The notes under the pieces are model-generated. The model did not search any database. It had not been told where the DNA came from and worked only from the letters and a program-made list of their open reading frames with translations. This document shows, one piece after another, positions 1 through 64,000 of a DNA stretch of 64,000 bases. The first letter of the stretch is position 1. Every line of letters begins with the position of its first letter. Made by a program: the position numbers and the translations under genes. Source of the stretch: Sphaerisporangium album (GTDB lineage: Bacteria > Actinomycetota > Actinomycetes > Streptosporangiales > Streptosporangiaceae); the NCBI RefSeq assembly GCF_003323745.1, contig NZ_QOIL01000005.1, positions 1 through 64,000 of the forward strand, given 5' to 3'.

Positions 1-127
1 GCAAGCGATGGACCATGCGCTGGAAGGCGCCGTTGAACGCCTTCCAGATCGCCTTCGAAGGCCGCCTTACCCCCGCCAACCTCTAACCACTTCAACAACC
101 AAGATCAGCCGTTAAATTGACACTCCC
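1..127 (+). mobile_element. Right end of an IS256-like insertion sequence
   Basis: The left edge holds the last codons of a transposase-like frame, then about 40 bp of non-coding sequence ending near GTTAAATTGACACTCCC. That ending resembles the terminal inverted repeats of actinobacterial IS256-type elements (from memory, not searched). The other end lies outside the window, so neither the inverted repeat nor a target duplication can be confirmed. Host DNA probably resumes around 128. Confidence 0.5.
3..86 (+). CDS. IS256-family transposase, C-terminal fragment cut by the window edge
   Basis: Frame 3 is open from the first base and stops with TAA at 84-86, giving 27 residues. They include WKAPLNAFQIAFEGRL, close to the W..ALN.F.I.FE.R ending typical of Mutator/IS256 transposases. 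No catalytic residue lies in this piece, so whether the complete element is active cannot be judged. The family call rests on this short tail only. Confidence 0.5.
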   Translation, partial: KRWTMRWKAPLNAFQIAFEGRLTPANL

Positions 128-178
128 CCGGGACCGGGACGATCATCTCGACCGGACGGGTGGTTCATCGCGGGTGCG

Positions 179-207
179 GTGGCAGTGTCGGTGCGGGTCT
201 GTAGCCT
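179..207 (+). promoter_or_regulatory. Candidate leaderless promoter of the methyltransferase gene
   Basis: A GTGGCA hexamer (179-184) and a TAGCCT hexamer (202-207, fitting TANNNT) are 17 bp apart. Only 6 bases separate the -10 from the ATG at 214, and no Shine-Dalgarno sequence is visible. This suggests transcription starts at or next to the start codon. Confidence 0.4.
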
Positions 208-213
208 CGCGGT

Positions 214-1011
214 ATGGGCGACAGTGATCGGGAGCGGTTGCGGGAGACGTTCACCCAGGATGCCGAGTTGTACGAGCGGGCGCGGCCGGGGTATCCGGTG
301 GCGATGTTCGATGACCTGGCCGAGGTGGCCTGCATCGGGTCCGGGTGCGGGGTGCTGGAGATCGGGTGTGGGACGGGGCAGGCGACGGTGCCGCTGGCCG
401 AGTGGGGGTGCCGGATCGTCGCCGTCGAGCTGGGGGCGGCGATGGCCGAGATCGCCCGCCGCAAGCTGAGCCGGTTCCACCAGGCGGAGGTCGTCGTCTC
501 GTCGTTCGAGGACTGGCCCCTGCCGGAGCGTCCCTTCGACGTCGTGTTGTCGGCGACGGCGTTCCACTGGATCGACCCGTATGTGAGGGTCGACAAGTCC
601 GCCAACGCGATGCGCGTGGGCGGCACGCTGGCCACGATCAACACCCACCACATCGCGGGCGGGAGCGACGCGTTCTTCCGCGAGGTCCAGGAGTGTTACG
701 AACGCTTCGACTCGAAGACGCCGAAGGGCATCACCCTGCCGCACTCGTCCCACGTCCTGCGCGACAGCGCCGAGCTGGACGACTCCGAGCGGTTCGGCCC
801 GGTGCGCTTCTTCCGCTACGAGCGCGACATCGAGTACACGACCGAGCAGTACCTCGACCTCCTGCGCACCTACTCCGGCCACCGCGACCTGGCCCCCGAC
901 GTCCTGTCCGGCCTCCTCGACTGCATCGGCACCTTGATCGACACCCGCCACGGCAGCCACGTCACCAAGCGCTACCTCACCGAACTAAGAGTCGCCCACC
1001 GCGTGAAGTGA
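214..1011 (+). CDS. Class I SAM-dependent methyltransferase
   Basis: A 265-residue soluble protein with a Rossmann methyltransferase fold. Motif I is VLEIGCGTG at about residues 47-55. An acidic end of strand two (VAVELG) and a DVVLSATAFHWID post-motif follow, as in Methyltransf_11/25 proteins. The N-terminal AELYERARPGYP stretch is common in this actinobacterial family. The substrate cannot be told from sequence. The ATG at 214 is chosen because a TANNNT element lies 6 bases upstream and no ribosome site is visible. It lies just downstream of an insertion-sequence end and convergent to katG, with no functional partner evident. Confidence 0.85.
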   Translation: MGDSDRERLRETFTQDAELYERARPGYPVAMFDDLAEVACIGSGCGVLEIGCGTGQATVPLAEWGCRIVAVELGAAMAEIARRKLSRFHQAEVVVSSFEDWPLPERPFDVVLSATAFHWIDPYVRVDKSANAMRVGGTLATINTHHIAGGSDAFFREVQECYERFDSKTPKGITLPHSSHVLRDSAELDDSERFGPVRFFRYERDIEYTTEQYLDLLRTYSGHRDLAPDVLSGLLDCIGTLIDTRHGSHVTKRYLTELRVAHRVK

Positions 1012-1318
1012 GCCCGCCGCCCTCCAGAAAATGGGCCTCGCTCCGCGAGGGCTGTGTTCTTCGGACGGGGAGACCGAGGCCGCGTTCGACCTCTACGTGA
1101 TCTCCTTGCGCTGAGCCCCCGAAGCGATCAGTCGCGAGTGAGGACAAAGGTCTGGCCTTGCCTTCGTCATCCTGCCTCTACCGGCTTCGATCTCATGGGA
1201 TTTCACTGATCGTGGCCGGATGATGACAGCGTGCGTCGCGTCGGAGATGGGCGATGTCGAGATCATTCGGACTGAGGGCGTCCAGGTCGGCCCGCGTGGG
1301 CCGACCTGGACGTCGGGG
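1012..1318. other. Intergenic region between convergent genes
   Basis: Between the methyltransferase stop and the katG stop I see no credible coding frame or RNA gene. The only structure is the katG terminator hairpin near its right end. Open frames crossing here run antisense to katG and look like composition shadows. Confidence 0.6.
1279..1312 (-). terminator. Terminator hairpin of katG
   Basis: A perfect 15-bp stem (CGTCCAGGTCGGCCC with its complement) with a GCGT loop lies 7 bases beyond the katG stop on the minus strand. There is no U-tract, as is usual in high-GC actinomycetes. Its position between convergent genes suits termination from both sides. Confidence 0.85.
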
Positions 1319-3592
<2,274 letters not shown>

Positions 3593-3601
3593 TCAAGGTG
3601 C

Positions 3602-4039
3602 TCAGGAACTGCGGGTGGTCGAACAGTCGGGGCACAGGCCCCAGTAGATGACCTCGGCCTCGTCGATCGAGAAGCCGTGGTCGTCGGAGGCGGCCAGGCA
3701 GGGCGCCTCGCCGGTCGCGCAGTCGACGTCGGCGACGACCCCGCACGACCGGCACACGACGTGGTGGTGGTTGTCCCCGACGCGTCCCTCGAACCGGGCC
3801 GGGCTGCCGGCCGGTTCGATGCGGCGTACGAGGCCCGCCGCGGTGAGCGCGTGGAGGGCCTCGTACACGGCTTGAAGGGAGATGTGGCCTACGCGATCGC
3901 GCACCCCGGAGGCGATCGTCTCGACGTCGAGGTGGTCACCGTGCCGGACGGTCTCGAGCAGTGCGACGCGGGCGGCCGTCACCCGCAGGCCGGCATCGCG
4001 CAACTCCTCGGCGGTGGACGGAGTCCTGGGGGCGGTCAT
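3602..4039 (-). CDS. furA: Fur-family peroxide-responsive regulator FurA (CatR type)
   Basis: A 145-residue Fur-family repressor. The N-terminal winged helix contains the recognition stretch ISLQAVYEALHAL. The C-terminal dimerisation domain has the metal motif NHHHVVCRSCG and a second Cys pair near the end (GLCPDC). These are features of Fur/PerR-like proteins that sense peroxide or metal. Its position directly upstream of katG identifies it as the FurA/CatR type that represses its own operon until oxidised. The start codon has no ribosome site but lies 7 bases after a -10-like TAGGTT, so a leaderless message is likely, as reported for mycobacterial furA. Confidence 0.93.
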   Translation of the reverse strand: MTAPRTPSTAEELRDAGLRVTAARVALLETVRHGDHLDVETIASGVRDRVGHISLQAVYEALHALTAAGLVRRIEPAGSPARFEGRVGDNHHHVVCRSCGVVADVDCATGEAPCLAASDDHGFSIDEAEVIYWGLCPDCSTTRSS

Positions 4040-4046
4040 GGCGCCA

Positions 4047-4076
4047 AACCTATCGCCATAAACGCGAAAGGTTCAA
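4047..4076 (-). promoter_or_regulatory. furA-katG promoter, probably leaderless
   Basis: On the minus strand TTGAAC (4071-4076) and TAGGTT (4047-4052) are separated by 18 bp. The furA ATG begins 7 bases after the -10. The intervening AT-richer segment is a plausible place for a FurA operator, but I see no long palindrome. Confidence 0.55.
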
Positions 4077-4268
4077 GAGAGCGAATTGCCCAAGTCTGCA
4101 GTCGCGTCAGGCGACGTCCGCCCCGGTGTGGCGTGACTTGCCGCATCCAGATGGCGGTTCTGGCCTCTGCCTCAAGAGATCGGTCGGCCGGAGGGCTCGC
4201 GCGGCCGAAACGGTGACGAGGCGAATCTCCGGGAGGCGGGGTGGGCTGGGAGCCGGAGGAGGTGCTCG

Positions 4269-4299
4269 GGCGGGCCCGGCGCAGGGTGCCGGGCCCGCC
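4269..4299 (-). terminator. Terminator hairpin of the chitosanase gene
   Basis: A perfect 12-bp GC stem (GGCGGGCCCGGC with its complement) and a 7-base loop lie 13 bases beyond the stop codon of the minus-strand chitosanase gene. Confidence 0.8.
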
Positions 4300-4312
4300 T
4301 GTGTGTCCGGGG

Positions 4313-6079
4313 CTAGTTGTTGTTGACGAACGTCTGGGCGAGCTGCTGGCCGAGGGTCACGGCCTGGGAGTGGTTCTGGACCTGGGCCACCTTGGTGCCG
4401 GAGCCGGTGAAGACGATGTAGGTGACGCCGGAGTCGGTGCCGCCGTTGCTCGGGTCGGGGTTGATGCCGAGGTCGGCGGCCGTCTTGTAGGACGCCTCGC
4501 CGATGATCCCGCTCGGGCCGGTGTCGCCCACCACGGCGTATTCGATCTGGTTGTTGTAGATCACCGCCACGACCGTCCCGCAGCCGATGCCCTTGGTGGT
4601 GTAGTTCCAGATGCCGCTGGTGCTGGGCACGACGACGTACGGGAGCTGCGCCGCGTTGAGCGGGCCGCCGGCGGTGGACTGGCAGGCGGTGTCGGGCTGG
4701 AAGCAGCAGTCGGTGTTCTCGTTGCACTGGGTGGTGCGGACGCCGTCGCAGTCGATGTCCATGTCGGCCTTCCAGTACACCGCGCCGGTCTTGTCGCAGA
4801 CGGGCACCGTGGCCGTGCTGACGTCGCTGTCGGTCTTGTACTTGCCGTTGGAGATCTGGGTGCAGGTGGTCACCTTGGACAGGAGCTGGGCGGCCGTGAC
4901 CCCGCCTCCGCCGCCGCCGGTCGTCGTCCCGGTGACGGCGGCGCTGCGGGCGGACTCGTTGCCCGCGGCGTCCACCGCGGTGACGGTGTAGGTGTGGCTG
5001 CTGGACGCGGCCAGGCCCGAGATGGTGGCGGCGTTCTCGCCCGGGATCGCCACCGCGGTGTTCCCCTCGTACACCTTGTAGCCGGTGACGCCGATGTTGT
5101 CGGTGGAGGCGTTCCAGGCGAGCGAGATGCTGCTGCCCGTGGTCGCGGTCACGCGGACGTTGCCGGGGACGCTGGGCGCCTGCGTGTCGGTGCCGCCGCC
5201 GACGCCGACGGTCAGCTTGTCGACGTTCGGGCCGCCGTTGGCCGTGGTGGCGGTGGCGCGGACGGTGTTGACGCCCGCGTTCAGCGTGGCGGTGAGGGTG
5301 CTGTCGGCCCAGGTGTCCCAGTTCGCGGTCGCGGGGAAGGAACGCCCGGCGGACACGACGGCGCCGTTGACCGCGATGTCCATCGGCCGGTCGACCGTCG
5401 TGCCGTTGGCGTAGCGGATCGTCAGCGTGGTGCTTCCGGCGGTGGCGGCGTTGACCGTCCATTCGATGGAGCCGCCGGTGACGTTGGTGTAGTCGACGAA
5501 GCCCGTGCCGGTGAAGCCCGTGTGGTTGGTCGCCACGGCCGCCTGCGACAGGGCCGCGTTCTCCGCCTGGTAGACGGTGGACGCGGTGTCGGAGGTGGTG
5601 GCCTCGATGTAGTCGAGGTTGGGGTTGCCGTTCGCGGAGGTCGCCGTGATCCGGACGGTGTTGGGGCCGGCGTTCAGGTTGGCGGCCACCGTGGCGGTGG
5701 CCCAGGTGTCCCAGCTCCCCGTCCCGTTGAAGGCGCGCGCGGCGGCGACGACCGCGCCGTTGACGGAGACGTCGGCCGGGCGGTTCACCGTGGTCCCGTT
5801 GGCGTAGTGGACGGCCAGCGTCGCGCTGCCGGCGGAGGGGACGTCGACCGTCCACTCCACGTAGCTGCCGGCGATGTTGGTGCCGTCGACGAACCCGGAG
5901 CCGGAGAAGCCGGTGTGGTCGGAGGCGACGACGCCCTGGGAGATCGTCGCGGTCTCGGCCTCGTACCGGGTGGTGGCGGCGGAGGCGAGACCTCCCGAGA
6001 AGAGCTGGGTGGCGAGGAGGGCGAGCAGGACGAGGGCGACGTGTGCGGGGCGCCGGAGCGCCGTCGTGAGGGGGTGCAC
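4313..6079 (-). CDS. Secreted GH75 chitosanase with two carbohydrate-binding modules and FN3
   Basis: A 588-residue exported enzyme. A Sec signal peptide ends near residue 34 (LASA). Two similar beta-sandwich modules follow (about 38-160 and 170-295, each starting YEAE/YQAE and containing a D/N-T-W-D-T-W-like segment). They resemble CBM6/35 modules. A fibronectin type III domain (about 305-392) and a glycine linker lead to a GH75 domain (about 402-588). That domain has the hallmarks KYKTD, VYWKADMDIDCDG, CCFQPDTA, a VVGDTGP loop and IIGEASY. The Asp of GDTGP and the Glu of IGEAS are the likely catalytic acids, by family analogy. It should hydrolyse chitosan outside the cell. A 17-bp palindrome shared with the GH18 chitinase gene lies about 100 bp upstream. 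Confidence 0.9.
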   Translation of the reverse strand: MHPLTTALRRPAHVALVLLALLATQLFSGGLASAATTRYEAETATISQGVVASDHTGFSGSGFVDGTNIAGSYVEWTVDVPSAGSATLAVHYANGTTVNRPADVSVNGAVVAAARAFNGTGSWDTWATATVAANLNAGPNTVRITATSANGNPNLDYIEATTSDTASTVYQAENAALSQAAVATNHTGFTGTGFVDYTNVTGGSIEWTVNAATAGSTTLTIRYANGTTVDRPMDIAVNGAVVSAGRSFPATANWDTWADSTLTATLNAGVNTVRATATTANGGPNVDKLTVGVGGGTDTQAPSVPGNVRVTATTGSSISLAWNASTDNIGVTGYKVYEGNTAVAIPGENAATISGLAASSSHTYTVTAVDAAGNESARSAAVTGTTTGGGGGGVTAAQLLSKVTTCTQISNGKYKTDSDVSTATVPVCDKTGAVYWKADMDIDCDGVRTTQCNENTDCCFQPDTACQSTAGGPLNAAQLPYVVVPSTSGIWNYTTKGIGCGTVVAVIYNNQIEYAVVGDTGPSGIIGEASYKTAADLGINPDPSNGGTDSGVTYIVFTGSGTKVAQVQNHSQAVTLGQQLAQTFVNNN

Positions 6080-6448
6080 GTTCAGCCTTTCTGCCGGGCC
6101 GCCCGCCCGGCACCCCCGAGGGCCGGGCGAGTGGCGCGGCGATGTCCGCGGAAGACAGTGGACCGTTCACGTGGATTGTTAGGAAAGCTTCCTATCGATT
6201 AATGATCGGACCATTCGCCAGGCCGGGTCGTCAAGGGGAGCGGGGGCCCAAAAATGATGCTTTGTCGTCATATGGCGGGCGAGCTACGGCGCGCGTCCGT
6301 GGCCGCGGCGCAGCGGGGCAGGTCGCTCGGACGGGCGCGCTTACTACTCGACCTGGGGATGTGCGGCGGGCGGAGGGTTCGCGACGATGCGAGGAGCGCC
6401 AGGGGCGTGCAATCGCCCGCCGGGCCCGCCCCGAGGAGATGACGCGAC
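6080..6448. other. Divergent regulatory region, chitosanase / DUF1931 gene
   Basis: No gene is seen in these 369 bases. The left part holds the chitosanase leader, palindrome and promoter. The right part (6250-6448) is the upstream region of the DUF1931 gene and shows no clear promoter match beyond the GAGGAG ribosome site. Confidence 0.6.
6179..6195 (-). promoter_or_regulatory. 17-bp palindrome-like operator candidate of the chitosanase gene
   Basis: Read on the minus strand the site is ATAGGAAGCTTTCCTAA, which matches 15 of 17 bases of the perfect palindrome before the chitinase gene (14709-14725). A good -35 (TTGACG, 6229-6234) lies upstream, so the element sits where the -10/+1 region would be. 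This suits a repressor that blocks initiation. The regulator is unknown. Confidence 0.6.
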
Positions 6449-6898
6449 ATGGTCGTAGGCGAGGTCACCAAGTTCGAGCGCTTCTTCCGCGCCGCCGCGG
6501 GGCTGGACGTCGACAAGCAGGACCTGAAGCGCTACTACGACTTCCTCAACCAGAAGGTGTACGACCTGCTGATCATCGCGCAGGCCGCCGCGAAGGCGAA
6601 CCGCCGGGACGTGCTGGAGCCCTATGACCTGCCGGTCACCAAGGGCCTTCAGGAGATCATGTACGTCTTCCGCGATCTCGACCAGGAGATCGAGGTCGCG
6701 CCCGTCCTCGACCGGCTGACGGCCAGGCCCCCGCTCGACGTGACCCTCAGCGAGGAGACGCAGGAGCGGCTGCCCTTGGTGGTGGGAGGGCTGTCGATGG
6801 CGCTGGCCCGCGCCTTCAAGATCATCGACCCGGAGACGAAGAACCCGCAGACCCGGGACTGGGAACGCGTCCAGCAGCTCTTCGAGCTGCTGCTGTAG
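6449..6898 (+). CDS. DUF1931 histone-fold protein
   Basis: A 149-residue protein matching the DUF1931 family, whose characterised structural relatives carry two histone-like folds in one chain. The pattern here is FERFFRAAAGLDVDKQDLKRY, an alpha-helical run through RRDVLEPYDLPVTKGLQ, then a second half with ALARAFKIIDPETKNPQTRDWERVQQLFELLL. No enzyme motif is visible. Function in bacteria is not established; DNA binding is suggested only by the fold. A GAGGAG ribosome site lies 9-14 bases before the ATG. The next gene starts 26 bp downstream on the same strand and is probably co-transcribed. Confidence 0.85.
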   Translation: MVVGEVTKFERFFRAAAGLDVDKQDLKRYYDFLNQKVYDLLIIAQAAAKANRRDVLEPYDLPVTKGLQEIMYVFRDLDQEIEVAPVLDRLTARPPLDVTLSEETQERLPLVVGGLSMALARAFKIIDPETKNPQTRDWERVQQLFELLL

Positions 6899-6924
6899 GC
6901 GCTCTAGGGAGAGGACGAGCACTG

Positions 6925-7242
6925 ATGGCCGGCCACGACGAGAACCCCGGCGGCGAGAGGTCCCGGGAAACCAGCGGCGTCGCCGGCGTGGACGCCCGCG
7001 ACGAGGACGCGATCCGCGAGGAGCTCCGCCTGGTGGACGAGGACCTGGCCCGCCTGCGCGAGACCGCCAGGGAACTGCGCGAGCGCATCGGCGACCGCGC
7101 CGACGCCCCCACCGACATGAACGAGATGGGGACGCTGATCAACATGGCCGATCAGCAGGACGCGTTCATCGCCACCCTCGAAGCCCGCCGCGAAGATCTC
7201 CTGAGCCGCCTCCGCGAGGCGACGGAGCACCACGCGCGCTGA
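6925..7242 (+). CDS. Small coiled-coil protein of unknown function
   Basis: A 105-residue, highly charged protein. Residues 1-25 are low-complexity and probably disordered. Residues about 26-60 and 75-105 form heptad-rich helices (DLARLRETARELRERI and TLEARREDLLSRLREA) separated by a conserved-looking PTDMNEMGTLINMADQQ segment. This predicts a helical hairpin or dimeric coiled coil. There is no signal peptide or membrane segment. A GGGAGAGGA-type ribosome site precedes the ATG. It follows the DUF1931 gene closely and may be its partner. I do not recognise a named family. Confidence 0.7.
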   Translation: MAGHDENPGGERSRETSGVAGVDARDEDAIREELRLVDEDLARLRETARELRERIGDRADAPTDMNEMGTLINMADQQDAFIATLEARREDLLSRLREATEHHAR

Positions 7243-7389
7243 GACCCGGACCTCCCCGGCAGGAAGCCGCGCGAGCTGTTGGCGCGGTATCGATATCGAT
7301 CGCAGCGCGAGTGGCAAGAGACGCGAGTGGCGAGAGGGCCGTGGCCGGCCGCGTACGAAGCATCGGCGGCGCGCGACGTGCCCTTCGGT

Positions 7390-8238
7390 TCAGTGCGTCT
7401 CCAGAGGGACCTTGTGGAAGGGCGGGGGGAAGGCCTCGTCCAGTACGTACAGGTCGTTTTCGGTCAGGCGGATGCCTACGGCGGCACGGTTCTGGTACAC
7501 GTGCCCAGGGGTCCCCATCTTGGGGATCGCGTTGACGTTGTCGTGCCGCAGCACCCAGGCGAGCGCCACCTGGGCCGGGGTGGCCTCGTGGCGTTCCGCG
7601 ACGCCGCGCAGGGCCGGGCGGCCGAGCAGTTCGCCCTGTTCGATGGGGGAGTACGCCATGATCGGGATCTGGTACTCCCGGCACCACGGCAGCAGGTCCC
7701 ATTCGATGCCGCGCCTGGTCAGGTTGTAGAGCACCTGGTCGGTCTGGACGCCCGCGCTGCCGCGAAGCCGGGAAAGCTCCCGCATGTCGGGGACGTCGAA
7801 GTTGCTGACGCCCCAGTGCCGGATCAGCCCCATGCGCATGAGCTCGGCGAAGCCCGAGAGGGTCTCGGCGAGGGGAACGGGGCCGCGCCAGTGCAGCAGG
7901 TAGAGATCGAGGTGGTCGGTGCCGAGGCGGCGCAGGCTGCCCTGGCAGGCGGCGATCGTCCCGTCGTGGGTCGCGTGGGACGGCAGGACCTTGCTGACCA
8001 GGAACACCTCGTCCCGGCGCCCGGCGATGGCCTCGCCGACGAGCGCCTCGGTCGCGCCGTCGGCGTACATCTCGGCGGTGTCGATGAGCTTCATCTCCAG
8101 GTCCAGGCCGAGGCGCAGCGCCGCGATCTCCTGCTCGCGCGAGGCAAGGTGCTCGGCCATGTGCCAGGTTCCCTGACCGAGTACGGGGATCGCCTCGCCG
8201 GACGGGAGCGTCACGGTCGGCATGGTGGTCAGCAGCAT
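7390..8238 (-). CDS. Aldo/keto reductase
   Basis: A 282-residue NAD(P)H-dependent oxidoreductase with a TIM-barrel fold. The tetrad is D53 (LIDTAEMY), Y58, K83 (VSKVLP) and H116 (YLLHW). VSNFDVPD and the IPKMGTP segment, which binds the cofactor phosphate, are also present. Length is normal for AKR5/YakC-like enzymes. The substrate is probably a small aldehyde or ketone. A strong GGAGGAG ribosome site lies just before the ATG. Its neighbours are a catalase and katG, so a role in detoxifying reactive carbonyls is plausible but is inference. Confidence 0.92.
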   Translation of the reverse strand: MLLTTMPTVTLPSGEAIPVLGQGTWHMAEHLASREQEIAALRLGLDLEMKLIDTAEMYADGATEALVGEAIAGRRDEVFLVSKVLPSHATHDGTIAACQGSLRRLGTDHLDLYLLHWRGPVPLAETLSGFAELMRMGLIRHWGVSNFDVPDMRELSRLRGSAGVQTDQVLYNLTRRGIEWDLLPWCREYQIPIMAYSPIEQGELLGRPALRGVAERHEATPAQVALAWVLRHDNVNAIPKMGTPGHVYQNRAAVGIRLTENDLYVLDEAFPPPFHKVPLETH

Positions 8239-8441
8239 GGGGATCTCCTCCCCGCGAGCGTGGATTTGATCTTCGATGTGCGCTGTGCCCTCGACGAGGC
8301 GTGTGCCAGGCCGTCATGGGGAGCGTGTGCCGATGTCGGCGGACGCGCACCGGAGGCGCGACGCGCCGTTCCTCTCACCGTACGCCTGGGCGGTCGCGGG
8401 CCCTGTGGGCAGGCCGGAGGAGGGCCGCCCCGCACGCCGAA

Positions 8442-8470
8442 GGGCCGCCTCCCACGCGGGAAGGCGGCCC
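8442..8470 (-). terminator. Terminator hairpin of the catalase gene
   Basis: A GC stem (GGGCCGCCTCCC against GGGAAGGCGGCCC, one bulged base) with an ACGC loop lies about 29 bases beyond the catalase stop on the minus strand. Confidence 0.75.
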
Positions 8471-8498
8471 CCGGAAGGCGACCCTCACGGCGGGCCGG

Positions 8499-10586
<2,088 letters not shown>

Positions 10587-10622
10587 CGTCGTAACCCCCG
10601 ATCAGACGTCGATCGATGGACC

Positions 10623-11201
10623 TCAGGCCCGCCCGTCGTGGGCCGCCGGCCACGGGCTTCGCGCGGGGGAGGCGCTGAACGCCTCCTCGCGGCGCCTGTC
10701 CGGCGGCGTAATCGGGGGAGTACGCCCGTCCGGGCGGTACGTTCGCGTGGCGCGGGATCGCTCGCGGCGGCGCAGGGCGTTGTACGCGAGCACGAGCGTG
10801 GCGCCGTAGACGACGTGCGCCGCCATCATGGTCAACTGCCGCCCGGGCCGGTCGCGGTGGGCGGGTGGCAGAATGCCCGCGCTGGGCACCCACCCTTGAT
10901 AGCTTACGACCCAGATGCCGAGGCCGTACATGACCCCCAGCGGCACCCGGGGCTCGCGGCGGCCGGTCGCGGCGGCGAACACCGCGCCGCAGAAGCCGCC
11001 GTAGGCGAAGTGCGAGATGACCGCCAGCGGCCGTTCTCCGGGCTTGGGAAGGTGCTTGTGGCCCGGGAGCGCCGCGCGGACGATGCGCTTCGGCGGGTGC
11101 TCCCCCATCAGCCCGGCCCGGTCCGCGGCGAGCATCACCGCGCTCATCGCCGCCGTGGCGAGCAGTCCGCCGACGCCGCCCTTGACAAGGTTGCTCGTCA
11201 T
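10623..11201 (-). CDS. DUF6789-like integral membrane protein
   Basis: About 192 residues from the chosen ATG at 11201 (an earlier in-frame ATG at 11264 has no better ribosome site). Hydrophobic segments are GGVGGLLATAAMSAVMLAA, HFAYGGFCGAVFAAA, GVMYGLGIWVVSYQGWVPSAG and AAHVVYGATLVLAYNAL, which suggest four membrane helices. The GEHPPKRIVR and GWVPSAGILPP motifs are typical of this actinobacterial membrane family, often found near stress genes. The basic C-terminal tail is probably cytoplasmic. Function is unknown. The gene follows the same strand as katE, 37 bp upstream of it. Confidence 0.75.
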   Translation of the reverse strand: MTSNLVKGGVGGLLATAAMSAVMLAADRAGLMGEHPPKRIVRAALPGHKHLPKPGERPLAVISHFAYGGFCGAVFAAATGRREPRVPLGVMYGLGIWVVSYQGWVPSAGILPPAHRDRPGRQLTMMAAHVVYGATLVLAYNALRRRERSRATRTYRPDGRTPPITPPDRRREEAFSASPARSPWPAAHDGRA

Positions 11202-11289
11202 TGCGGCTACGTGCCCCCGGTCGAGGACGGCAAACCCGGGATCAAGCACATCGCCGCAGGTCATGGGCGTTGTGTGGGTATCGCCTTGG

Positions 11290-12012
11290 TCAAGGGAACG
11301 ACGAGTCGGCGTCGTGGCCGGCGACGGCGAGCACCCCGTCGATCTCGCTCAGCGTCGCGATGAGATGGGGGACGGACCCGGGGCCGTGCAGGCTGACCCA
11401 CACGGTGATCGTCCGGGGGTCCTCGGCCCTGCTCTGCTGGTCGATCGCCACTTCGCTCAGGCTGAACCCCTGGCCCGTGCACTCCTGCATCACCCGCCGG
11501 AGCGCGCCCCGGCCCTCGGTGTACCGCAGGTGAAGCCGCGAGGGCGTGTACTTGGACGTCGGCAGCGCCCGGGCCAGCGGCCCGAGGAGGTACATCGTCG
11601 CGAAATGTCCCGCGGTGACGACAAGGGCCAGCAGCCACAGACCGGCCCCGGCCGCCATCCCCACGCCGGCCGTCAGCCAGATCGTCGCGGCGGTGGTGAG
11701 CCCGCGCACCGCGTCGCGCCGGATGAAGATCAGGCCGGCGCCGAGGAAGCCGATGCCGGAGACGATCTGCGCGGCCACCCGCGACGGGTCCAGGGCGATG
11801 TGGGAGCCGAGGACGTCGGAGAAGCCGTACTTCGACACGATCATGATCAGGGCCGCGGCGAACCCGACCGACGTGTGGGTGCGCAGCCCGGCGCTCTTCT
11901 GCCGGAGCTCCCGCTCGACGCCGATCGCCGCGGAGAGCACGAACGCGAGGGCGAGCTCTCCGATCTGCCGCCAGCCCTGCCCGGAGAGCTCCACCAGGTA
12001 TGGCAGCCCCAT
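11290..12012 (-). CDS. MgtC/SapB family membrane protein
   Basis: A 240-residue protein. The N-terminal half (about 15-150) has the MgtC family pattern: AAIGVERELRQKSAGLRTHT, IVSGIGFLGAGLIF and RGLTTAATIWLTAGVGMAAG, with about five membrane helices. The C-terminal half (about 160-240) resembles the ACT-like soluble domain of MgtC. Family members help survival under low magnesium or modulate the F-type ATPase; the role here is not determined. It begins 19 bp after the metal-receptor-like gene on the same strand and may share its transcript. Confidence 0.9.
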   Translation of the reverse strand: MGLPYLVELSGQGWRQIGELALAFVLSAAIGVERELRQKSAGLRTHTSVGFAAALIMIVSKYGFSDVLGSHIALDPSRVAAQIVSGIGFLGAGLIFIRRDAVRGLTTAATIWLTAGVGMAAGAGLWLLALVVTAGHFATMYLLGPLARALPTSKYTPSRLHLRYTEGRGALRRVMQECTGQGFSLSEVAIDQQSRAEDPRTITVWVSLHGPGSVPHLIATLSEIDGVLAVAGHDADSSFP

Positions 12013-12031
12013 CGACCCAGATTAGTGCAGG

Positions 12032-12823
12032 TCAGGGCGCTGGGGCCGCAAGGCGTAGCGCCTCGGCGAGTACGCCCGGCGCCTCGGCCAGCGACGGCCC
12101 GTACCAGGTGAGGTGACGGCCGCTCACGAGCGCCGCGGGGACGCCGGGGAAGAAGCCGGGGCCGTCGTCGGCGGTGAACCGGTACGGCTCGTCCGGCAGC
12201 ACGACCAGGTCGGGGGCGGCGGCGAGCAGCTCGGGCAGCGGGATCTTCGGGTACCGCTCCGGGTGGCCGGCGTAGATGTTCTCGACGCCGAGGCGCAGGA
12301 GCACGTCGCCCAGGAAGGTGTCCCGCCCGGCGACCATCCACGGCTTGCGCCACACCGGGATCACGGCCCGCCGGGTGCCCGGCACGTCCCCGGCCGCTCG
12401 CCACGCCCGCTCGGCGGCGGTCAGCCACGGCGGCTCCGGCAGGCCCATCGCGCCGGTCAGCATGCGCCGCAGGGAGGACAGCGCGTCGTCGAGCGTCCGC
12501 ACGACGGTGACCCAGACCGGGACGCCCGCCCCGCGCAGCGCGTCGAGGTCGGGGACGCGGTTCTCCTCCTCGTTGGCCACCACCAGGTCGGGGGCGAGCG
12601 CGATCACGGCCGCCACGTCGGGGTTCTTGGTGCCGCGCACGCGGGTGACGTCGAGATCCCCGGGGTGGGAGCACCAGTCGGTGGCGCCGACGAGCAGCCC
12701 GGGAGCCGTGGCCGCGATCGACTCGGTGAGCGACGGCACCAGCGAGACGACCCGGCGGACGCGCGCGGGCAGGGGCACGGGCAGTCCGAGGTCGTCCTCG
12801 GCGAGCCCCGCGCGTGCGTTCAC
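12032..12823 (-). CDS. Helical-backbone metal-receptor (BtuF-like) protein, no signal peptide
   Basis: A 263-residue protein of the TroA/BtuF superfamily. It has VVSLVPSLTESI, GATDWCSHP, VRGTKNPDVAAVIALAPDLVVANEEEN and a C-terminal APDLVVLPDEPYRF lobe joined by a long helix. Most relatives are exported binding proteins for cobalamin or siderophores, but this one starts MNARAGLAEDDLG and shows no signal peptide or lipobox, so it appears cytoplasmic. The GTG start is supported by GGGAGG 7 bases upstream. It lies between a FhuF-like gene and mgtC-like gene on one strand. A role in corrinoid or iron-chelate handling is inferred. Confidence 0.8.
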   Translation of the reverse strand: MNARAGLAEDDLGLPVPLPARVRRVVSLVPSLTESIAATAPGLLVGATDWCSHPGDLDVTRVRGTKNPDVAAVIALAPDLVVANEEENRVPDLDALRGAGVPVWVTVVRTLDDALSSLRRMLTGAMGLPEPPWLTAAERAWRAAGDVPGTRRAVIPVWRKPWMVAGRDTFLGDVLLRLGVENIYAGHPERYPKIPLPELLAAAPDLVVLPDEPYRFTADDGPGFFPGVPAALVSGRHLTWYGPSLAEAPGVLAEALRLAAPAP

Positions 12824-12848
12824 CGTGGGCCTCCCGCCCCTGGACGGC

Positions 12849-12949
12849 GGTTCACCGGGAGCCTGACGCGATTCATGGGGAGCCTGACGCGGTTCACGGG
12901 AGCCTGACGCCGTTCGCCGGGAGCCTGACGCGGTTCACCGGGAGCCTCC
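12849..12949 (-). repeat. Tandem repeat, about five copies of a 21-bp unit
   Basis: Unit starts lie at 12849, 12870, 12891 (20 bp), 12911 and 12932 (partial). The shared core is GGGAGCCTGACGC, preceded by GTTCACC or a variant. The last unit overlaps the stop codon of the FhuF-like gene, so the array occupies the whole 111-bp gap to the next gene. It has no spacer diversity and is not a CRISPR. Confidence 0.9.
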
Positions 12950-13897
12950 GGTCAGGCGTTCCCATCGGGCCGCGCGGTCGGGGTCGGGGATCAGGGCGCA
13001 GTCGTCGCAGTACCCGCCGGCCTCGACGCGGTAGTAGAGGCAGCAACTCGTCCGGACGAACAGGTGTGTGCCGGGCGCGGGTTCCACGAGCCGGCCGGTC
13101 CCCGCGAGGACGCCGAGCCTCAGGACGTCGCCCACCAGGCGTGCCGCGCCCGGCGCGAGGTCGGGACGGGCGAGCGGCAGCGTGCGGAGGACGCCGGCCA
13201 GGGCGGAGGCGGCGTTGCCCCACAGCAGCCCGGCCGCGATCCTGCTGACACCGCGGAAGGCCTCGACCAGGGGTTCCAATATTTCGGTCACCACCGTCCG
13301 GTACACCAGCTCGGTCACCTGACCGTTTCCCGCGCCGGGTCCTCCGACGAATCCGGCCTCACCGGCGGGCGAGGTGCCGGTTTCGGGGCCGGGTGCCGTC
13401 CAGGTTCCGGGGGCGCCGCCGGTCACGGAGGACGGGAGGACGAGCCAGCGCATGGTGACGGGCGGCGCCCACAGGGGCAGCGGCCCGGTCGGGACCGGAC
13501 GCCACAGCAGGTGCCCGGGCGCGGCGGCCGGGAGCAGCCTGTAGGCGGTGACGGTGCCGACGACGGGGGACCACACGCGGGCCGCGAGCCCCTGGAACAG
13601 GATGGACGCCCCGACCCGGTCCTCCTCGGCGCCGAGCCGCCGCCCGTAGTCGGTGATCCGGGCGCGCAGGGCCTCGGTGTCGCGGGACAGCTCGCGCAGG
13701 GGCCGCCAGAGCGGCTCGTCCTCGCGCCCGGCGTCCGACGAGACCTCGAAGTACGGCCCGATGGCGGACACCTCGGCCAGCGCCTTCGTGACCAGAGCGG
13801 GCTCGGCGGTCACCGTGCCGGCGGGGAAGCCTTCCGGGAGGCCGCCCGGAGACGGAGATGGAGGCGGAGATGTCGTCACACCCGTATTCTTCGTCAC
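12935..13897 (-). CDS. FhuF-like ferric-siderophore reductase / 2Fe-2S protein
   Basis: About 320 residues from the chosen GTG at 13897 (a GTG at 13993 would add 32 low-complexity residues; no ribosome site decides). The C-terminus carries the FhuF signature RTSCCLYYRVEAGGYCDDC, a C-C-x10-C-x2-C pattern that binds an unusual 2Fe-2S cluster. The N-terminal two thirds resemble the FhuF body domain. Such proteins reduce ferric siderophores in the cytosol to release iron. No siderophore transport or synthesis genes lie nearby. The stop codon falls in the last unit of a 21-bp tandem repeat, 111 bp before the metal-receptor-like gene. Confidence 0.8.
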   Translation of the reverse strand: MTKNTGVTTSPPPSPSPGGLPEGFPAGTVTAEPALVTKALAEVSAIGPYFEVSSDAGREDEPLWRPLRELSRDTEALRARITDYGRRLGAEEDRVGASILFQGLAARVWSPVVGTVTAYRLLPAAAPGHLLWRPVPTGPLPLWAPPVTMRWLVLPSSVTGGAPGTWTAPGPETGTSPAGEAGFVGGPGAGNGQVTELVYRTVVTEILEPLVEAFRGVSRIAAGLLWGNAASALAGVLRTLPLARPDLAPGAARLVGDVLRLGVLAGTGRLVEPAPGTHLFVRTSCCLYYRVEAGGYCDDCALIPDPDRAARWERLTGGSR

Positions 13898-14056
13898 CCG
13901 CCGTCCCGGGCCGTGGCCGGCCTCGGGTGTGGTCCGTCGTGCGTCATCGGCCGGCTGCTCGTCCCCGTCACCGGCCCCGCCTCGTGCTGTCACCCGCCGC
14001 GGTCCCGCTTCGCCGCGTCGGCGGTCCCGTCCACGGCCCGGCTCCGGGCCCCGCGG

Positions 14057-14521
14057 TCAGACGGCCTCCATGATCTCGTGCATGAGGTCGCCGTCCGCCA
14101 GTTCCGTCGCGACCCGGGCGGGGACGGCGGCCATGCCGTCGATCTGGACGGTCAGCTCGGGCGTGCTGAGGCCGGCGAGCACCGCGATGGAGTTGGTGGG
14201 GTAGCCGCCGTTGGGGTACCAGCGGGCGAACGTCTGGTGCCGCGCGAGCCTGCTGCCCTCCAGGTGCTCGGCGCCGGCCAGCATCGTGAACAGCCGCACC
14301 AGGTGCTCGGGCCCCGCGCCGGCCGACCTGAGCAGGGTCTCGATGTTGGCGTAGATCTGCAGGCTCTGGGTCTGGGCGTCCGGCCCGGCGAGCGTGCCGT
14401 CCGGCAGCAGCCCGAACTGGCCGGCGATCATGATGAGGTCGTGGCCGGCCGGTACGGAGACCAGGTGGCTGTACTGGGCGACCGGCGGTGCCACGCCGGG
14501 CGGATTCCAGCGCCGGATCAT
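14057..14521 (-). CDS. RidA/YjgF family protein
   Basis: About 154 residues from the ATG at 14521, chosen because GAGGGGAC lies 4 bases upstream; an ATG at 14578 lacks this. The chorismate-mutase-like RidA fold is seen in NPPGVAPPVAQYSHLV, IMIAGQFGLLPDG, QSLQIYANIETLLRSAGAGPEHLVRLFTML and TNSIAVLAGLSTPELTVQIDGMA. Canonical RidA enzymes hydrolyse reactive enamines or imines and have an Arg near residue 105 in a late motif. That motif is not obvious here, so it may belong to a non-canonical Rid subfamily. Function is open. Confidence 0.8.
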   Translation of the reverse strand: MIRRWNPPGVAPPVAQYSHLVSVPAGHDLIMIAGQFGLLPDGTLAGPDAQTQSLQIYANIETLLRSAGAGPEHLVRLFTMLAGAEHLEGSRLARHQTFARWYPNGGYPTNSIAVLAGLSTPELTVQIDGMAAVPARVATELADGDLMHEIMEAV

Positions 14522-14708
14522 CGTCCCCTCCTCGGCCGGTGTCGGATGGACGGTCACCCGGAGGATGCCGTCGATCACCGATGGTATTCGCGCCGATCAC
14601 CGAACGCGGGGTAACCGCGCTGAAGTTCCAGGTGATCCTCTTCGCGGGGCGCCCGGCCGTTTTGGGTCTTGCCCGTGGGTGGGCCCGGAGTTATGTTGCA
14701 CGCAACTC

Positions 14709-14725
14709 TTAGGAAACTTTCCTAA
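14709..14725 (+). promoter_or_regulatory. Perfect 17-bp palindrome upstream of the chitinase gene
   Basis: TTAGGAAACTTTCCTAA has perfect 8-bp arms around a central C. It lies 16 bp before the chitinase ATG and shortly after a plausible core promoter (TTGCCC, 17 bp, TATGTT near 14672-14700). This places it at or just after the transcription start. A 15/17 match precedes the chitosanase gene. It looks like the operator of a common regulator of chitin/chitosan enzymes. Confidence 0.65.
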
Positions 14726-14741
14726 AGGAAAGAGCTCCCAC

Positions 14742-17303
14742 ATGCGCCGATTCTCCGTTGTACTGCTGCTCGCGCTCGTGGCGACTGCCCTGGCGATCCC
14801 CGTGAACGCGGCGGCGGCCCGCCTCACCGCGGCGTTCACCCTGACCGGCACCCAGGGCAAGTTCGTCGTGAGCAACCCGGGCACCACCGCCGTGACCGGC
14901 TGGTCGATCCAGTTCGACCTCCCCGCCGGAGTGACCGTCTCCAACCCCCAGAACGCCACCGCCACCCAGAGCGGGACGCGCGTCACGCTCAACCCGGCGT
15001 ACTACATCGCCACCGTCCAGCCGGGCAAGAACACCGAGCCGTACAGCCCGGCCTTCACGTTGAGCGCGGCCGCGCAGCCGGCGAACTGCACGATCGGCGG
15101 CGCCAACTGTGACGGCAGCGGAGACGACCCGCCGCCCCCGGCGCCGGTGACCGCGACCTACTCCGCCTCGGGGACCCGCGGCACGTACGTCGTCAACAAC
15201 AACACCGCCACCGCGCTGAACGGCTGGTCGATCACGTTCGACCTGCCCTCGGGCGTCACCGCGAGCGGCGCGCAGAACGCGACGATCAGCCAGAGCGGCA
15301 CCCACGTCACGCTCACGCCCGTGTACTACAACACGACGATCGGCGCGAACCGGAGCACCGAGCCGTACAGCCCGTCGTTCACGCTCAGCAGCGCGTCGGC
15401 CTCGCCGTCGAACTGCCGGGTCAACGACGTGCGCTGCGACGGCGCGGCCGACACCCCGCCCGGCGCGCCCGGGAACCTGCGCTCGCCGGTCAAGACCACC
15501 AGGACCGTCTCGCTGGCGTGGGACGCCTCCACCGGCGGCAGCCTGCCGATCACCGGCTACCAGGTCTACAAGGGCGCCGAGCTCGCGGCCACGGTGACCG
15601 GCACCGCCGCGACGGTGACCGGCCTCACCCCGAACACCGCGTACTCGTTCACGGTCAAGGCCAAGGACCTCAAGGGCAACCTCGGCCCGGCGAGCGCCGC
15701 CCTCGCGGTGACCACGAGCAACCCGGCGGACGACACCCAGGCGCCGACCGTGCCCACCGGCCTGCGCAGCACGTCCACCGGCCCCGCCGAGATCGCGCTC
15801 GCGTGGACCGCCTCCACCGACAACAAGGGCGTCGCCGGGTACGACGTCTACAACGGGCCGACGCTCGCCACCAGCGTCATCGGCACCTCGGCCACGGTCA
15901 CCGGCCTCTCGCCGTCCACCGAGTACACCTTCACCGTGCGGGCGCGCGACCTGTACGACAACCTCTCCGCGCCGAGCGCCGCGCTCAAGGTCAGCACGAC
16001 CGACGTCATCGGCAGCGGCTACGCGCGGGTCGGCTACTTCGTGCAGTGGGGCATCTACGGCCGCCAGTACTTCGTGAAGAACCTGGACACGACGGGCGCC
16101 GCCGCCAAGCTGACCCACCTGAACTACGCGTTCGCCAACATCGACCCGCAGAACCTGACCTGCCTCCAGGGCGTGACCCGGGGCACGACCGCCAACCCGC
16201 AGGACCCGAACCAGGGCGACGGCGCGGGCGACGCGGACGCCGACTACGGGCGGCCGATGAGCGCCGCGCAGTCGGTGGACGGCCAGGGCGACACCGGCTG
16301 GGAGAGCCTGCGCGGCAACTACAACCAGCTCAAGAAGCTCAAGGCCAAGTACCCCAACCTCAAGATCCTCATCTCGATCGGCGGCTGGACGTACTCCAAG
16401 TACTTCTCCGACGTGGCGGCCACAGACGCGGCGCGCAAGAAGTTCGTGGCCTCCTGCATCGACACCTACATCAAGGGCAACCTGCCCGTCTACAACGGCG
16501 CGGGCGGCCCCGGCAGCGCCGCCGGCATCTTCGACGGGATCGACCTGGACTGGGAGTGGCCGGGCGCCGAGGGGCACGCGGGCAACCACATCGGGGCCAA
16601 TGACAAGGCCAACAACACCCTGCTGATCGCCGAGTTCCGCAGGCAGCTCGACGCGCTGACGCTGGAGACCGGCAAGCGCTACCAGCTCACCGCGTTCACC
16701 CCGGCCGACCCGGCGAAGATCGCCGCAGGCTGGGACCTGGCGGAGGTCGCCAAGTCCCTGGACATCTTCAACGTGCAGGGCTACGACTTCCACGGCGCCG
16801 GCAGCGACAACTCGTGGGAGCCCAACCGGACCGGCCACCAGGGCAACCTGTACGCCGACGCCGACGACCCGTACAACTTCCACTTCAGCGTGGAGAACGC
16901 GATCAACGTGTACCTCCAGGCCGGGGTGAACCCCCGCAAGCTGACCATCGGCCTCGCCTACTACGGGCGCGGCTGGCAGGGCGTGGCGGACGGCGGCAGG
17001 TTCGGCGAGTGGCAGTCGGCGACCGGCGCGGCGCCCGGCCAGTTCCAGGAGGAGGCGGGCACGCGCGGCTACGCCAACCTCGTGGCGAGCGTGCCGGGAT
17101 GCACCGTGCGGCACGACGAGGTCGCGGTGGCCACGTACTGCTACACCGGCAACGGCGGGCAGTGGTGGAGCTTCGACGACACGTGGGCGATCCAGAAGAA
17201 GGCCGCGTGGCTGCGATCGAAGAACCTGCTCGGGGCGATGATCTGGGAGATGTCCGGTGACCCGGGCACCCTCACCACCGCCCTGGACGCGGCGCTGAGG
17301 TAG
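14742..17303 (+). CDS. Secreted GH18 chitinase with two CBM2-like modules and two FN3 domains
   Basis: An 853-residue exported enzyme. The signal peptide is about 1-25 (AIPVNAAAA). Two similar binding modules (about 27-127 and 135-233, each with GWSI.FDLP.GVT and ending in a Cys pair) resemble cellulose/chitin-binding CBM2. Two fibronectin type III domains follow (about 237-320 and 327-415). The catalytic barrel starts near 427 (YARVGYFVQWG). Its DGIDLDWE motif spans 598-605, E605 being the proton donor, and a chitinase insertion domain is probably present (GLAYYGRGW). It cleaves chitin to chito-oligosaccharides by substrate-assisted catalysis. The ATG at 14742 is chosen because the signal peptide starts there and GGAAAG lies upstream. 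Confidence 0.95.
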   Translation: MRRFSVVLLLALVATALAIPVNAAAARLTAAFTLTGTQGKFVVSNPGTTAVTGWSIQFDLPAGVTVSNPQNATATQSGTRVTLNPAYYIATVQPGKNTEPYSPAFTLSAAAQPANCTIGGANCDGSGDDPPPPAPVTATYSASGTRGTYVVNNNTATALNGWSITFDLPSGVTASGAQNATISQSGTHVTLTPVYYNTTIGANRSTEPYSPSFTLSSASASPSNCRVNDVRCDGAADTPPGAPGNLRSPVKTTRTVSLAWDASTGGSLPITGYQVYKGAELAATVTGTAATVTGLTPNTAYSFTVKAKDLKGNLGPASAALAVTTSNPADDTQAPTVPTGLRSTSTGPAEIALAWTASTDNKGVAGYDVYNGPTLATSVIGTSATVTGLSPSTEYTFTVRARDLYDNLSAPSAALKVSTTDVIGSGYARVGYFVQWGIYGRQYFVKNLDTTGAAAKLTHLNYAFANIDPQNLTCLQGVTRGTTANPQDPNQGDGAGDADADYGRPMSAAQSVDGQGDTGWESLRGNYNQLKKLKAKYPNLKILISIGGWTYSKYFSDVAATDAARKKFVASCIDTYIKGNLPVYNGAGGPGSAAGIFDGIDLDWEWPGAEGHAGNHIGANDKANNTLLIAEFRRQLDALTLETGKRYQLTAFTPADPAKIAAGWDLAEVAKSLDIFNVQGYDFHGAGSDNSWEPNRTGHQGNLYADADDPYNFHFSVENAINVYLQAGVNPRKLTIGLAYYGRGWQGVADGGRFGEWQSATGAAPGQFQEEAGTRGYANLVASVPGCTVRHDEVAVATYCYTGNGGQWWSFDDTWAIQKKAAWLRSKNLLGAMIWEMSGDPGTLTTALDAALR

Positions 17304-17385
17304 CGCTCCAAGGCCCTGCGGACTTGTCAGACGGATCGCGGCCGGTCGTCTTCCGGGGCGGCCGGCCGCACCGTTCGCGGTGGTC

Positions 17386-17417
17386 AGGTCCCGGCACGGG
17401 CGCCCGTGCCGGGACCT
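17386..17417. terminator. Perfect 32-bp palindrome, terminator of the chitinase gene
   Basis: The arms AGGTCCCGGCACGGGC and its exact complement meet with no unpaired bases between them, about 80 bases after the chitinase stop. As RNA it would fold into a long GC hairpin, with a short loop formed from the centre. It may act on either strand. Confidence 0.75.
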
Positions 17418-17529
17418 CACCGATGTTACCTACGGGTCAGTAATTTGTAATGGGAACTTGTAAATCAGGTCAAGCGGGCTGACATTCTGATCAACCGTTG
17501 CCACGGGGGATCAGCCCCAGGAGGCCCGC

Positions 17530-18378
17530 TTGCCAGTCCCGCGCCCCACCCCCAGCCTTCGCGTCATCGCCGTCCTCTCCGCTCTCGTCAGCCTGCTGGC
17601 CGTCGTCGCCGTGGTCGCCGCTCCCGCGACCTCGGCCGCCGCGCCGCCCGTCCCCACGTCCATGGCGTCCATGGGCGACTCGATCACCCGCGGCTTCAAC
17701 GCGTGCGGGTTCTACGTCGACTGCACGTCCCGGTCGTGGTCCACCGGGTCCACCTCTTCCGTCAACAGCCACTACCTGCGCATCCGCGGCGTCTCCCCGT
17801 CCCTCGTCGCCTACAACGACGGCAAGACGGGCGCCCAGGTCGCCGACATGACCGGCCAGGCCCAGCAGGCCGTCTCCCAGCGCGTCGGTTATGTCACGAT
17901 CCTCATCGGCGCCAACGACGCGTGCACCTCCTCGGAGTCCACGATGACCTCGGTCGGCGACTTCGAGGCCCGGTTCCGCTCGGCGATGAGCACGCTCACG
18001 ACCGGCCTTCCCGGGGCGGCGATCTTCGTCGCCAGCGTTCCCGACGTGAAGCGGCTGTGGGAGGTCGGCAAGGACAGCACCGCCGCCCGCACGGCCTGGT
18101 CGGCGTTCGGCATCTGCCAGTCGCTGCTCGCCAACCCCACGTCCACCAGCGCCGCCGACGTCGCGCGGCGCGACCGCGTGCGCCAGCGCGTCGCCGACTT
18201 CAACGCCGTGCTCGCCCGCGTGTGCGGCGAGGTGGCCACCTGCAAGTACGACGGCGGCGCGGTGTTCAACTACCGGTTCGCCCTCTCCCAGATCAGCACC
18301 TGGGACTACTTCCACCCCAACACCACCGGCCAGCAGGTGCTCGCCTCGGTGACCTACGCCGCCGGTTTCGGCTGGTAG
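17530..18378 (+). CDS. Secreted SGNH/GDSL hydrolase
   Basis: A 282-residue exported protein with a TTG start. The start is favoured by AGGAGG 6 bases upstream and because it gives a complete signal peptide (about 1-37, ending ATSAAA). SGNH blocks are MGDSITRG (nucleophile S51), a GANDAC segment (block III Asn) and STWDYFHPN with the catalytic Asp and His. Cys residues fit disulfides of secreted actinomycete lipases/esterases. It probably hydrolyses lipid or acetyl esters outside the cell. Two TTGTAA hexamers (17445 and 17458) lie upstream but no clear core promoter. Confidence 0.9.
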   Translation: MPVPRPTPSLRVIAVLSALVSLLAVVAVVAAPATSAAAPPVPTSMASMGDSITRGFNACGFYVDCTSRSWSTGSTSSVNSHYLRIRGVSPSLVAYNDGKTGAQVADMTGQAQQAVSQRVGYVTILIGANDACTSSESTMTSVGDFEARFRSAMSTLTTGLPGAAIFVASVPDVKRLWEVGKDSTAARTAWSAFGICQSLLANPTSTSAADVARRDRVRQRVADFNAVLARVCGEVATCKYDGGAVFNYRFALSQISTWDYFHPNTTGQQVLASVTYAAGFGW

Positions 18379-18391
18379 GGATCACCAGGCG

Positions 18392-19180
18392 TCAGGGCAC
18401 CACGTAGGCGTCGTCCCGGGCATCGGTGATCGCCATGTGCCCGGGCGCGTGCCCGATCGCGAAGGGCGGCCGTGACGCGGTCACGGCCGCCTGCGGCGTC
18501 ACCCCGCAGGCCCAGAAGACCGGAAGCTCGCCCGCGCGCACCTCCACCGGGTCGCCGTAGTCCGGCCGACCGAGGTCGGTGATGCCCAGCGCCGCCGGGT
18601 CGCCGACGTGCACGGGGGCGCCGTGGACGGCGGGGTAGCGCGAGGTGATCCGCACCGCCGTCGCGACCAGCCCGGACGGCACCGGCCGCATCGACACCAC
18701 CAGCGGCCCCGACAGGTCCCCGGCCGGGCGGCACTCGCGGTTGGTCCGGTACATCGGGACGTTGGTCCGGGCCTCGAGGTGGCGTACCGGCACCCCGGCC
18801 GCCAGCAGCGCCGCCTCGAACGTGAAACTACAGCCGATCAGGAAGCACACCAGGTCGTCGCGCCAGTACGCGCGCACGTCGGGCACCTCGGCGACCTGCT
18901 CGCCGTGCTCGTACACCCGGTAGAGGGGGAGGTCGGTGCGCAGGTCGCCGTCGAAGATGGAGGCGGCGTGCTCCCCGGGCTCGGTCACGTCCAGCACCGG
19001 GCACGCCCGCGGGTTGCGCTGCGCGAACAGCAGGAAGTCGTAGGCGCGGTCCCTGGGGACGGCGAGCAGGTTGGCCTGCGTCCAGCCCGCCGACCAGCCG
19101 GAGGTGGGGGTCACCACGCCCTCGCGGAAGGCGGCGCGCGCGTCGCGCGGGGTGACGAGCGCCGGATCGAGCAATGTCAT
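18392..19180 (-). CDS. D-glutamate cyclase-like hydro-lyase (DUF1445)
   Basis: About 262 residues. The pattern [57 protein letters not shown] and [14 protein letters not shown] is that of the YcsI/DUF1445 family, whose characterised member converts D-glutamate to 5-oxo-D-proline. Its placement behind pxpABC fits this: the cyclase would make the lactam that PxpABC opens. The second of two adjacent ATGs is preferred because GGAG lies 5 bases ahead of it. A strong hairpin separates it from pxpC, so its expression may be lower than that of the pxp genes. Confidence 0.88.
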
Positions 19181-19246
19181 CATCTCTCCGTTCTGCCTGT
19201 TCGCCGTCCGGCCGCGCCGTCCGCGACCGTCCCGACCGAGAACCCC

Positions 19247-19297
19247 CGCCCGCGTCGTACGGGCGAGGCGGGAACCGGAAGCCCGTACGGGCGGGCG
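19247..19297 (-). terminator. Hairpin after pxpC, attenuator or partial terminator
   Basis: Two stacked stems (CGCCCGC with GCGGGCG, and CGTACGGGC with GCCCGTACG) with a small internal loop and a 16-base loop lie 4 bases beyond the pxpC stop. The same-strand cyclase gene follows 67 bp later. Confidence 0.65.
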
Positions 19298-19300
19298 CCT

Positions 19301-20191
19301 CTAGTGCGGGCTCAGCCGGAACCGGACCCGCTGGCCGGGGCGGACCTGGGCCGCGCGGTCCACGTCCCGCGTGCGCACCACCGCGATCACCGGATAACCC
19401 CCGGTCACCGGATGGTCGGCCAGGAACAGCGTCGGCTGCCCCGACGGCGGCACCTGGAGCGCCCCCGGCACCATGCCCTCCGGCGGCAGCTCCCCGTCCC
19501 GCACGCGTTCCAGTACCGGCCCGCGCAGCCGGATGCCGACCCGGTTGCTGTCCGCCGTCACCTCGTACGGCTCCGCGCACAGCGCCCGCAGCGCGCCCGA
19601 GGTGAACCAGTCGTCGCGCGGCCCCGGCAGGACGGCGAGCAGGGGCACGTCGTCGCGCGGCTCGGCGACCGGCGCCAGGTCGACGCCGGGGAACCGCCCG
19701 GGCGGCGGGCCGACCGGCAACAGCGTGCCGGGCCTGGGCAGCTCCGGGCCGAGCCCCGCCATGAAGTCCGTGGCCCGCGACCCGAGGACCACGGGCACGT
19801 CCAGCCCGCCCCGGACCGCCACGTACGTACGCAGACCGCACCTCGGCACCCCCAGCCGCAGCGTCGCCCCGTCCGGCAGGCGCTCGACGGCGTGGTGGCC
19901 GATGTCGCGCGCCCGCCCCGACGCGTCGACCACCGTGGCCCTGCACGGCGCGCCGCTCAGCGCGATGAGCAGGTCGCCGTGGGCGCGGACGGCCAGGCCG
20001 CCCAGCGTCACCTCCAGGGCCGCCGCGCCCTCGGGGTTGGCCAGCAGCCGGTTGGCGAGCCGCAGGGAGCCCCGGTCGGCCGCGCCGGAGCGTCCCACGC
20101 CGAGATCGCCCCGCCCGGGACGCCCGAGGTCCTGCACGCTCGCCATCGGCCCGGTGGCGACCACCTCCAGCAGGCGGGCCGCCTCACCCAC
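19301..20191 (-). CDS. pxpC: 5-oxoprolinase subunit PxpC (biotin-dependent carboxyltransferase family)
   Basis: About 296 residues from a GTG at 20191. This start overlaps the pxpB stop by 8 bases and gives the family N-terminus (LLEVVATGPMASVQDLGRPGRGDLGVGRSGAAD). Further motifs are LEVTLGG, VAVRGGLDVPVVLGSRATD, EPYEVTADSNRVGIRLRGP and the C-terminal GQPTLFLADHPVTGGYPVIA. It forms the ATP-dependent 5-oxoprolinase with PxpA and PxpB, opening pyroglutamate to glutamate. Gene order and overlaps match the standard operon. Confidence 0.93.
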   Translation of the reverse strand: MGEAARLLEVVATGPMASVQDLGRPGRGDLGVGRSGAADRGSLRLANRLLANPEGAAALEVTLGGLAVRAHGDLLIALSGAPCRATVVDASGRARDIGHHAVERLPDGATLRLGVPRCGLRTYVAVRGGLDVPVVLGSRATDFMAGLGPELPRPGTLLPVGPPPGRFPGVDLAPVAEPRDDVPLLAVLPGPRDDWFTSGALRALCAEPYEVTADSNRVGIRLRGPVLERVRDGELPPEGMVPGALQVPPSGQPTLFLADHPVTGGYPVIAVVRTRDVDRAAQVRPGQRVRFRLSPH

Positions 20192-20804
20192 GACGGACCT
20201 CCACGAACCGGACGCGCGCGCCGGGCCGCAGCAGCGCGGGCGGGTCGGCGGCGACGTCCCACACCGGCAGGTCCGTGCGGCCGATGAGCCGCCATCCGCC
20301 GGGGGACTCGCGCGGGTACACCGCGCTGAACCCGGCCGCCAGCGCCACCGCCCCGGCCGGCACCCGCACACGCGACTCGGTCCTGCGGGGGACGCGCAGC
20401 CTGGGGTTGCCGCCGACGAGGTAGGCGAACCCGGGGGCGAAGCCGGAGAACGCCACCGTCCACGGCATGCCGGTGTGCGCCTCGACCACCTCGCGCTCGG
20501 ACAGCCCCGTCAGTACGGCGACGTCGGCGAGGTCGTCCCCGTCGTAGACCACGGGGACCGTCACCTCGCCCGCCGCCACGCGCGGCCCCGCGGCCGGGCG
20601 CGCGTTCAGGACCGCCGACTCGACCGCCCCCCAATGGGCAGGGGGCTCGAAGCGCACCAGCAGGGTGCGCGCGGCGGGGAGGAGGTCGGTGACCCCGCGC
20701 GGAGGGTCGGCCGCGAGCGTGTCGTACAGGGCGAGCACCTCCGCCGCGCCGCCCAGTTCGACCAGGACGGCCTGGTCGCCGCAGCGCCGGAACCGCGGGT
20801 TCAT
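20184..20804 (-). CDS. pxpB: 5-oxoprolinase subunit PxpB (KipI family)
   Basis: A 206-residue protein. The ATG at 20804 overlaps the pxpA stop (ATGA), implying translational coupling. KipI-family motifs are [14 protein letters not shown], the [14 protein letters not shown] segment, [39 protein letters not shown] and [15 protein letters not shown]. It is the second subunit of the PxpABC 5-oxoprolinase. A much longer in-frame extension to 21431 lies inside pxpA in another frame and is not real. Confidence 0.93.
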
Positions 20805-21589
20805 CCGTTCCTCACATGGCTTACGAAAGGAGCGACCCGGCACCCGGCCTCGGCGAGCGTCTCGCGGACCCTGCGTGCCATGGGCACCGGGTTCGGGCTG
20901 TCCCCGTGGACGCAGATCGACGCCGCCCGCACCCTCAACGGCGTGCCGTCCACGGCCTCCACCGGCTCGCCCTGGACCAGGCGCAGGCAGCGCCGCGCCA
21001 CCGCCTCCGGGTCGTGCAGCACCGCGCCGGGAAGGCCGCGCGGCACCAGCGTGCCTTCCGGGGTGTAGGCGCGGTCGGCGAAGAACTCGGCGATAGGGGT
21101 GAGCCCGGCGGCCTCGGCGATGCGCAGCCATGCCGAGCCGGGCAGGCCGAGGACCGGCAGACCCGGGTCGTAGGCCCGGACCGCCGCCACGACGGCGGCG
21201 GCCTGCACCTCGTGGTGGACGATCGCGTTGTAGAGCGCGCCGTGCGGCTTGACGTACCCCACCCGGCCGCCGGCCAGGCGCGCGAACGCGTCCAGGGCGC
21301 CGATCTGGTAGATGATCTCGTCGGCCAGGTCTTCTGGCGGCACCTCGATGAAGCGGCGCCCGAAGCCCGCCAGGTCGCGGTAGCCGACCTGCGCGCCGAT
21401 CTCGACCCCGCGCGCGACGGCCGTCTCGCACGTGCGCCGCATGATCGTCGGGTCTCCCGCGTGGAATCCGCAGGCGACGTTGGCGCTGGTGACGATGGCC
21501 AGCAGCGCCTCGTCGTCGCCGAGCTCCCAGCGGCCGAACCCCTCACCGAGGTCGGAGTTGAGGTCGATCGTTTCGATCAGGCGAGACAT
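20801..21589 (-). CDS. pxpA: 5-oxoprolinase subunit PxpA (LamB/YcsF family)
   Basis: A 262-residue protein with the LamB/YcsF signature: [53 protein letters not shown] and [10 protein letters not shown]. The conserved Asp and His residues line the putative active site that acts on the phosphorylated lactam. It is the first gene of pxpABC. The promoter region is shared with the divergent GntR gene, where a FadR-type operator sits, so repression by that regulator is likely. Confidence 0.94.
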
Positions 21590-21661
21590 GTCGTGCTCCG
21601 GGGTTCGCTGTTCTCATTCCAGTGTGGTCGTTCCGCGCGTGTGTGACACATTCAACATAAG

Positions 21662-21676
21662 GATCGTTCTACGATC
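21662..21676. promoter_or_regulatory. FadR-type GntR operator in the pxpA-gntR intergenic region
   Basis: GATCGTTCTACGATC is an inverted repeat with perfect 6-bp arms. Its core TCGTTCTACGA matches exactly the TNGTNNNACNA pattern known for FadR/FCD-subfamily GntR regulators. It lies between the divergent pxpA (start 21589) and the GntR gene (start about 21735), well placed to control both. Confidence 0.7.
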
Positions 21677-21734
21677 TGACAATAGCCTGGTGCTAAAATT
21701 CTTCCGTCCACGACAGGGAGAGGGCGGAACGGTC

Positions 21735-22424
21735 GTGATCGATAGCGCGGAGGCGGCGGCCGAACGGCTGGCCATGGATCGCGACCTGCTCGGGCGCACC
21801 AGCACGGCCGAACGCGTGGCGGCCATCCTGCGCGAGCGCATCACCGAGGGCGTCTTCGAGCCCGGCGCGCGGCTGTCGGAGGAGACGATCGGCACGGCCC
21901 TCGGCGTCTCCCGCAACACGCTGAGAGAGGCCTTCCGCCTGCTGTCCCACGAGCGGCTGCTCGTCCACCAGCTCAACCGCGGCGTGTTCGTCCGCCGCCT
22001 CACCGCCGAGGACGTCGTCGACCTGTACCGCGTCCGCAGGCTCGTCGAGTGCGCCGCGATCCGGGGCGCCGTCCCGCCCTCGCCGCAGGCGCTGGCCGCC
22101 CTGCGCGAGGCGCTCGCAGAGGCCGGGCGCGCGGCGGCGCAGGAGCGCTGGCACGACGTCGGCACCGGGAACATGCGCTTCCACCAGGCCGTCGTCGCGC
22201 TGGCGGGCAGCGAGCGGCTCGACGAGATGATGCGCCAGGTGCTCGCCGAGCTCCGGCTGACCTTCCTCGCGATGAAGAACCCGCGAGCCTTCCACGAGCC
22301 CTACATCGGGCGCAACCGCGAGATCCTCAAGCTGATCGAGGCCGGTGACGCCGGGGGAGCCGAGCGCCTGCTGGACGACTACCTCGCCGACGCCGAGGCG
22401 CAGCTCGTCCGCGCGCATTCCTGA
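21735..22424 (+). CDS. GntR-family regulator, FCD (FadR) subfamily
   Basis: About 229 residues from a GTG at 21735; the open frame extends upstream but only by antisense to pxpA. The N-terminal winged helix (about 25-95) has TSTAERVAAILRERITEGVFEPGARLSEETIGTALGVSRNTLREAFRLL. The C-terminal FCD domain (about 100-225) has conserved metal or ligand residues in NMRFHQAVV and a late EH-type RNREILKLIEAGD. It is divergent from pxpABC with a matching operator between them. It probably represses the 5-oxoprolinase operon; pyroglutamate or glutamate as effector is an inference. Confidence 0.88.
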   Translation: MIDSAEAAAERLAMDRDLLGRTSTAERVAAILRERITEGVFEPGARLSEETIGTALGVSRNTLREAFRLLSHERLLVHQLNRGVFVRRLTAEDVVDLYRVRRLVECAAIRGAVPPSPQALAALREALAEAGRAAAQERWHDVGTGNMRFHQAVVALAGSERLDEMMRQVLAELRLTFLAMKNPRAFHEPYIGRNREILKLIEAGDAGGAERLLDDYLADAEAQLVRAHS

Positions 22425-22458
22425 GCCGCCGGCGCGCCCGCGCGGGTAGGGGACCCTC

Positions 22459-22941
22459 ATGAGAGTGGTGGCGTTGTCGGACACCCACGCCCCGAGGCGG
22501 TGGAAGGCGTGCCCGCCCAGGGTGGCCGAGTACCTGCGCGGGGCCGACGTGATCCTGCACGCCGGGGACGTGTGCACGGCGTCGGTGCTGGACGAGCTGG
22601 CCGCCTACGCGCCCGTCCACGTCGTCAAGGGCAACAACGACGGCCCTGACATCCTCGCCCCCGAGACCCTGGAGCTGGACCTCGACGGGCTGCCGGTCGC
22701 GATGATCCACGACAGCGGCGCGGCGGCGGGCCGCTGGGCGCGCATGCGGCGGCGTTTCCCCGGCGCGCGGCTCGTCGTCTTCGGCCACTCGCACATTCCG
22801 CTCGACCACGAGGAGCAGGGCCTGCGCATCTTCAACCCCGGCTCGCCGACCGACCGCCGCCGCCAGCCGCACGGCACGATCGGCCTGCTCAGCGTCGAGC
22901 GCGGGCGCCTGCTGTCGGCCGAGATCGTGCCCGTGACCTGA
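22459..22941 (+). CDS. YfcE/MJ0936-type metallophosphoesterase
   Basis: A 160-residue calcineurin-like phosphoesterase. Metal-binding motifs are D8-x-H10 (LSDTH), HAGD near residue 37, KGNND, and FGHSH with the final His pair. The protein is short, as in YfcE/MJ0936 enzymes that hydrolyse phosphodiesters in vitro. The natural substrate is unknown. It begins 34 bp after the GntR gene on the same strand and may be co-transcribed, though no functional link is evident. Confidence 0.9.
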   Translation: MRVVALSDTHAPRRWKACPPRVAEYLRGADVILHAGDVCTASVLDELAAYAPVHVVKGNNDGPDILAPETLELDLDGLPVAMIHDSGAAAGRWARMRRRFPGARLVVFGHSHIPLDHEEQGLRIFNPGSPTDRRRQPHGTIGLLSVERGRLLSAEIVPVT

Positions 22942-23150
22942 GGGCGCGGCGTCGGCGGGGGTCCGTGGTCCGCGCGGTCCTTCCGGGCGGATGAAATCGG
23001 GGGTGTCAATTCGCGCATTCAGTCGCGTGGCGGCGCGGTCATTACCGCGGCGGGGTTGATTCCGAGTTACGCGCGGGTGTGCGCGGCGCGTTATTTCGGC
23101 GACGGGCGGCCGTCCGAGCCGGACGCCCAATAGGGGGCCCAAAAGAAAGA

Positions 23151-23176
23151 ACGGCCGGAGCCTCCGCTCCAGCCGT
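23151..23176 (-). terminator. Intrinsic terminator of the small exported-protein gene
   Basis: An 11-bp stem with one mismatch (ACGGCCGGAGC with GCTCCAGCCGT) and a CTCC loop is followed on the minus strand by TTCTTTCTTTT. This is a near-canonical intrinsic terminator, 26 bases past the stop of the 63-residue gene, and supports that gene being real. Confidence 0.8.
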
Positions 23177-23202
23177 CTCGTCCTGTCCGCCCGATCAGGC
23201 GA

Positions 23203-23394
23203 TCATCCCCAGGGGGTGTTGCCGTTCTGCGTCGGCGTGGGGGTGGGGGTCGCGGTGGTGCCGTCGGCGAGGTTCACGACCGCGGTGGGCTGGGCACTTG
23301 CGACGATGGCCGTCGTCGTGAGGGCGGCGCCGCCGGTGGCGATGGCCGCGAGAACGATGATCCGGGTGGCGGTGGTCTTGATGTGGTTCCTCAT
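23203..23394 (-). CDS. Small exported or membrane-anchored peptide, unknown function
   Basis: A 63-residue product. Residues about 4-35 form a positively charged start followed by a hydrophobic helix ending in AQP (TRIIVLAAIATGGAALTTTAIVASA), which reads as a signal peptide. The mature part is only about 28 residues, Thr/Pro-rich (TPTPTPTQNGNTPWG). GAGGGG lies 9 bases before the ATG and a good intrinsic terminator follows the stop, so it is probably a genuine monocistronic gene. I do not recognise the family; it could be a secreted signalling or surface peptide. Confidence 0.65.
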   Translation of the reverse strand: MRNHIKTTATRIIVLAAIATGGAALTTTAIVASAQPTAVVNLADGTTATPTPTPTQNGNTPWG

Positions 23395-23713
23395 CGGGCT
23401 GACCCCTCGTCTGTGGCCGGTGGCTCACGTCAGTGCCGTTTTCCTGCTCGCAATGACGAAGTTATTAGGGGTCGCTATCCAGGCTCTATCGGCATGCTTC
23501 TGCGGCGCCGGGGCCCATGGGGGTTCTTCGATAGCGGCATTCCGCGCAGTACGGATGGGATTATTGGGAAAAGGTGGGCTCCTGTGACTGCGGAGGCGGT
23601 CATTCGGGCGACCGGTGCGGCGTCCCGGGGACGGGTCGCGGCCGCGCGCGTCAGGCGAGGGGCGGCGCGACGATAGTGATCTTCGGGGGGCGGGGCCGCG
23701 GGGGCCGCCGGGA
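23395..23713. other. Intergenic region, no gene seen
   Basis: The 319 bases between two small minus-strand genes contain open frames in several phases but none with a ribosome site and family-like sequence. The left part must hold the promoter of the 63-residue gene; I cannot pick out a convincing core promoter. Confidence 0.4.
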
Positions 23714-23965
23714 TCAGAACCCGACGCCTCGGTCGGACTTGAAGGGGCCCAGCCACGCCAGGACGACGCTTCCGAAATTCACCAGAATGGTGTGCGGCGG
23801 CCGGTTCGCCGTCTCGCTGACCAGAAGCCTGACCACCGCCCCGTCCTGCATCCACGAGGCGAGGTCGTCCTCGCTGGGCTGGTCACCGTGCAGGCGGAGC
23901 ATCTGGTCGTGGGCCTGCCCGGTCATGCGGATGTGCAGTTCGCACGTGGGGTCGGTGTCCGCCAT
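23714..23965 (-). CDS. Small hypothetical protein (83 aa)
   Basis: The product starts MADTDPTCELHIRMTGQAHD and continues with an acidic helix and a hydrophobic strand (TILVNFGSVVLAWLG). No motif, signal peptide or membrane span is clear. The predicted mix of strands and helices suggests a small soluble domain. The ribosome site is weak (GGACGG). I do not recognise it. Codon use matches neighbouring genes, and no better frame covers the region, so I keep it as a probable gene. Confidence 0.5.
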   Translation of the reverse strand: MADTDPTCELHIRMTGQAHDQMLRLHGDQPSEDDLASWMQDGAVVRLLVSETANRPPHTILVNFGSVVLAWLGPFKSDRGVGF

Positions 23966-24075
23966 GGATGACCGTCCGGGTGATATCGACCGCGCTGGAA
24001 ATGACCGGCGTGGAACCCAGCGTACTCTCCGCCGAATCGGTACCCAAGCGACACCCCTATCGATGAACGGCGAAA

Positions 24076-24118
24076 GAGCTTAAAAGCTCCTGATCTATCC
24101 CTGTGACCCCTATAGGGG
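24076..24118 (+). promoter_or_regulatory. Two short palindromes upstream of the membrane-protein gene
   Basis: GAGCTT-AA-AAGCTC (24076-24089) and the perfect palindrome CCCCTATAGGGG (24107-24118) lie in an AT-richer stretch about 110-155 bp before the ATG at 24231. They could be operator sites or part of the leader. No regulator can be assigned. Confidence 0.4.
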
Positions 24119-24230
24119 GATATTTCCTTGACGATGCCCATCCTCGATCGCAAAGTCACAGGGGAACTGATCGCCCATCGGTATCCAGCCTCCCCGACTC
24201 CCCTGACCTTCGATCTTGTGAGGGTGCGTC

Positions 24231-25175
24231 ATGACGTTGACCGAAGCCGCCGACAGCCACCGTTCCCCCGATTCCCCCGCCGTCGCCGCCCGAAGCCGGG
24301 CCCGTCTCGTCCTCCTCAGCGTCCTCGCCGGCGCGGTCGCCGCCTCCCTGTGGTCCTTCCACTTCGTCGACAGCGTCATCGGCGACAACGTCGCCAACAC
24401 CCTGCTCGGCTACGACGCCAAGGGCACCGCCATCACCGGCGTCGTCGCCGGGGCGATCTTCGCGTTCGTGTCCGGGCTGGCCGGCACGTTCACCGCCTGC
24501 AACGTGGCCGCGTTCGGCGCGGTGATCCCGCTGGTCCGCGAGGGCGCGTCCTGGCGTGCCCGCCTGCGTGAGACGCTGCGCCCGCTCAGCCGCCTCGCCC
24601 TCGGCATGATCGTCGTCAGCGGGGTGTACGGCGCCGTCGGGGCGCTCCTCGGCGAACGCCTGCCGCAGCTCTCCCAGGCGACGGTCGGCGACGGCCTGCC
24701 CGTGCGGCTGCTCCAGGCGTCCGTGGTCTTCGGGCTGGTCGGGCTGGCCTTCATCTGGCTCGGCCTGGCCTCGCTGAAGATCGTGCCCGATCCACTGGCG
24801 GGGCTGGAGCGCCGCTACCCGAACGTGCGCCTGGTCGTGCTGGGCGCGCTGGTCGGCGGCTTCCTCATCGGCCGTCCGTTCCCGCTGTTCCACAAGTTGT
24901 TCGAGTACGCCGCCGAGATCCACAATCCCCTGTACGGGGCCGCGGTGTTCATCCTGCAGTCCCTCGGCAACATCGTCGTGATGGCGGTGCTCTTCGCCGT
25001 CCTCATGCTCGCCGCCCGCGGCCGCTTCCCCCGGTGGCTGGCGGCCAGTCCCGGACGCCTGGCGACGGTCGGGGCGGTCGCCTTCCTCGTCGCGGGCTCG
25101 TTCACCCTGATCTACTGGGACATCCGCCTGCCGTCGATGTTCGGCTACGGCTGGTATCCGGTCGTCCCCTGGTAG
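24231..25175 (+). CDS. Polytopic membrane protein, CcdA/DsbD-like architecture suspected
   Basis: A 314-residue protein with about seven predicted membrane helices. The segment AFVSGLAGTFTACNVAAFGAV near residue 82 recalls the G-x-x-S/T-x-C helix of CcdA/DsbD or related exporters, with a second glycine-rich, proline-containing helix later (LVGGFLIGRPFPLFHKLFEY). Only one Cys is in the first motif and no partner Cys is obvious in the second, so thiol-disulfide electron transfer is doubtful. The ATG has GAGGG 7 bases upstream. Its 3' end overlaps the convergent MEDS gene by 31 bp. Confidence 0.6.
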   Translation: MTLTEAADSHRSPDSPAVAARSRARLVLLSVLAGAVAASLWSFHFVDSVIGDNVANTLLGYDAKGTAITGVVAGAIFAFVSGLAGTFTACNVAAFGAVIPLVREGASWRARLRETLRPLSRLALGMIVVSGVYGAVGALLGERLPQLSQATVGDGLPVRLLQASVVFGLVGLAFIWLGLASLKIVPDPLAGLERRYPNVRLVVLGALVGGFLIGRPFPLFHKLFEYAAEIHNPLYGAAVFILQSLGNIVVMAVLFAVLMLAARGRFPRWLAASPGRLATVGAVAFLVAGSFTLIYWDIRLPSMFGYGWYPVVPW

Positions 25176-26128
25176 GTCCTCGCGAGATCGAAGTGCAGGC
25201 GCACGCTGGTGCCCGAAGGGCGATGGTGGATTCGCACCAGATCGGCCAGCTCGTTGACGATGACCAGGCCGCGGCCCCGCGTGGTGTGGTCCGGCGGGGG
25301 GATCCGCCCGGCGAGTGGGTCGGTGAGGAGCCCCGAGTCGTCCAGCTGGCACACCAGCGTGCCGTCTTCGAGCCAGACCGTCACCGTTCCGGGTCCGCAG
25401 GTGTACTCGGCGGTGTTGGTCGCCAGCTCGTTCATCGCGATGAGAAGATCGCCGACGCGGCGCTCGTCCAGCCCCGCGGCCGCGCCGCAGTCGGCGAGGA
25501 AGGCGCGCACGCCCGGGAGCCCGCCCGTGCCGTTGAAGGTGTGGGACGCGGCGTGCGGCGGGGGCGCGGGCAGCGGCTCGTCGAACAGGGCGGCGGTCTC
25601 CACGGGGTCGGTGTAGCCGGGGCTCGGCCACGTGCTCGCCGCGTCCTGGAGTATGGGGTGCGTGCGCTCGGCGTCGGCGAGCGCGTGCTCCTCCAGCGCC
25701 GTGACGTCGTAGGGGCAGAGGATGGTCGCCTCACGGCCGGCGAAGGCGGCGTTGATCAGGGCCTCGTGCGCGGCGCAGGCCGGGTACTCCAGCTCGGTGC
25801 GGCCCTTCCAGATCGGCTCCCCGATGATCCAGACGCGGCGCCCGGGGTGCGCGTGCGCGAAGGCCAGCAGCACCGACGGGATGATGCGGCCGGGGTTGCG
25901 GCCCGCGACCGCCATGTCCGCGAACACGACGCCGCCGGCGTCGTCGCCGAGCCGTGCGCGGATCGCCTCGCCGCCGCCGGGCACGGCCACCATGGCCGGG
26001 TCGCCGAGCGCCAGCGCCTCCCGCAGGAACGCCGCGCAGAGCGACGTGTGCTCGATCTCGTCGCGGTAGAACAGCCCTACGTGCCGGAACGGTTCCACGG
26101 ACGCCCGTTCCGGTGATGACCGCGTCAC
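25145..26128 (-). CDS. MEDS-domain / HATPase anti-sigma-type regulator
   Basis: A 327-residue cytoplasmic protein. The N-terminal MEDS-type domain (about 1-185) opens FRHVGLFYRDEIEH and contains VFADM, PGRIIPSVL, VWIIGEPIW and LCPYDVTAL. The C-terminal HATPase_c_2 domain (about 200-320) has MNELATNTAEY (N box), a DDSG G1-like loop and RGRGLVIVNELADLV. This pairing occurs in actinomycete sensor/anti-sigma regulators of stress responses. The start is GTG, overlapping the stop of an upstream 32-codon frame by GTGA. It is convergent with, and overlaps by 31 bp, the membrane-protein gene. Confidence 0.85.
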   Translation of the reverse strand: MTRSSPERASVEPFRHVGLFYRDEIEHTSLCAAFLREALALGDPAMVAVPGGGEAIRARLGDDAGGVVFADMAVAGRNPGRIIPSVLLAFAHAHPGRRVWIIGEPIWKGRTELEYPACAAHEALINAAFAGREATILCPYDVTALEEHALADAERTHPILQDAASTWPSPGYTDPVETAALFDEPLPAPPPHAASHTFNGTGGLPGVRAFLADCGAAAGLDERRVGDLLIAMNELATNTAEYTCGPGTVTVWLEDGTLVCQLDDSGLLTDPLAGRIPPPDHTTRGRGLVIVNELADLVRIHHRPSGTSVRLHFDLARTYQGTTGYQP

Positions 26129-26223
26129 AGCGGTTCGCCCGCCATGGCGGTGACGCGGGCCTCCCGCGCCTCGGTCTGCCGCAGACGCTCCTCGCCGGGA
26201 AACGCCCTCGTCGTCCAGCTCAT
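26125..26223 (-). CDS. Possible 32-residue upstream ORF coupled to the MEDS gene
   Basis: A short frame runs from ATG 26221-26223 (MSWTTRAFPGEERLRQTEAR and 12 more residues) to a TGA that overlaps the GTG start of the MEDS gene as GTGA. The ribosome site is weak (GGTAGGCG). The product is charged and helical with no recognisable domain. The coupling geometry, the same as between other co-translated genes in this window, suggests it is translated, perhaps mainly to deliver ribosomes to the downstream start. Confidence 0.4.
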   Translation of the reverse strand: MSWTTRAFPGEERLRQTEAREARVTAMAGEPL

Positions 26224-26410
26224 TCGCCTACCACCCTGTAGTCCCGCATATGCACTTCCCCGTGCCGCGGTGATTTCACGCCGGCGGCCTCTCGATCACG
26301 CGAACGGGTGGCGACGGGTGATGGACCTCCCTTTCCTCCCAAGTGAACCCCACTTGTCCCGCTTTAGGCAAAGCACACAGGGGGAGGCCCTTGTCATGAC
26401 CTGCTCGCGT

Positions 26411-26435
26411 CCGTATATTCGGAGACGAGTACTCG
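26411..26435 (+). promoter_or_regulatory. Candidate PadR operator
   Basis: CCGTATATTCGG (10 of 12 palindromic) and the perfect palindrome CGAGTACTCG lie close together and end 15 bp before the padR ATG. Their position over the likely promoter suits autorepression. Confidence 0.5.
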
Positions 26436-26450
26436 GCTACGGGGGTCAGG

Positions 26451-27095
26451 ATGGCGAAGAAACGCAAGGTCGGCAACATGCTGGCGCTCGCCATCCTCTC
26501 CGTGATCGTCCAGAGGCCGATGCATCCCTACGAGATGGCCTCGCTGCTGCGCGAACGCGGCAAAGACCAGGACATGGACATCAAATGGGGGTCGCTCTAC
26601 ACCGTCGTCGGCAACATGGAGAAGCACGGCCTCATCGCGGCGGTGGAGACCCGGAAGCAGGGCGGCCGGCCCGAGAGGACGACGTACCGCATCACCGACG
26701 CCGGTCGCGAGGAGTACGCGGACTGGACCCGCGAGCTGCTCGCCACCCCCGAGGTGGAGCACCCGAAGTTCGCCGCCGCCCTGTCCGTCTGCGGCGTCCT
26801 CGGGCCGGACGAGGTGATCAGGCTGCTCCGGCACCGGCTCCGGCTGCTGGAGGAGCGGCTCGCGGGCGACCGCGAGGCGATGGCCGGTCACCTCCGCACG
26901 GTTTCGCGGATGTTCCTGGTCGAGGCGGAGTACGGCCTGGCCATGCTTGAGGCGGAGGTGTCCTGGATCCGCTCGCTGCTCGACGAGCTCGTCTCCGGAT
27001 CGTTCCCGGGCGTCGACCAGTGGCGGTCGTGGTTCGAGACGGGGGAGCCGCCGCCCGACCTGGCGGAGATGACCGAAAGGACCGGCGAGCGATGA
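26451..27095 (+). CDS. PadR-family transcriptional regulator
   Basis: A 214-residue PadR protein of the longer subfamily. The winged helix (about 10-85) has LALAILSVIVQRPMHPYEMASLLRERG, IKWGSLYTVVGNMEKHGLIAAVETR and GGRPERTTYRITDAGREEY. The C-terminal half (about 90-190) forms the long-helix dimerisation region. PadR repressors usually control a neighbouring gene and themselves in response to small toxic compounds. The downstream methyltransferase is the likely neighbour target, although a hairpin lies between them. The start follows GGGGGTCAGG. Confidence 0.9.
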   Translation: MAKKRKVGNMLALAILSVIVQRPMHPYEMASLLRERGKDQDMDIKWGSLYTVVGNMEKHGLIAAVETRKQGGRPERTTYRITDAGREEYADWTRELLATPEVEHPKFAAALSVCGVLGPDEVIRLLRHRLRLLEERLAGDREAMAGHLRTVSRMFLVEAEYGLAMLEAEVSWIRSLLDELVSGSFPGVDQWRSWFETGEPPPDLAEMTERTGER

Positions 27096-27113
27096 CGCGC
27101 CGGTGAACGGCCC

Positions 27114-27142
27114 CCGGCGGGGTGCTGCAACACCACCGCCGG
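27114..27142 (+). terminator. Hairpin between padR and the methyltransferase gene
   Basis: CCGGCGGGGTG pairs with CACCACCGCCGG (one bulge) around a CTGCAA loop, 18 bases after the padR stop. It may partly terminate padR transcription. Confidence 0.55.
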
Positions 27143-27266
27143 AGGCCTCGACCTCGAACCGACGCCCACGGAAGGCAAGCCCGGCCACGAGGTGGCACCC
27201 GCAAGGATAGCCGGGCGGATTTCGCGGGCCGGTTCGGACGACACCAGATCCGAAACCGGAGAGATC

Positions 27267-27953
27267 ATGAAAGACACGCACACCAGAGAAGCGCGCACCA
27301 ACACCCAGGCCCGCCAGATGGAAGGGCGGATGGCGCGGTGGTACGCCCGCCAGCGCGCCTCCGCGGCACAGCTCGCCGAGACCCGGGAGTTCGCCGCCCG
27401 GCTGACCGGCGTACTGCCGCGCGGGGCCGACATCCTGGAGGTCGCCCCCGGCCCGGGGTACCTCGCGGTCGAGATGGCCAGGCTCGGGTACCGGGTGAGC
27501 GGGCTGGACAGCAGCCACTCGTTCGTCGAGATCGCGAGCGAGAACGCCAGGAAGGCGGGGGCCGACGTCACCTTCCACCACGGTGACGCGGCCGAGCTGC
27601 CGTTCGGCGACGAGACCTTCGACCTGGTCGTCTGCGCGGCGGCGTTCAAGAACTTCGGGCGGCCGCTCGACGCCCTCAACGAGATGCACCGCGTCCTGCG
27701 CCCGGGGGCGACGGCCTTCATCAACGACATGAACCGGGCCTCCTCGCCGGAGGACATCGACGAGGAGGTGCGGCGGATGGGCCTCAACGCGGTGAACTCG
27801 TTCATGACGAAGGTCCCGCTCGTGTGGCTGCGCCGCCGCGCCTACTCGCCCGCGCTCTTCCGCCGCCTCGCCGCCCAGAGCGCGTTCCGCACCTGCGAGA
27901 TCCAGACCGAGGGCATCAGCCTGAACATCGTGCTGACCAAGCACGAGGAGTGA
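27267..27953 (+). CDS. Class I SAM-dependent methyltransferase
   Basis: A 228-residue protein from the ATG at 27267, which has GGAGAG 3-8 bases upstream. Motif I is ILEVAPGPGYLAVEMARLG, an acidic residue ends strand two (VSGLDSS), then GDAAELPFGDETFDLVVCAAAFKNFG and the MHRVLRPGATAFINDM post-motif follow. The variant motif I with APGPG occurs in UbiE/COQ5-like and antibiotic-modifying enzymes. The substrate is unknown. Located behind a padR gene, it may modify a compound sensed by that regulator (inference). Confidence 0.88.
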   Translation: MKDTHTREARTNTQARQMEGRMARWYARQRASAAQLAETREFAARLTGVLPRGADILEVAPGPGYLAVEMARLGYRVSGLDSSHSFVEIASENARKAGADVTFHHGDAAELPFGDETFDLVVCAAAFKNFGRPLDALNEMHRVLRPGATAFINDMNRASSPEDIDEEVRRMGLNAVNSFMTKVPLVWLRRRAYSPALFRRLAAQSAFRTCEIQTEGISLNIVLTKHEE

Positions 27954-27969
27954 CCCGATGAATGACGGC

Positions 27970-28004
27970 GGCTGTCCGGCTCGTCTCCCACGTTTCGGAC
28001 AGCC
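27970..28004 (+). terminator. Terminator hairpin of the methyltransferase gene
   Basis: GGCTGTCCG (27970-27978) pairs perfectly with CGGACAGCC (27996-28004), with weaker flanking pairing, 16 bases after the stop codon. Confidence 0.7.
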
Positions 28005-28134
28005 GTCGCCTCCGGGGTGCTCACGTGATCGCGGTGTAACCGGCGCGTGGACCGACGCGCGTACCCCTGTAAATCGACCCACCACCCCTATGAACCCGTT
28101 CTACACCCCGTGAACCGGCAGGCGCGCACGGTAA

Positions 28135-28164
28135 TTGCCGATGCCGGGATCTCCCCCCTATGCT
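28135..28164 (+). promoter_or_regulatory. Leaderless promoter of the MetE-like gene
   Basis: TTGCCG (28135-28140) and TATGCT (28159-28164) are 18 bp apart, and the ATG at 28172 follows 7 bases after the -10. The upstream in-frame ATG at 28160 lies inside this -10 hexamer and so should not be the real start. Confidence 0.6.
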
Positions 28165-28171
28165 CCACCTC

Positions 28172-29236
28172 ATGGGAATCCCTACCGAACCGATCGGCAG
28201 TATCCCCCGACCCCCCGCCCTGCTCGCGGCCCTGTCCGACCACGCCGAGGGCAAGATCGGCGACGCCGAGCTCGTCGCCCGCCAGGACGAGGCGATCGCC
28301 GACACCATGGCCCGCCTGGAGCAGGCGGGCTCGCCGGTGCTCGTCGACGGAGAGCAGTCCAAACCGAGCTTCGTCACCTACCCCCTCGCGGGGCTCACCA
28401 CCCTGAGCCCCGACGGCGCCGTGATCCCGTTCGCCGACGGGCACACCCGCCAACTGCCGTGCCTGACGGCGGGCCCGTTCCGCTACCAGCGGCACGCCGT
28501 CACCTACCTGCGCGCCGCGCGGGGCCACACGACGCTGCCGGTCAAGCAGGCGATCATCGCCCCCTCGGCGCTGAGCCTGCTCTACCCGGCCGCCGGCGTG
28601 GACGGCTACTCGCGCAAGGCGTTCCTGGACGACCTGACCGCCGAGGCCGAGACCGAGATCCGCGAGTGCCTGGACGCGGGCGCGCACGCCGTCCAGCTCG
28701 ACTTCACCGAGGGACGGCTGTCGCTCAAGCTCGACCCCAGCGGGTCGGTGCTGGACGACTTCGTCGCCCTCAACAACCAGGTGCTGGAGCGCTTCACCGA
28801 CGCCGAGCGGGCGCGCATCGGCGTGCACACCTGCCCCGGCGGCGACCAGGACTCCACGCACAGCGCCGACGTCGACTACGCGGGCCTGCTGCCGAAGCTC
28901 TTCCAGCTCAAGGCGGGGAACTTCTACATCCAGCTCGCCGGGGAGCCCGACCCCGAGCGGGTGCTCGGCATCATCGCCGAGAACCTGCGCCCGGGCGTCA
29001 AGGTCTTCGTCGGTGTGGTCGACCCGATCGACCCCGCCGTCGAGACCCCCGAGCAGGTACGCGACCGCGTGCTCGCCGCCGCGCGCCACATCCCGCCCGA
29101 CCAGCTCGGCACCTGCGACGACTGCGGTTTCTCCCCCTTCGCCGACGACACCTCCACCTCCCGCGACACCGCCTTCGCCAAGATCGCGGCCCGCGTCCAG
29201 GGCACCCGCCTCGCCTCCGAGTCCCTGGGTCTCTGA
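28172..29236 (+). CDS. Single-domain MetE-like cobalamin-independent methyltransferase
   Basis: A 354-residue TIM-barrel protein of the UROD/MetE superfamily, less than half the length of classical MetE (about 750) because the N-terminal barrel is absent. The zinc ligands of the MetE catalytic domain appear conserved: H219 and C221 (VHTCPGG), E258 (AGEPDP) and C315/C318 (CDDCGFSP). It should transfer a methyl group to a thiol such as homocysteine. The donor is uncertain, since compact MetE proteins in archaea use methylcobamide or corrinoid proteins rather than methyl-folate. The start at 28172 is set by the leaderless promoter. A strong terminator follows. Confidence 0.85.
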   Translation: MGIPTEPIGSIPRPPALLAALSDHAEGKIGDAELVARQDEAIADTMARLEQAGSPVLVDGEQSKPSFVTYPLAGLTTLSPDGAVIPFADGHTRQLPCLTAGPFRYQRHAVTYLRAARGHTTLPVKQAIIAPSALSLLYPAAGVDGYSRKAFLDDLTAEAETEIRECLDAGAHAVQLDFTEGRLSLKLDPSGSVLDDFVALNNQVLERFTDAERARIGVHTCPGGDQDSTHSADVDYAGLLPKLFQLKAGNFYIQLAGEPDPERVLGIIAENLRPGVKVFVGVVDPIDPAVETPEQVRDRVLAAARHIPPDQLGTCDDCGFSPFADDTSTSRDTAFAKIAARVQGTRLASESLGL

Positions 29237-29245
29237 CCACGCCTC

Positions 29246-29277
29246 GACGGCCTTCCCCGCACGCGGGGGAGGCCGTC
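29246..29277 (+). terminator. Terminator hairpin of the MetE-like gene
   Basis: GACGGCCTTCCCCGC pairs with GCGGGGGAGGCCGTC (one T/G position) around a two-base gap, about 9 bases after the stop codon. Confidence 0.85.
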
Positions 29278-29378
29278 ATGCTTCGGCGGGCGGCCGCGTA
29301 CGGGGATCGGCGCGGCGCGGGTGGCGGGCCGGGGTGATCGGCTCCGGTGATGGGCCATGCTCGGCTTGCTGGTTTCCG

Positions 29379-29807
29379 TCATGGCGTCACCGAGGTTCGA
29401 TGAATCGGGCACGCCGGCTGACGCGGGCGAAGGTGGGGTGTGTCGTGCCAGCCGGTGAGGTCGAGCAGGCGCCGCAGGTACGGGGACGCCGAGCACAACG
29501 TCAGAACGTGGTCGCCCTCCAGCCGGCCCGCGGCCGTCATCAGGGCGCGCAGGCATCCGACGTCGATGAACACCTGAGGGCTCAGATCGACATGGATGCC
29601 GTCACTGTTGCCCATCGCGGCCAAGACGCGGGAGAGAGTGGGCAGGGCGGTGCGGTCGAGGTCGCCCTCGATCCGCAGGCGCCGGGGAGGGGTCATCAGG
29701 AGAAAGTAGGGGCGCCGGCGGGGCACCTCGGCGAGTTGGAGAGGGGATTCGGCGGACGGTTTGACGACATGGAGTTGTGGTGCGCCTATCGTGCAGGTGG
29801 AGTTCAT
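29379..29807 (-). CDS. STAS-domain (anti-sigma antagonist-like) protein
   Basis: About 142 residues from the ATG at 29807, chosen for AGGAG 8 bases upstream. Residues about 43-125 form a STAS domain: LRIEGDLDRTALPTLSRVL, IHVDLSPQVFIDVGCLRALM. In phosphorylatable antagonists such as SpoIIAA the D-S-S-G loop carries the target Ser. Here it reads D82-V83-G84, so the acceptor Ser is missing. It may be a constitutively active antagonist or a structural partner. A MEDS/HATPase regulator of the matching partner-switch class lies 3 kb away. Confidence 0.8.
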   Translation of the reverse strand: MNSTCTIGAPQLHVVKPSAESPLQLAEVPRRRPYFLLMTPPRRLRIEGDLDRTALPTLSRVLAAMGNSDGIHVDLSPQVFIDVGCLRALMTAAGRLEGDHVLTLCSASPYLRRLLDLTGWHDTPHLRPRQPACPIHRTSVTP

Positions 29808-30152
29808 GCCGACTCCTACGGGGCAGAGTGGTAGTCGCGCATTTCCATTGAATGTCATCCGAAGTCGGACGGATACGAGAGTTCTTCGCAAAGCTCATCG
29901 TCACCGCTGATTACAGGGCCGAATCATGGCTGTCTCCTGGGAAGACCGTCCGCCCCGGCGCGGGTCGTCACGCCGGGCGGCGACCGGCGTTCCGTCCTGG
30001 GCAGGCGGCGGGTAACGTGCGACGTCACCCCCCGGTGATCGCGTCCGGTGATGAGGCTTGCTGCGATCGGACGTTTCCATGGCCCACTCGATCGCGTTTA
30101 CTGAAGGTGATCGGCCGGCGCAACCCGCGTCGCCGTCATTGGGGGGGTCGTC
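29808..30152. other. Intergenic region between divergent STAS and UBP zinc-finger genes
   Basis: The 345 bases should contain both promoters. I see no convincing gene. GC content is lower than in the flanking genes, consistent with regulatory DNA. A run of seven G (30140-30146) precedes the UBP gene start. Confidence 0.4.
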
Positions 30153-30464
30153 ATGACCCTGGACACAGAAGACATGAATGTGAGCGCGCGTGCCGGCCTC
30201 AATGGTCAAGCGCCGCGCTGCAACCACATAGACGTCGTTCCGGCCGCCAAAAGCGGGATTGCGGAATGTCGGAGGTGTTTGCAATTACGCGTCATCTGGC
30301 CGCGCTTGGTGGTGTGCCTGACATGTGGATGGGTGGCCTGTTCCGATGGTTCCGCGGGGGGTCACGCGTGGGAGCACTACCAGGAGACCGACCACCCGGT
30401 GGTCGCCGCCCTGGAGCCGGTCACGGCCTGGCGATGGTGCTACGTACATGGGCGGGCCGTGTGA
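30153..30464 (+). CDS. UBP-type zinc finger protein
   Basis: A 103-residue protein almost wholly made of a ZnF_UBP domain. Metal-binding residues run C-x-H (RCNHID), C-x2-C (ECRRCLQL), C-x2-C (VCLTCGWVACSD), then spaced His residues (GGHAWEHYQETDHPV) and a late CYVHG. In eukaryotes this domain binds the free ubiquitin C-terminus. Stand-alone actinobacterial copies have no ubiquitin to bind and their role is unclear, possibly recognising other protein tails. The start follows GGGGGGG and a short spacer. Confidence 0.85.
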   Translation: MTLDTEDMNVSARAGLNGQAPRCNHIDVVPAAKSGIAECRRCLQLRVIWPRLVVCLTCGWVACSDGSAGGHAWEHYQETDHPVVAALEPVTAWRWCYVHGRAV

Positions 30465-30482
30465 ACGAGAGGGGAGGGGCTG

Positions 30483-30674
30483 ATGACCGTTTCTGACCAC
30501 GCCTTCACCGGCCTTCCCGGCGATCCGCATTCTTCCCGCCGGTACAGGACCCGCGTGCGCGGGCAGCTTCGGGGGCTTGCCCACGCGCACCAAGTCCGCG
30601 CGCCGTCGAGGCTCTGCGCGATTCCATTGCACGTGCCCCGTACGCCTGCCGGCCACCGCGGGGACCTACTGTAG
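30483..30674 (+). CDS. Possible small protein downstream of the UBP zinc finger
   Basis: A 63-codon frame starts 18 bases after the UBP stop with a good ribosome site (GAGGGG). The product (MTVSDHAFTGLPGDPHSSRR...) is Arg-rich, without a recognisable domain, and third-position GC is lower than in solid genes here. It could be a real small co-transcribed gene or chance. Confidence 0.3.
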   Translation: MTVSDHAFTGLPGDPHSSRRYRTRVRGQLRGLAHAHQVRAPSRLCAIPLHVPRTPAGHRGDLL

Positions 30675-30722
30675 GGAAAGTCGGTCCGCGACGGCGCCTC
30701 TGAGCGGGAGGGGGTGGCGTAC

Positions 30723-31700
30723 ATGGAATTACGCCAACTCCGCTACTTCGTGACGCTGGCCGAGGAACTTCACTTCGGTCGTGCGGCGACCCGTGAGCAC
30801 ATCGTGCAGTCCGCGCTGAGTCAGCAGGTGCAACGGCTCGAACGGGAACTCGGGGTGCGGCTGCTGAACCGCAGTACCCACCACGTCGAGCTCACCCCCG
30901 CCGGTGCCGTCTTCCTGGTCGAGGTACGTCAGATCCTCGACCATGTGGGCCGGGCCGCGTCCGCCGCGCGCAACGCCGTCGCCTCCCCGCCCACCCTCCG
31001 GGTCGGCATCATCGACGCCGGTTACGATTCCATGCCGCAGATCCTGCGCGCGCTCCAGCGGCGCCATCCGGACCTCACGATTCACCAGGTCGAGGCCAGC
31101 ACACCCCAGCAGTACCGTCAGCTCGCCGACGGTCGCCTGGACATCGGAATCGGGCAGGCCTCCCAGACACCTCCCGAGGTGGCCTCCGAACTGGTCCGGC
31201 TCGATCCGCTGGGCGTCCTGGTCCCCGACGCTCACCGCTTCGCCGCCCTGGCCGGCGTGCCGGTCGCCTCGCTCGCCGACGAACCGCTCCTGCTCGGTGA
31301 GGAAGCCCAGACGCCGGAGTTCAACCAGTTCGTCATTGAGCTGTGCCGGTCGGCCGGATTCACGCCGACCATCTACGAGGGCACCGTCCAGAGCACCCGC
31401 GCCGCCGCCGACCTTGTGCTCCAGCAGCGCTGCGTGCTCTGTGTCCCCTCCTCTTCCCGCACCTCCAACCGGCCCGGCACCGTATGGCGACCCCTGATCG
31501 AACCGATCACCCACTACCCGTGGTCGCTGCTGTGGCGCTCGGGAGACCCGTCCGTCCACGTCGCCACCGTCATCGACAGCGCCAGGCAACTGGCCCGCCG
31601 GCTCGGCTGGCTGGACACCACCGTTCCGCCCGCGGGCGCGCCTTCCGGCCTGCCGGCGCCGACGGCCGTCGGCCGAGCTGAGAAGTCTCCCGGAGCTTGA
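30723..31700 (+). CDS. LysR-family transcriptional regulator
   Basis: About 325 residues from the ATG at 30723, 9 bases after GGAGGGGG. The N-terminal winged helix is typical: MELRQLRYFVTLAEELHFGRAATREHIVQSALSQQVQRLERELGVRLLNRS. The effector domain (about 90-295) has the two-lobed periplasmic-binding fold (LRVGIIDAGYDSMPQILRAL, DIGIGQASQ, FTPTIYEGTVQST). LysR proteins of this set often sense aromatic acids. The gene runs toward the tryptophan-dioxygenase operon and ends 53 bp from its 3' end. Control of that operon is possible, but it is not in the usual divergent arrangement. Confidence 0.92.
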   Translation: MELRQLRYFVTLAEELHFGRAATREHIVQSALSQQVQRLERELGVRLLNRSTHHVELTPAGAVFLVEVRQILDHVGRAASAARNAVASPPTLRVGIIDAGYDSMPQILRALQRRHPDLTIHQVEASTPQQYRQLADGRLDIGIGQASQTPPEVASELVRLDPLGVLVPDAHRFAALAGVPVASLADEPLLLGEEAQTPEFNQFVIELCRSAGFTPTIYEGTVQSTRAAADLVLQQRCVLCVPSSSRTSNRPGTVWRPLIEPITHYPWSLLWRSGDPSVHVATVIDSARQLARRLGWLDTTVPPAGAPSGLPAPTAVGRAEKSPGA

Positions 31701-31752
31701 TCTTCTTCTCGGCCCGTATGACCGGCGCGCGGGTCGAGGCGGGTCGGTGCGG

Positions 31753-32454
31753 TCAGCGCAGTGCCGAGCGCATCTCCCACAGTTCGGGGTAGAAGCGCTC
31801 GCCGAGGCGGGCGGTGAGGTGGGCGGCGCCGGTGCTGCCTGCGGTGCCGGGCCTGCGGCCGATCTGGCGTTCGACCGTCAGCGCGTGCCGGAAGCGGAAG
31901 GCCGACCATGCCTGGTCGTGTTCGACGAGGGCCTCGGCGAGGTCCCAGAGCGCCGCGTGATCGGCCCGGTTCCCGGCGATCTCCAGGTATGTGGCTAACC
32001 TGTCCTCTTTCGTGCCCACGGGGAAGCCCGCCTTGACCAGGACGGCGAGGAAACCGTCCCAGAGCGTCGGCTCGGACGCGCCGGGACGGGACGCGCCGGA
32101 CAGCAGCTCGATCTCGCGGAACTGCGCCGACTGCGCCCCGCTGGCCGAGCCGAGCGCGTCACGGAACCGCAGGAAGTCCGGCGGGGACATGGTGTCGAGG
32201 ACGTCGAACTGGTCGACCAGCATGCGCGCGATCACGTGGCACCGCCGCAGCCGCAGGCGGGGCAGGTAGCCGTCGCCGGCCATCATGTGGTCGCGGGCGT
32301 CGGCCAGTTCGGTCAGCATCTGCCGGAACCACAGCTCGCACGCCTGGTGCACCGTGATGAACAGCAGCTCGTCGTGCTCGACCGGGACGGACCTCGGGCG
32401 CCGCTGGCCGAGAAGGGCGGGCAGGCGCAGGTACTCGTCGTAGGTGAGTGACAT
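31753..32454 (-). CDS. Tryptophan 2,3-dioxygenase family protein
   Basis: A 233-residue heme dioxygenase, shorter than typical bacterial TDO (about 260-300). Key elements are kept: H36 in FITVHQACELWF (active-site His), the carboxylate-binding Arg in FLRFRDALGSASGAQSAQFR, H190 as proximal heme ligand in FRFRHALTVERQIG, and a GTAGSTG substrate loop. It should open the indole ring of tryptophan to N-formylkynurenine. It is last of five genes (formamidase, SDR, PLP enzyme, diiron oxygenase, TDO), 12 bp after the oxygenase stop. A relaxed substrate such as a modified tryptophan cannot be excluded. Confidence 0.9.
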   Translation of the reverse strand: MSLTYDEYLRLPALLGQRRPRSVPVEHDELLFITVHQACELWFRQMLTELADARDHMMAGDGYLPRLRLRRCHVIARMLVDQFDVLDTMSPPDFLRFRDALGSASGAQSAQFREIELLSGASRPGASEPTLWDGFLAVLVKAGFPVGTKEDRLATYLEIAGNRADHAALWDLAEALVEHDQAWSAFRFRHALTVERQIGRRPGTAGSTGAAHLTARLGERFYPELWEMRSALR

Positions 32455-32466
32455 GGTGCCGACCCT

Positions 32467-33441
32467 TCATGGGCGCTGTGACGATGGGCGCTGTGCCGGG
32501 TGCTGTGTCGTCGGCGGCTCTGACGGAAGGAGCCGGTACGCGGCGAACGCCTCGGCGGCTCCCGGAACGTCGAGCACCCCCGCGGACTGGAAGGTCCGCA
32601 CGGTGGCCTGGCAGGTGTCGGCGAGCTGCCCGGCCGCGGCCTCGCCCAGGTAACAGTCCGCGACGACCTGGTTCGCGGTGGCCGCGTCCAGGCCCGCCAG
32701 CAGGAGCGAGGCGCGCACCGGCTCGACGTCCCAGGTCAGGCACGCGTGGACGAGCGCGGGCAGCGTACGGGCCACCGGCGCGCGCAGGCCGGGGTCCAGC
32801 CCGGTCCACAGTTCGCCGAAGAAGCCCGAGAAGAAGCGGTGGTGGCGGCCCTCGTCCTTGGCGTGGTCGCGGGTCAGGTCGCGGACGACGCCGACCACCG
32901 ACGGGTCGTTCGGGATCTCGTTAAGCACGGCGGTGATGAGGGTCTCGAACACGACGGTCTGCAGCAACGGCACCAGCGCCGGCGCGTCCGGCAGCAACGC
33001 GCGTCCGGTCAGCTCCAGCCGGTACACGAAGCCGCCGTAGTCCCACGGCGGGATCGCGATGCCGGTGGCCTCCGCGATCTGGCCGGCCAGGTCGAGGCTG
33101 TAAAGGGCGTGGTAGCCCTCATCGCAGTACACCTTGAAGGCGTCCAGCCGCGCGGACACCGGCAGGTCCAGCCCGGCGCGGTTGTTGGCGATCAGCTCGG
33201 CGGCGGTGTTGACCACCCGCGTCTCCAGGTGCGTGGTGGACAGCAGGAACTGGTAGAGGTGCCGGACGGTGAGCTCGCGCCGCCGCTCGGGCGGCAGGCC
33301 GGCCAGCGCCTCGTGGTCCAGATACGGCACCAGGCGCTCGGGATAGAAGACCTTGCCGGCCGCCGTCTCCTGCGCGAACATGCGACGGGCCCCGGTCCGG
33401 ACGCCCGCCGTCTCGTACCACTGGCCGAAGGGGCTTCTCAC
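32467..33441 (-). CDS. AurF-type diiron arylamine N-oxygenase
   Basis: A 324-residue protein (AurF is about 336). All seven diiron ligands of AurF have counterparts at nearly the same spacing: E73, E108 and H111 (DEGYH), E166 (VFETL), H193, E197 and H200 (HAKDEGRH). E73 to E108 is 35 residues, as between AurF E101 and E136, and H193-x3-E197-x2-H200 matches exactly. Such enzymes oxidise an aromatic amine to hydroxylamine, nitroso or nitro. The GTG start overlaps the stop of the PLP-enzyme gene (GTGA), with GGGAGAG upstream. In this operon the likely substrate is the aniline nitrogen of kynurenine or a derivative (inference). Confidence 0.85.
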   Translation of the reverse strand: MRSPFGQWYETAGVRTGARRMFAQETAAGKVFYPERLVPYLDHEALAGLPPERRRELTVRHLYQFLLSTTHLETRVVNTAAELIANNRAGLDLPVSARLDAFKVYCDEGYHALYSLDLAGQIAEATGIAIPPWDYGGFVYRLELTGRALLPDAPALVPLLQTVVFETLITAVLNEIPNDPSVVGVVRDLTRDHAKDEGRHHRFFSGFFGELWTGLDPGLRAPVARTLPALVHACLTWDVEPVRASLLLAGLDAATANQVVADCYLGEAAAGQLADTCQATVRTFQSAGVLDVPGAAEAFAAYRLLPSEPPTTQHPAQRPSSQRP

Positions 33442-34673
33442 GTCGTCTCTCCCATCACGCGTGCGAGCCGGACGACGCCCGCGGCGACCGTGCCGGCGTC
33501 CGTGGCGTGGCAGAGCCGGAACCAGCCCGGCCGAGGGCAGCCGAACACCGCGCCGGGCAGGACGTTCACCCGCGCGGAGTGGAAGATCCGCCGCCAGAGC
33601 TCGTGCTCGCCCTCGGGGGTCGGGTCGGGCAGGCGCCCGCTCAGGTCGATCCAGATCGAGAAGCCGCCGTCCGCCTCGACGTGCGGGATGCCGCCGTCCG
33701 CCAGCAGCGCCGCGGCGGACGCGTACGAGCGGCCGAGCCGGCGCCGCGACTCGTAGAGGAAGTCCCGCACCCAGAGCGCGTCGTCGAGCAGCCGCGTCAG
33801 CGTGGCCTGGGTCTGGGTCGAGACGGGCGCGAAGTACGCCAGCGCACGGGCGGCGGCGCGCACGTCCGGGTCGCGCGTGTGCAGCACGCCCACCTTGAGG
33901 CCCGGCAGGCCGAAGTCCTTGGCGAAGCCCCAGATGCCGTGCACACGGTGGGCATGGTCGCCGGAGACGGCGGGGTCGAGCATGCTGACGAACGGGTCCG
34001 CGCCGAACACCGAGTGGGCGTAGATCTCGTCGGCGATCACGTCCACGTCGTGCTCCCGCGCCACCCGCAGCACCTCCCGCAGCACAGGCCCGGGGTGGAC
34101 GTGCCCGACCGGGTTGGACGGCGAGGTGATCGCCAGGGCGCGCACCGCCACGCCGTCGCCGCGTGCCCTTTTCAGCACGCGGCCGACGACCTCCGGGTCC
34201 AGGGCGTACCCGGTGGTCTCGTCCATCGGGGCGGGGATCAGCCGGGCGCCGGAGCGGCCGGCGAGGTCGGTGTCGAACGCCGCGTAGTACGGCGCGGGCA
34301 CCACGATGGCCTCGCCCGGGTCGCACAGCGCGGTGGCGAGGACGTCCAGCGCGGCGGTCGCGCCGCTCACCACCACGAGGTCGTCCGGGTCGATCGCGGT
34401 GTTCCAGCGGGGCCCGAGCAGCGCGGCGACCGCGGCCCGCAGTTCGGGGGTGCCGTGCAGCGGCCCGTACTGGCAGTCGGACGCGCGCGGCGGGCCGGCG
34501 TGCGCGAGGCGGGGGGCCAGCAGGTCCCATACGAGCCGGTTGTCCGCGGTGCCGAGGTTGACGTGGCCGCCGGGGTTGTCCGTGGCGTGGTACGGATCGG
34601 CCTCAGCCTCGAAGTGCGCCGCCGCGATGGCCGGGACGTCGGCGACGAGCCGCCGGGCGGTCCGCGACAGCAT
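33438..34673 (-). CDS. ACC-synthase-like fold-type I PLP enzyme
   Basis: A 411-residue class I/II aminotransferase-fold protein. Motifs are closer to ACC synthases than to aspartate aminotransferases: VVPAPYYAAFDTDL, ITSPSNPVGHVH, ADEIYAHSVFG, the PLP-binding Lys in GFAKDFGLPGLKVG and a carboxylate Arg in GWFRLCHA. It may transaminate kynurenine or a related amino acid, or carry out a beta/gamma elimination or cyclisation as ACC-synthase relatives do. The ATG overlaps the SDR stop by one base (TGATG) and its own stop overlaps the oxygenase start. The gene set implies dedicated biosynthesis. Confidence 0.85.
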   Translation of the reverse strand: MLSRTARRLVADVPAIAAAHFEAEADPYHATDNPGGHVNLGTADNRLVWDLLAPRLAHAGPPRASDCQYGPLHGTPELRAAVAALLGPRWNTAIDPDDLVVVSGATAALDVLATALCDPGEAIVVPAPYYAAFDTDLAGRSGARLIPAPMDETTGYALDPEVVGRVLKRARGDGVAVRALAITSPSNPVGHVHPGPVLREVLRVAREHDVDVIADEIYAHSVFGADPFVSMLDPAVSGDHAHRVHGIWGFAKDFGLPGLKVGVLHTRDPDVRAAARALAYFAPVSTQTQATLTRLLDDALWVRDFLYESRRRLGRSYASAAALLADGGIPHVEADGGFSIWIDLSGRLPDPTPEGEHELWRRIFHSARVNVLPGAVFGCPRPGWFRLCHATDAGTVAAGVVRLARVMGETT

Positions 34674-35575
34674 CAGCGCACGCCTTCCGGCCGCGATCCC
34701 ACGGGCGCGGCGGCCGGCCCGGAGTCGCCGCGCCTCGCCGAGTCCGTGGCCGGCCAGTCCTCGCCCACGATCTCGGTAAAGGTCGGCGGCATGCCGGTCA
34801 GCAGGCCCGGGTGCACCCCGAGGCCCATGGACGCGTCGATCACCGCTCCATGCAGCGGCACCGCGTGGTCGCCGGTCAGCCACCACACGACCTCGGCGAT
34901 CTCCTCGGGCTGCAGCAGCCGCCCCCGGGGCAGGCGCGACTCCAGCGCCGCCCGCTCGCCGGCCGACAGCCCGGACAGCGTGCTCGCCTCCAGCATGGCC
35001 GTCTCCACCGCGCCCGGGCTGACCGCGAAGACCTCGACCGGCCGGTGCGCCAGCTCGGCGGCCAGTTGCCGGGTGAGGTAGGCCAGCGCGGCCTTGCTCA
35101 TGCCGTCGGCGATGTGGAAGCCGGGGAACACGGCGATGCCGCCGCCGACGCTGGCGACGTTCACCACCTTGCCGTAGCCGCGTTCGAGCATGCCCGGCAG
35201 CAGCCGCTGGATCAGCCACAGCGGGCCGACGCTGTTGATGCGCAGGAACGCGGCCACCCGCTCGTGGTCGGCGCCCGGGACGTAGTCCTCCACCGTCTTG
35301 GACCCGACGGCCGCGTTGTTGACCAGGACGTCCACGGGGCCGGGCAGCGCGTCCAGAAGTTGTTCGTGGCTGGCCCAGTCGCCCTGGTCGAACTCGAACG
35401 CCCCGGACTGCGCGCCCGTGTCGGCCAGTTCGGCCACCAGGGCCTCTGCCCTGGACCTGCCGGAGCGATAGGTGAACCACACCCGGTCGCCCCCGGCGGC
35501 GAACCGCCGTACGCACGCCCGTCCGATCCCGGCCGAACCGCCGGTCACCAGCACCGTCCGCGATCTCGCCGGCAC
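34673..35575 (-). CDS. Short-chain dehydrogenase/reductase with atypical active site
   Basis: A 300-residue SDR. The cofactor motif is TGGSAGIG (11-18), NNAA lies at about 87-90 and a Ser at 142. The catalytic Y-x3-K motif reads D157-G-M-S-K161, so Tyr is replaced by Asp while Lys is kept. The codon is GAC, more than one change from a Tyr codon only if TAC is excluded; GAC and TAC differ by one base, so a recent mutation is possible. The N-terminal F.YRSG segment suggests NADP(H). Activity may be altered. The GTG start has AGGAGG 7 bases upstream. Second gene of the operon. Confidence 0.85.
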   Translation of the reverse strand: MPARSRTVLVTGGSAGIGRACVRRFAAGGDRVWFTYRSGRSRAEALVAELADTGAQSGAFEFDQGDWASHEQLLDALPGPVDVLVNNAAVGSKTVEDYVPGADHERVAAFLRINSVGPLWLIQRLLPGMLERGYGKVVNVASVGGGIAVFPGFHIADGMSKAALAYLTRQLAAELAHRPVEVFAVSPGAVETAMLEASTLSGLSAGERAALESRLPRGRLLQPEEIAEVVWWLTGDHAVPLHGAVIDASMGLGVHPGLLTGMPPTFTEIVGEDWPATDSARRGDSGPAAAPVGSRPEGVR

Positions 35576-35696
35576 CGCACGCCTCCTGTCCGCCGGTCGG
35601 CCCCGGCCGCCTGTCCGTGCCTGTCGTACGCCGGGCCGCGCGCCGGGGTCGTACTCGGCGTGAAATGTCGTGTGATGCGCCAGGTCGTACGCCGGG

Positions 35697-36548
35697 TCAT
35701 ACGCCGAGCAGGGCCAGCACCTCCCGGCCCAGCGGGTCCGCCGGGTCGCCGATTCCCATCGGCAGATCGAAGTGGTGACGGCCGGGCAGCACCATCTCGG
35801 TGACGTCCAGCCCGTTCGCGCGCGCCACCGCCACCAGGCGGTCCTGCTGGTCGGCGAACCCGATCGGCTCGCCGGCGCCCCGCACGGCCAGCACCGGCGG
35901 CATGCCGGGACGCAGCGTCCGTACCGGGCTGTTGCGCTCCGCCTCCTCGGCGGTGAGCCGGATCGCGGGGCCGATCGAGGTGTGCAGCAGGGGCTCCAGC
36001 TCGTAGAGGCCGCTGAGCAGCACGGCGGCGCTCACCGGCTCGGAGTCCAGGCACATCGCGACGAGCTGCGCGCCGGCCGAGTGCCCGGCGAGGACGATGC
36101 GCCGCTCGTCCACGCCGAGGTCCGCGGCGTTGCGGCGCAGCCACCGGACTCCGCGCCGGGCCATGTCCACGATCTCGTCCAGCCGGTACCGGGGGGCCAG
36201 GCCGTACCCGAGGGCGGCGTACGCGGCCCCGCGCGCGACCAGGCCCGGCGCGGGGAACGCGGAATCGGCCTCGCTCAGCTCCTGCCAATATCCGCCGTGC
36301 ACGAAGACCAGCAGGGGGGCTCCGGGCGACTTCGCGGGGAAGAATTGGATCCGTTCCGCCTCGGCGGGCCCGTACGCCAGATCGCGCCACGGCGACATAC
36401 GGCGCGCCTCCTCGGAAAGGTAGGCGTATTCCTTGAGGAATGGGTCCGGGGAAACGCTCAGGCCCGGCAGATATGCCTCGTCCCAGCGGTGCCGGTCGGC
36501 GCCCCAGCCGCGGTCCGGCAGGGGCCGGGTGTCCGCTCTCGCGATCAC
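35697..36548 (-). CDS. Kynurenine formamidase-like alpha/beta hydrolase
   Basis: A 283-residue alpha/beta hydrolase. The oxyanion motif HGGYWQ (84-89) is characteristic of arylformamidases (kynurenine formamidases). The nucleophile elbow is GHSAGA (S157), and a late HHFDLP supplies the catalytic His. With TDO in the same operon it would hydrolyse N-formylkynurenine to kynurenine. The GTG start has GGAG about 9 bases upstream. It is the promoter-proximal gene; a 121-bp gap with several CGTACGCCGG-like stretches separates it from the SDR gene. Confidence 0.85.
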   Translation of the reverse strand: MIARADTRPLPDRGWGADRHRWDEAYLPGLSVSPDPFLKEYAYLSEEARRMSPWRDLAYGPAEAERIQFFPAKSPGAPLLVFVHGGYWQELSEADSAFPAPGLVARGAAYAALGYGLAPRYRLDEIVDMARRGVRWLRRNAADLGVDERRIVLAGHSAGAQLVAMCLDSEPVSAAVLLSGLYELEPLLHTSIGPAIRLTAEEAERNSPVRTLRPGMPPVLAVRGAGEPIGFADQQDRLVAVARANGLDVTEMVLPGRHHFDLPMGIGDPADPLGREVLALLGV

Positions 36549-36574
36549 TGAGGTACTCCGGTAAACGTTGTCAC

Positions 36575-36586
36575 GGCAAATATGCC
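36575..36586 (-). promoter_or_regulatory. Inverted repeat in the kynurenine-operon promoter region
   Basis: GGCAAATATGCC (GGCA-N4-TGCC) lies 27 bp upstream of the formamidase GTG in an AT-rich pocket (CATATTTG, TAAAGG) that should contain the promoter. It is short, so operator function is tentative. Confidence 0.35.
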
Positions 36587-36699
36587 TTTAGGCCTGGATG
36601 AACGCACTTGTCCAAGATCCCATCGGTGCCAGGAGGGCAGGCACCTTTCCCGGGAAGACCACCGGCACACCGTTAAGTGATCCGGCTGAGCCGTCGCCG

Positions 36700-36723
36700 C
36701 TCGGCGTCGGCCTCGACGCTGAG
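36700..36723 (-). terminator. Hairpin downstream of the PAP2-glycosyltransferase gene
   Basis: CTCGGCGTCG pairs with CGACGCTGAG (9 of 10) around a GCCT loop, about 93 bases past the stop of the last gene of the upstream ABC operon. Confidence 0.6.
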
Positions 36724-36816
36724 CCCGTCCAGATGACTCTGCGGGAGGAGACCCGCATAAGCCGCCCGCCACCCGGCGATCCGCACGGCGGACACCGAGG
36801 GAATGTCCTCGGCGGT

Positions 36817-38664
36817 TTACCGCGCCAAGCCGTCCCACCGCGTCGAGCGGCCGAGATCTTCGAGCAGCTTCCTCCACCGCGCGCCGATCAGGGCCCCGTC
36901 GTAGCGCCTGGCCGTCTGGAGCGCCTTGGCTCCCATCGCGCGCCGCCGGTTCTCGTCGCGGATGAGGCCGCCGAGCGCCTCGGCCATCGCGGCCGTGTCT
37001 CCGGCCGGGACGAGAAGGCCGTCGCACCCCGGGGTGAGGATCTCCCGCGGGCCATGGGGGCAGTCGAAGCTCACCACGGGGACGCCCTTGCTCAGGGCCT
37101 CCACGATGGTCATCGAGAAGCCCTCGTGCCGCGAGCTGAGCGCGAAGATCGACGCGTGGTCGAGCTCGGCGCCGATGTCGGCGCGGCGGCCGGGCAGCTC
37201 TACGGATCCGGACAATCCGCGCTTCTCGATGGCGGCGGCGAGCATGGCCTGCTGGCGCCCCGCGCCGACGATGCGCAGCTTCCACCCGGGATGGTCGGCC
37301 ACCACGCGTTCCCAGGCGGCGATGAGCAGGTCGAACCCCTTGACCCTGGTCAGCCTGCCGACGGCCAGGACGGCGGGTGTGTCCAGCGGGGACGGCCCGC
37401 CGGTCAGCGGCGTGATGGCGTTCGGGATGCGCAGCAGGCGCGCCGGAGCGCGCTCGCCCAGGGCGTCGCGGTACGCGTCCAGGTCGGCCTCCGTGAGCGT
37501 CACCAGTGCGCCGAGCCTGCCGTACCTGCGCTTGATCAGCTTGCGGATCGGGGGCTTGTGCGCGGCGAGACCGACGTGCTCCTGGGCGATGGTGATCACA
37601 CCCGGGGGCGCCAGGAGGGCCGTGGCCAGGTTCAGGCCCGGACGCGTCGTGATCAGCACCCCGCCGCGCAGGCCGCGCAGGAACCGCGCCAGCTTGAGAT
37701 CGGTCCGCAGCGTGAACGTCGCGTAGGCGGCCTCCTCGCGCGGCATCAGCCTGCTGCGCCACAGCGGGGCCAGGGCGGGGAACCGTGCCGGACGCCGCCC
37801 CACGCGATCGTCGAGGTAGGTGATCCGGACGCCCTCGGGCACCTCGAAGAACGGCTCCGGCCTGGTCCTGACGATGCTGACGATCTCGACGTCGTGGTCG
37901 GCGGCCAGGTCGCCCGCGAGGTTGTAGACGGCGCGGATGGTGCCGCCCATGCCGTTGGCGTGCAGCAGGAGGATCTTGACGTCCGTGGTGGCCGGGGGCG
38001 CGGCCGTCCGGGCGCGGCGCCGGTTCGCGGCCCGCAGCGCCGGCACGCCGAGCCCGCGCAGCCGTCCCAGGCTCACCCCGAGGTACGCGGCGGCGGGGGT
38101 CGCGATGATCGACCCAACCGTGTCCGTCGGGTAGTGGGCTCCCAGGTAGACCCGGGCGAGCATCTGCGCCACCACGACGACGCCGCCGGCCACGACGACG
38201 GCCCGGAAGTGGCGCGTCCGCCGCGCCAGCAGGGCGACGGCGATCGCGACCGACAGCGTCAGGCACACATGGCCGCTCGGGAAGCTGTTGTCGCCCAGCT
38301 CGCCGAGCAGCGCGTGCGCGACGGGGGGCCGGGGTCGGCCGATGGCGGTCTTCAGCACCAGGCTGATGCCCCAGCCCGCGAGCACGACGGCCGCAGTCCG
38401 CCAGGCGGCGGCCCGCCGTCCGGTGAAGCGGAGCACCGCCACGAGACCGACCACGAGGACGGTGCCCACGACCGTGCTGAAGCCGATGTCCAGCACCCGG
38501 GCGACCACGGTCAGCCATGGCGTCCGGACGGACTCGATGACCTGGCCCAGGGCCGCGTCCCGCGCCGTCCAGCCGGGCGTGCGCGCCGCGACCCCGAGGA
38601 GCGAGGCGAGTGACAGAAGCAGGACGCTCACGACGAGCCGCAAGGGGTTCGCTGGTCCTTTCAC
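36817..38664 (-). CDS. Fusion of a PAP2 phosphatase and a family 4 glycosyltransferase
   Basis: A 615-residue single open frame. The N-terminal half (about 1-230) has six membrane segments and the PAP2 signature KTAIGRPRP, SFPSGH and RVYLGAHYPTD, a lipid-phosphate phosphatase. The C-terminal half (about 245-610) is a GT-B glycosyltransferase: ILLLHANGMGGTIRAVYNLA, VAVGRLTRVKGFDLLI and HEGFSMTIVEAL (E-x7-E). No start codon separates them, so they are fused. The GTG start overlaps the FtsX-permease stop (GTGA). It may dephosphorylate a polyprenyl or lipid phosphate and add a sugar to a lipid or wall polymer; the acceptor is unknown. Confidence 0.85.
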   Translation of the reverse strand: MKGPANPLRLVVSVLLLSLASLLGVAARTPGWTARDAALGQVIESVRTPWLTVVARVLDIGFSTVVGTVLVVGLVAVLRFTGRRAAAWRTAAVVLAGWGISLVLKTAIGRPRPPVAHALLGELGDNSFPSGHVCLTLSVAIAVALLARRTRHFRAVVVAGGVVVVAQMLARVYLGAHYPTDTVGSIIATPAAAYLGVSLGRLRGLGVPALRAANRRRARTAAPPATTDVKILLLHANGMGGTIRAVYNLAGDLAADHDVEIVSIVRTRPEPFFEVPEGVRITYLDDRVGRRPARFPALAPLWRSRLMPREEAAYATFTLRTDLKLARFLRGLRGGVLITTRPGLNLATALLAPPGVITIAQEHVGLAAHKPPIRKLIKRRYGRLGALVTLTEADLDAYRDALGERAPARLLRIPNAITPLTGGPSPLDTPAVLAVGRLTRVKGFDLLIAAWERVVADHPGWKLRIVGAGRQQAMLAAAIEKRGLSGSVELPGRRADIGAELDHASIFALSSRHEGFSMTIVEALSKGVPVVSFDCPHGPREILTPGCDGLLVPAGDTAAMAEALGGLIRDENRRRAMGAKALQTARRYDGALIGARWRKLLEDLGRSTRWDGLAR

Positions 38665-41243
38665 AGATCCCTCAAAACGGTCAGCGGAGGACGGCGGGCG
38701 GCTCGGAGGGCAAGGGCACCGGCGGCGGGCAGGACGATCAGGCCTACGGCCGCCATGGCGGCCAGGTGCCCCCAGGGGAGGGCCAGGTGGTCGGGCGCGG
38801 GATCGAACACCCCGGTGAGGACGACCACCAGCATCTGCGCCAGCGCCCATCCCGCCGCCGCCCCGAGCACGGCCGCCCCGAGCGCGACCAGGCCCACCTC
38901 CGTCCAGATGAAGGCGCCGAGCTGGCGCGGCCGGGCGCCCAGCACCCGGGCCAGGGCGAACGTGCGGCGCCGCTCGGTGAAGCCGAGGATCAGCAGCAGC
39001 CCGGTCGCGGCGGCGGCGAGCGCCAGGCCGTACCCGAGCTCGATGGCGCTGAGCCCGGTCAGGTCGACGGCCGTGAGGCTGGAGCCGACCACCTTGCGCG
39101 TGGTGTCCAGATCGGTGATCCCCGCGTCGGGGCCGAGCCGGTCCCGCACCCGTCCGGCGACCACGTGCGGCGCGGTGCCGTCGGTCGAGACCAGGAAGGT
39201 CGTCGTGCCGCACCCGCCGGGGCACGCCGAGGCCAGGTAGGAGGCGTTGGCGACCAGGAAGCTGTCGCGCGGGGCGGTGGGGAACTCGGTGACGATGCCG
39301 GCGTAGTGGAACGGGACGATCCGTCCGTCCTGCGTCCGCAGCCGCAGGAGGTCTCCCGGCCGCAACTGGAAGTCGGTGACCGTCTCCTGGCTGACCAGCA
39401 GGGCGTCGGGACGCGCGGCCAGCTTCCCGACGGCCCCGGCGGCGGTGTCGCCGGGGAAGTACGCGTCCTGGAGGTGGGTGGCGGCCAGGACCGTTCCGGC
39501 CCGGACGCCGTAGAGGTCCTGCAGGTCCGACCCCACGTAGGCGAAGCCGTGCTGGAGCGGCTCGACGCCCGACACGCCGGGGACGGCGGCGAGCTGTCGC
39601 TCGGTGGCCCCGCTCCGGGTGACGGTGACGTCCGCGCCGTTGGTCAGCACGGCGTCCACCTGCGCCTGCTGGCGGTAGGTGGCGTTGAACGTGGCCGTGG
39701 ACAGGACGAAGGCGACGGCCAGCGCGGCCATGGTCACGCCGCGGCTCAGCGGCCCGGCCTGCCTGGCCAGGGACACCGCGACCGTCCCGGCGAGCCGGCC
39801 GGCCAGCGGAGAGGACAGCCGGGCGACGATCGGCCGCCCGGGACCGAGGAGCAGGCGCGTCAGCCGCCAGATGAGCAGGCCCGCGCCCGCCCACAGCAAC
39901 GCCGGCCCCGCGAACGCCCAGTAGTCGACGGAGATCTGCGTCAGCCCCTCGGGCACCAGGACGAGCTGGTGCCCGGTGCCGCTGGTGAGCCTGAAGACGA
40001 CCAACGAGGAGGCGATGAGGACGAGGTCCAGCCCGTACCGCAGGGGGACCGGCATGCGCCCGCCGATGGTGATCGGCGCACGCCCCGCGATCACGCCGGC
40101 GGGACGCAGCGCGGCGGGGAGCACGGTGCCGCAGGCGACCAGCAGCCCGGCGGCGGCGCTGGCGACCATCCACCCGGTCGCGCCGCCGAAGCCCGCCGTG
40201 CCGTGCGACAGCCACCCGGTGAGGGCGGCCAGGCCCAGGCCGGCCACGGCCCCCGCGACGCCGACGATCAGTGTCTCCGCGAGCGCGAGCCGCAGGAACG
40301 TCGCGGGCGAGGCGCCCCGGGTGCGCAGAAGCGCCTGGTCGGCGGCCCGCCGTACGGCGCCGGAGCGGGTGATCGACGCCGTGAGCAGGATCGCGAGCAC
40401 CACGCCGGGGACGCCGAGGAAGACGAACAGGAGCTGGGAGTAGAGCGCGTCCTCGCGGGCCGCGCCGAGGGCGGCGCCCAGGTTGTCGCCGACCAGGCCG
40501 CTGCCCGCCATGCGCACTTCCAGGTTGCGGGCGGCCCCGGTGACCTTGATGTAGGCGTCGGCGGGGTCCGGCGGCAGACGGTGGTCCAGCCGCACGTGGA
40601 ACTGCGTGCGCACCCGGTCGCGCGGAACCGCGTCGAAGAGCGTGTGCCATTCGCTCGACGGCAGCAGCAGCACGTTGTCCGGCGGAGCCTGCGGCTGGGC
40701 ACCGGGCGGCGCGCCGACCCGCTGGAAGAGGGAGTCGGCCTCAGGAAGCTCCACCACGCCGGCCACCCTCACCTGTGCGTCAGGAAGCCCGGGCCGGTGG
40801 ACGGTGATCGTCGAGCCGGGGACGGCGCGCAGGTTGGCGGCGGTCTGCTGGGCCAGGAGGGCGCCGGAGGCACTGCCCGTGAGCAGCCTCATCTGGCCGG
40901 GGAAGACGGTCGCGTAGTCGGCGGGCAGGCCGAGGGCCCGTCCCGGCCCCGTGGGGACGGTCCGCCCCGCCCGCCGGCTCTCCAGGCCGTCGAATTCGGC
41001 GAAGTCCACCTGCCGCGAGGTGCCGGGCATGGCTACGGTGATCTTGGCGCCCGGCTGGGCCTCGACCTGCCAGTCGACCGCCACACGCGCGACCGAACGG
41101 GTGGTCATGGTGGCCTTGGCGGAGGCGAGGAACACGCCCAGCGCGGCGGGCAGGGCCACGGCGAGCGCGATTCCGGCGGCGGCGCCGGCCAGACGTCCGC
41201 CGCGGCGGGTCAGCAGGCCGCGCAGCCAGAGGATGGTCAGCAT
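38661..41243 (-). CDS. FtsX-type ABC transporter permease
   Basis: An 860-residue permease with an N-terminal helix (residues about 18-40), a large extracytoplasmic region, and two blocks of FtsX helices. The first block is near 265-440 and the second at the C-terminus (GLIVLPAAGALALRAARRPPLTVLRDL). This duplicated MacB/LolE-like layout is usual for transporters that extract or export lipids, lipoproteins or peptides, or signal to wall hydrolases, rather than import solutes. The ATG overlaps the ATPase stop by 7 bases. Two ATPases are encoded directly upstream. Confidence 0.88.
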   Translation of the reverse strand: MLTILWLRGLLTRRGGRLAGAAAGIALAVALPAALGVFLASAKATMTTRSVARVAVDWQVEAQPGAKITVAMPGTSRQVDFAEFDGLESRRAGRTVPTGPGRALGLPADYATVFPGQMRLLTGSASGALLAQQTAANLRAVPGSTITVHRPGLPDAQVRVAGVVELPEADSLFQRVGAPPGAQPQAPPDNVLLLPSSEWHTLFDAVPRDRVRTQFHVRLDHRLPPDPADAYIKVTGAARNLEVRMAGSGLVGDNLGAALGAAREDALYSQLLFVFLGVPGVVLAILLTASITRSGAVRRAADQALLRTRGASPATFLRLALAETLIVGVAGAVAGLGLAALTGWLSHGTAGFGGATGWMVASAAAGLLVACGTVLPAALRPAGVIAGRAPITIGGRMPVPLRYGLDLVLIASSLVVFRLTSGTGHQLVLVPEGLTQISVDYWAFAGPALLWAGAGLLIWRLTRLLLGPGRPIVARLSSPLAGRLAGTVAVSLARQAGPLSRGVTMAALAVAFVLSTATFNATYRQQAQVDAVLTNGADVTVTRSGATERQLAAVPGVSGVEPLQHGFAYVGSDLQDLYGVRAGTVLAATHLQDAYFPGDTAAGAVGKLAARPDALLVSQETVTDFQLRPGDLLRLRTQDGRIVPFHYAGIVTEFPTAPRDSFLVANASYLASACPGGCGTTTFLVSTDGTAPHVVAGRVRDRLGPDAGITDLDTTRKVVGSSLTAVDLTGLSAIELGYGLALAAAATGLLLILGFTERRRTFALARVLGARPRQLGAFIWTEVGLVALGAAVLGAAAGWALAQMLVVVLTGVFDPAPDHLALPWGHLAAMAAVGLIVLPAAGALALRAARRPPLTVLRDL

Positions 41244-41884
41244 TCCAGTGCCCCGTCTCGCATTCGCCAGTGGATGGGCAGGAGGTCGGCGATCAGCGGG
41301 TCGTGCGTGGCGATGACCAGCGCGGCCGTCAGCCGCCGGGCGACGGTGATGAGCAGTTCGACGACGCGGGCCGCCAGCGCGGAGTCCAGCTGCGCGGTCG
41401 GCTCGTCGGCGATGATGAGCCGCGGGGACCCGGCCAGGACGCGCGCGACGGCGACCCGTTGCGCCTGCCCGCCGGACAGCTCCTGCGGCAGCTTGTCCGC
41501 GAGGTCACCGATCCCCACCGAGTCGAGCGCGCGCAGCGCCATGGCCCGGGCGTCGACGACGGAGAGCCCGGCGATGAGCAGGGGGAGGGCGACGTTCTCG
41601 GCGGCGTCCAGCGGAGGCAGCAGGCTGGGCCCCTGGAAGACGACGCCGATCCGTCCCCGGGGCCGGTCGTCCAGCTCGGGCCACGCGACCGTCCCGGTCG
41701 TGGGCCGGTCCAGGCCCGCGAGCAGGTGCAGCAGCGTGGTCTTGCCCGACCCGGACGGACCCAGCAGCGCGACCTGGTCGCCGGGAGCCAGAGAGCAGCG
41801 GACGCCGTGGACGGCGACCACGGCCTTGCCGCCCCTGCCGTAGGTGCGGGCGACGTCCTGGCAGGTCACCACGGCCGTGCCCAT
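41237..41884 (-). CDS. ABC transporter ATPase (MacB/LolD type)
   Basis: A 215-residue ATPase with Walker A GPSGSGKTT, Q-loop VFQGPSLLP, signature LSGGQAQR, Walker B RLIIADEP and H-loop ATHDP. The Walker B Glu is present. The start is an ATG overlapping the previous stop by one base (TGATG). The sequence groups with ATPases that partner FtsX-type permeases. With the next ATPase it could form a heterodimer serving the single large permease. Confidence 0.92.
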   Translation of the reverse strand: MGTAVVTCQDVARTYGRGGKAVVAVHGVRCSLAPGDQVALLGPSGSGKTTLLHLLAGLDRPTTGTVAWPELDDRPRGRIGVVFQGPSLLPPLDAAENVALPLLIAGLSVVDARAMALRALDSVGIGDLADKLPQELSGGQAQRVAVARVLAGSPRLIIADEPTAQLDSALAARVVELLITVARRLTAALVIATHDPLIADLLPIHWRMRDGALEC

Positions 41885-42537
41885 CACGCCACCCGCCCGT
41901 CGGCGAGGTGGACGACGCGGTCGGCGACGCGGCGGACGGCCGCGCTGTGCGAGGCGATCACGACGGCGACGCCGTAGCACGCCTGGTCCTTGATCAGGCC
42001 GAGGACGGACGCCTCGTTGCCCGCGTCCAGTTCCCCGGTCGGCTCGTCGGCCACCAGCAGGACGGGCTTGCAGGCCAGCGCCACGGCCAGCGCGGCGCGG
42101 GCCATCTCGCCCCCCGAGAGCCGGCTGGGCCAGGCGTGCGCCAGCTTGGCGATGCCCAGCCGGTCGAGCGTCTCGCTCAGGTGGGCGAGGTCGGGCCGTG
42201 CGGCCAGGCCCTGCGCGAGCCGCGCGTTCTGCGCGACCGTGAGGTGCTCGATGAGGTTGCCGCTCTGGAACACGACGCCGACCAGCCGCGCCCGCAGACG
42301 CGCCTTGTCGGCCTCGCTACGGTGGCTGACGCGCGTGCCGGAGATCCGCACCGTGCCGCCGTCCGGGTCGTCCAGGCCCGCGACGCAGTTCAGCAGCGTC
42401 GACTTGCCGGACCCGGACGGGCCGCTGATCGCGACGACCTCCCCCTCCTCGACGTTCAGCGAGACCCCGCGCAGCGCGCGCGTCTCCTCCTCGCCGGATC
42501 GGTAGAAGCGGTAGAGCTCGTCCGCCTGGAGGATCAC
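41884..42537 (-). CDS. ABC transporter ATPase (MacB/LolD type), second copy
   Basis: A 217-residue ATPase with Walker A GPSGSGKSTL, Q-loop VFQSGNLIEHL, signature LSGGEMAR, Walker B VLLVADEP and the H-loop His in ASHSA. The GTG start overlaps the stop of the lipoprotein gene (GTGA). It differs considerably from the neighbouring ATPase, so this is a heterodimeric pair rather than a recent duplication. Position second in the operon. Confidence 0.92.
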   Translation of the reverse strand: MILQADELYRFYRSGEEETRALRGVSLNVEEGEVVAISGPSGSGKSTLLNCVAGLDDPDGGTVRISGTRVSHRSEADKARLRARLVGVVFQSGNLIEHLTVAQNARLAQGLAARPDLAHLSETLDRLGIAKLAHAWPSRLSGGEMARAALAVALACKPVLLVADEPTGELDAGNEASVLGLIKDQACYGVAVVIASHSAAVRRVADRVVHLADGRVA

Positions 42538-43121
42538 GACGTCCACCGGAAGGAGTCCGAGACGGTCCGCCAGGGGTCGACGTTGTCGGCGCCGACCGGC
42601 CCGGTCAGCGTGAGCACCGCCTGACGTCCCCCCTTGGAGAAGACGTAGCGCTCGACCTCGTCCCTGATGACCTTGTTCGTCACCGGGTCCGGCGCGCTGT
42701 CGACGCGGTAGCGCGTCAGCTCGGCCTGGCCGCCCTTGCGGCCCACCTTCTTCTGGTCGACCCGCTCGATCCCGGGCGGGTCGGACGGCGGGCCGATCTC
42801 GACCCGGACGCTGTTCAGCTTGTCGGAGAAGCTCGCCCCGGTGGGCAGGTCGGTGCGCTCCCACCCCTCCGGGATCTTCACCTCGTATCCCTGGCCCTGC
42901 GGCCGGAACGGGAGGAAGACGGTGTCGTCCGGGATGTCGCCCGGGGGGCTGGACTCGGTCGGGTGTGCGGTCGGCTCACCGGTGGGCTGTGCGGTGGCCT
43001 GGGCGGCGGTCTGGCCTGCGGGCGCCGTGGCCGTCGGCGGGGTGGTGTCGGCGGTGTTTCCCCCGCACGCCGTGGCGGCCACGGCCACGACCAGCGCCAG
43101 GACGGTGTGTCGCGCGTTCAT
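42534..43121 (-). CDS. Putative surface lipoprotein, first gene of the ABC operon
   Basis: A 195-residue protein with a lipoprotein signal (charged start, hydrophobic core, ATAC with the lipid-modified C19). A Thr/Pro/Ala-rich linker (about 22-60) follows, then a compact domain (about 65-195) beginning FRPQGQGYEVKIPEGWERTDLP and ending WRTVSDSFRWTS. That domain resembles PsbP/LpqN-like folds that occur as actinobacterial surface lipoproteins. It could supply substrate to, or accept it from, the ABC system. A leaderless promoter and direct repeats lie just upstream, opposite the histidine-kinase gene. Confidence 0.75.
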   Translation of the reverse strand: MNARHTVLALVVAVAATACGGNTADTTPPTATAPAGQTAAQATAQPTGEPTAHPTESSPPGDIPDDTVFLPFRPQGQGYEVKIPEGWERTDLPTGASFSDKLNSVRVEIGPPSDPPGIERVDQKKVGRKGGQAELTRYRVDSAPDPVTNKVIRDEVERYVFSKGGRQAVLTLTGPVGADNVDPWRTVSDSFRWTS

Positions 43122-43127
43122 GACGCC

Positions 43128-43183
43128 AACGTAGGATCGGGCCGGTCAGCGTCGGCTGAGCGGAAGGTTAACGCGGCGTTCAC
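43128..43183 (-). promoter_or_regulatory. Leaderless promoter with OmpR-type direct repeat
   Basis: Minus-strand TACGTT (43128-43133) is 6 bases before the lipoprotein ATG, and its -35 region is poor. Upstream, GTTAAC (43167) and GTTCAC (43178), read on the plus strand, begin 11 bp apart. That is one helical turn, the arrangement typical of PhoB/OmpR response-regulator sites. The adjacent kinase/regulator pair is the obvious candidate to bind here and activate the operon. Confidence 0.5.
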
Positions 43184-43315
43184 GTCCCGGAGGCGGGGCG
43201 TCCGCGATCCACGGCGCCGGGCCGGGCGTCCCGGCCACACCACCCGCGGCCGGGCAAGGGGCCGGGCGGGGGGAGGTTATCGAAATGCTTACCTGCGAAC
43301 TGCCACGATGCGTCC

Positions 43316-44623
43316 ATGAGCGCTGAGGGGACGCCGCTGCGGCACCGGGCACTGGCGGCGATCGTCGCCGTCACCGCCCTGGCCGTGCTGCTGTTCGCCG
43401 CTCCGCTGGCGGCCTCGGTGGACCAGCTCTACCACGACGAGACCGCCGTCGGGCTCCAGCGCGACGCCGCCTGGATCGCCGCCGCCGTACCCGACGACGT
43501 GGGCAGGGACCCCCGCGTGCCGCTGGCCCTGCCCCGGAACATCGCCGCCGACCTCACCGTCGGCGTCTACACCGTCAAAGGGGCGCGCCGCCTGTTCGGC
43601 GCGGGACCGGACATCTCCGCCCTCGCCGCGGCCGGCCGCGACGGGCACACGCACCAGCGCATCGAGGACGGCTACCTCGCCGTGACGGCGCCGATCCCCT
43701 CGGACGAAGGGATCAGCCTGGTCGTCCGCGTCGCCGTCGCGCACGACCTGATCGAGGACCGCATCCACCGGGCGTGGATGTTGATGGCGGTGCTCGGGCT
43801 GATCGCGCTCGGCCTGGCCGCAGGCATGGCGATCTACCTGTCCCGCCGGCTCGCCACCCCGCTGGAACGCCTCACGGGCGCGGCCCTGGCGCTCGGCGAC
43901 GGCGACTTCACCGTACGGGCGCCGCGGTCGGGGCTCCGCGAGGCCGACCAGGCGGGGGCGGCGCTGGAGGCCACGGCGCGACGGCTGGGCGACGTGCTGG
44001 CCCGCGAGCAGGCATTCAGCGCCGATGTCTCCCACCAGTTGCGCACCGGCCTGACCGGTCTGCTGCTGGGCCTGGAGTCGGCGCGCACCCGCCCGGCCGC
44101 CGGCCAGGCCGAGGCCATCGAGATCGCCCTGGCGCGGGGGGAACGGCTGCGGACGGTGATCGAGGACCTGGTCACCCTCGCCCGCGACACCCACGCGGGG
44201 CGTCCGCTCGACGTGCGGGCCCTGATGGAGGAGGCGCGCCGGCACTGGCACGGCCTCCTGGCGGAGCGCGGACGGCGGCTGACCATTCGGATCGAGCCCG
44301 ACCTGCCCCCGCTGACCGCCGCCCCGGCGGCCGTCCGGCAGATCCTCCTCGTCCTGCTCGACAACGCCCTGACGCACGGAGCCGGTGAGGTCGTGATCAC
44401 GGTCTCGGACGTGGGCCCGGGCGTGGCCGTCAACGTCGGCGACCAGGGGAAGGGCGTCCCGGACGGACAGGACGTGTTCGCCCGGTCGGCCTCGCCCGAG
44501 GACGGCCACGGAATCGGCCTGCCGCTCGCCAGGTCCCTCGCCGAAGCCGAGGGCGGCCGCCTGGTGCTGCACCGCAACGCCCCACCGGTCTTCAGCCTCC
44601 TCCTGCCCGCCTCCCCGTCCTGA
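43316..44623 (+). CDS. Two-component sensor histidine kinase
   Basis: A 435-residue membrane kinase. Helix one is about 12-34 and helix two about 153-175, enclosing a roughly 115-residue extracytoplasmic sensor. A HAMP-like linker follows, then the H box SADVSHQLRTGL (H240), N box LLDNALTHG, G1 DVGPG, a DQGKGVPDG loop and G2 GHGIGLPLA. It is divergent from the lipoprotein-ABC operon and convergent with its likely partner regulator (44667-45362). The closeness suggests that the pair controls the ABC operon, perhaps in response to envelope stress. Confidence 0.9.
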   Translation: MSAEGTPLRHRALAAIVAVTALAVLLFAAPLAASVDQLYHDETAVGLQRDAAWIAAAVPDDVGRDPRVPLALPRNIAADLTVGVYTVKGARRLFGAGPDISALAAAGRDGHTHQRIEDGYLAVTAPIPSDEGISLVVRVAVAHDLIEDRIHRAWMLMAVLGLIALGLAAGMAIYLSRRLATPLERLTGAALALGDGDFTVRAPRSGLREADQAGAALEATARRLGDVLAREQAFSADVSHQLRTGLTGLLLGLESARTRPAAGQAEAIEIALARGERLRTVIEDLVTLARDTHAGRPLDVRALMEEARRHWHGLLAERGRRLTIRIEPDLPPLTAAPAAVRQILLVLLDNALTHGAGEVVITVSDVGPGVAVNVGDQGKGVPDGQDVFARSASPEDGHGIGLPLARSLAEAEGGRLVLHRNAPPVFSLLLPASPS

Positions 44624-44666
44624 TCAACGCTCGTGGTGCCACCCGGGGTCCGATGGGCAGGGGTGA

Positions 44667-45362
44667 TCACTGCTCGTAGCGATACCCGCGGCCCCGGACG
44701 GTGGTGATCCGCGGCGCGCCCTTATCCGAGCGCGTGCCGGACTCCTCCAGCTTGCGGCGCAGCGCGAACACGTGCACGTCCAGCGTCTTCGTCGAGCCGA
44801 ACCAGTTCTCGTCCCACACCCGGTCCATCAGCTCCTCCCGGGTGACGACCTCCCCCGCCTTGCTGACCAGGACCGCCAGCAGGTCGAACTCCTTGGGACG
44901 CAGGGTCAGCTCGGCCCCGTCCAGGAAGGCCCGCCTGGCCGGCAGATCCAGCCGCAGGGGCCCGGCGGCCAGCACGCGCTCCTGCGGGAGGACCGCCTGC
45001 CGCCGCAGGTGCGCGCGCAGCCGGGCCATCAGCTCGGCCAGGCGGAACGGCTTCGTCAGGTAGTCGTCCGCGCCGGCGTCGAGGGCGACCACCACGTCCA
45101 GCTCCTCGGTACGGGCGGTGAGCACGACGATGACCGCGTCGGGGACGGCCAGGCGGAGCTTGCGGCAGACGGCCACCCCGTCAATGTCGGGCAGCCCCAG
45201 ATCCAGCAGGACGAGGACGGGCGGGTCCGCCAGGGCGATCTCCAGCGCCGCCCGCCCGTCGACGGCCAGGGCCGAGTCGTACCCGTTCGCCTCAAGCGCC
45301 TCGGTCAGCTCGGCGCCGATCACCACGTCGTCCTCCACCACGAGAACGCTTGCACCCGCCAT
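44667..45362 (-). CDS. OmpR/PhoB-family response regulator
   Basis: A 231-residue regulator. The receiver (about 5-118) has the acidic pocket E10-D11-D12, the phospho-acceptor D54 (LLDLGLPD), a T switch in VVLTAR and K in LTKPF. The winged-helix effector (about 130-230) includes LTLRPKEFDLLAVLVSKAGEVVTREELMDRVWDENWFGSTKTLDVHVFALRRKLE. The start has TACGAT 6 bases upstream and no ribosome site, so the message is probably leaderless. Unlike most two-component systems it is encoded tail-to-tail with the kinase. Confidence 0.92.
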   Translation of the reverse strand: MAGASVLVVEDDVVIGAELTEALEANGYDSALAVDGRAALEIALADPPVLVLLDLGLPDIDGVAVCRKLRLAVPDAVIVVLTARTEELDVVVALDAGADDYLTKPFRLAELMARLRAHLRRQAVLPQERVLAAGPLRLDLPARRAFLDGAELTLRPKEFDLLAVLVSKAGEVVTREELMDRVWDENWFGSTKTLDVHVFALRRKLEESGTRSDKGAPRITTVRGRGYRYEQ

Positions 45363-45404
45363 GACACGATCGTAGAACCCACTCCGGCCGGTGGGGGGTT
45401 GTGG

Positions 45405-46230
45405 TCAGAGGATGCGCCAGTCGTGGTCGGGGGTGCCGTTGTCGGTGAACTGTTCGACGTTGGCGGAGTCGGCGGTGGACATGTCGTGGACGGCCAGGAC
45501 CTTGCCGCTGTTGGCGTTCTGGACGCGCAGGGCGCCGTCGCCGTTGATCCTCAACCTCCACAGGTGGTCGGCGGTGCCGTTGTCGGCGAACTGGACGACC
45601 TGCGCCGAGTCGGCCGTGGACATGCCCGCGACGCCGAGGACCTTGCCGGAGTGGACGTTGCGGATCCGGAAATAGCCGCCCGTGTCCGGCAGGAAGGTCC
45701 ACAGGTGGTCCTCGGTGCCGGTGTCGGAGAACTGCTGGACGCGCGCGGAGTCGGCCGTGGACATGTTCTCCACCGCGAGCACCTTCCCCGAGTGGACGTT
45801 GGAGATCTTGACCGGGCCGTCCGGGATGAGCCGCCAGTCGTGGTCGGCCGTGCCGCTGTCGGCGAACTGGACGACCTGCGCGGAGTCGGCGGTGGACATG
45901 CCCGCGACGCCGAGGACCTTGCCGCTGTTGCGGTTCCTGAGCCTGAGGTAGCCGTTGCCACTGTCCACGAGCTGCCACTGGTGGTCGAGGGTGCCGGTGT
46001 CGGAGAACTGCTGGACGCGCGCGGAGTCGGCCGTGGACATGTTCTCCACCGCGAGGATCTTGCCGGACAGGACGTTGCGCACCTTCACGTAGCCGTTGCC
46101 CGCGTCGACGATGCGCCACAGGTGGTCGGCGGTGCCGTTGTCGGCGTACTGCACGACGTTGGCGGAGTCGGCGGTGGACATGCCGTCCACGCCGAGGACC
46201 TTGCCGGAGTTGCGGTTCTGGAGCCGGAAG
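45405..46230 (-). repeat. Six tandem ricin-type repeats encoded in the GH127 gene
   Basis: Six units of about 46 codons each carry SGKVLxV..MSTADSA.V.Q(F/Y).D.GT.DH.W. Units 2 and 4, and units 3 and 5, are nearly identical in key stretches, so the array grew by duplication of a two-unit block or is kept alike by gene conversion. The protein region corresponds to two three-lobed beta-trefoil domains. Confidence 0.85.
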
Positions 46231-48218
46231 GCGGCGCCGGGAGGGAGCCAGGGGCGGGTTCCGCCGGTGCGCGGGAAGGAGGTGACGCGCAGCCGCGCCG
46301 CGCCCATCGGGATCAGCGTGACCTGCTCCACCGGGGTGGACGCGGCGACCGGGCCGTCCTGGAGCGGGGTCACCACGTGCTGCGCGTCGGCCTGCCAGGC
46401 GTCGATGCGCTGGGCGTTGGCGCGCAGCCGGACGGGCGCGTTGGCGGGGGTGAAGGGGTCGTTGACGTTCCCGCCGGTGAGGACGGTGAAAGCGCCGTCG
46501 GGGACGAGGCCGTAGTTCCACGGGCCGGTGGCGTGCACGTCGTACTCGGGGAACTGGGCCGATCCGCCGGTCTGCACCCAGTTCTCGCCGATCTGCAGGG
46601 AGAACGTCAGCGGGCCGTGGTTCACGGACGCGGCGTTGTGCTGGGCCGGCCAGATCTTGACCGTGGGCTGCATGGGGAGCCGGAGGGTGACGGTGTCGCC
46701 GTTGGACCAGGTCCGGTTCACGGCCGTGTACCGGGGGCCGGGGCCCGCCGCCACCGCGGCCCCGTTGACGCGCAGGTCGGGCGCCGCGCACCAGCCGGGG
46801 ATCCGCAGGACGAGGGGGAACGCCACCGGCGCGCCGAGGGCGAGGGTGAGGGTGACGGTGCCGGAGAAGGGATAGTCGGTGGTCTCCGTGATCGTCACGT
46901 TGGCCCCGCCGGCGACCTTGGCGGTGACGGCGCACGGGCCGTACAACGAGGCGCACAGCCCGCCGTCCCCGGTGGCCAGCCACATCTCTTCGAGGTAGTA
47001 CGGCCAGCCCATGCCGTAGTTGTGCGGGCAGCACCGGTACTGGTCGACGCCGGGCCGGTAGGACTGCATGGCGAACCCGTTCTGGAACTGGCCCATGGTC
47101 TTGGGGCTGTTGTCCAGGTCCACGCAGTTGGCGCTGGTGATGTAGTGGACGGCCCTGCCCTGCGGGTCCAGCGCGGCGGGCAGCGAGTTGAAGGCGAGGT
47201 CCTCGGTGCGGTCTGCCCAGACCGGGTCGCCGGTGACGCGGGTGAGGATCTCGTGGCTGAGCATGTACTCGACGATCCCGCACGTCTCGAAGCCCTGCCG
47301 GGGGTCGCCGAAGCCGGGACGGGCGTTCTCGTCTCCGGCGAAGCCGCCGCCCGGGAACTGGCCGTAGGCGTTCTGGACGGTGGTGTAGTCGTTGTACGTC
47401 GCGGTGCGGTGAGCGGGATCGCCGGACAGGACCCAGTACTGGGCGGGCTCGCGGAAGCCCTGGGTGACGTTGACGTTGTGCAGGGACGGCAGGTTGTTCA
47501 CCCAGTTCGCGGAGTTGGCGTGGATCTTCCTGACCAGGTCGAGCAGGAAGCTCTCGCCGGTCCGGTTGTAGAGCCAGTAGACGACGTCGATGGTGTCGGC
47601 CCACCTGTAGGTGCCCCAGCCTTCCCGGAAGACGCTCGTGGGCTGGGCGTTCACGTACGCGAAGAAGCGGCCGAGGAAGGCGTTGATCCGTCCGTCGCCG
47701 GTGTATTCGGCGTGGGAGCGCAGGGCGTGCAGCATCGGCATGTGCGGCCACAGGTCGGCGTGGCCGTTCAGCGACGTGCGCAGCGGTTGCGGGCCGAAGA
47801 AGCCGTCCGCGCTCTGGGTGCCGAGCACCCCGTTGATCCAGCGGTCGGCGGTGGACAGCGCGCCGGCGTCGCCGGTGACGTACGCCAGGTCGACGTATCC
47901 GCGCAGCCAGTAGGGCACTTCCTCCCAGCCGCCGAGGGCGCCGCGCGTCCATCCGGTGTTGTCGTACTGCAGGAAGTGGGAGATGTCGGGATAGCGGCCG
48001 CACAGCCCGGTGAGCTGGCGGTTCAGCTGGGTGGCCAGCCACCCCCGGGCGCGGACGGCGCCGGGCGGCAGGCGCAGGAAGGCGGCGGGCTGGAGCGGGG
48101 CCCGGTTGCCGGGGTAGGCGGGCGCGGCGGCCGACGCCGGGGTGGCGGGCAGGCCGGCGGCGGCGATGCCCACGGCGGCGACGCCGCCCGCCAGGAAGGT
48201 ACGACGTGCGAGGGACAT
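45405..48218 (-). CDS. Secreted GH127 beta-L-arabinofuranosidase with ricin-type lectin domains
   Basis: A 937-residue exported enzyme. The start SLARRTFLAGGVAAVG is a twin-arginine signal, cleaved after about residue 31. The GH127-type catalytic domain (about 45-640) keeps the zinc-thiolate site known from HypBA1: Glu and Cys in FETCGIV and the Cys pair in YRCCPHNYG, the first of the pair being the expected nucleophile. Six ricin-type repeats (about 655-937) follow. It should release beta-L-arabinofuranose or a related furanose from plant or wall glycans. Neighbours are a GH2-AbfB enzyme and a furanose-type ABC importer. The ATG lacks a clear ribosome site and a hairpin lies 22 bases before it. 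Confidence 0.88.
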   Translation of the reverse strand: MSLARRTFLAGGVAAVGIAAAGLPATPASAAAPAYPGNRAPLQPAAFLRLPPGAVRARGWLATQLNRQLTGLCGRYPDISHFLQYDNTGWTRGALGGWEEVPYWLRGYVDLAYVTGDAGALSTADRWINGVLGTQSADGFFGPQPLRTSLNGHADLWPHMPMLHALRSHAEYTGDGRINAFLGRFFAYVNAQPTSVFREGWGTYRWADTIDVVYWLYNRTGESFLLDLVRKIHANSANWVNNLPSLHNVNVTQGFREPAQYWVLSGDPAHRTATYNDYTTVQNAYGQFPGGGFAGDENARPGFGDPRQGFETCGIVEYMLSHEILTRVTGDPVWADRTEDLAFNSLPAALDPQGRAVHYITSANCVDLDNSPKTMGQFQNGFAMQSYRPGVDQYRCCPHNYGMGWPYYLEEMWLATGDGGLCASLYGPCAVTAKVAGGANVTITETTDYPFSGTVTLTLALGAPVAFPLVLRIPGWCAAPDLRVNGAAVAAGPGPRYTAVNRTWSNGDTVTLRLPMQPTVKIWPAQHNAASVNHGPLTFSLQIGENWVQTGGSAQFPEYDVHATGPWNYGLVPDGAFTVLTGGNVNDPFTPANAPVRLRANAQRIDAWQADAQHVVTPLQDGPVAASTPVEQVTLIPMGAARLRVTSFPRTGGTRPWLPPGAAFRLQNRNSGKVLGVDGMSTADSANVVQYADNGTADHLWRIVDAGNGYVKVRNVLSGKILAVENMSTADSARVQQFSDTGTLDHQWQLVDSGNGYLRLRNRNSGKVLGVAGMSTADSAQVVQFADSGTADHDWRLIPDGPVKISNVHSGKVLAVENMSTADSARVQQFSDTGTEDHLWTFLPDTGGYFRIRNVHSGKVLGVAGMSTADSAQVVQFADNGTADHLWRLRINGDGALRVQNANSGKVLAVHDMSTADSANVEQFTDNGTPDHDWRIL

Positions 48219-48240
48219 GGTTCGGGTCCGTTCGGCCAGG

Positions 48241-48282
48241 GCGTCCCGCCCGCCCGCGGGTCGTGCCGGGCGGGCGGGACGC
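48241..48282 (-). terminator. Perfect 16-bp hairpin between the GH2 and GH127 genes
   Basis: GCGTCCCGCCCGCCCG and its exact complement enclose a 10-base loop, 13 bases beyond the GH2 stop and 22 bases before the GH127 start. There is no room for a promoter between hairpin and start, so read-through or 3'-end protection of the upstream message is implied. Confidence 0.75.
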
Positions 48283-48295
48283 GTGCGGGCGTGGC

Positions 48296-51046
48296 TCAGG
48301 GAGCCCAGGGGGCGGCGAGGTGCCAGGTCACGTCGGCGTCGTAGGAGACCGGCGTGTCGTAGGGGGACGGGCCGCCGTTGCCGGCGATCCAGACCTCGGC
48401 CGCGTAGTGGCGGATGTTGTGGTCGCCGATGTTGTAGGACGCCAGGGTCACGTCGCCCGAGCCGTAGCGGCCGGGCTGCGCGCAGAAGGTGGCGTCCGCG
48501 TCGAACAGGGCCGTGCCATCGCGGGCGTCCTTGCGGACGCGGAAGTTCGCGTGGCGCAGGTAGTGTCCGGCGAAGTTGCGCGACTCGAAGGAGTAACAAC
48601 TCGGCTCGGCCAGGCCCGGCCTGACGATGAAGGTGGCGTCGGCCTTCAGCGTGGCGTCGCTCGCGGCGGTGACCACCTCGGTGTAGCCGAGGCTGTCGCT
48701 GTGGCGCAGGTAGCGGTCGGTGTACCCGGGCGTCACCACCTGGAGGGACCGGGCCTGCCCGGTGGGCAGATCCACGGCGCTGCGCCACCAGGCCCCGGTG
48801 ACCGCCCACGTCGCGTCCGCCGCGAAGCTGCCCGGGTTGTCCCAGGGGTTGGCACCGCTGTTGTTGGCGATGTACACCTCGGAGTTGATGTGGCGCAGGT
48901 ACCGCCCGGGGAAGTTGTACGACTCGAACGAGCTGCCGCCGCCGCCCAGCCCGGCGCGCACGCAGTACGTCGCGTCGGCCTTGAACTGCGCCGAGCCGTC
49001 GCCCGCGTCGCGGCGCATCCGGTAGCCGGAGTGCCGCAGGTACTGGCCCGGGGCGCTGCGCGACTCGAACGACACGCAGGCGGGGTCGGCCAGGCCGGGC
49101 CTCGTCCAGAAGGAGCTGTCGCGCTTGAGCGCCTCGGAGGACGCGGCGTCCACGACAGAGGTCACGCCGAGCCCGCCGGAGAGGCTGAGCGACCTGTTGG
49201 TGTGGCCGCTGGTGGTGACCCTGAGCGACACCAGCTGGTTCATCGGGACGTACGTGCCCTGGGCGGCGGCCTTGACCGAGTTGTTCACGGTCCGCACCTG
49301 GGCGAAGTCCATCTTCTCGATCCGCCGGTCGTAGGTGTAGAAGCCGTTGACCTCGTTCTCGACGTCGGTCGGCTCGGTGTACACCGACGCGGACAGGCCG
49401 CGGGTGAAGATCAGGTCGCGGAGCCTGCCGGTGATGTCGACGTACCGCTGGGTGAGCGCGGCCGAGGTGGGCAGCATCTCGTACCCGAACCCGTTGCCGG
49501 GCGACCACTCGTGGCCGGACACCCGCAGGCCGAGCCCGCCGTACTCGCCGAGCACCGCGACGCGGGTCGCGGTGGGCGGCGTCGGGCTGCCCGGACCCAC
49601 GTAGATGTGGTCGTCGATCGTGTCGCCGTTGCCGCCGTCGAACCCGCAGCAGTTGGATCCGGAGTTGTTGGTGACCAGGCGGGTCGGGTCCCAGCTCTTC
49701 ACCAGGTCGGCGATCCGGGCCGGGTCGTACTCGCCCCAGCCCTCGTTGAACGGCACCCACAGCACGATCGAGGTGATGCCCTTGAGCTGGTCGACGACGC
49801 GGCGCAGCTCGCTCTCGAACACCGCGCGGTCGGCGGTGGACGGGGTGACGCCGGTCCTCATCGACGGCATGTCCTGCCACACCATCAGGCCGAGCCGGTC
49901 GGCCCAGTAGAACCAGCGGGCGGGTTCGACCTTGATGTGCTTGCGCACCATGTTGAAGCCCAGGGACTTCTGCTTCTCCAGGTCGAAGCGCAGGGCCTCG
50001 TCGGTCGGCGCGGTGTAGATGCCGTCCGGCCAGTAGCCCTGGTCGAGGGTGCCGAGCTGGTACACGAACTTGCCGTTCAGGACCGGCCGCAGCACGCCGC
50101 CCACCATGGCCTTGCCGATGGAGCGCATGCCGAAGTAGCCGCCGACCACGTCGCCGCCGCCGGTGCCGGTCAGGCTGACGCGCAGGTCGTACAGGAACGG
50201 GTCGTCCGGGGTCCACAGGTGCGGGCTGGGGATCGGGACGCGCAGAAGCTGCCCGGGCGTCCCGGTCGCCGACGCGACCACGGCGCCGTTGCTGAGCACC
50301 TCGGCCCTGACGCCCTGCGCGGTGCCGCTGACCTGGGGAACGAGGTCGAGGGTGCCGCCGGCGAGGTTCGGGGTGGTGTCGAGGCGGGTGATACGGGCGG
50401 CGTTGGTCGGTTCGAGCCACACGGTCTGCCAGATGCCGCTGGAGGCGGTGTAGAAGATGCCGCTGGGGTTCAGGCGCTGCTTGCCCAGCGGGTATCCGGC
50501 GGCGTCGACCGGCGCGTACACGCCGACGACGATCTCGTTGGCGCCGGCCCTGAGTGCGCCGGTGATGTCGAAGGTGAAGGCGTCGTAGCCGCCGCTGTGC
50601 GACCCGATCGAGATGCCGTTCACCCACACCGACGCCCGGTAGGTCACCGCGCCGAAGTTGAGCTGGACGCGCCGCCCGTTCCATCCGGACGGGACGGTGA
50701 AGGTGCGGCGGTACCACATGTTGTTCTCGTGCCGTTTGATCCCCGACAGCGCCGACTCGATCGGGTAGGGGACCAGGACGGTCTCGGCGAGGTTCTGGCC
50801 GATCGGCGGGCTGTTGAGGTTGGCGGCGCCGGCGAACTGCCACTGGCCGTTGAGACTCTGCCAGTCCGGGCGGGTGAGCTGGGGGCGGGGGTATTCGGGC
50901 AGCGGGTTGGTCAGCGACACCTGGCTCGTCCACGGCGTGGTCAGCGGGGGCGTCTTCGGGATGTAGTCGGCGTGCGCGGGAGGGGCGGTGACCAGCATTC
51001 CGGCGAGCAGCGCCGCGACGGTGGCGAGGGCTTTGATCACTCTCAT
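48296..51046 (-). CDS. Secreted GH2-family glycosidase with two AbfB-type modules
   Basis: A 916-residue exported enzyme with a signal peptide of about 1-26 (AHA). GH2 domains follow in order: sugar-binding beta domain (about 45-200, WQSLNGQWQFAG), immunoglobulin-like domain, and the barrel (about 330-590). The acid/base Glu is in WVPFNEGWGEY and the probable nucleophile Glu in VLGEYGGLG. Two AbfB (CBM42-like) trefoils (about 640-770 and 775-916) have SFESRSAPGQYLRH and SFESRNFAGHYLRH repeats that bind arabinofuranose side chains. The exact activity (galactosidase, arabinosidase or other) is not clear. It lies downstream of the furanose importer genes. Confidence 0.85.
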   Translation of the reverse strand: MRVIKALATVAALLAGMLVTAPPAHADYIPKTPPLTTPWTSQVSLTNPLPEYPRPQLTRPDWQSLNGQWQFAGAANLNSPPIGQNLAETVLVPYPIESALSGIKRHENNMWYRRTFTVPSGWNGRRVQLNFGAVTYRASVWVNGISIGSHSGGYDAFTFDITGALRAGANEIVVGVYAPVDAAGYPLGKQRLNPSGIFYTASSGIWQTVWLEPTNAARITRLDTTPNLAGGTLDLVPQVSGTAQGVRAEVLSNGAVVASATGTPGQLLRVPIPSPHLWTPDDPFLYDLRVSLTGTGGGDVVGGYFGMRSIGKAMVGGVLRPVLNGKFVYQLGTLDQGYWPDGIYTAPTDEALRFDLEKQKSLGFNMVRKHIKVEPARWFYWADRLGLMVWQDMPSMRTGVTPSTADRAVFESELRRVVDQLKGITSIVLWVPFNEGWGEYDPARIADLVKSWDPTRLVTNNSGSNCCGFDGGNGDTIDDHIYVGPGSPTPPTATRVAVLGEYGGLGLRVSGHEWSPGNGFGYEMLPTSAALTQRYVDITGRLRDLIFTRGLSASVYTEPTDVENEVNGFYTYDRRIEKMDFAQVRTVNNSVKAAAQGTYVPMNQLVSLRVTTSGHTNRSLSLSGGLGVTSVVDAASSEALKRDSSFWTRPGLADPACVSFESRSAPGQYLRHSGYRMRRDAGDGSAQFKADATYCVRAGLGGGGSSFESYNFPGRYLRHINSEVYIANNSGANPWDNPGSFAADATWAVTGAWWRSAVDLPTGQARSLQVVTPGYTDRYLRHSDSLGYTEVVTAASDATLKADATFIVRPGLAEPSCYSFESRNFAGHYLRHANFRVRKDARDGTALFDADATFCAQPGRYGSGDVTLASYNIGDHNIRHYAAEVWIAGNGGPSPYDTPVSYDADVTWHLAAPWAP

Positions 51047-51153
51047 CGGCCCGGCTCCTGCGGTCGGCGGGATCCGGTGTGCGGCGTGGGGGGTGGCTGC
51101 GACATGGCTCGTCCTCGACTAGGGGGTGGATGAAGTACGAGTGAGCGGGTTGG

Positions 51154-51194
51154 GGCGCGGGTCGCCGGCCTGGGAGCTCGCCGGGACCCGCGCC
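51154..51194 (-). terminator. Hairpin between the transporter and GH2 genes
   Basis: GGCGCGGGTC pairs with GACCCGCGCC, with an inner CCGG/CCGG extension, in the 226-bp gap after the second permease gene. It may reduce transcription into the glycosidase genes or mark the transporter mRNA end. Confidence 0.55.
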
Positions 51195-51272
51195 GGTGTT
51201 GCGGGCATCTCCTTTTCGGGATCTCGGGCGGACGCGTGGGGTTTCGGGCGGACGGGTGGAGGGCCACCTGGA

Positions 51273-52295
51273 TCAGCGGCGGCCCCGCGACAGCGTGCGC
51301 TGGACGACCACGACGACCAGCAGGAACGCGCCGCTGACCACCGACTGGAAGTTGCCGTCCAGCGTGCCGATCTGGTTGATGATGTTCTGGATGACGTTGC
51401 GCAGCAGCACGCCGAAGAGCGTGCCGATCACGGTTCCGGCGCCGCCGGTCAGCAGGGTGCCGCCGATCACCACGGCGGCGATCGCGTCCAGTTCTGTGCC
51501 GACGCCGATGACGGTCACCCCGGACTGGAGGTAGGCGGCGGTCATCGCGCCGGAGAACCCGGCCAGCAGGCCGCTGAGCACGTACACCATGATCTTGGTA
51601 CGGGCGACGGGGAGGCCCATCAGCACGGCGGAGCTCTCCGACCCGCCGGTCGCGAACAGGGCCTGCCCGAACCTGGTCCGTCGCAGCAGAACGCCGCCGG
51701 CCACGAAGAGGGCCAGCGTTATGTAGACGGGGTAGCCGACGCCGAACAGGACGCCGCGGCCGATCTCCAGGAACACCTGGTCGTTGTCGATCTTGTATGT
51801 GGTGGCGCCCTCGCCGGTGATGGCCAGCAGCAGTCCCCGGGCGAACAGCAGGGTGGCGAGCGTCGCGATGAACGGCGCCATCGCGGTGCGGGCGACGAGC
51901 AGCCCGTTGACCAGCCCGATCAGGCCGCACACCGCCAACGGCAGGAGCAGGGCGCCGAAGAAGCCCCAGCGCGAGCCGTAGGCCGCCAGCACCCCGCCGA
52001 GCGCGTACACCGAGCCGACGGACAGGTCGATGCCGCCGGAGATGATCACCAGGGTCATGCCGAGGGCGATCACGGCGAGGAACGAGCTCTGCAGCGCGAG
52101 CGTCCGCAGGTTGCCCGTCGTGCCGAAGCCGGGGAAGACGATCCACGCCACGGCCATCACCGCGAGGAAGACCAGCGCGGCGCCCTGCCGCTGGAGCAAC
52201 CCGGCGACGAGCCGCCGGTGGGCCGCCTCCCGCGAGCCGGGGCCGGGCACCGGGGTGCTCTCGTGGAATCCGGTGGGGGTGGTCGAGGTGCTCAT
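51273..52295 (-). CDS. Sugar ABC transporter permease (YtfT/YjfF-like)
   Basis: A 340-residue permease with about ten membrane helices and the ribose-type signature: VIALGMTLVIISGGIDLSVGS, the loop ATGGSESSAVLMGLPVARTKI, and AAVVIGGTLLTGGAGTVIGTLFGVLL. The ATG overlaps the preceding permease stop by ATGA. With the neighbouring permease it forms a heterodimer, as in the galactofuranose transporter YtfQRT-YjfF, rather than the single-permease ribose system. Confidence 0.92.
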   Translation of the reverse strand: MSTSTTPTGFHESTPVPGPGSREAAHRRLVAGLLQRQGAALVFLAVMAVAWIVFPGFGTTGNLRTLALQSSFLAVIALGMTLVIISGGIDLSVGSVYALGGVLAAYGSRWGFFGALLLPLAVCGLIGLVNGLLVARTAMAPFIATLATLLFARGLLLAITGEGATTYKIDNDQVFLEIGRGVLFGVGYPVYITLALFVAGGVLLRRTRFGQALFATGGSESSAVLMGLPVARTKIMVYVLSGLLAGFSGAMTAAYLQSGVTVIGVGTELDAIAAVVIGGTLLTGGAGTVIGTLFGVLLRNVIQNIINQIGTLDGNFQSVVSGAFLLVVVVVQRTLSRGRR

Positions 52296-53257
52296 CGGCC
52301 GCTCCGTTCGCGCGACACGTACACCGCGACGACGATGATCGCCGCCTGGACCATCTGCGCGCTGGAGTCCGGCAGGTTGTGTTTGATGAGGGTCGCGTAG
52401 ACCAGTTGCATGAGCAGCGCCCCGGCGACGGTGCCGGCGACCCGCACCCGGCCGCCGGACAGGGGAGTGCCGCCGACCACGACCGCGGTGATCGCCGAGA
52501 GCTCCATCAGGATGCCGGTGTCGGCGGGGTCGCCCGCGCCGAGACGGGCCGTGGCCAGCACCCCGGCGAGCGCGGCGAACAGCCCGCAGATCGCGTACAC
52601 CGTGACCAGCACCCGCCGCACCGGCAGCCCGGACAGCGCGCTGGCCGAGCGGTTGCCGCCGATCGCGACGATGCGGCGGCCGAGGGCCGTCCTGCGGATC
52701 AGCAGCCCGGTCAGCGCCGCCGGCACCGCCGCGATGACGACGCTGATCGGGACGCCCAGCAGGTCGCCGGAGCCGAGGTTCAGGAGTGCGGGGTTGTGGA
52801 TGTCGACGAGCTGACCGTGGGCCATGACCAGGGCCAGGCCCCGGCCGCCCACCAGCAGCGCCAGCGTCGCGATGATGGGCTGGATTCCGACGTAGGCGAC
52901 CAGCAGACCGTTGCACACGCCCGCGACCAGGCCCGCGGTCAGGGCCATGGCCAGGGCGGGCACGAGCCCGTAGCCGAGGTAGAGCGGGATCAGCGCGGCC
53001 GCCAGCGCCATGACCGCGCCGACCGACAGGTCGATGCCCTCCGTGCCGATCACGAGGGCCATGCCGAGGGCCACGATGACGATCGGGGCCACCTGCACGA
53101 GCTGGGTCCGGAAGTTCCCGAGCGACATGAAGTTGGGGATGAAGACCAGGTTGAACAGCACGAGGGCCGCGACGGCGGCGTACACGCCGTACTCCTGCAA
53201 CCGGTTCGCGTGACCGCGCCGGACCTGCGGCCGTGAGGCCAGCGCCGCGTCACTCAT
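52292..53257 (-). CDS. Sugar ABC transporter permease (YtfT/YjfF-like), partner
   Basis: About 321 residues from the ATG at 53257 (AGGGG lies at better distance than for the ATG at 53263). The same family signature is seen: VIVALGMALVIGTEGIDLSVGAVMA, AIGGNRSASALSGLPVRRVLV and TAVVVGGTPLSGGRVRVAGTVAGALL. It overlaps the ATPase stop upstream and the second permease start downstream. Two distinct permeases behind one double ATPase is the galactofuranose-transporter layout. Confidence 0.92.
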   Translation of the reverse strand: MSDAALASRPQVRRGHANRLQEYGVYAAVAALVLFNLVFIPNFMSLGNFRTQLVQVAPIVIVALGMALVIGTEGIDLSVGAVMALAAALIPLYLGYGLVPALAMALTAGLVAGVCNGLLVAYVGIQPIIATLALLVGGRGLALVMAHGQLVDIHNPALLNLGSGDLLGVPISVVIAAVPAALTGLLIRRTALGRRIVAIGGNRSASALSGLPVRRVLVTVYAICGLFAALAGVLATARLGAGDPADTGILMELSAITAVVVGGTPLSGGRVRVAGTVAGALLMQLVYATLIKHNLPDSSAQMVQAAIIVVAVYVSRERSGR

Positions 53258-54776
53258 CGGCATCCCCTTCGTGGTGCGCGAGCGCCGCCAGGACGTTGCC
53301 CTCGGTGACCTGGTCGCCCCGGAGGTCGCCGACGATCGCGCCGTCGCGCAGGACCATCAGCCGGTCGGCGCCCTCGATGAGCTCCTCCATGTCCGAGGAG
53401 ATCAGCAGCACGCCCATGCCTTCGGCGGCGAGCTCGTCGATCAGTTTCCGCACCTCGGCCTTGGCTCCGACGTCGATGCCGCGGGTCGGCTCGTCCAGCA
53501 GCATCACCGTGGGCCGCGTGCACAGCCACCGCGCGAGCAGCACCTTCTGCTGGTTGCCGCCGGACAGCTCGGACACCTTCTGCTCGGGGCTGGAGATCTT
53601 GATGCGGAGCCGTTCGACGAAGATGTCCACGATCTTGTCCTGCTTGGCCCGGCTGACCAGGCCGTACCGGGACAGACGGGGCAGCGCCGCGAGGACGATG
53701 TTCTCCCGGACGGACAGGTTGGGGATGATGCCGTCGGCCTTGCGGTCCTCGGCCAGCATCGCCATGCCGGCGGAGATCGCCGCGGACGTGCTCCCGGTTC
53801 TGACGGTCTTCCCCGCGAGCACCACCGCGCCGGAGTCCAGAGGGAGCGCGCCGAAGATCGCGCGGGCCGTCTCGCTGCGTCCCGAGCCGAGCAGCCCCGC
53901 CAGACCGACGATCTCGCCCGCACGGACGGTCACCGAGACCCCCGCGAGCCGGTGGCGGCTGACCAGGTCTTCGGCGCGCAGCAGCGTCTCGGCCGCCGCG
54001 TGACCGTCCTCGCCGAAGCCCGTGACGCCGTGGTCGCGCACGTCGCCGATCTCGCGGCCGAGCATCATCGAGACCAGGGCGAGACGGTCCAGATCGGCGA
54101 GCGGGCCGGTGTGCACGAGCTTGCCGTCCCGCAGCACGGTCACCCGGTCGCAGATCCGGTACAGCTCGTCCAGGCGATGGCTGACGTAGAGGATCGCGAT
54201 GCCCTGCCGGTGCAACCGGCCGATCACCTCGAACAGCGTCTCCACCTCGCGGGGCTCCAGCGACGAGGTCGGCTCGTCCATGATGACCACCCGCGCGTCC
54301 ACCGACACGGCCCTGGCCAGCGCGACCATCTGCTGGGCGCCGACGCCGAGGCTGCCGAGCGGCCGCCGCACGTCCTCGGTGACGCCGTACCCGGCGAGCA
54401 GGTCGGCGGCCATCGCGTGCATCCTGGACCGGGAGATCAGCCCCAGGGGGCCCCGGGGCTCCCGGCCGAGGAAGACGTTCTGCGCGATGCTCATCAGCGG
54501 GACCAGGTTGACCTCCTGGTAGATCGTCGAGATGCCCGCCCGCTGCGCCTGGATCGGCGTGCCGAACACCACCGGCCGTCCGTCGCGCAGCAGCCGCCCG
54601 CCGTCGGGCCGGTGGACGCCGGTGAGCACCTTGATGAGGGTGGACTTGCCGGCTCCGTTCTCCCCGACCAGGGCGTGGACCTCCCCCGGGCGCAGCCGGA
54701 ACGACACCCGGTCGAGCGCCCGGACTCCGGGGAACTCCTTGCTCACCTCGACGACCTCGAGCACTGGTTCGTCCAT
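53250..54776 (-). CDS. Sugar ABC transporter ATPase, two fused nucleotide-binding domains
   Basis: A 508-residue RbsA/YtfR-type ATPase from the ATG at 54776 (GGAG 9 bases upstream). The first domain has VGENGAGKSTL, SLGVGAQQMVALARA and VIMDEPTSSL; its signature is degenerate, as usual. The second domain has GLLGSGRSE in place of a classic Walker A, then LSGGNQQKVLLARWL and VMLLDEPTRGIDVGAK. It energises import by the two permeases encoded immediately downstream. Confidence 0.94.
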   Translation of the reverse strand: MDEPVLEVVEVSKEFPGVRALDRVSFRLRPGEVHALVGENGAGKSTLIKVLTGVHRPDGGRLLRDGRPVVFGTPIQAQRAGISTIYQEVNLVPLMSIAQNVFLGREPRGPLGLISRSRMHAMAADLLAGYGVTEDVRRPLGSLGVGAQQMVALARAVSVDARVVIMDEPTSSLEPREVETLFEVIGRLHRQGIAILYVSHRLDELYRICDRVTVLRDGKLVHTGPLADLDRLALVSMMLGREIGDVRDHGVTGFGEDGHAAAETLLRAEDLVSRHRLAGVSVTVRAGEIVGLAGLLGSGRSETARAIFGALPLDSGAVVLAGKTVRTGSTSAAISAGMAMLAEDRKADGIIPNLSVRENIVLAALPRLSRYGLVSRAKQDKIVDIFVERLRIKISSPEQKVSELSGGNQQKVLLARWLCTRPTVMLLDEPTRGIDVGAKAEVRKLIDELAAEGMGVLLISSDMEELIEGADRLMVLRDGAIVGDLRGDQVTEGNVLAALAHHEGDADE

Positions 54777-54839
54777 GCGGCACTCCGTTTCTGGACGATC
54801 CGGACGCACCCCGCACCGGGATCCGGCCGGCGGACAAGG

Positions 54840-55916
54840 TCAGTAGGAGTTGGCGAGCTTGGACGCCGCGTTGGTCTCGTCGTACTCGTCGTCGGAGATG
54901 ATGACGTTCGGCGGGATCGGCTGTCCGTCCAGGAACCGCTGGAGGGTCTGGAAGGCGAGCTGACCGAACCGCGGGTTCGACTCGACGACGGCGTTGTAGG
55001 AGCCCTCGGTGATCAGCTTGACCGCGTTGCGCGTGCCGTCGATCGAGACGATCTTGATGTCCTCGCCCGGCTTCTTCCCCGCCGCCTTGATGGCGTTGAC
55101 CGCGCCGATGCCCATCTCGTCGTTCTCGGCGTACACGGCGGTGAGGTCGGGGTGGCTCTGGAGCAGCTGCTCCATCACCGTCTGCCCCTTCGAGCGGTCG
55201 AACTCGCCCGTCTGCTCGGCGACGATCGAGATGCCGGAACTGCCGGCCACCTTGTCCTTGAAGCCCTTCGTCCGGTCGGTGGTGACGTTGTTCCCGGACG
55301 AGCCGAGCAGGATGGCGACCTTGGCCGTGCCGCCGGTGACCCGGATCATCTGGTCGGCCGCCCGCTCGCCCTGCCGCACGAAGTCGGAGCCGATGAAGGT
55401 CAGGTAGTCGGTGCAGGGCTTCGAGGTGACCTTGCGGTCGATCGTGATGACCGGCACCTTCTTGGCCTTCGCCGCGTCCAGCGCGGGCTGGAGGCCGTCG
55501 GAGTTGAGCGGGGCGACGATCAGCGCCCTGGCGCCCTGGTCGAGCATCGACTTGATGTCGCTGACCTGCTTGTTCAGGTCGCTCTGCGCGTTGGTGACCA
55601 GCAGGTTGGCCGCGGGGACGCCCAGCTTGGCGGCCTCCTCCTTGATCGACTGCGTTTCGGCGATCCGGAACGGGTTGGCCTCCTTCTCGGACTGTGAGAA
55701 CCCGATCTTCGCGCTCCTGAGATCCATCTTGGTGTAGCCCGTCTGGGCGAGCGTGCAGCCGGCCCCGCCGGGCTGTACCGAGGCGGCCGTGGCTGCGGGA
55801 CCGGTGCCCACGGCGGCGGACGAGCCGTCCTCGCCCTTCGCGCAGGCGGTGAGCGTGAGGGCCAACACCGCGGTGACGGCGACGCCGACCGGGACCCGTC
55901 GTTCGGTGGCTGTCAT
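54840..55916 (-). CDS. Sugar ABC transporter substrate-binding lipoprotein (YtfQ-like)
   Basis: A 358-residue lipoprotein: signal with LTAC lipobox and C25, from an ATG with AAGGAG 6 bases upstream. The mature part is a type I periplasmic-binding fold: KIGFSQSEKEANPFRIAETQSIKEEA, GARALIVAPLNSDGLQPALDAAK, VPVITIDRKV, VYAENDEMGIGAVNAIK and IVSIDGTRNAVKLITEG. The SQSEKENPFR/AETQSIK pattern is that of galactofuranose-binding YtfQ. It begins the operon and has the LacI operator in its promoter. Arabinofuranose or galactofuranose is the expected ligand, given the arabinofuranose-type glycosidases downstream. Confidence 0.92.
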   Translation of the reverse strand: MTATERRVPVGVAVTAVLALTLTACAKGEDGSSAAVGTGPAATAASVQPGGAGCTLAQTGYTKMDLRSAKIGFSQSEKEANPFRIAETQSIKEEAAKLGVPAANLLVTNAQSDLNKQVSDIKSMLDQGARALIVAPLNSDGLQPALDAAKAKKVPVITIDRKVTSKPCTDYLTFIGSDFVRQGERAADQMIRVTGGTAKVAILLGSSGNNVTTDRTKGFKDKVAGSSGISIVAEQTGEFDRSKGQTVMEQLLQSHPDLTAVYAENDEMGIGAVNAIKAAGKKPGEDIKIVSIDGTRNAVKLITEGSYNAVVESNPRFGQLAFQTLQRFLDGQPIPPNVIISDDEYDETNAASKLANSY

Positions 55917-56000
55917 GAGCGCTCCTTCGGTAGTTCCCTGGGGTTGTTCGAGGCGTCGGCGGAGTTCTCCGTCCCGGCGGTCCACGGCGCTGACACCAAC

Positions 56001-56052
56001 TTTTTACGACGTTGTAGCAACGTTGTAAATAGCAGAAAGCCGTCTGTAGGCT
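56001..56052. promoter_or_regulatory. Divergent promoters and LacI operator of the furanose locus
   Basis: A 25-bp near-perfect palindrome (56004-56028; arms TTACGACGTTG and CAACGTTGTAA around TAG, one mismatch) fills the spacer of the minus-strand promoter (TTTACA 56024-56029, TAAAAA 56001-56006, 17-bp spacer). It also covers the -35 of the lacI-type gene (TTGTAA 56023-56028, TAGGCT 56047-56052, 18-bp spacer). A bound repressor would block both transcripts. Confidence 0.75.
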
Positions 56053-56086
56053 TGAGCTGACAGATCAGGTCCGCGAAGGGAAGCGC

Positions 56087-57121
56087 GTGAGGGCCGCCAC
56101 ACTTAAAGACGTCGCGGTGCTGGCCGGCGTCTCGGTGAAGACCGTGTCGAACGTGGTCAACGGCTATGCGTTCGTCAAGCCGGAGAACCGCCGCAAAGTG
56201 GAAGAGGCCCTGATCGCCACGGGCTATCGGCCCAACATCGGCGCGCGGAATCTGCGCCGGGGCAAGACCGGGTTCATCGCCCTCGTCCTCCCCGAGCTGA
56301 GCATCCCCTATTTCGGGGAACTCGCCGGGCTCGTCATCACCGCCGCCCAGGCCCACGGGTGGAACGTGCTCATCGAACAGACGCAGGGCACCCGGGACCG
56401 CGAGCGCACGGCCCTCACCTCGATGGGCCCCCACATGATCGACGGTGCGATCCTCAGCCCCCAGGCCCTCTCGGCGGAGGACTTCGCCGACCTCGCGCCC
56501 GGAGTGCCGCTGGTCATGGTCGGCGAACACGCCGTCGACGTGCCGATCGACCACGTCGCCATCGACAACGTCCTCGCCGCGCGGACGGCGGTCGGCCACC
56601 TGGCCGCGATCGGCAGACGCCGGATCGCCTCGATCGGCCGCAACCCGCACCGCGGCACCGCGGCCCTGCGCCTGGAGGGCTACCGGGCGGCCCTGGCCGA
56701 GGCCGGGCTTGCTGAGGACGAGGAACTCAGCGTGCCGGCGCTCGAATACCACCGGCGGGACGGCGCCCAGGCCATGAGCCGTCTGCTCGACCTGCCGGAA
56801 CGACCCGACGCGGTCTTCTGCTTCAACGATCTGCTCGCCATCGGGGCCCTGCGGGCGGCGGCCGACCGCGGCGTGCGCGTCCCGGAGGACCTGGCGATCG
56901 TCGGGTTCGACAACACCGAGGAGAGCGCCTACAGCATCCCGTCGCTGACCACGATCGCCCCCGACAAGAAGGCGATCGCCGAGACCGCCGTCTCCCTCAT
57001 CCACGGCAGAAGCACCGACGCCGCCGAGAACGCCACCCCCTTCGACCTCCAGGACATCCAGACCCCGTTCGCCCTGGAGATCCGGGAGAGCACCATCGGC
57101 CGGACGCGGGCCCCCGCCTGA
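56087..57121 (+). CDS. LacI-family transcriptional regulator of the furanose locus
   Basis: A 344-residue repressor with GTG start. The headpiece is classic: LKDVAVLAGVSVKTVSNVVNG with hinge YRPNIGARNLRRGKTG. The sugar-binding core (about 63-335) has FIALVLPELSIPYFGELAGLV, DGAILSPQALS, IGRNPHRGTAALRLEGYRAAL, DAVFCFNDLLAIGALRAA and GFDNTEESAY. It is divergent from the binding-protein/transporter operon, with a strong palindrome between them, so it should repress that operon and itself until the imported sugar binds. Confidence 0.92.
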   Translation: MRAATLKDVAVLAGVSVKTVSNVVNGYAFVKPENRRKVEEALIATGYRPNIGARNLRRGKTGFIALVLPELSIPYFGELAGLVITAAQAHGWNVLIEQTQGTRDRERTALTSMGPHMIDGAILSPQALSAEDFADLAPGVPLVMVGEHAVDVPIDHVAIDNVLAARTAVGHLAAIGRRRIASIGRNPHRGTAALRLEGYRAALAEAGLAEDEELSVPALEYHRRDGAQAMSRLLDLPERPDAVFCFNDLLAIGALRAAADRGVRVPEDLAIVGFDNTEESAYSIPSLTTIAPDKKAIAETAVSLIHGRSTDAAENATPFDLQDIQTPFALEIRESTIGRTRAPA

Positions 57122-57316
57122 AGGCCCTGCCAGGCATTTGCCGCTCCTGAGCCGTTCATTAACGCCGGGTGAGAATGCCTCCCGCCGAAGCCGGTGGACG
57201 TGAACCGCCTGTTCAAAGCAGTTCTTATGCCACTGTGAGGCGGTTCTCATCTGGCAGAGCCAGTTTGGTCGGCATGGGACACATCATCCGTTCGGGAGCC
57301 GGATGATCTCGCAGCG

Positions 57317-57346
57317 GGCCCGGCGGTGGGGGCGCACCGCCGGGCC
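57317..57346 (-). terminator. Terminator hairpin of the GH64 gene
   Basis: GGCCCGGCGGTG pairs perfectly with CACCGCCGGGCC around a 6-base loop, 11 bases beyond the GH64 stop on the minus strand. Confidence 0.8.
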
Positions 57347-57357
57347 GGTGTGGTGCG

Positions 57358-59382
57358 TTACTGGACGGCGAAGCGCTGTGCGGCGCTGCCGTTGCAGTCG
57401 TAGATCTGCAGGCGCGTGCCGTTCGCGGTGTTGCCACCGGGAGCGTCGACGCACCGGCCGGACTGCGGGTTCTGGATCGACCCGTTGGACAGTTGCACCC
57501 AGTTCTGCGCGCCGCTGTTGTTGCAGTCGTAGAGCTGCAACAGGGTGCCGTTCGCGGTGCCGCCCGACTGCACGTCCAGGCAGCGGCCGAGGGTGCGCAG
57601 CGTCTGCCCGCTCCAGGTCCAGAACTGGTCCTTCGCCGAGGACTGGCAGTCCCACAGCTGCACCGGGGTGTTGTTGCCGCCGGTGTCGTCGCCCGCGACG
57701 TCGACGCACTTGCCGCCGGGGCCGGCGATGTTGGCTCCGCCGGGGAACGACCAGCGTTGCGCGGGGCCGCCGTTGCAGTCCCAGATCTGCAACCGTGTGC
57801 CGTTGCCGGTGGCGCCGCCGGGGGAGTCGAGGCACCGGCCGGAGCCGGCGTTCTTGATGGACCCGTCGGACTGCAGCAGCCACTGCTGGTTACCCGCGCC
57901 GAAGCAGTCCCAGATCTGCACCTTCGACCCGTTCGCGGTGGCATTGTCCACGACGTCGAGGCACTTGCCGCCGTTGAACGTGCGCAGGGTGTTCCCGACC
58001 ATCGTGTAGCGCTGGTCGACGGCGTTGGCCTGGCAGTCCCACAGCTGGACCGGCGCGCCGTTGCCGCCGGTGTCGTCGCCCGCGACGTCCACGCACTTGC
58101 CTCCCGGACCCGTGATCGGCTGGCCGCCGACCGGGCCGGGGCCACCGCCGCCGCCCGTGCCGAAGCTGCCGATCGTCATCCCGGCCGACGACGGGTTCGG
58201 CTGGTCGATCACGGGAGCGAAACCGCCCACGTCGTCGTACGAGAAGCCGTACGCCAGGCCGTTCAGCGAGTAGTCGTGGATCGTCTTGCTGAAGAGGTTC
58301 GACGCGGACTGCCCGTAGAACCTCGCCGGGTCCGTCGTCGGCTGAGTGTCGAACATGACCCGGCCCGCCGTCGACAGCGTCGCCCGGTTCAGCGCCGCGC
58401 ACACGCGCGCGCCGACCGCGAGGATCGCCGTCTGATTCGGCTGGTTCGGCGGCTGCGTGCCACCGGCGCACGCGAAGACGTCGCTCGTCGTCGGCTTCGT
58501 GAGCGTGCCGATGACGTTGCCGGACCCGTCCCTGAACGCCCAGTTCGCGCCGCTGGTCGTGCCGGTGAAGTTGCCCAGCGACGTCTGCACGGTCAACGTG
58601 TGCGTCGCGTAGTACGACCACACGGCGTTCACGTAGGAGTCGAGGTACGTCCCGGGGAACGCCCCCTTCGCGATGGCGTGCACGGGCGCGAGCACGCGCA
58701 GCGGGAGGCCGTCGGAGGCGCGCGTCGTGGTCAGGCCCGACCACGGTGACCCGAGCGCGCCGAACGCGTTCAGGATGCCGGTGCGGTTACCGGCGATGCC
58801 CTGCGTCTGCGTCCTGTTGGAGGTGTCGGTGACGCTGACGGTCAGCGGGATGCTGAACATGTCGACCGTCGTGGAGTTGATGAAGATGCCCGTGCCGCCG
58901 CTGCTCGCCCGCGCGAACTCCGTCCAGTCGTACAGGATGTTCGCGTTCGGGTCGCTCGCGACCCAGGGCGCGGGCTCGACGAGGCCGTTCGTCGTCAGCA
59001 GGAACTGCAGCTTCGCCCCCATCGACAGGTAGACGCGGCCGCCCGACAGGCTCGGCGGCAACGAGACGGTCTTGCTGGCGCCGTTGCCGGGGCCGGGAAT
59101 CGAGACGTCCGGCGCCGGCACCGGTCCGTTGGGAGTGGACGGGGGGAAGTTGTACGCGCGCCAGGTGCCGGAGGCGTCCACGTACCCCTGCTGGCCGGCC
59201 GAGTTGCGCGCGATGACGTAGATGTACGTCGCGTCGCCGCGACCGGAGTTGTTCGTGACGGTGAAGGGCAACTGCGCGACGGCGGCGCTCGCCGCCTGCT
59301 GACCGGAGGCGATGAGGACCGCCTGGGCCAGCAACACGATGGCGACCAGACCTCGTCGCCATCGCCGGGACAACACGTGCAT
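57358..59382 (-). CDS. Secreted GH64 beta-1,3-glucanase with two ricin-type domains
   Basis: A 674-residue exported enzyme from the ATG at 59382 (AGAGGAG upstream). An in-frame extension to 59526 lacks these signs. The signal peptide ends near residue 35 (ASA). The GH64 domain (about 36-390) has FTVTNNSGRGDATYIYV, NILYDWTEFA and TTVDMFSIPLTVSVTD; the Glu of WTEF and Asp of TVDMF are the likely catalytic pair, by analogy with laminaripentaose-producing glucanase. Two ricin B-type trefoils (about 420-545 and 550-674) have repeated GGKCLDV, GRCLDSPGG and LQIWDCNG. It degrades fungal-type beta-1,3-glucan. It is downstream of the S1 protease gene on the same strand. Confidence 0.9.
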   Translation of the reverse strand: MHVLSRRWRRGLVAIVLLAQAVLIASGQQAASAAVAQLPFTVTNNSGRGDATYIYVIARNSAGQQGYVDASGTWRAYNFPPSTPNGPVPAPDVSIPGPGNGASKTVSLPPSLSGGRVYLSMGAKLQFLLTTNGLVEPAPWVASDPNANILYDWTEFARASSGGTGIFINSTTVDMFSIPLTVSVTDTSNRTQTQGIAGNRTGILNAFGALGSPWSGLTTTRASDGLPLRVLAPVHAIAKGAFPGTYLDSYVNAVWSYYATHTLTVQTSLGNFTGTTSGANWAFRDGSGNVIGTLTKPTTSDVFACAGGTQPPNQPNQTAILAVGARVCAALNRATLSTAGRVMFDTQPTTDPARFYGQSASNLFSKTIHDYSLNGLAYGFSYDDVGGFAPVIDQPNPSSAGMTIGSFGTGGGGGPGPVGGQPITGPGGKCVDVAGDDTGGNGAPVQLWDCQANAVDQRYTMVGNTLRTFNGGKCLDVVDNATANGSKVQIWDCFGAGNQQWLLQSDGSIKNAGSGRCLDSPGGATGNGTRLQIWDCNGGPAQRWSFPGGANIAGPGGKCVDVAGDDTGGNNTPVQLWDCQSSAKDQFWTWSGQTLRTLGRCLDVQSGGTANGTLLQLYDCNNSGAQNWVQLSNGSIQNPQSGRCVDAPGGNTANGTRLQIYDCNGSAAQRFAVQ

Positions 59383-59490
59383 ACCTCGACTCCTCTGGGG
59401 ACCTGCGCGCCCTGCCGGCGTCCTCGGCGTCCTCGCCGTGTGAGGCGACGGGACGACGGCGGGGCATCGGGTGGGGGGGTGTGGGGAGCG

Positions 59491-59521
59491 GGCACGGCCG
59501 GCCGGCTTCACCGGCCGTGCC
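59491..59521 (-). terminator. Terminator hairpin of the S1 protease gene
   Basis: GGCACGGCCGG pairs perfectly with CCGGCCGTGCC around a 9-base loop, 10 bases beyond the protease stop codon. Confidence 0.8.
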
Positions 59522-59530
59522 GTCAAGCGG

Positions 59531-61051
59531 TCAGCCTCGGCGCCACTTCTGGTTGGCGCCGCCGTGGCACTCCCACTGGATCAGGCGGGCGCCGTTGTTC
59601 GCGTTCCAGGCGTCGATGTCGACACACTTGTTGGACTGAGGATTGACCAGGTCGCCCGCGCCCGACAGGACGAACTGCTGGGCGGCGTTGCCGCTGCAGG
59701 TCGCGATCTGGATCACGGCGCCGTTGTCCCGCGAGCCCCAGGCCACGTCCATGCACTTGTTGTTCTGCGTGCGGAGCGTGCCACCGGTGAACGTCCACCG
59801 CTGTGCGTTGGTGCCGTTACAGGTGTACATCTGCAACGGCACGCCGTCGCTGAAGTTCGAGTTGGGCACGTCGATGCACTTGTTGTTCAGGTTGCTGATC
59901 AGCGAACTGGTGTCGCCGCCGCCGGTGGTCGTCAGGCTGAGGCCGTACGCGCCGAGGATCTCGTTGACCGGCTGGTAGAAGGTGGTTCCGCCGCTGGAGC
60001 AGTTGCCGGCGGCGCCGGAGGTGACGCCCTGGGCCTGGTCCCCGGAGATGTAGGCGCCGCCCGAGTCGCCGCCTTCGGCGCAGGCCGAGGTCTGGGTCAG
60101 CTCGTAGACGAGCTGCCCGGAGTAGTTGACGGTCACGTTCTTGGCCTGGACGACGCCGCAGCGCCAGCCGGTGGTGCGCCCGGAACGGCAGATCGACGCG
60201 CCGACGGGAGCTTCCTGCGAGCCCGCCACCGAGACGACGCCGCCGCCGTAGTTGTTGACCCAGGGGCGCGGCGTCCAGTCGCCGTTCGTCCGCACCCAGG
60301 CGTAGTCGTTGCCGGGGAACGACGAACCGGCGAAGGTGCCCTGGTTGACGTTGTTGTAGCCCAGGGTGGGGCTCCCGGCGCCGCCGCAGTGGCCTGCGGT
60401 GACGAAGCCGCCGTTGTTCACCGAGAACCCGACGGAGCACAGCGTGTTGCCGTTGATGACGTACTGGTCGCCGCCCCGGAGGTCGTACACGGGCCGGGGG
60501 GCCTGGCCGATGGAGATCCGCACCGCGCCGGCGTCGAGGTTCCCGGCCTTGACCAGGCGCTCGGCGGCGGCGGTGTCGGCCGCCGACACCACGACACTGT
60601 TGGCCGCCGGGTCGACGTACCAGCCGTAGACGTCCGCGCCGGCCGCGCCCGCGGCCCGGTCGAGCGCCGTCTTGGCCGCGACCAGTTGTTTCTCGCTGCG
60701 TTGTACCGTCACGGGGAGCGCGCCGGCCGCCCTGACGAGGTCGGCATCGCGGGCGTCCAGCACGCCCGCCCTGAGCTGCTGCTGGGCCGCGTCGTACCAG
60801 GCGCCGGCGAACCGGTCGGCCAGGCGCGTGCGGAGCCCCTTCTCGACGACGGCCGCGGCCGCCTCATGGGTCTGGCGGATGCGCGCCTGCGTGGGGGTGA
60901 GTCGGAGATCGCGCTGCAGCGCCTGCTGCATGGTGGCCGCCGAGGCGGCCGGGTCCGGAGGGGGAGCGGGGGAGGGGGCCGCCTGGGCTTGGGACGGGAG
61001 GAGGAGCGCGACGGCGAACACCGCCGCGCCGGTCAGCACGGTGAGTCTCAC
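59531..61051 (-). CDS. Secreted S1 (streptogrisin/alpha-lytic type) protease with ricin-type domain
   Basis: A 506-residue exported preproenzyme. The signal peptide is about 1-24 (AQA). The pro-region (about 40-190) has the alpha-lytic pro-domain pattern (LVAAKTALDRA, ADVYGWYVDPAANSVVV). The mature protease (about 195-375) shows the triad in TAGHCG (His), GNDYAWV (Asp) and EGGDSGGAYI (Ser), with paired Cys. A ricin B-type trefoil (about 385-506) has NKCIDV, NKCMDV and NKCVDI units. It probably attacks glycoprotein-rich targets such as fungal walls, together with the adjacent glucanase. A strong promoter with a GAGAGCGCTCTC operator precedes it. Confidence 0.93.
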   Translation of the reverse strand: MRLTVLTGAAVFAVALLLPSQAQAAPSPAPPPDPAASAATMQQALQRDLRLTPTQARIRQTHEAAAAVVEKGLRTRLADRFAGAWYDAAQQQLRAGVLDARDADLVRAAGALPVTVQRSEKQLVAAKTALDRAAGAAGADVYGWYVDPAANSVVVSAADTAAAERLVKAGNLDAGAVRISIGQAPRPVYDLRGGDQYVINGNTLCSVGFSVNNGGFVTAGHCGGAGSPTLGYNNVNQGTFAGSSFPGNDYAWVRTNGDWTPRPWVNNYGGGVVSVAGSQEAPVGASICRSGRTTGWRCGVVQAKNVTVNYSGQLVYELTQTSACAEGGDSGGAYISGDQAQGVTSGAAGNCSSGGTTFYQPVNEILGAYGLSLTTTGGGDTSSLISNLNNKCIDVPNSNFSDGVPLQMYTCNGTNAQRWTFTGGTLRTQNNKCMDVAWGSRDNGAVIQIATCSGNAAQQFVLSGAGDLVNPQSNKCVDIDAWNANNGARLIQWECHGGANQKWRRG

Positions 61052-61081
61052 GTTGATCCTTCGGGGGGTGGGATTTAACGT

Positions 61082-61130
61082 GAGAGCGCTCTCTGAAAAG
61101 AAACTTTACAGTTCTCCGGCGGCGCGTCAA
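61082..61130 (-). promoter_or_regulatory. Protease promoter with LacI-type operator
   Basis: Minus-strand TTGACG (61125-61130) and TAAAGT (61103-61108) are 16 bp apart. The perfect palindrome GAGAGCGCTCTC (61082-61093) lies about 9 bases after the -10, at the transcription start. Its form matches LacI-family sites such as the CebR box (TGGGAGCGCTCCCA), so sugar-responsive repression is likely. Confidence 0.65.
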
Positions 61131-61338
61131 CCCCCCAACTATCCGTAGAGATGCCGTCATGAGCTGCCGGTTCCCCCGTCCGCAGGGGAACCGGCAGGTC
61201 GGAGACGCGGCTCCCCTTACCGGACAGAGAAAACCGGAGTCACGCAAATCGATTGCGCCATGACAGCGCTCCTGACTCGAACGCTGTTTCCGGTGTCCTG
61301 AGCGGCTGGGCGCCAGGAGACCGCGATCCGGCACTTCG

Positions 61339-61770
61339 TCAAAGAGTCCTGATGCGGCGGCCCGTGACGCGCACCGGGATCACCCGGACATAGTGGTCAC
61401 GGTCGCCTCCCGCCCACGGCTCCACGCCGGTGCCGGCGACGGCGGCCACTTCGTCCTCGGGGACATGGTGGGCCGCACCCTGGATCAGCACGCTCCAGCC
61501 CTCGTGCCGGGTCTCGTCGATACGGTCCACCTGAAATGCGATCTTGAGGTCCAGCCCTCTGAGGCCCGAACGCAGGTCCTGGTCTATGGCGCCGCCCGCG
61601 CGGGTGCGGAACACGACGGTGCCGTCGAGGACCCGGTAGTTCACCGGCAGCACGGTCGGCCCCGGCGCGCCGCAGAACGCCACCCGGCCGACACCCCCGG
61701 GGGAGACGAGCCTCAGACATTCTTCCTGGTCGAGCTCCTTGAGCGCGGTGTCGGGCACCTTCTGGGACAT
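61339..61770 (-). CDS. Pyridoxamine-phosphate-oxidase-fold protein
   Basis: A 143-residue small split-barrel flavin-binding-type protein: LDQEECLRLVSPGGVGRVAFCG, PTVLPVNYRVLDGTVVFRTRAG and ESGWSVLIQG-like (HEGWSVLIQGAAHHV), ending GGDRDHYVRVIPVRVTGRRI. These match the PPOX/nitroreductase-like family common in actinobacteria near universal-stress or acetyltransferase genes. It may bind F420, FMN or heme. It starts 35 bp after the upstream gene with AAAGGAT as ribosome site, so the two are probably co-transcribed. Confidence 0.88.
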   Translation of the reverse strand: MSQKVPDTALKELDQEECLRLVSPGGVGRVAFCGAPGPTVLPVNYRVLDGTVVFRTRAGGAIDQDLRSGLRGLDLKIAFQVDRIDETRHEGWSVLIQGAAHHVPEDEVAAVAGTGVEPWAGGDRDHYVRVIPVRVTGRRIRTL

Positions 61771-61805
61771 GGCTCATCCTTTCCTGTCGTTCTTCGAGTC
61801 GTTCG

Positions 61806-64000
61806 TCAGCGGAGCCGGCGGGTGTACGGGGACGGCGAAGGAGTGGCGGGGGCCAGGCGGACGCGGGCGTCCACGGTGACGGCGCCCTCGGGGGTGACGA
61901 TCACGGGGTTGAGGTCGAGTTCGGCCACCTCGGGCAGGGCGTCGAGCAGGCGGCCGATGTGGGTGATCTGGGCGGCGAGCGCCGCGGTGTCCGCCTTGGG
62001 GCCGCCGCGGTAGCCGTACAGCAGAGGGGAGCAGTGCAGGTCCGCGATCATCTCGGCGGCGGTGTCCGTGCTGATCGGCGGGACGCGGAAGGCGCGGTCG
62101 GCCAGCAGGTCCGCCGTGACGCCGCCCATGCCCGCCATGACCAGCGGGCCGAACGCCGGGTAGTTGACGCCTCCCACGATGATCTCGACGCCCTGGGGCA
62201 CCATGCGCTGCACGATCGCGCCGGTCATCGCGGAACCGATGGCCGCCTTCATCTCGCGGTAGGCCCGCCGCACCGCCTCCGGCGAGGTCAGGCCGGTACG
62301 GACTCCGCCGACGTCGCTCTTGTGCACGGGGCCGGTCGCCTTGAGCACGACGGGCGGTCCCAGCACGGCGGCCGCCTCGGCGGCGCCCTCGGGGTCCGTC
62401 ACGCCGATCGACTCGGCGACGGTCACGCCGTAGCAGCGCAGGAGCCGTTCGGTGGTGGCCGGGTCCAGCCAGCCGCCGTCCGGCCGGGCGGCGAGTTCGG
62501 AGCGCACGATGTCCCGGGCGGCGGGCTCGTCGTCCCCGGGGGCGGGCTCGGCGCGGTCCACCGGCGTCCGCAGCCATTCGGCGTACGCCGCGGCGCGGGC
62601 CAGGGCCTGCACGGCCTGCTCGGGGAAGGCGTACACGGGGATGCGGCCCTCGATCGTCCCGTCGTGGCCCATCACGCACGCCACCACGGGCTTTCCCGCC
62701 GTCCGCGTCGCCTCGGCGATCGCCTTCTCGGTCGCCTCCAGGCCCGATCCGAACGGCGGGGTGTAGACGACCAGCACGGCGTCCACGTCCGGTTCGGCCA
62801 GGATGACTTCGATGGCTGTGCCGATCTCCTCGGCGGAGGCGTCGGCGGTCAGGTCCACCGGGTCGCCGAGCGCCGCGGCGGCCGGCACCCGTCCGGCGAG
62901 GGCCGGCAGGGTCAGCTCCGGGACGATCAGCCGGTTGCGCTCGCAGGCGTCCGCGGTCATCGCCTCCGGGCCTCCGGAGTTGCCGACGATGGCCACCCTG
63001 CGGCCGGCGGGCAGCGGCTGGGTGGCGAGCAGCCTGGCGGTGTCGAGCATGTCGCGCACGGTGTCCAGGCGGATCACCCCGGCCGCGCGGACCAGGGCGT
63101 CCACGGCGACGTCGGGGGTGGCGGCGGCCGCGGTGTGCGATCGCACCGCCCGCTCACCCGCCCCGGACCTGCCGCTCTTGACGAGCAGGACCGGCTTGCG
63201 GCGGCCGACCCGGGCAGCGATCCTGGCGAACTTGCGCGGGTTTCCGAACGATTCCAGGTAGAGCGCGACCACGCGCGTGGCCTCGTCGTCCTCCCAGTAT
63301 TCGAGCAGGTCGTTGCCGCTCACGTCGGCCTTGTTGCCCACCGAAACGAACGAGGAGACGGGCAGCCGCTCCAGCAGGGCCGCCCCGACCGCGCCCGACT
63401 GCGACAGGACCGCGATGTGCCCCTTGGCCATGGCTCGGGGGAGGAAGCTGGCGTTCATCTGGATCGACGTGTTGACGATCCCCAGGCAGTTGGGGCCGAT
63501 CAGGCGCATGCCGGCCGACCTGCATATCGCCACGAGCTCCCGCTCGGCGTCGCGTCCCCCGTTCTCGGCGAACCCGGCCGTCAGGACCACGAGCCCTTTC
63601 ACGCCGGCCGCGGCGCACGCCCGGGCCACGCCGAGGACGGCCGGCGCGGGTACGGCCACCACGGCCAGGTCGACCGGTCCGGGCACCGCGCCCAGGTCCG
63701 GGTACGCCTGGATCCCCGCGATGTGGGTCGCTTTCGGATTCACCGGGTAGACAGGGCCGGGGAAGCCTCCGCTGATCAGGTTGCGCAGCACCTTGTGCCC
63801 GGTGGCCGACGGGTCGCGGCCCGCGCCCACGACGGCGATGGAGCCGGGCGCCAGCACGCGCGCCAGCGACGCCCGCTCGGCCTCGTGATCGCGGATCGCG
63901 ACGCTTTGGAGCAACCGGTCACCGGGGGCCAGGCTGACGCGCAGACGCACCAGCGCGCCGTCGTAGTTGAGCTCCAGCGGGAGCCCGAAATCGTGAAGAA
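61806..64000 (-). CDS. GNAT/acyl-CoA synthetase (ADP-forming) fusion, N-terminus beyond the window
   Basis: The reading frame stays open to the right edge, with LHDFGLPLELNYDGALVRLRV before the apparent GTG at 63950. That stretch reads like the end of a GNAT acetyltransferase domain. Then follow a CoA-binding domain (LARVLAPGSIAVVGAGRD), a succinyl-CoA-ligase-like part (GPNCLG, LSQSGAVG) with the putative phospho-His in VRSHTAA, and an ATP-grasp domain (VVLKATGPVHKSDVGGVR). This is the Pat-like actinobacterial protein acetyltransferase or acetate-CoA ligase layout. It would acetylate proteins or make acyl-CoA. It is first in an operon with the PPOX-fold gene. Confidence 0.85.
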   Translation of the reverse strand, partial: LHDFGLPLELNYDGALVRLRVSLAPGDRLLQSVAIRDHEAERASLARVLAPGSIAVVGAGRDPSATGHKVLRNLISGGFPGPVYPVNPKATHIAGIQAYPDLGAVPGPVDLAVVAVPAPAVLGVARACAAAGVKGLVVLTAGFAENGGRDAERELVAICRSAGMRLIGPNCLGIVNTSIQMNASFLPRAMAKGHIAVLSQSGAVGAALLERLPVSSFVSVGNKADVSGNDLLEYWEDDEATRVVALYLESFGNPRKFARIAARVGRRKPVLLVKSGRSGAGERAVRSHTAAAATPDVAVDALVRAAGVIRLDTVRDMLDTARLLATQPLPAGRRVAIVGNSGGPEAMTADACERNRLIVPELTLPALAGRVPAAAALGDPVDLTADASAEEIGTAIEVILAEPDVDAVLVVYTPPFGSGLEATEKAIAEATRTAGKPVVACVMGHDGTIEGRIPVYAFPEQAVQALARAAAYAEWLRTPVDRAEPAPGDDEPAARDIVRSELAARPDGGWLDPATTERLLRCYGVTVAESIGVTDPEGAAEAAAVLGPPVVLKATGPVHKSDVGGVRTGLTSPEAVRRAYREMKAAIGSAMTGAIVQRMVPQGVEIIVGGVNYPAFGPLVMAGMGGVTADLLADRAFRVPPISTDTAAEMIADLHCSPLLYGYRGGPKADTAALAAQITHIGRLLDALPEVAELDLNPVIVTPEGAVTVDARVRLAPATPSPSPYTRRLR

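Follow-up and report, generated by a model that had tools for sequence, protein, structure and literature searches.

The SDR-PLP-AurF-TDO core described here is a real unit that recurs across actinobacteria. We predict that, together with an adjacent hydrolase or a formamidase encoded elsewhere, it makes up a self-contained cassette for the biosynthesis of a small metabolite derived from tryptophan by way of kynurenine, gamma-carbon chemistry, and N-oxygenation (rough probability, 0.58).

Gene content and layout of the locus

The window (the whole 64,000-nt stretch of Sphaerisporangium album DNA that was analyzed; C45:1-64000) carries five ORFs at 31753-36548, all on the minus strand, that encode a hydrolase (HYD), an SDR-like protein, a PLP enzyme, an AurF-type oxygenase, and a tryptophan 2,3-dioxygenase (TDO). 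These and two neighboring genes are as follows.

28160..29236 (+): cobalamin-independent methionine-synthase-like (MetE-like) protein, catalytic domain only, PF01717; possible accessory
30714..31700 (+): LysR-type regulator, PF00126/PF03466; convergent, probably outside the cassette
31753..32454 (-): TDO, short tryptophan 2,3-dioxygenase, 233 aa; PF03301, 140 bits
32467..33441 (-): AurF-type ferritin-like diiron oxygenase, 324 aa, GTG start; PF11583, 72 bits
33438..34673 (-): ACC-synthase-like fold-type-I PLP enzyme, 411 aa; PF00155, 202 bits
34673..35575 (-): SDR-like protein, 300 aa, N-S-D-K replacing N-S-Y-K; PF13561, 134 bits
35697..36548 (-): HYD, kynurenine-formamidase-like alpha/beta hydrolase, 283 aa, optional partner; Abhydrolase_3/BD-FAE, HGGYWQ, GHSAG

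The original prediction described five same-strand genes, mostly overlapping or 12 bp apart, and the ORF coordinates bear this out: HYD and SDR are separated by 121 bp, SDR and PLP overlap by 1 bp, the GTG start of AurF overlaps the PLP stop by 4 bp, and AurF and TDO lie 12 bp apart. It had also placed no NRPS, PKS, or kynureninase nearby. Indeed, neither an NRPS condensation domain nor a ketosynthase was matched within the window (the nearest condensation domain is at C45:90882, and the only ketosynthase match on C45 is at 284112). In a profile search of the genome, the single kynureninase match over cut-off fell on contig C7 rather than C45; a protein with weak kynureninase resemblance is encoded at about C45:142765-143976. 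The MetE-like gene is directly beside TDO in both cassette-carrying relatives from the genus and 2.5 kb off in the window. The LysR gene is a weak candidate for a cassette regulator, as it has no homolog at E<=1e-5 in these two genus loci.

Recurrence of the cassette

We found the four-gene core at 27 loci spread over several families of actinobacteria (24 four-gene loci plus G060, G762, and G775), with its genes usually almost abutting or slightly overlapping. Streptomyces lavendulae CCM 3239 is one carrier with a sequenced genome. Four loci cut by contig ends (L016, L019, L027, and L032) were excluded from the 24, and L121 (G069), whose AurF is 100% identical to that of L017, was counted with it once. 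AurF loci were collected by scanning genomes with two exact peptide patterns, so the total of at least 41 is a lower bound; flanking genes were called with our own codon-position scripts instead of an annotation pipeline. Profile searches seeded independently of AurF agreed on the cassette. At a threshold of E<=1e-60, at which weaker SDR and PLP relatives go unseen, the PLP gene was present in 5 of 297 family genomes, each time with SDR, AurF, and TDO, and the SDR was present in 3 of 197 class genomes, all three with the complete cassette. In addition, distance matrices for the four proteins correlate (rho 0.37-0.70; 0/999 permutations as high). Chance co-location is ruled out by the occurrence of four genes together at 27 loci.

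The proposed co-occurrence of five genes thus held for the four-gene core but not for HYD, which is not constant. HYD homologs adjoin 12/27 full cassettes, and a formamidase-like hydrolase, including a second hydrolase family, adjoins at least 15/27. No adjacent hydrolase was recognized in 12 of the 27, whose flanking genes were partly profiled; HYD was therefore rejected as an obligatory member. Beyond the core and the hydrolases, no further neighbor is conserved across genera when flanks are compared among cassette loci. A larger conserved cluster was likewise rejected, since the other families in at least three loci are confined to related genomes: the window genus, Amycolatopsis (L023/L024/L038), and two Streptomyces sets (L025-L027/L030/L031 and L032/L035-L037). 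We read this sharing, among relatives that all carry the cassette, as ordinary synteny.

AurF homologs also occur apart from the cassette. No SDR, PLP, or TDO match lies beside AurF in the AurF-only relatives (L041-L056; 16/41 loci) or in G007, a genus member whose AurF is 39% identical. Two plasmid hits (L011 and L012) have no cassette partners except one generic 30% SDR match.

TDO and the hydrolase

The window TDO exceeds the PF03301 cut-off (34.9 bits), scores 128.9 bits against Xanthomonas campestris TDO, and falls far below the NCBIfam equivalog cut-off of TIGR03036 (175.1 of 390.7 bits). Equivalents of H55, H240, F51, R117, T254, Y24, and Y27 are all present and, a few exceptions aside, conserved in the cassette TDOs. 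Across 26 cassette TDOs, R117 and F51 are invariant, H55 is kept in 25 (Gln in L017), H240 is kept in all 25 with letters at this position, and T254 is Thr in 22 and Ser in 3; H240 is the heme-ligand His, and H55 is distal. Position 126 is not Phe in 24/26 cassette TDOs and is Phe in 23 of the 26 best-scoring non-cassette actinobacterial TDOs. Given this pocket difference and the low equivalog score, a modified form of tryptophan may be the substrate. The changes at Y113 and W102 are not specific to the cassette, as the 26 non-cassette TDOs differ there too. In the TDO tree, cassette members do not form one clean clade (3 changes).

HYD contains the HGGYWQ motif noted originally and also GHSAG, corresponding to HGGxW and GxSxG. 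Pfam assigns it only to generic alpha/beta hydrolases (Abhydrolase_3, 52 bits; BD-FAE, 51 bits), and lipase/esterase chains and profiles outscore the formamidase (97.6 bits for a lipase-named chain versus 56.5 bits for kynurenine formamidase 4e11).

An SDR with Asp in place of Tyr

The SDR consensus contains the cofactor motif TGGSxGiG, and the N, N, S, and K positions (NNA, N-S-x-K) are kept in 33/33 distinct sequences. The catalytic Tyr site of YxxxK, however, is Asp in all 33 distinct relatives examined, and an SDR without this Tyr may not reduce any ketone. Outside the cassette, the SDR is found fused to TDO as a single ORF (G710); divergent from TDO and followed by HYD, with no PLP enzyme directly adjoining and a DegT-type one 4 kb off (G275); and, in Shinella, followed by a kynureninase that exceeds its NCBIfam cut-off, within an operon of the uptake and degradation type. 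No TDO lies in the stretch fetched from Shinella or Streptomyces clavuligerus (2/5 non-cassette SDR contexts), and no AurF lies in the stretches fetched around SDR loci with TDO, hydrolase, or kynureninase. Since the SDR is tied to TDO, HYD, or kynureninase even outside the cassette, its most likely substrate is tryptophan whose ring has been opened. We strongly infer this connection of the SDR to kynurenine, which is the key link and is new in this analysis.

An ACC-synthase-like PLP enzyme

The label "ACC-synthase-like" proved correct by both sequence (248 bits against ACC synthase versus 45 bits against kynurenine aminotransferase I) and structure, where ACC synthases rank first in Foldseek and VIA-align lists that give this top rank only and leave families absent from them possible. 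The PLP-binding Lys is present in 26/26 sequences, and the equivalent of ACC-synthase E47 is Glu in 24 and Asp in 2, including the window. The Y85 region (DYHG in ACC synthase, where Y85 contacts SAM) reads PLHG in the window and plhG in the consensus of 26 relatives, and the PYYP of ACC synthase is also altered. The best NCBIfam profile is GntC, a gamma-hydroxyarginine cyclodehydratase (138 of 415 bits). With GntC far below cut-off and the Y85 region altered, neither reaction can be assumed. The enzyme's far closer resemblance to plant ACC synthases, compared with kynurenine aminotransferases, points to a reaction at the gamma carbon, which bears the ketone in kynurenine. Three PLP homologs (G458, G543, and G554; 35-39% identity) have no TDO, AurF, or HYD match within the 16-19 kb fetched and just one generic 28% SDR match in their flanks; thus, ACC-synthase-like enzymes of this family also occur outside the cassette.

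The AurF-type oxygenase

The oxygenase exceeds the PF11583 cut-off (29.6 bits). It aligns to AurF (3chh) at 27.4 bits with all seven predicted ligands in register (E72, E107, H110, E165, H192, E196, and H199; numbering of the 323-aa reading), and these are kept in the consensus of 28 loci. Against the profile for the 4-aminobenzoate N-oxygenase AurF (NF045603), it scores 28.4 of 620 bits, below the family cut-off. Two AurF-only loci (L044 and L047) lie beside PALP and carbamoyltransferase genes, and L044 also has ornithine cyclodeaminase and methyltransferase genes (all by Pfam); such gene sets, in our estimation, recall diaminopropionate pathways. L048 and L051-L053 partly resemble them as judged by eye. 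The original prediction had the enzyme oxidize an aniline nitrogen. This step is plausible, although some of the nearest relatives sit in diaminopropionate-like clusters, which hint at an aliphatic amine.

Proposed pathway and alternatives

Gene content, conservation, and active-site residues are direct observations. The steps to kynurenine are strongly indicated: TDO would open the ring of L-tryptophan to give N-formylkynurenine, and HYD, or a formamidase encoded elsewhere in the genome, would convert this to L-kynurenine. For the SDR and PLP roles, the N-oxygenation site, the sequence of the three final steps, and the product, we infer only the following. The SDR-like protein would act on the ring-opened amino acid, most likely altering the redox state of the gamma-carbon aryl ketone, and the PLP enzyme would act on the same carbon, not as a transaminase but by elimination or by closing a ring. 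The amine that the AurF-type enzyme oxidizes, to a hydroxylamine, nitroso, or nitro group, would most likely be the ortho-aniline nitrogen. The pathway may end in a kynurenine-type amino acid that is N-oxygenated or in a heterocycle derived from it, released free rather than carried on an NRPS. The pathway frame first proposed is partly supported: the gene set stands, tryptophan opening is strongly indicated, aniline N-oxidation is plausible, and the PLP enzyme is much less like kynurenine aminotransferases than like ACC synthases. A bolder version is tentative: a new tryptophan branch in which a Tyr-less SDR, PLP gamma-carbon chemistry, and N-O bond formation yield a reclosed, tryptophan-like heterocyclic amino acid (for example, of the anthranil, quinoline N-oxide, or N-hydroxyindolinone type), possibly a tryptophan antimetabolite. 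In that version, the SDR might be the first of a kynurenine-dedicated subfamily with non-tyrosine catalysis.

In the route first proposed, AurF would instead oxidize the kynurenine aniline early, giving an anthranil (2,1-benzisoxazole) or, after transamination, an N-hydroxy-4-quinolone, with the SDR in side tailoring. TDO and the hydrolase would supply the needed amine, the AurF ligands are intact, and an ACC-synthase-like fold is compatible with transaminase activity. This route is nonetheless doubtful: kynurenine aminotransferases match the PLP enzyme less well than ACC synthases do, and the SDR pairings in stretches without AurF mean that the SDR does not have to work late, tailoring an N-oxygenated product. 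An unlikely option is that AurF leaves the aniline untouched and converts the aliphatic alpha-amine to an oxime, nitro, or N-hydroxy amino acid. PvfB and HamC do act outside arylamines, and the diaminopropionate-like sets at L044 and L047 point the same way, as does the placement of PvfB and ObiL in PF11583 in the available text of PMC10724926. The substrate of these sister proteins, however, is itself deduced from neighbors, the third AurF-only locus profiled (L041) carries, in place of such genes, a LysE exporter and another AurF, and kynurenine offers a ready arylamine of the kind used by AurF and CmlI.

A catabolic or detoxifying tryptophan/kynurenine operon is very unlikely. The Shinella operon fits one, but across genera only the core and hydrolase families recur at the cassette, which leaves no transporter or degradative gene as a regular companion; moreover, an N-oxygenase would be unusual in tryptophan catabolism, and the genome has a separate kynureninase. 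Least probable is that the PLP enzyme uses SAM as a genuine member of the ACC synthase type and supplies the kynurenine portion with a C4 unit, while the MetE-like gene recycles sulfur. Its top match is to ACC synthase, and a MetE-like gene is near the cassette in 3/3 genus loci carrying it; against this, the Y85 region and PYYP are changed, and stretches L016-L056 contain no MetE-like match of 50% identity or more.

Significance and comparison with known systems

As first claimed, no such cluster was described among the titles and abstract openings listed in the literature searches (with subscription journals and bioRxiv mostly outside), and no paper there combined AurF with kynurenine. If the preferred cassette reading is true, it would represent a widespread, apparently undescribed outlet of actinobacterial kynurenine metabolism. 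The AurF family would gain a substrate derived from tryptophan, and the ACC-synthase fold would gain a new bacterial reaction. The SDRs with Asp for Tyr would form a subfamily linked to the opening of tryptophan, including a natural TDO-SDR fusion. With just four or five genes and no NRPS or PKS, the entire pathway could readily be expressed in a search for its product.

The cassette shares heme ligands, tryptophan-binding residues, and an HGGxW hydrolase partner with X. campestris TDO (2nw7) and kynurenine formamidase, although its TDO lacks part of the middle region and is usually small at position 126. These first two kynurenine pathway steps are not followed by kynureninase as a constant neighbor, whereas the canonical anthranilate/NAD route has kynureninase in its cluster. 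Relative to classical SDRs, the cofactor motif (TGxxxGxG), NNA, and N-S-x-K are shared and the catalytic Tyr is lost. Plant ACC synthases (1iax and 3piu) share the PLP lysine and the E47 equivalent (E/D); the bacterial cassette enzyme differs in the Y85 region and preceding loop and, unlike them, is not expected to use SAM. GntC of the guanitoxin pathway is a proposed analogy for gamma-carbon chemistry; the available text of PMC10367076 gives GntC/VioD/OrfR-type PLP cyclases an N-terminal Glu and a Ser-Ser motif.

The family match and seven ligands are shared with the AurF/PF11583 oxygenases, of which AzoC and HamC are also members. Relative to AurF itself, similarity is low, the gene adjoins TDO, and the substrate assignment is putative. 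The pyrrolnitrin enzyme PrnD is a Rieske enzyme, not AurF-type, and that pathway (PrnB/PrnD) also differs in its chlorinated substrate and other ring chemistry. What the two have in common is the concept of a TDO/IDO-superfamily heme enzyme acting on a tryptophan together with an arylamine N-oxygenase (PMC11791213 and PMC10724926, in the text available; the latter places ObiL, PvfB, CmlI, and AurF among PF11583 ferritin-like diiron oxygenases).

Results

The window spans bases 1-64000 of contig C45 in an actinobacterial genome of 9.3 Mb. Five genes lie on its minus strand, all five reading frames being confirmed where they had been predicted.

36548-35697, minus strand: HYD, kynurenine-formamidase-like hydrolase (generic alpha/beta hydrolase match in Pfam only)
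35575-34673, minus strand: SDR, short-chain dehydrogenase/reductase-like protein (Pfam family agrees)
34673-33438, minus strand: PLP, ACC-synthase-like PLP enzyme (Pfam family agrees)
33441-32467, minus strand: AurF, AurF-type diiron oxygenase (Pfam family agrees)
32454-31753, minus strand: TDO, short tryptophan 2,3-dioxygenase (Pfam family agrees)

Pfam thus bears out four of the five predicted families, and HYD only as a generic alpha/beta hydrolase. The predicted tight packing also holds, with overlaps of 1 bp (SDR-PLP) and 4 bp (PLP-AurF) and a gap of 12 bp (AurF-TDO); HYD and SDR are 121 bp apart.

SDR, PLP, AurF, and TDO form the core that we call the cassette. A species scan (84,980 species, each represented by one genome; query, an alignment of three AurF orthologues) returned at least 41 AurF loci, of which 25 (L016 to L040) carry a cassette-type AurF (58 to 76% identity) and the remaining 16 carry AurF alone. 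All four genes were present in 21 of the 25, and the other four (L016, L019, L027, and L032) are interrupted by contig ends. The cassette with HYD was present in 2 of 10 other genomes searched of the window's genus. The window and two genus loci bring the four-gene loci to 24, and three further genomes (G060, G762, and G775) bring the full cassettes to 27. Among the hosts of full cassettes in the scan are Streptomyces, Kitasatospora, Amycolatopsis, Kutzneria, Actinophytocola, Frankia, Protofrankia, Catellatospora, Actinoplanes, and Allonocardiopsis. Gene order is SDR-PLP-AurF-TDO in 22 of 24 loci and AurF-TDO-SDR-PLP in L029 and L034. Distance matrices of the four proteins correlate pairwise (rho, 0.37 to 0.70), and none of 999 permutations reached values as high. 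Genome searches, as suggested in the original prediction, found the core together in 27 loci, but the proposed five-gene set only in part: a formamidase-like hydrolase of the HYD type adjoins 12 of them.

Searches seeded with other genes covered a sample of 297 genomes of the window's family (E ≤ 1e-60 for the PLP and SDR profiles). The PLP profile matched five genomes, each time inside a complete cassette. The SDR profile matched the same five plus G275 and G292, and AurF at E below 1e-100 matched the five plus G030, a fragmented assembly, and G193, which has AurF without the cassette; at 1e-20, AurF matched 16 genomes. TDO was nearly universal (279/297 at E ≤ 1e-30). All three SDR matches in 197 class genomes lay in complete cassettes, and none of three did so in 65 genomes of G275's genus. 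Across 396 phylum genomes, the PLP profile found the window and three weaker ACC-synthase-like homologues (35 to 39% identity) from one distant actinobacterial genus (G458, G543, and G554; loci L132, L131, and L130), near which no TDO, AurF, or HYD was found.

Residue numbering and haem- and tryptophan-binding roles are those of the Xanthomonas campestris TDO. Equivalents of Y24, Y27, F51, and R117 are kept in 26/26 cassette TDOs, H55 in 25/26 (Q in L017), and H240 in all 25 with letters at that position; T254 is kept in 22 and replaced by S in 3. A middle stretch is shortened. Phe occupies position 126 in 2/26 cassette TDOs versus 23/26 noncassette TDOs, the latter being best-scoring family matches rather than a random draw. 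Mapped onto the TDO tree, the cassette label takes 3 changes versus 18.4 when labels are shuffled; the outliers L029/L034 and L040 are uncertain because of long branches. The substrate of the cassette TDO may be a tryptophan derivative. The genome has two more TDOs, which is consistent with a third, dedicated TDO in a special-purpose pathway. One (C45:141989; region ~134900-148000, outside the window) lies near an NRPS condensation domain, an AMP-binding enzyme, and a hydrolase, as well as a protein with weak resemblance to kynureninase (KYNU_C, 23.5 bits, below cut-off). The other (C11:115311-116084) has Thr at the H55 position, and its neighbors include a BD-FAE-type hydrolase and a luciferase-like monooxygenase.

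Beyond hydrolases, no constant partner was found; flanking families in at least three loci were limited to related-genome sets. A second hydrolase type (HGGFW), distinct from HYD by clustering, adjoins three more cassettes (L039, L040, and L122, the last assigned by eye) and lies ~6 kb from that of L033. Two hydrolase types beside one core are consistent with a need for deformylation. Among solved relatives of HYD, however, chains named as lipases or esterases come closest, and kynurenine formamidase ranks below them.

Asp replaces the catalytic Tyr of the SDR YxxxK motif in every one of the 25 cassette SDRs of the first alignment and, after eight loci were added, in 33/33 distinct relatives, which all keep the active-site Asn, Ser, and Lys. 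Since this Tyr is lost, the sequences argue against assuming an ordinary ketone reductase. At five noncassette SDR loci, no AurF match was found in the 17 to 21 kb fetched. In G275, SDR is divergent from TDO, followed by HYD. In G710 (L136; G710:C656:41000-58000), a natural TDO-SDR fusion, one 539-residue ORF (7238-8857) holds TDO in its first part (Trp_dioxygenase, 82 bits) and SDR in its second half, and precedes a pyridoxal-dependent decarboxylase. In G292, SDR stands behind a short stretch, a TDO C-terminus by eye, and before the same kind of decarboxylase. On Streptomyces clavuligerus plasmid pCLA1, SDR precedes that decarboxylase family, and on a Shinella plasmid it lies immediately before a kynureninase (279.6 bits versus the NCBIfam cut-off of 246.4); no TDO was seen in either fetched stretch. 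These contexts thus hold TDO or a remnant in 3/5 and kynureninase in 1/5, with an adjoining PLP enzyme of variable kind in 4/5. We infer that the SDR would act on N-formylkynurenine or kynurenine itself.

The Shinella operon (Shinella sp. PSBB067 plasmid, 8733-25497) also carries a branched-chain-type ABC transporter, a TPP enzyme, and hydantoinase-like genes, and possibly serves to take up and degrade a kynurenine-like compound. In the window's genus, a short methionine-synthase-like protein (window 28160-29236) is encoded close to the Asp-type SDR, and one 71% identical lies ~8.5 kb from that of the S. clavuligerus plasmid (L128, 465-1526); this may be coincidence.

Discussion

The original prediction had TDO and HYD convert tryptophan to kynurenine, whose aniline nitrogen AurF would then oxygenate. 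All seven predicted diiron ligands are indeed conserved in a 28-locus consensus. PMC10724926 gives arylamine oxidation as the activity of AurF and CmlI and assigns ObiL and PvfB to their Pfam family. Of the AurF-only loci, three were partly profiled: L044 and L047 both hold a PALP enzyme and a carbamoyltransferase, L044 also an ornithine cyclodeaminase and a methyltransferase, and L041 holds another AurF together with a LysE exporter. By eye, L048 and L051 to L053 partly resemble L044, and L044 and L048 hold a tRNA-synthetase-like protein (no Pfam/NCBIfam match in L044). Taken together, the Streptomyces loci L044 and L047 (by profile) and L042, L043, L048, and L051 to L053 (by layout or eye) place sister AurF proteins beside methyltransferase, PALP, ornithine cyclodeaminase, and aspartate/ornithine carbamoyltransferase genes, the combination differing between loci. 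Such neighbors recall diaminopropionate pathways, so the cassette AurF may oxidize an aniline or another amine. These Streptomyces sister loci may represent a separate N-oxygenated amino acid pathway.

We rate the cassette itself as probably a kynurenine-derived biosynthetic unit. As predicted, the window gave no match to a PKS ketosynthase or an NRPS condensation domain, and the genome's one kynureninase over cut-off lies elsewhere, on contig C7. In the literature searched, no paper paired AurF with kynurenine, and a broader search found no such cluster, in line with the statement that no described pathway with this gene set is known. All enzyme families of the cassette are already known; what is new is the gene combination, the ACC-synthase-like partner, and the Asp-type SDR.
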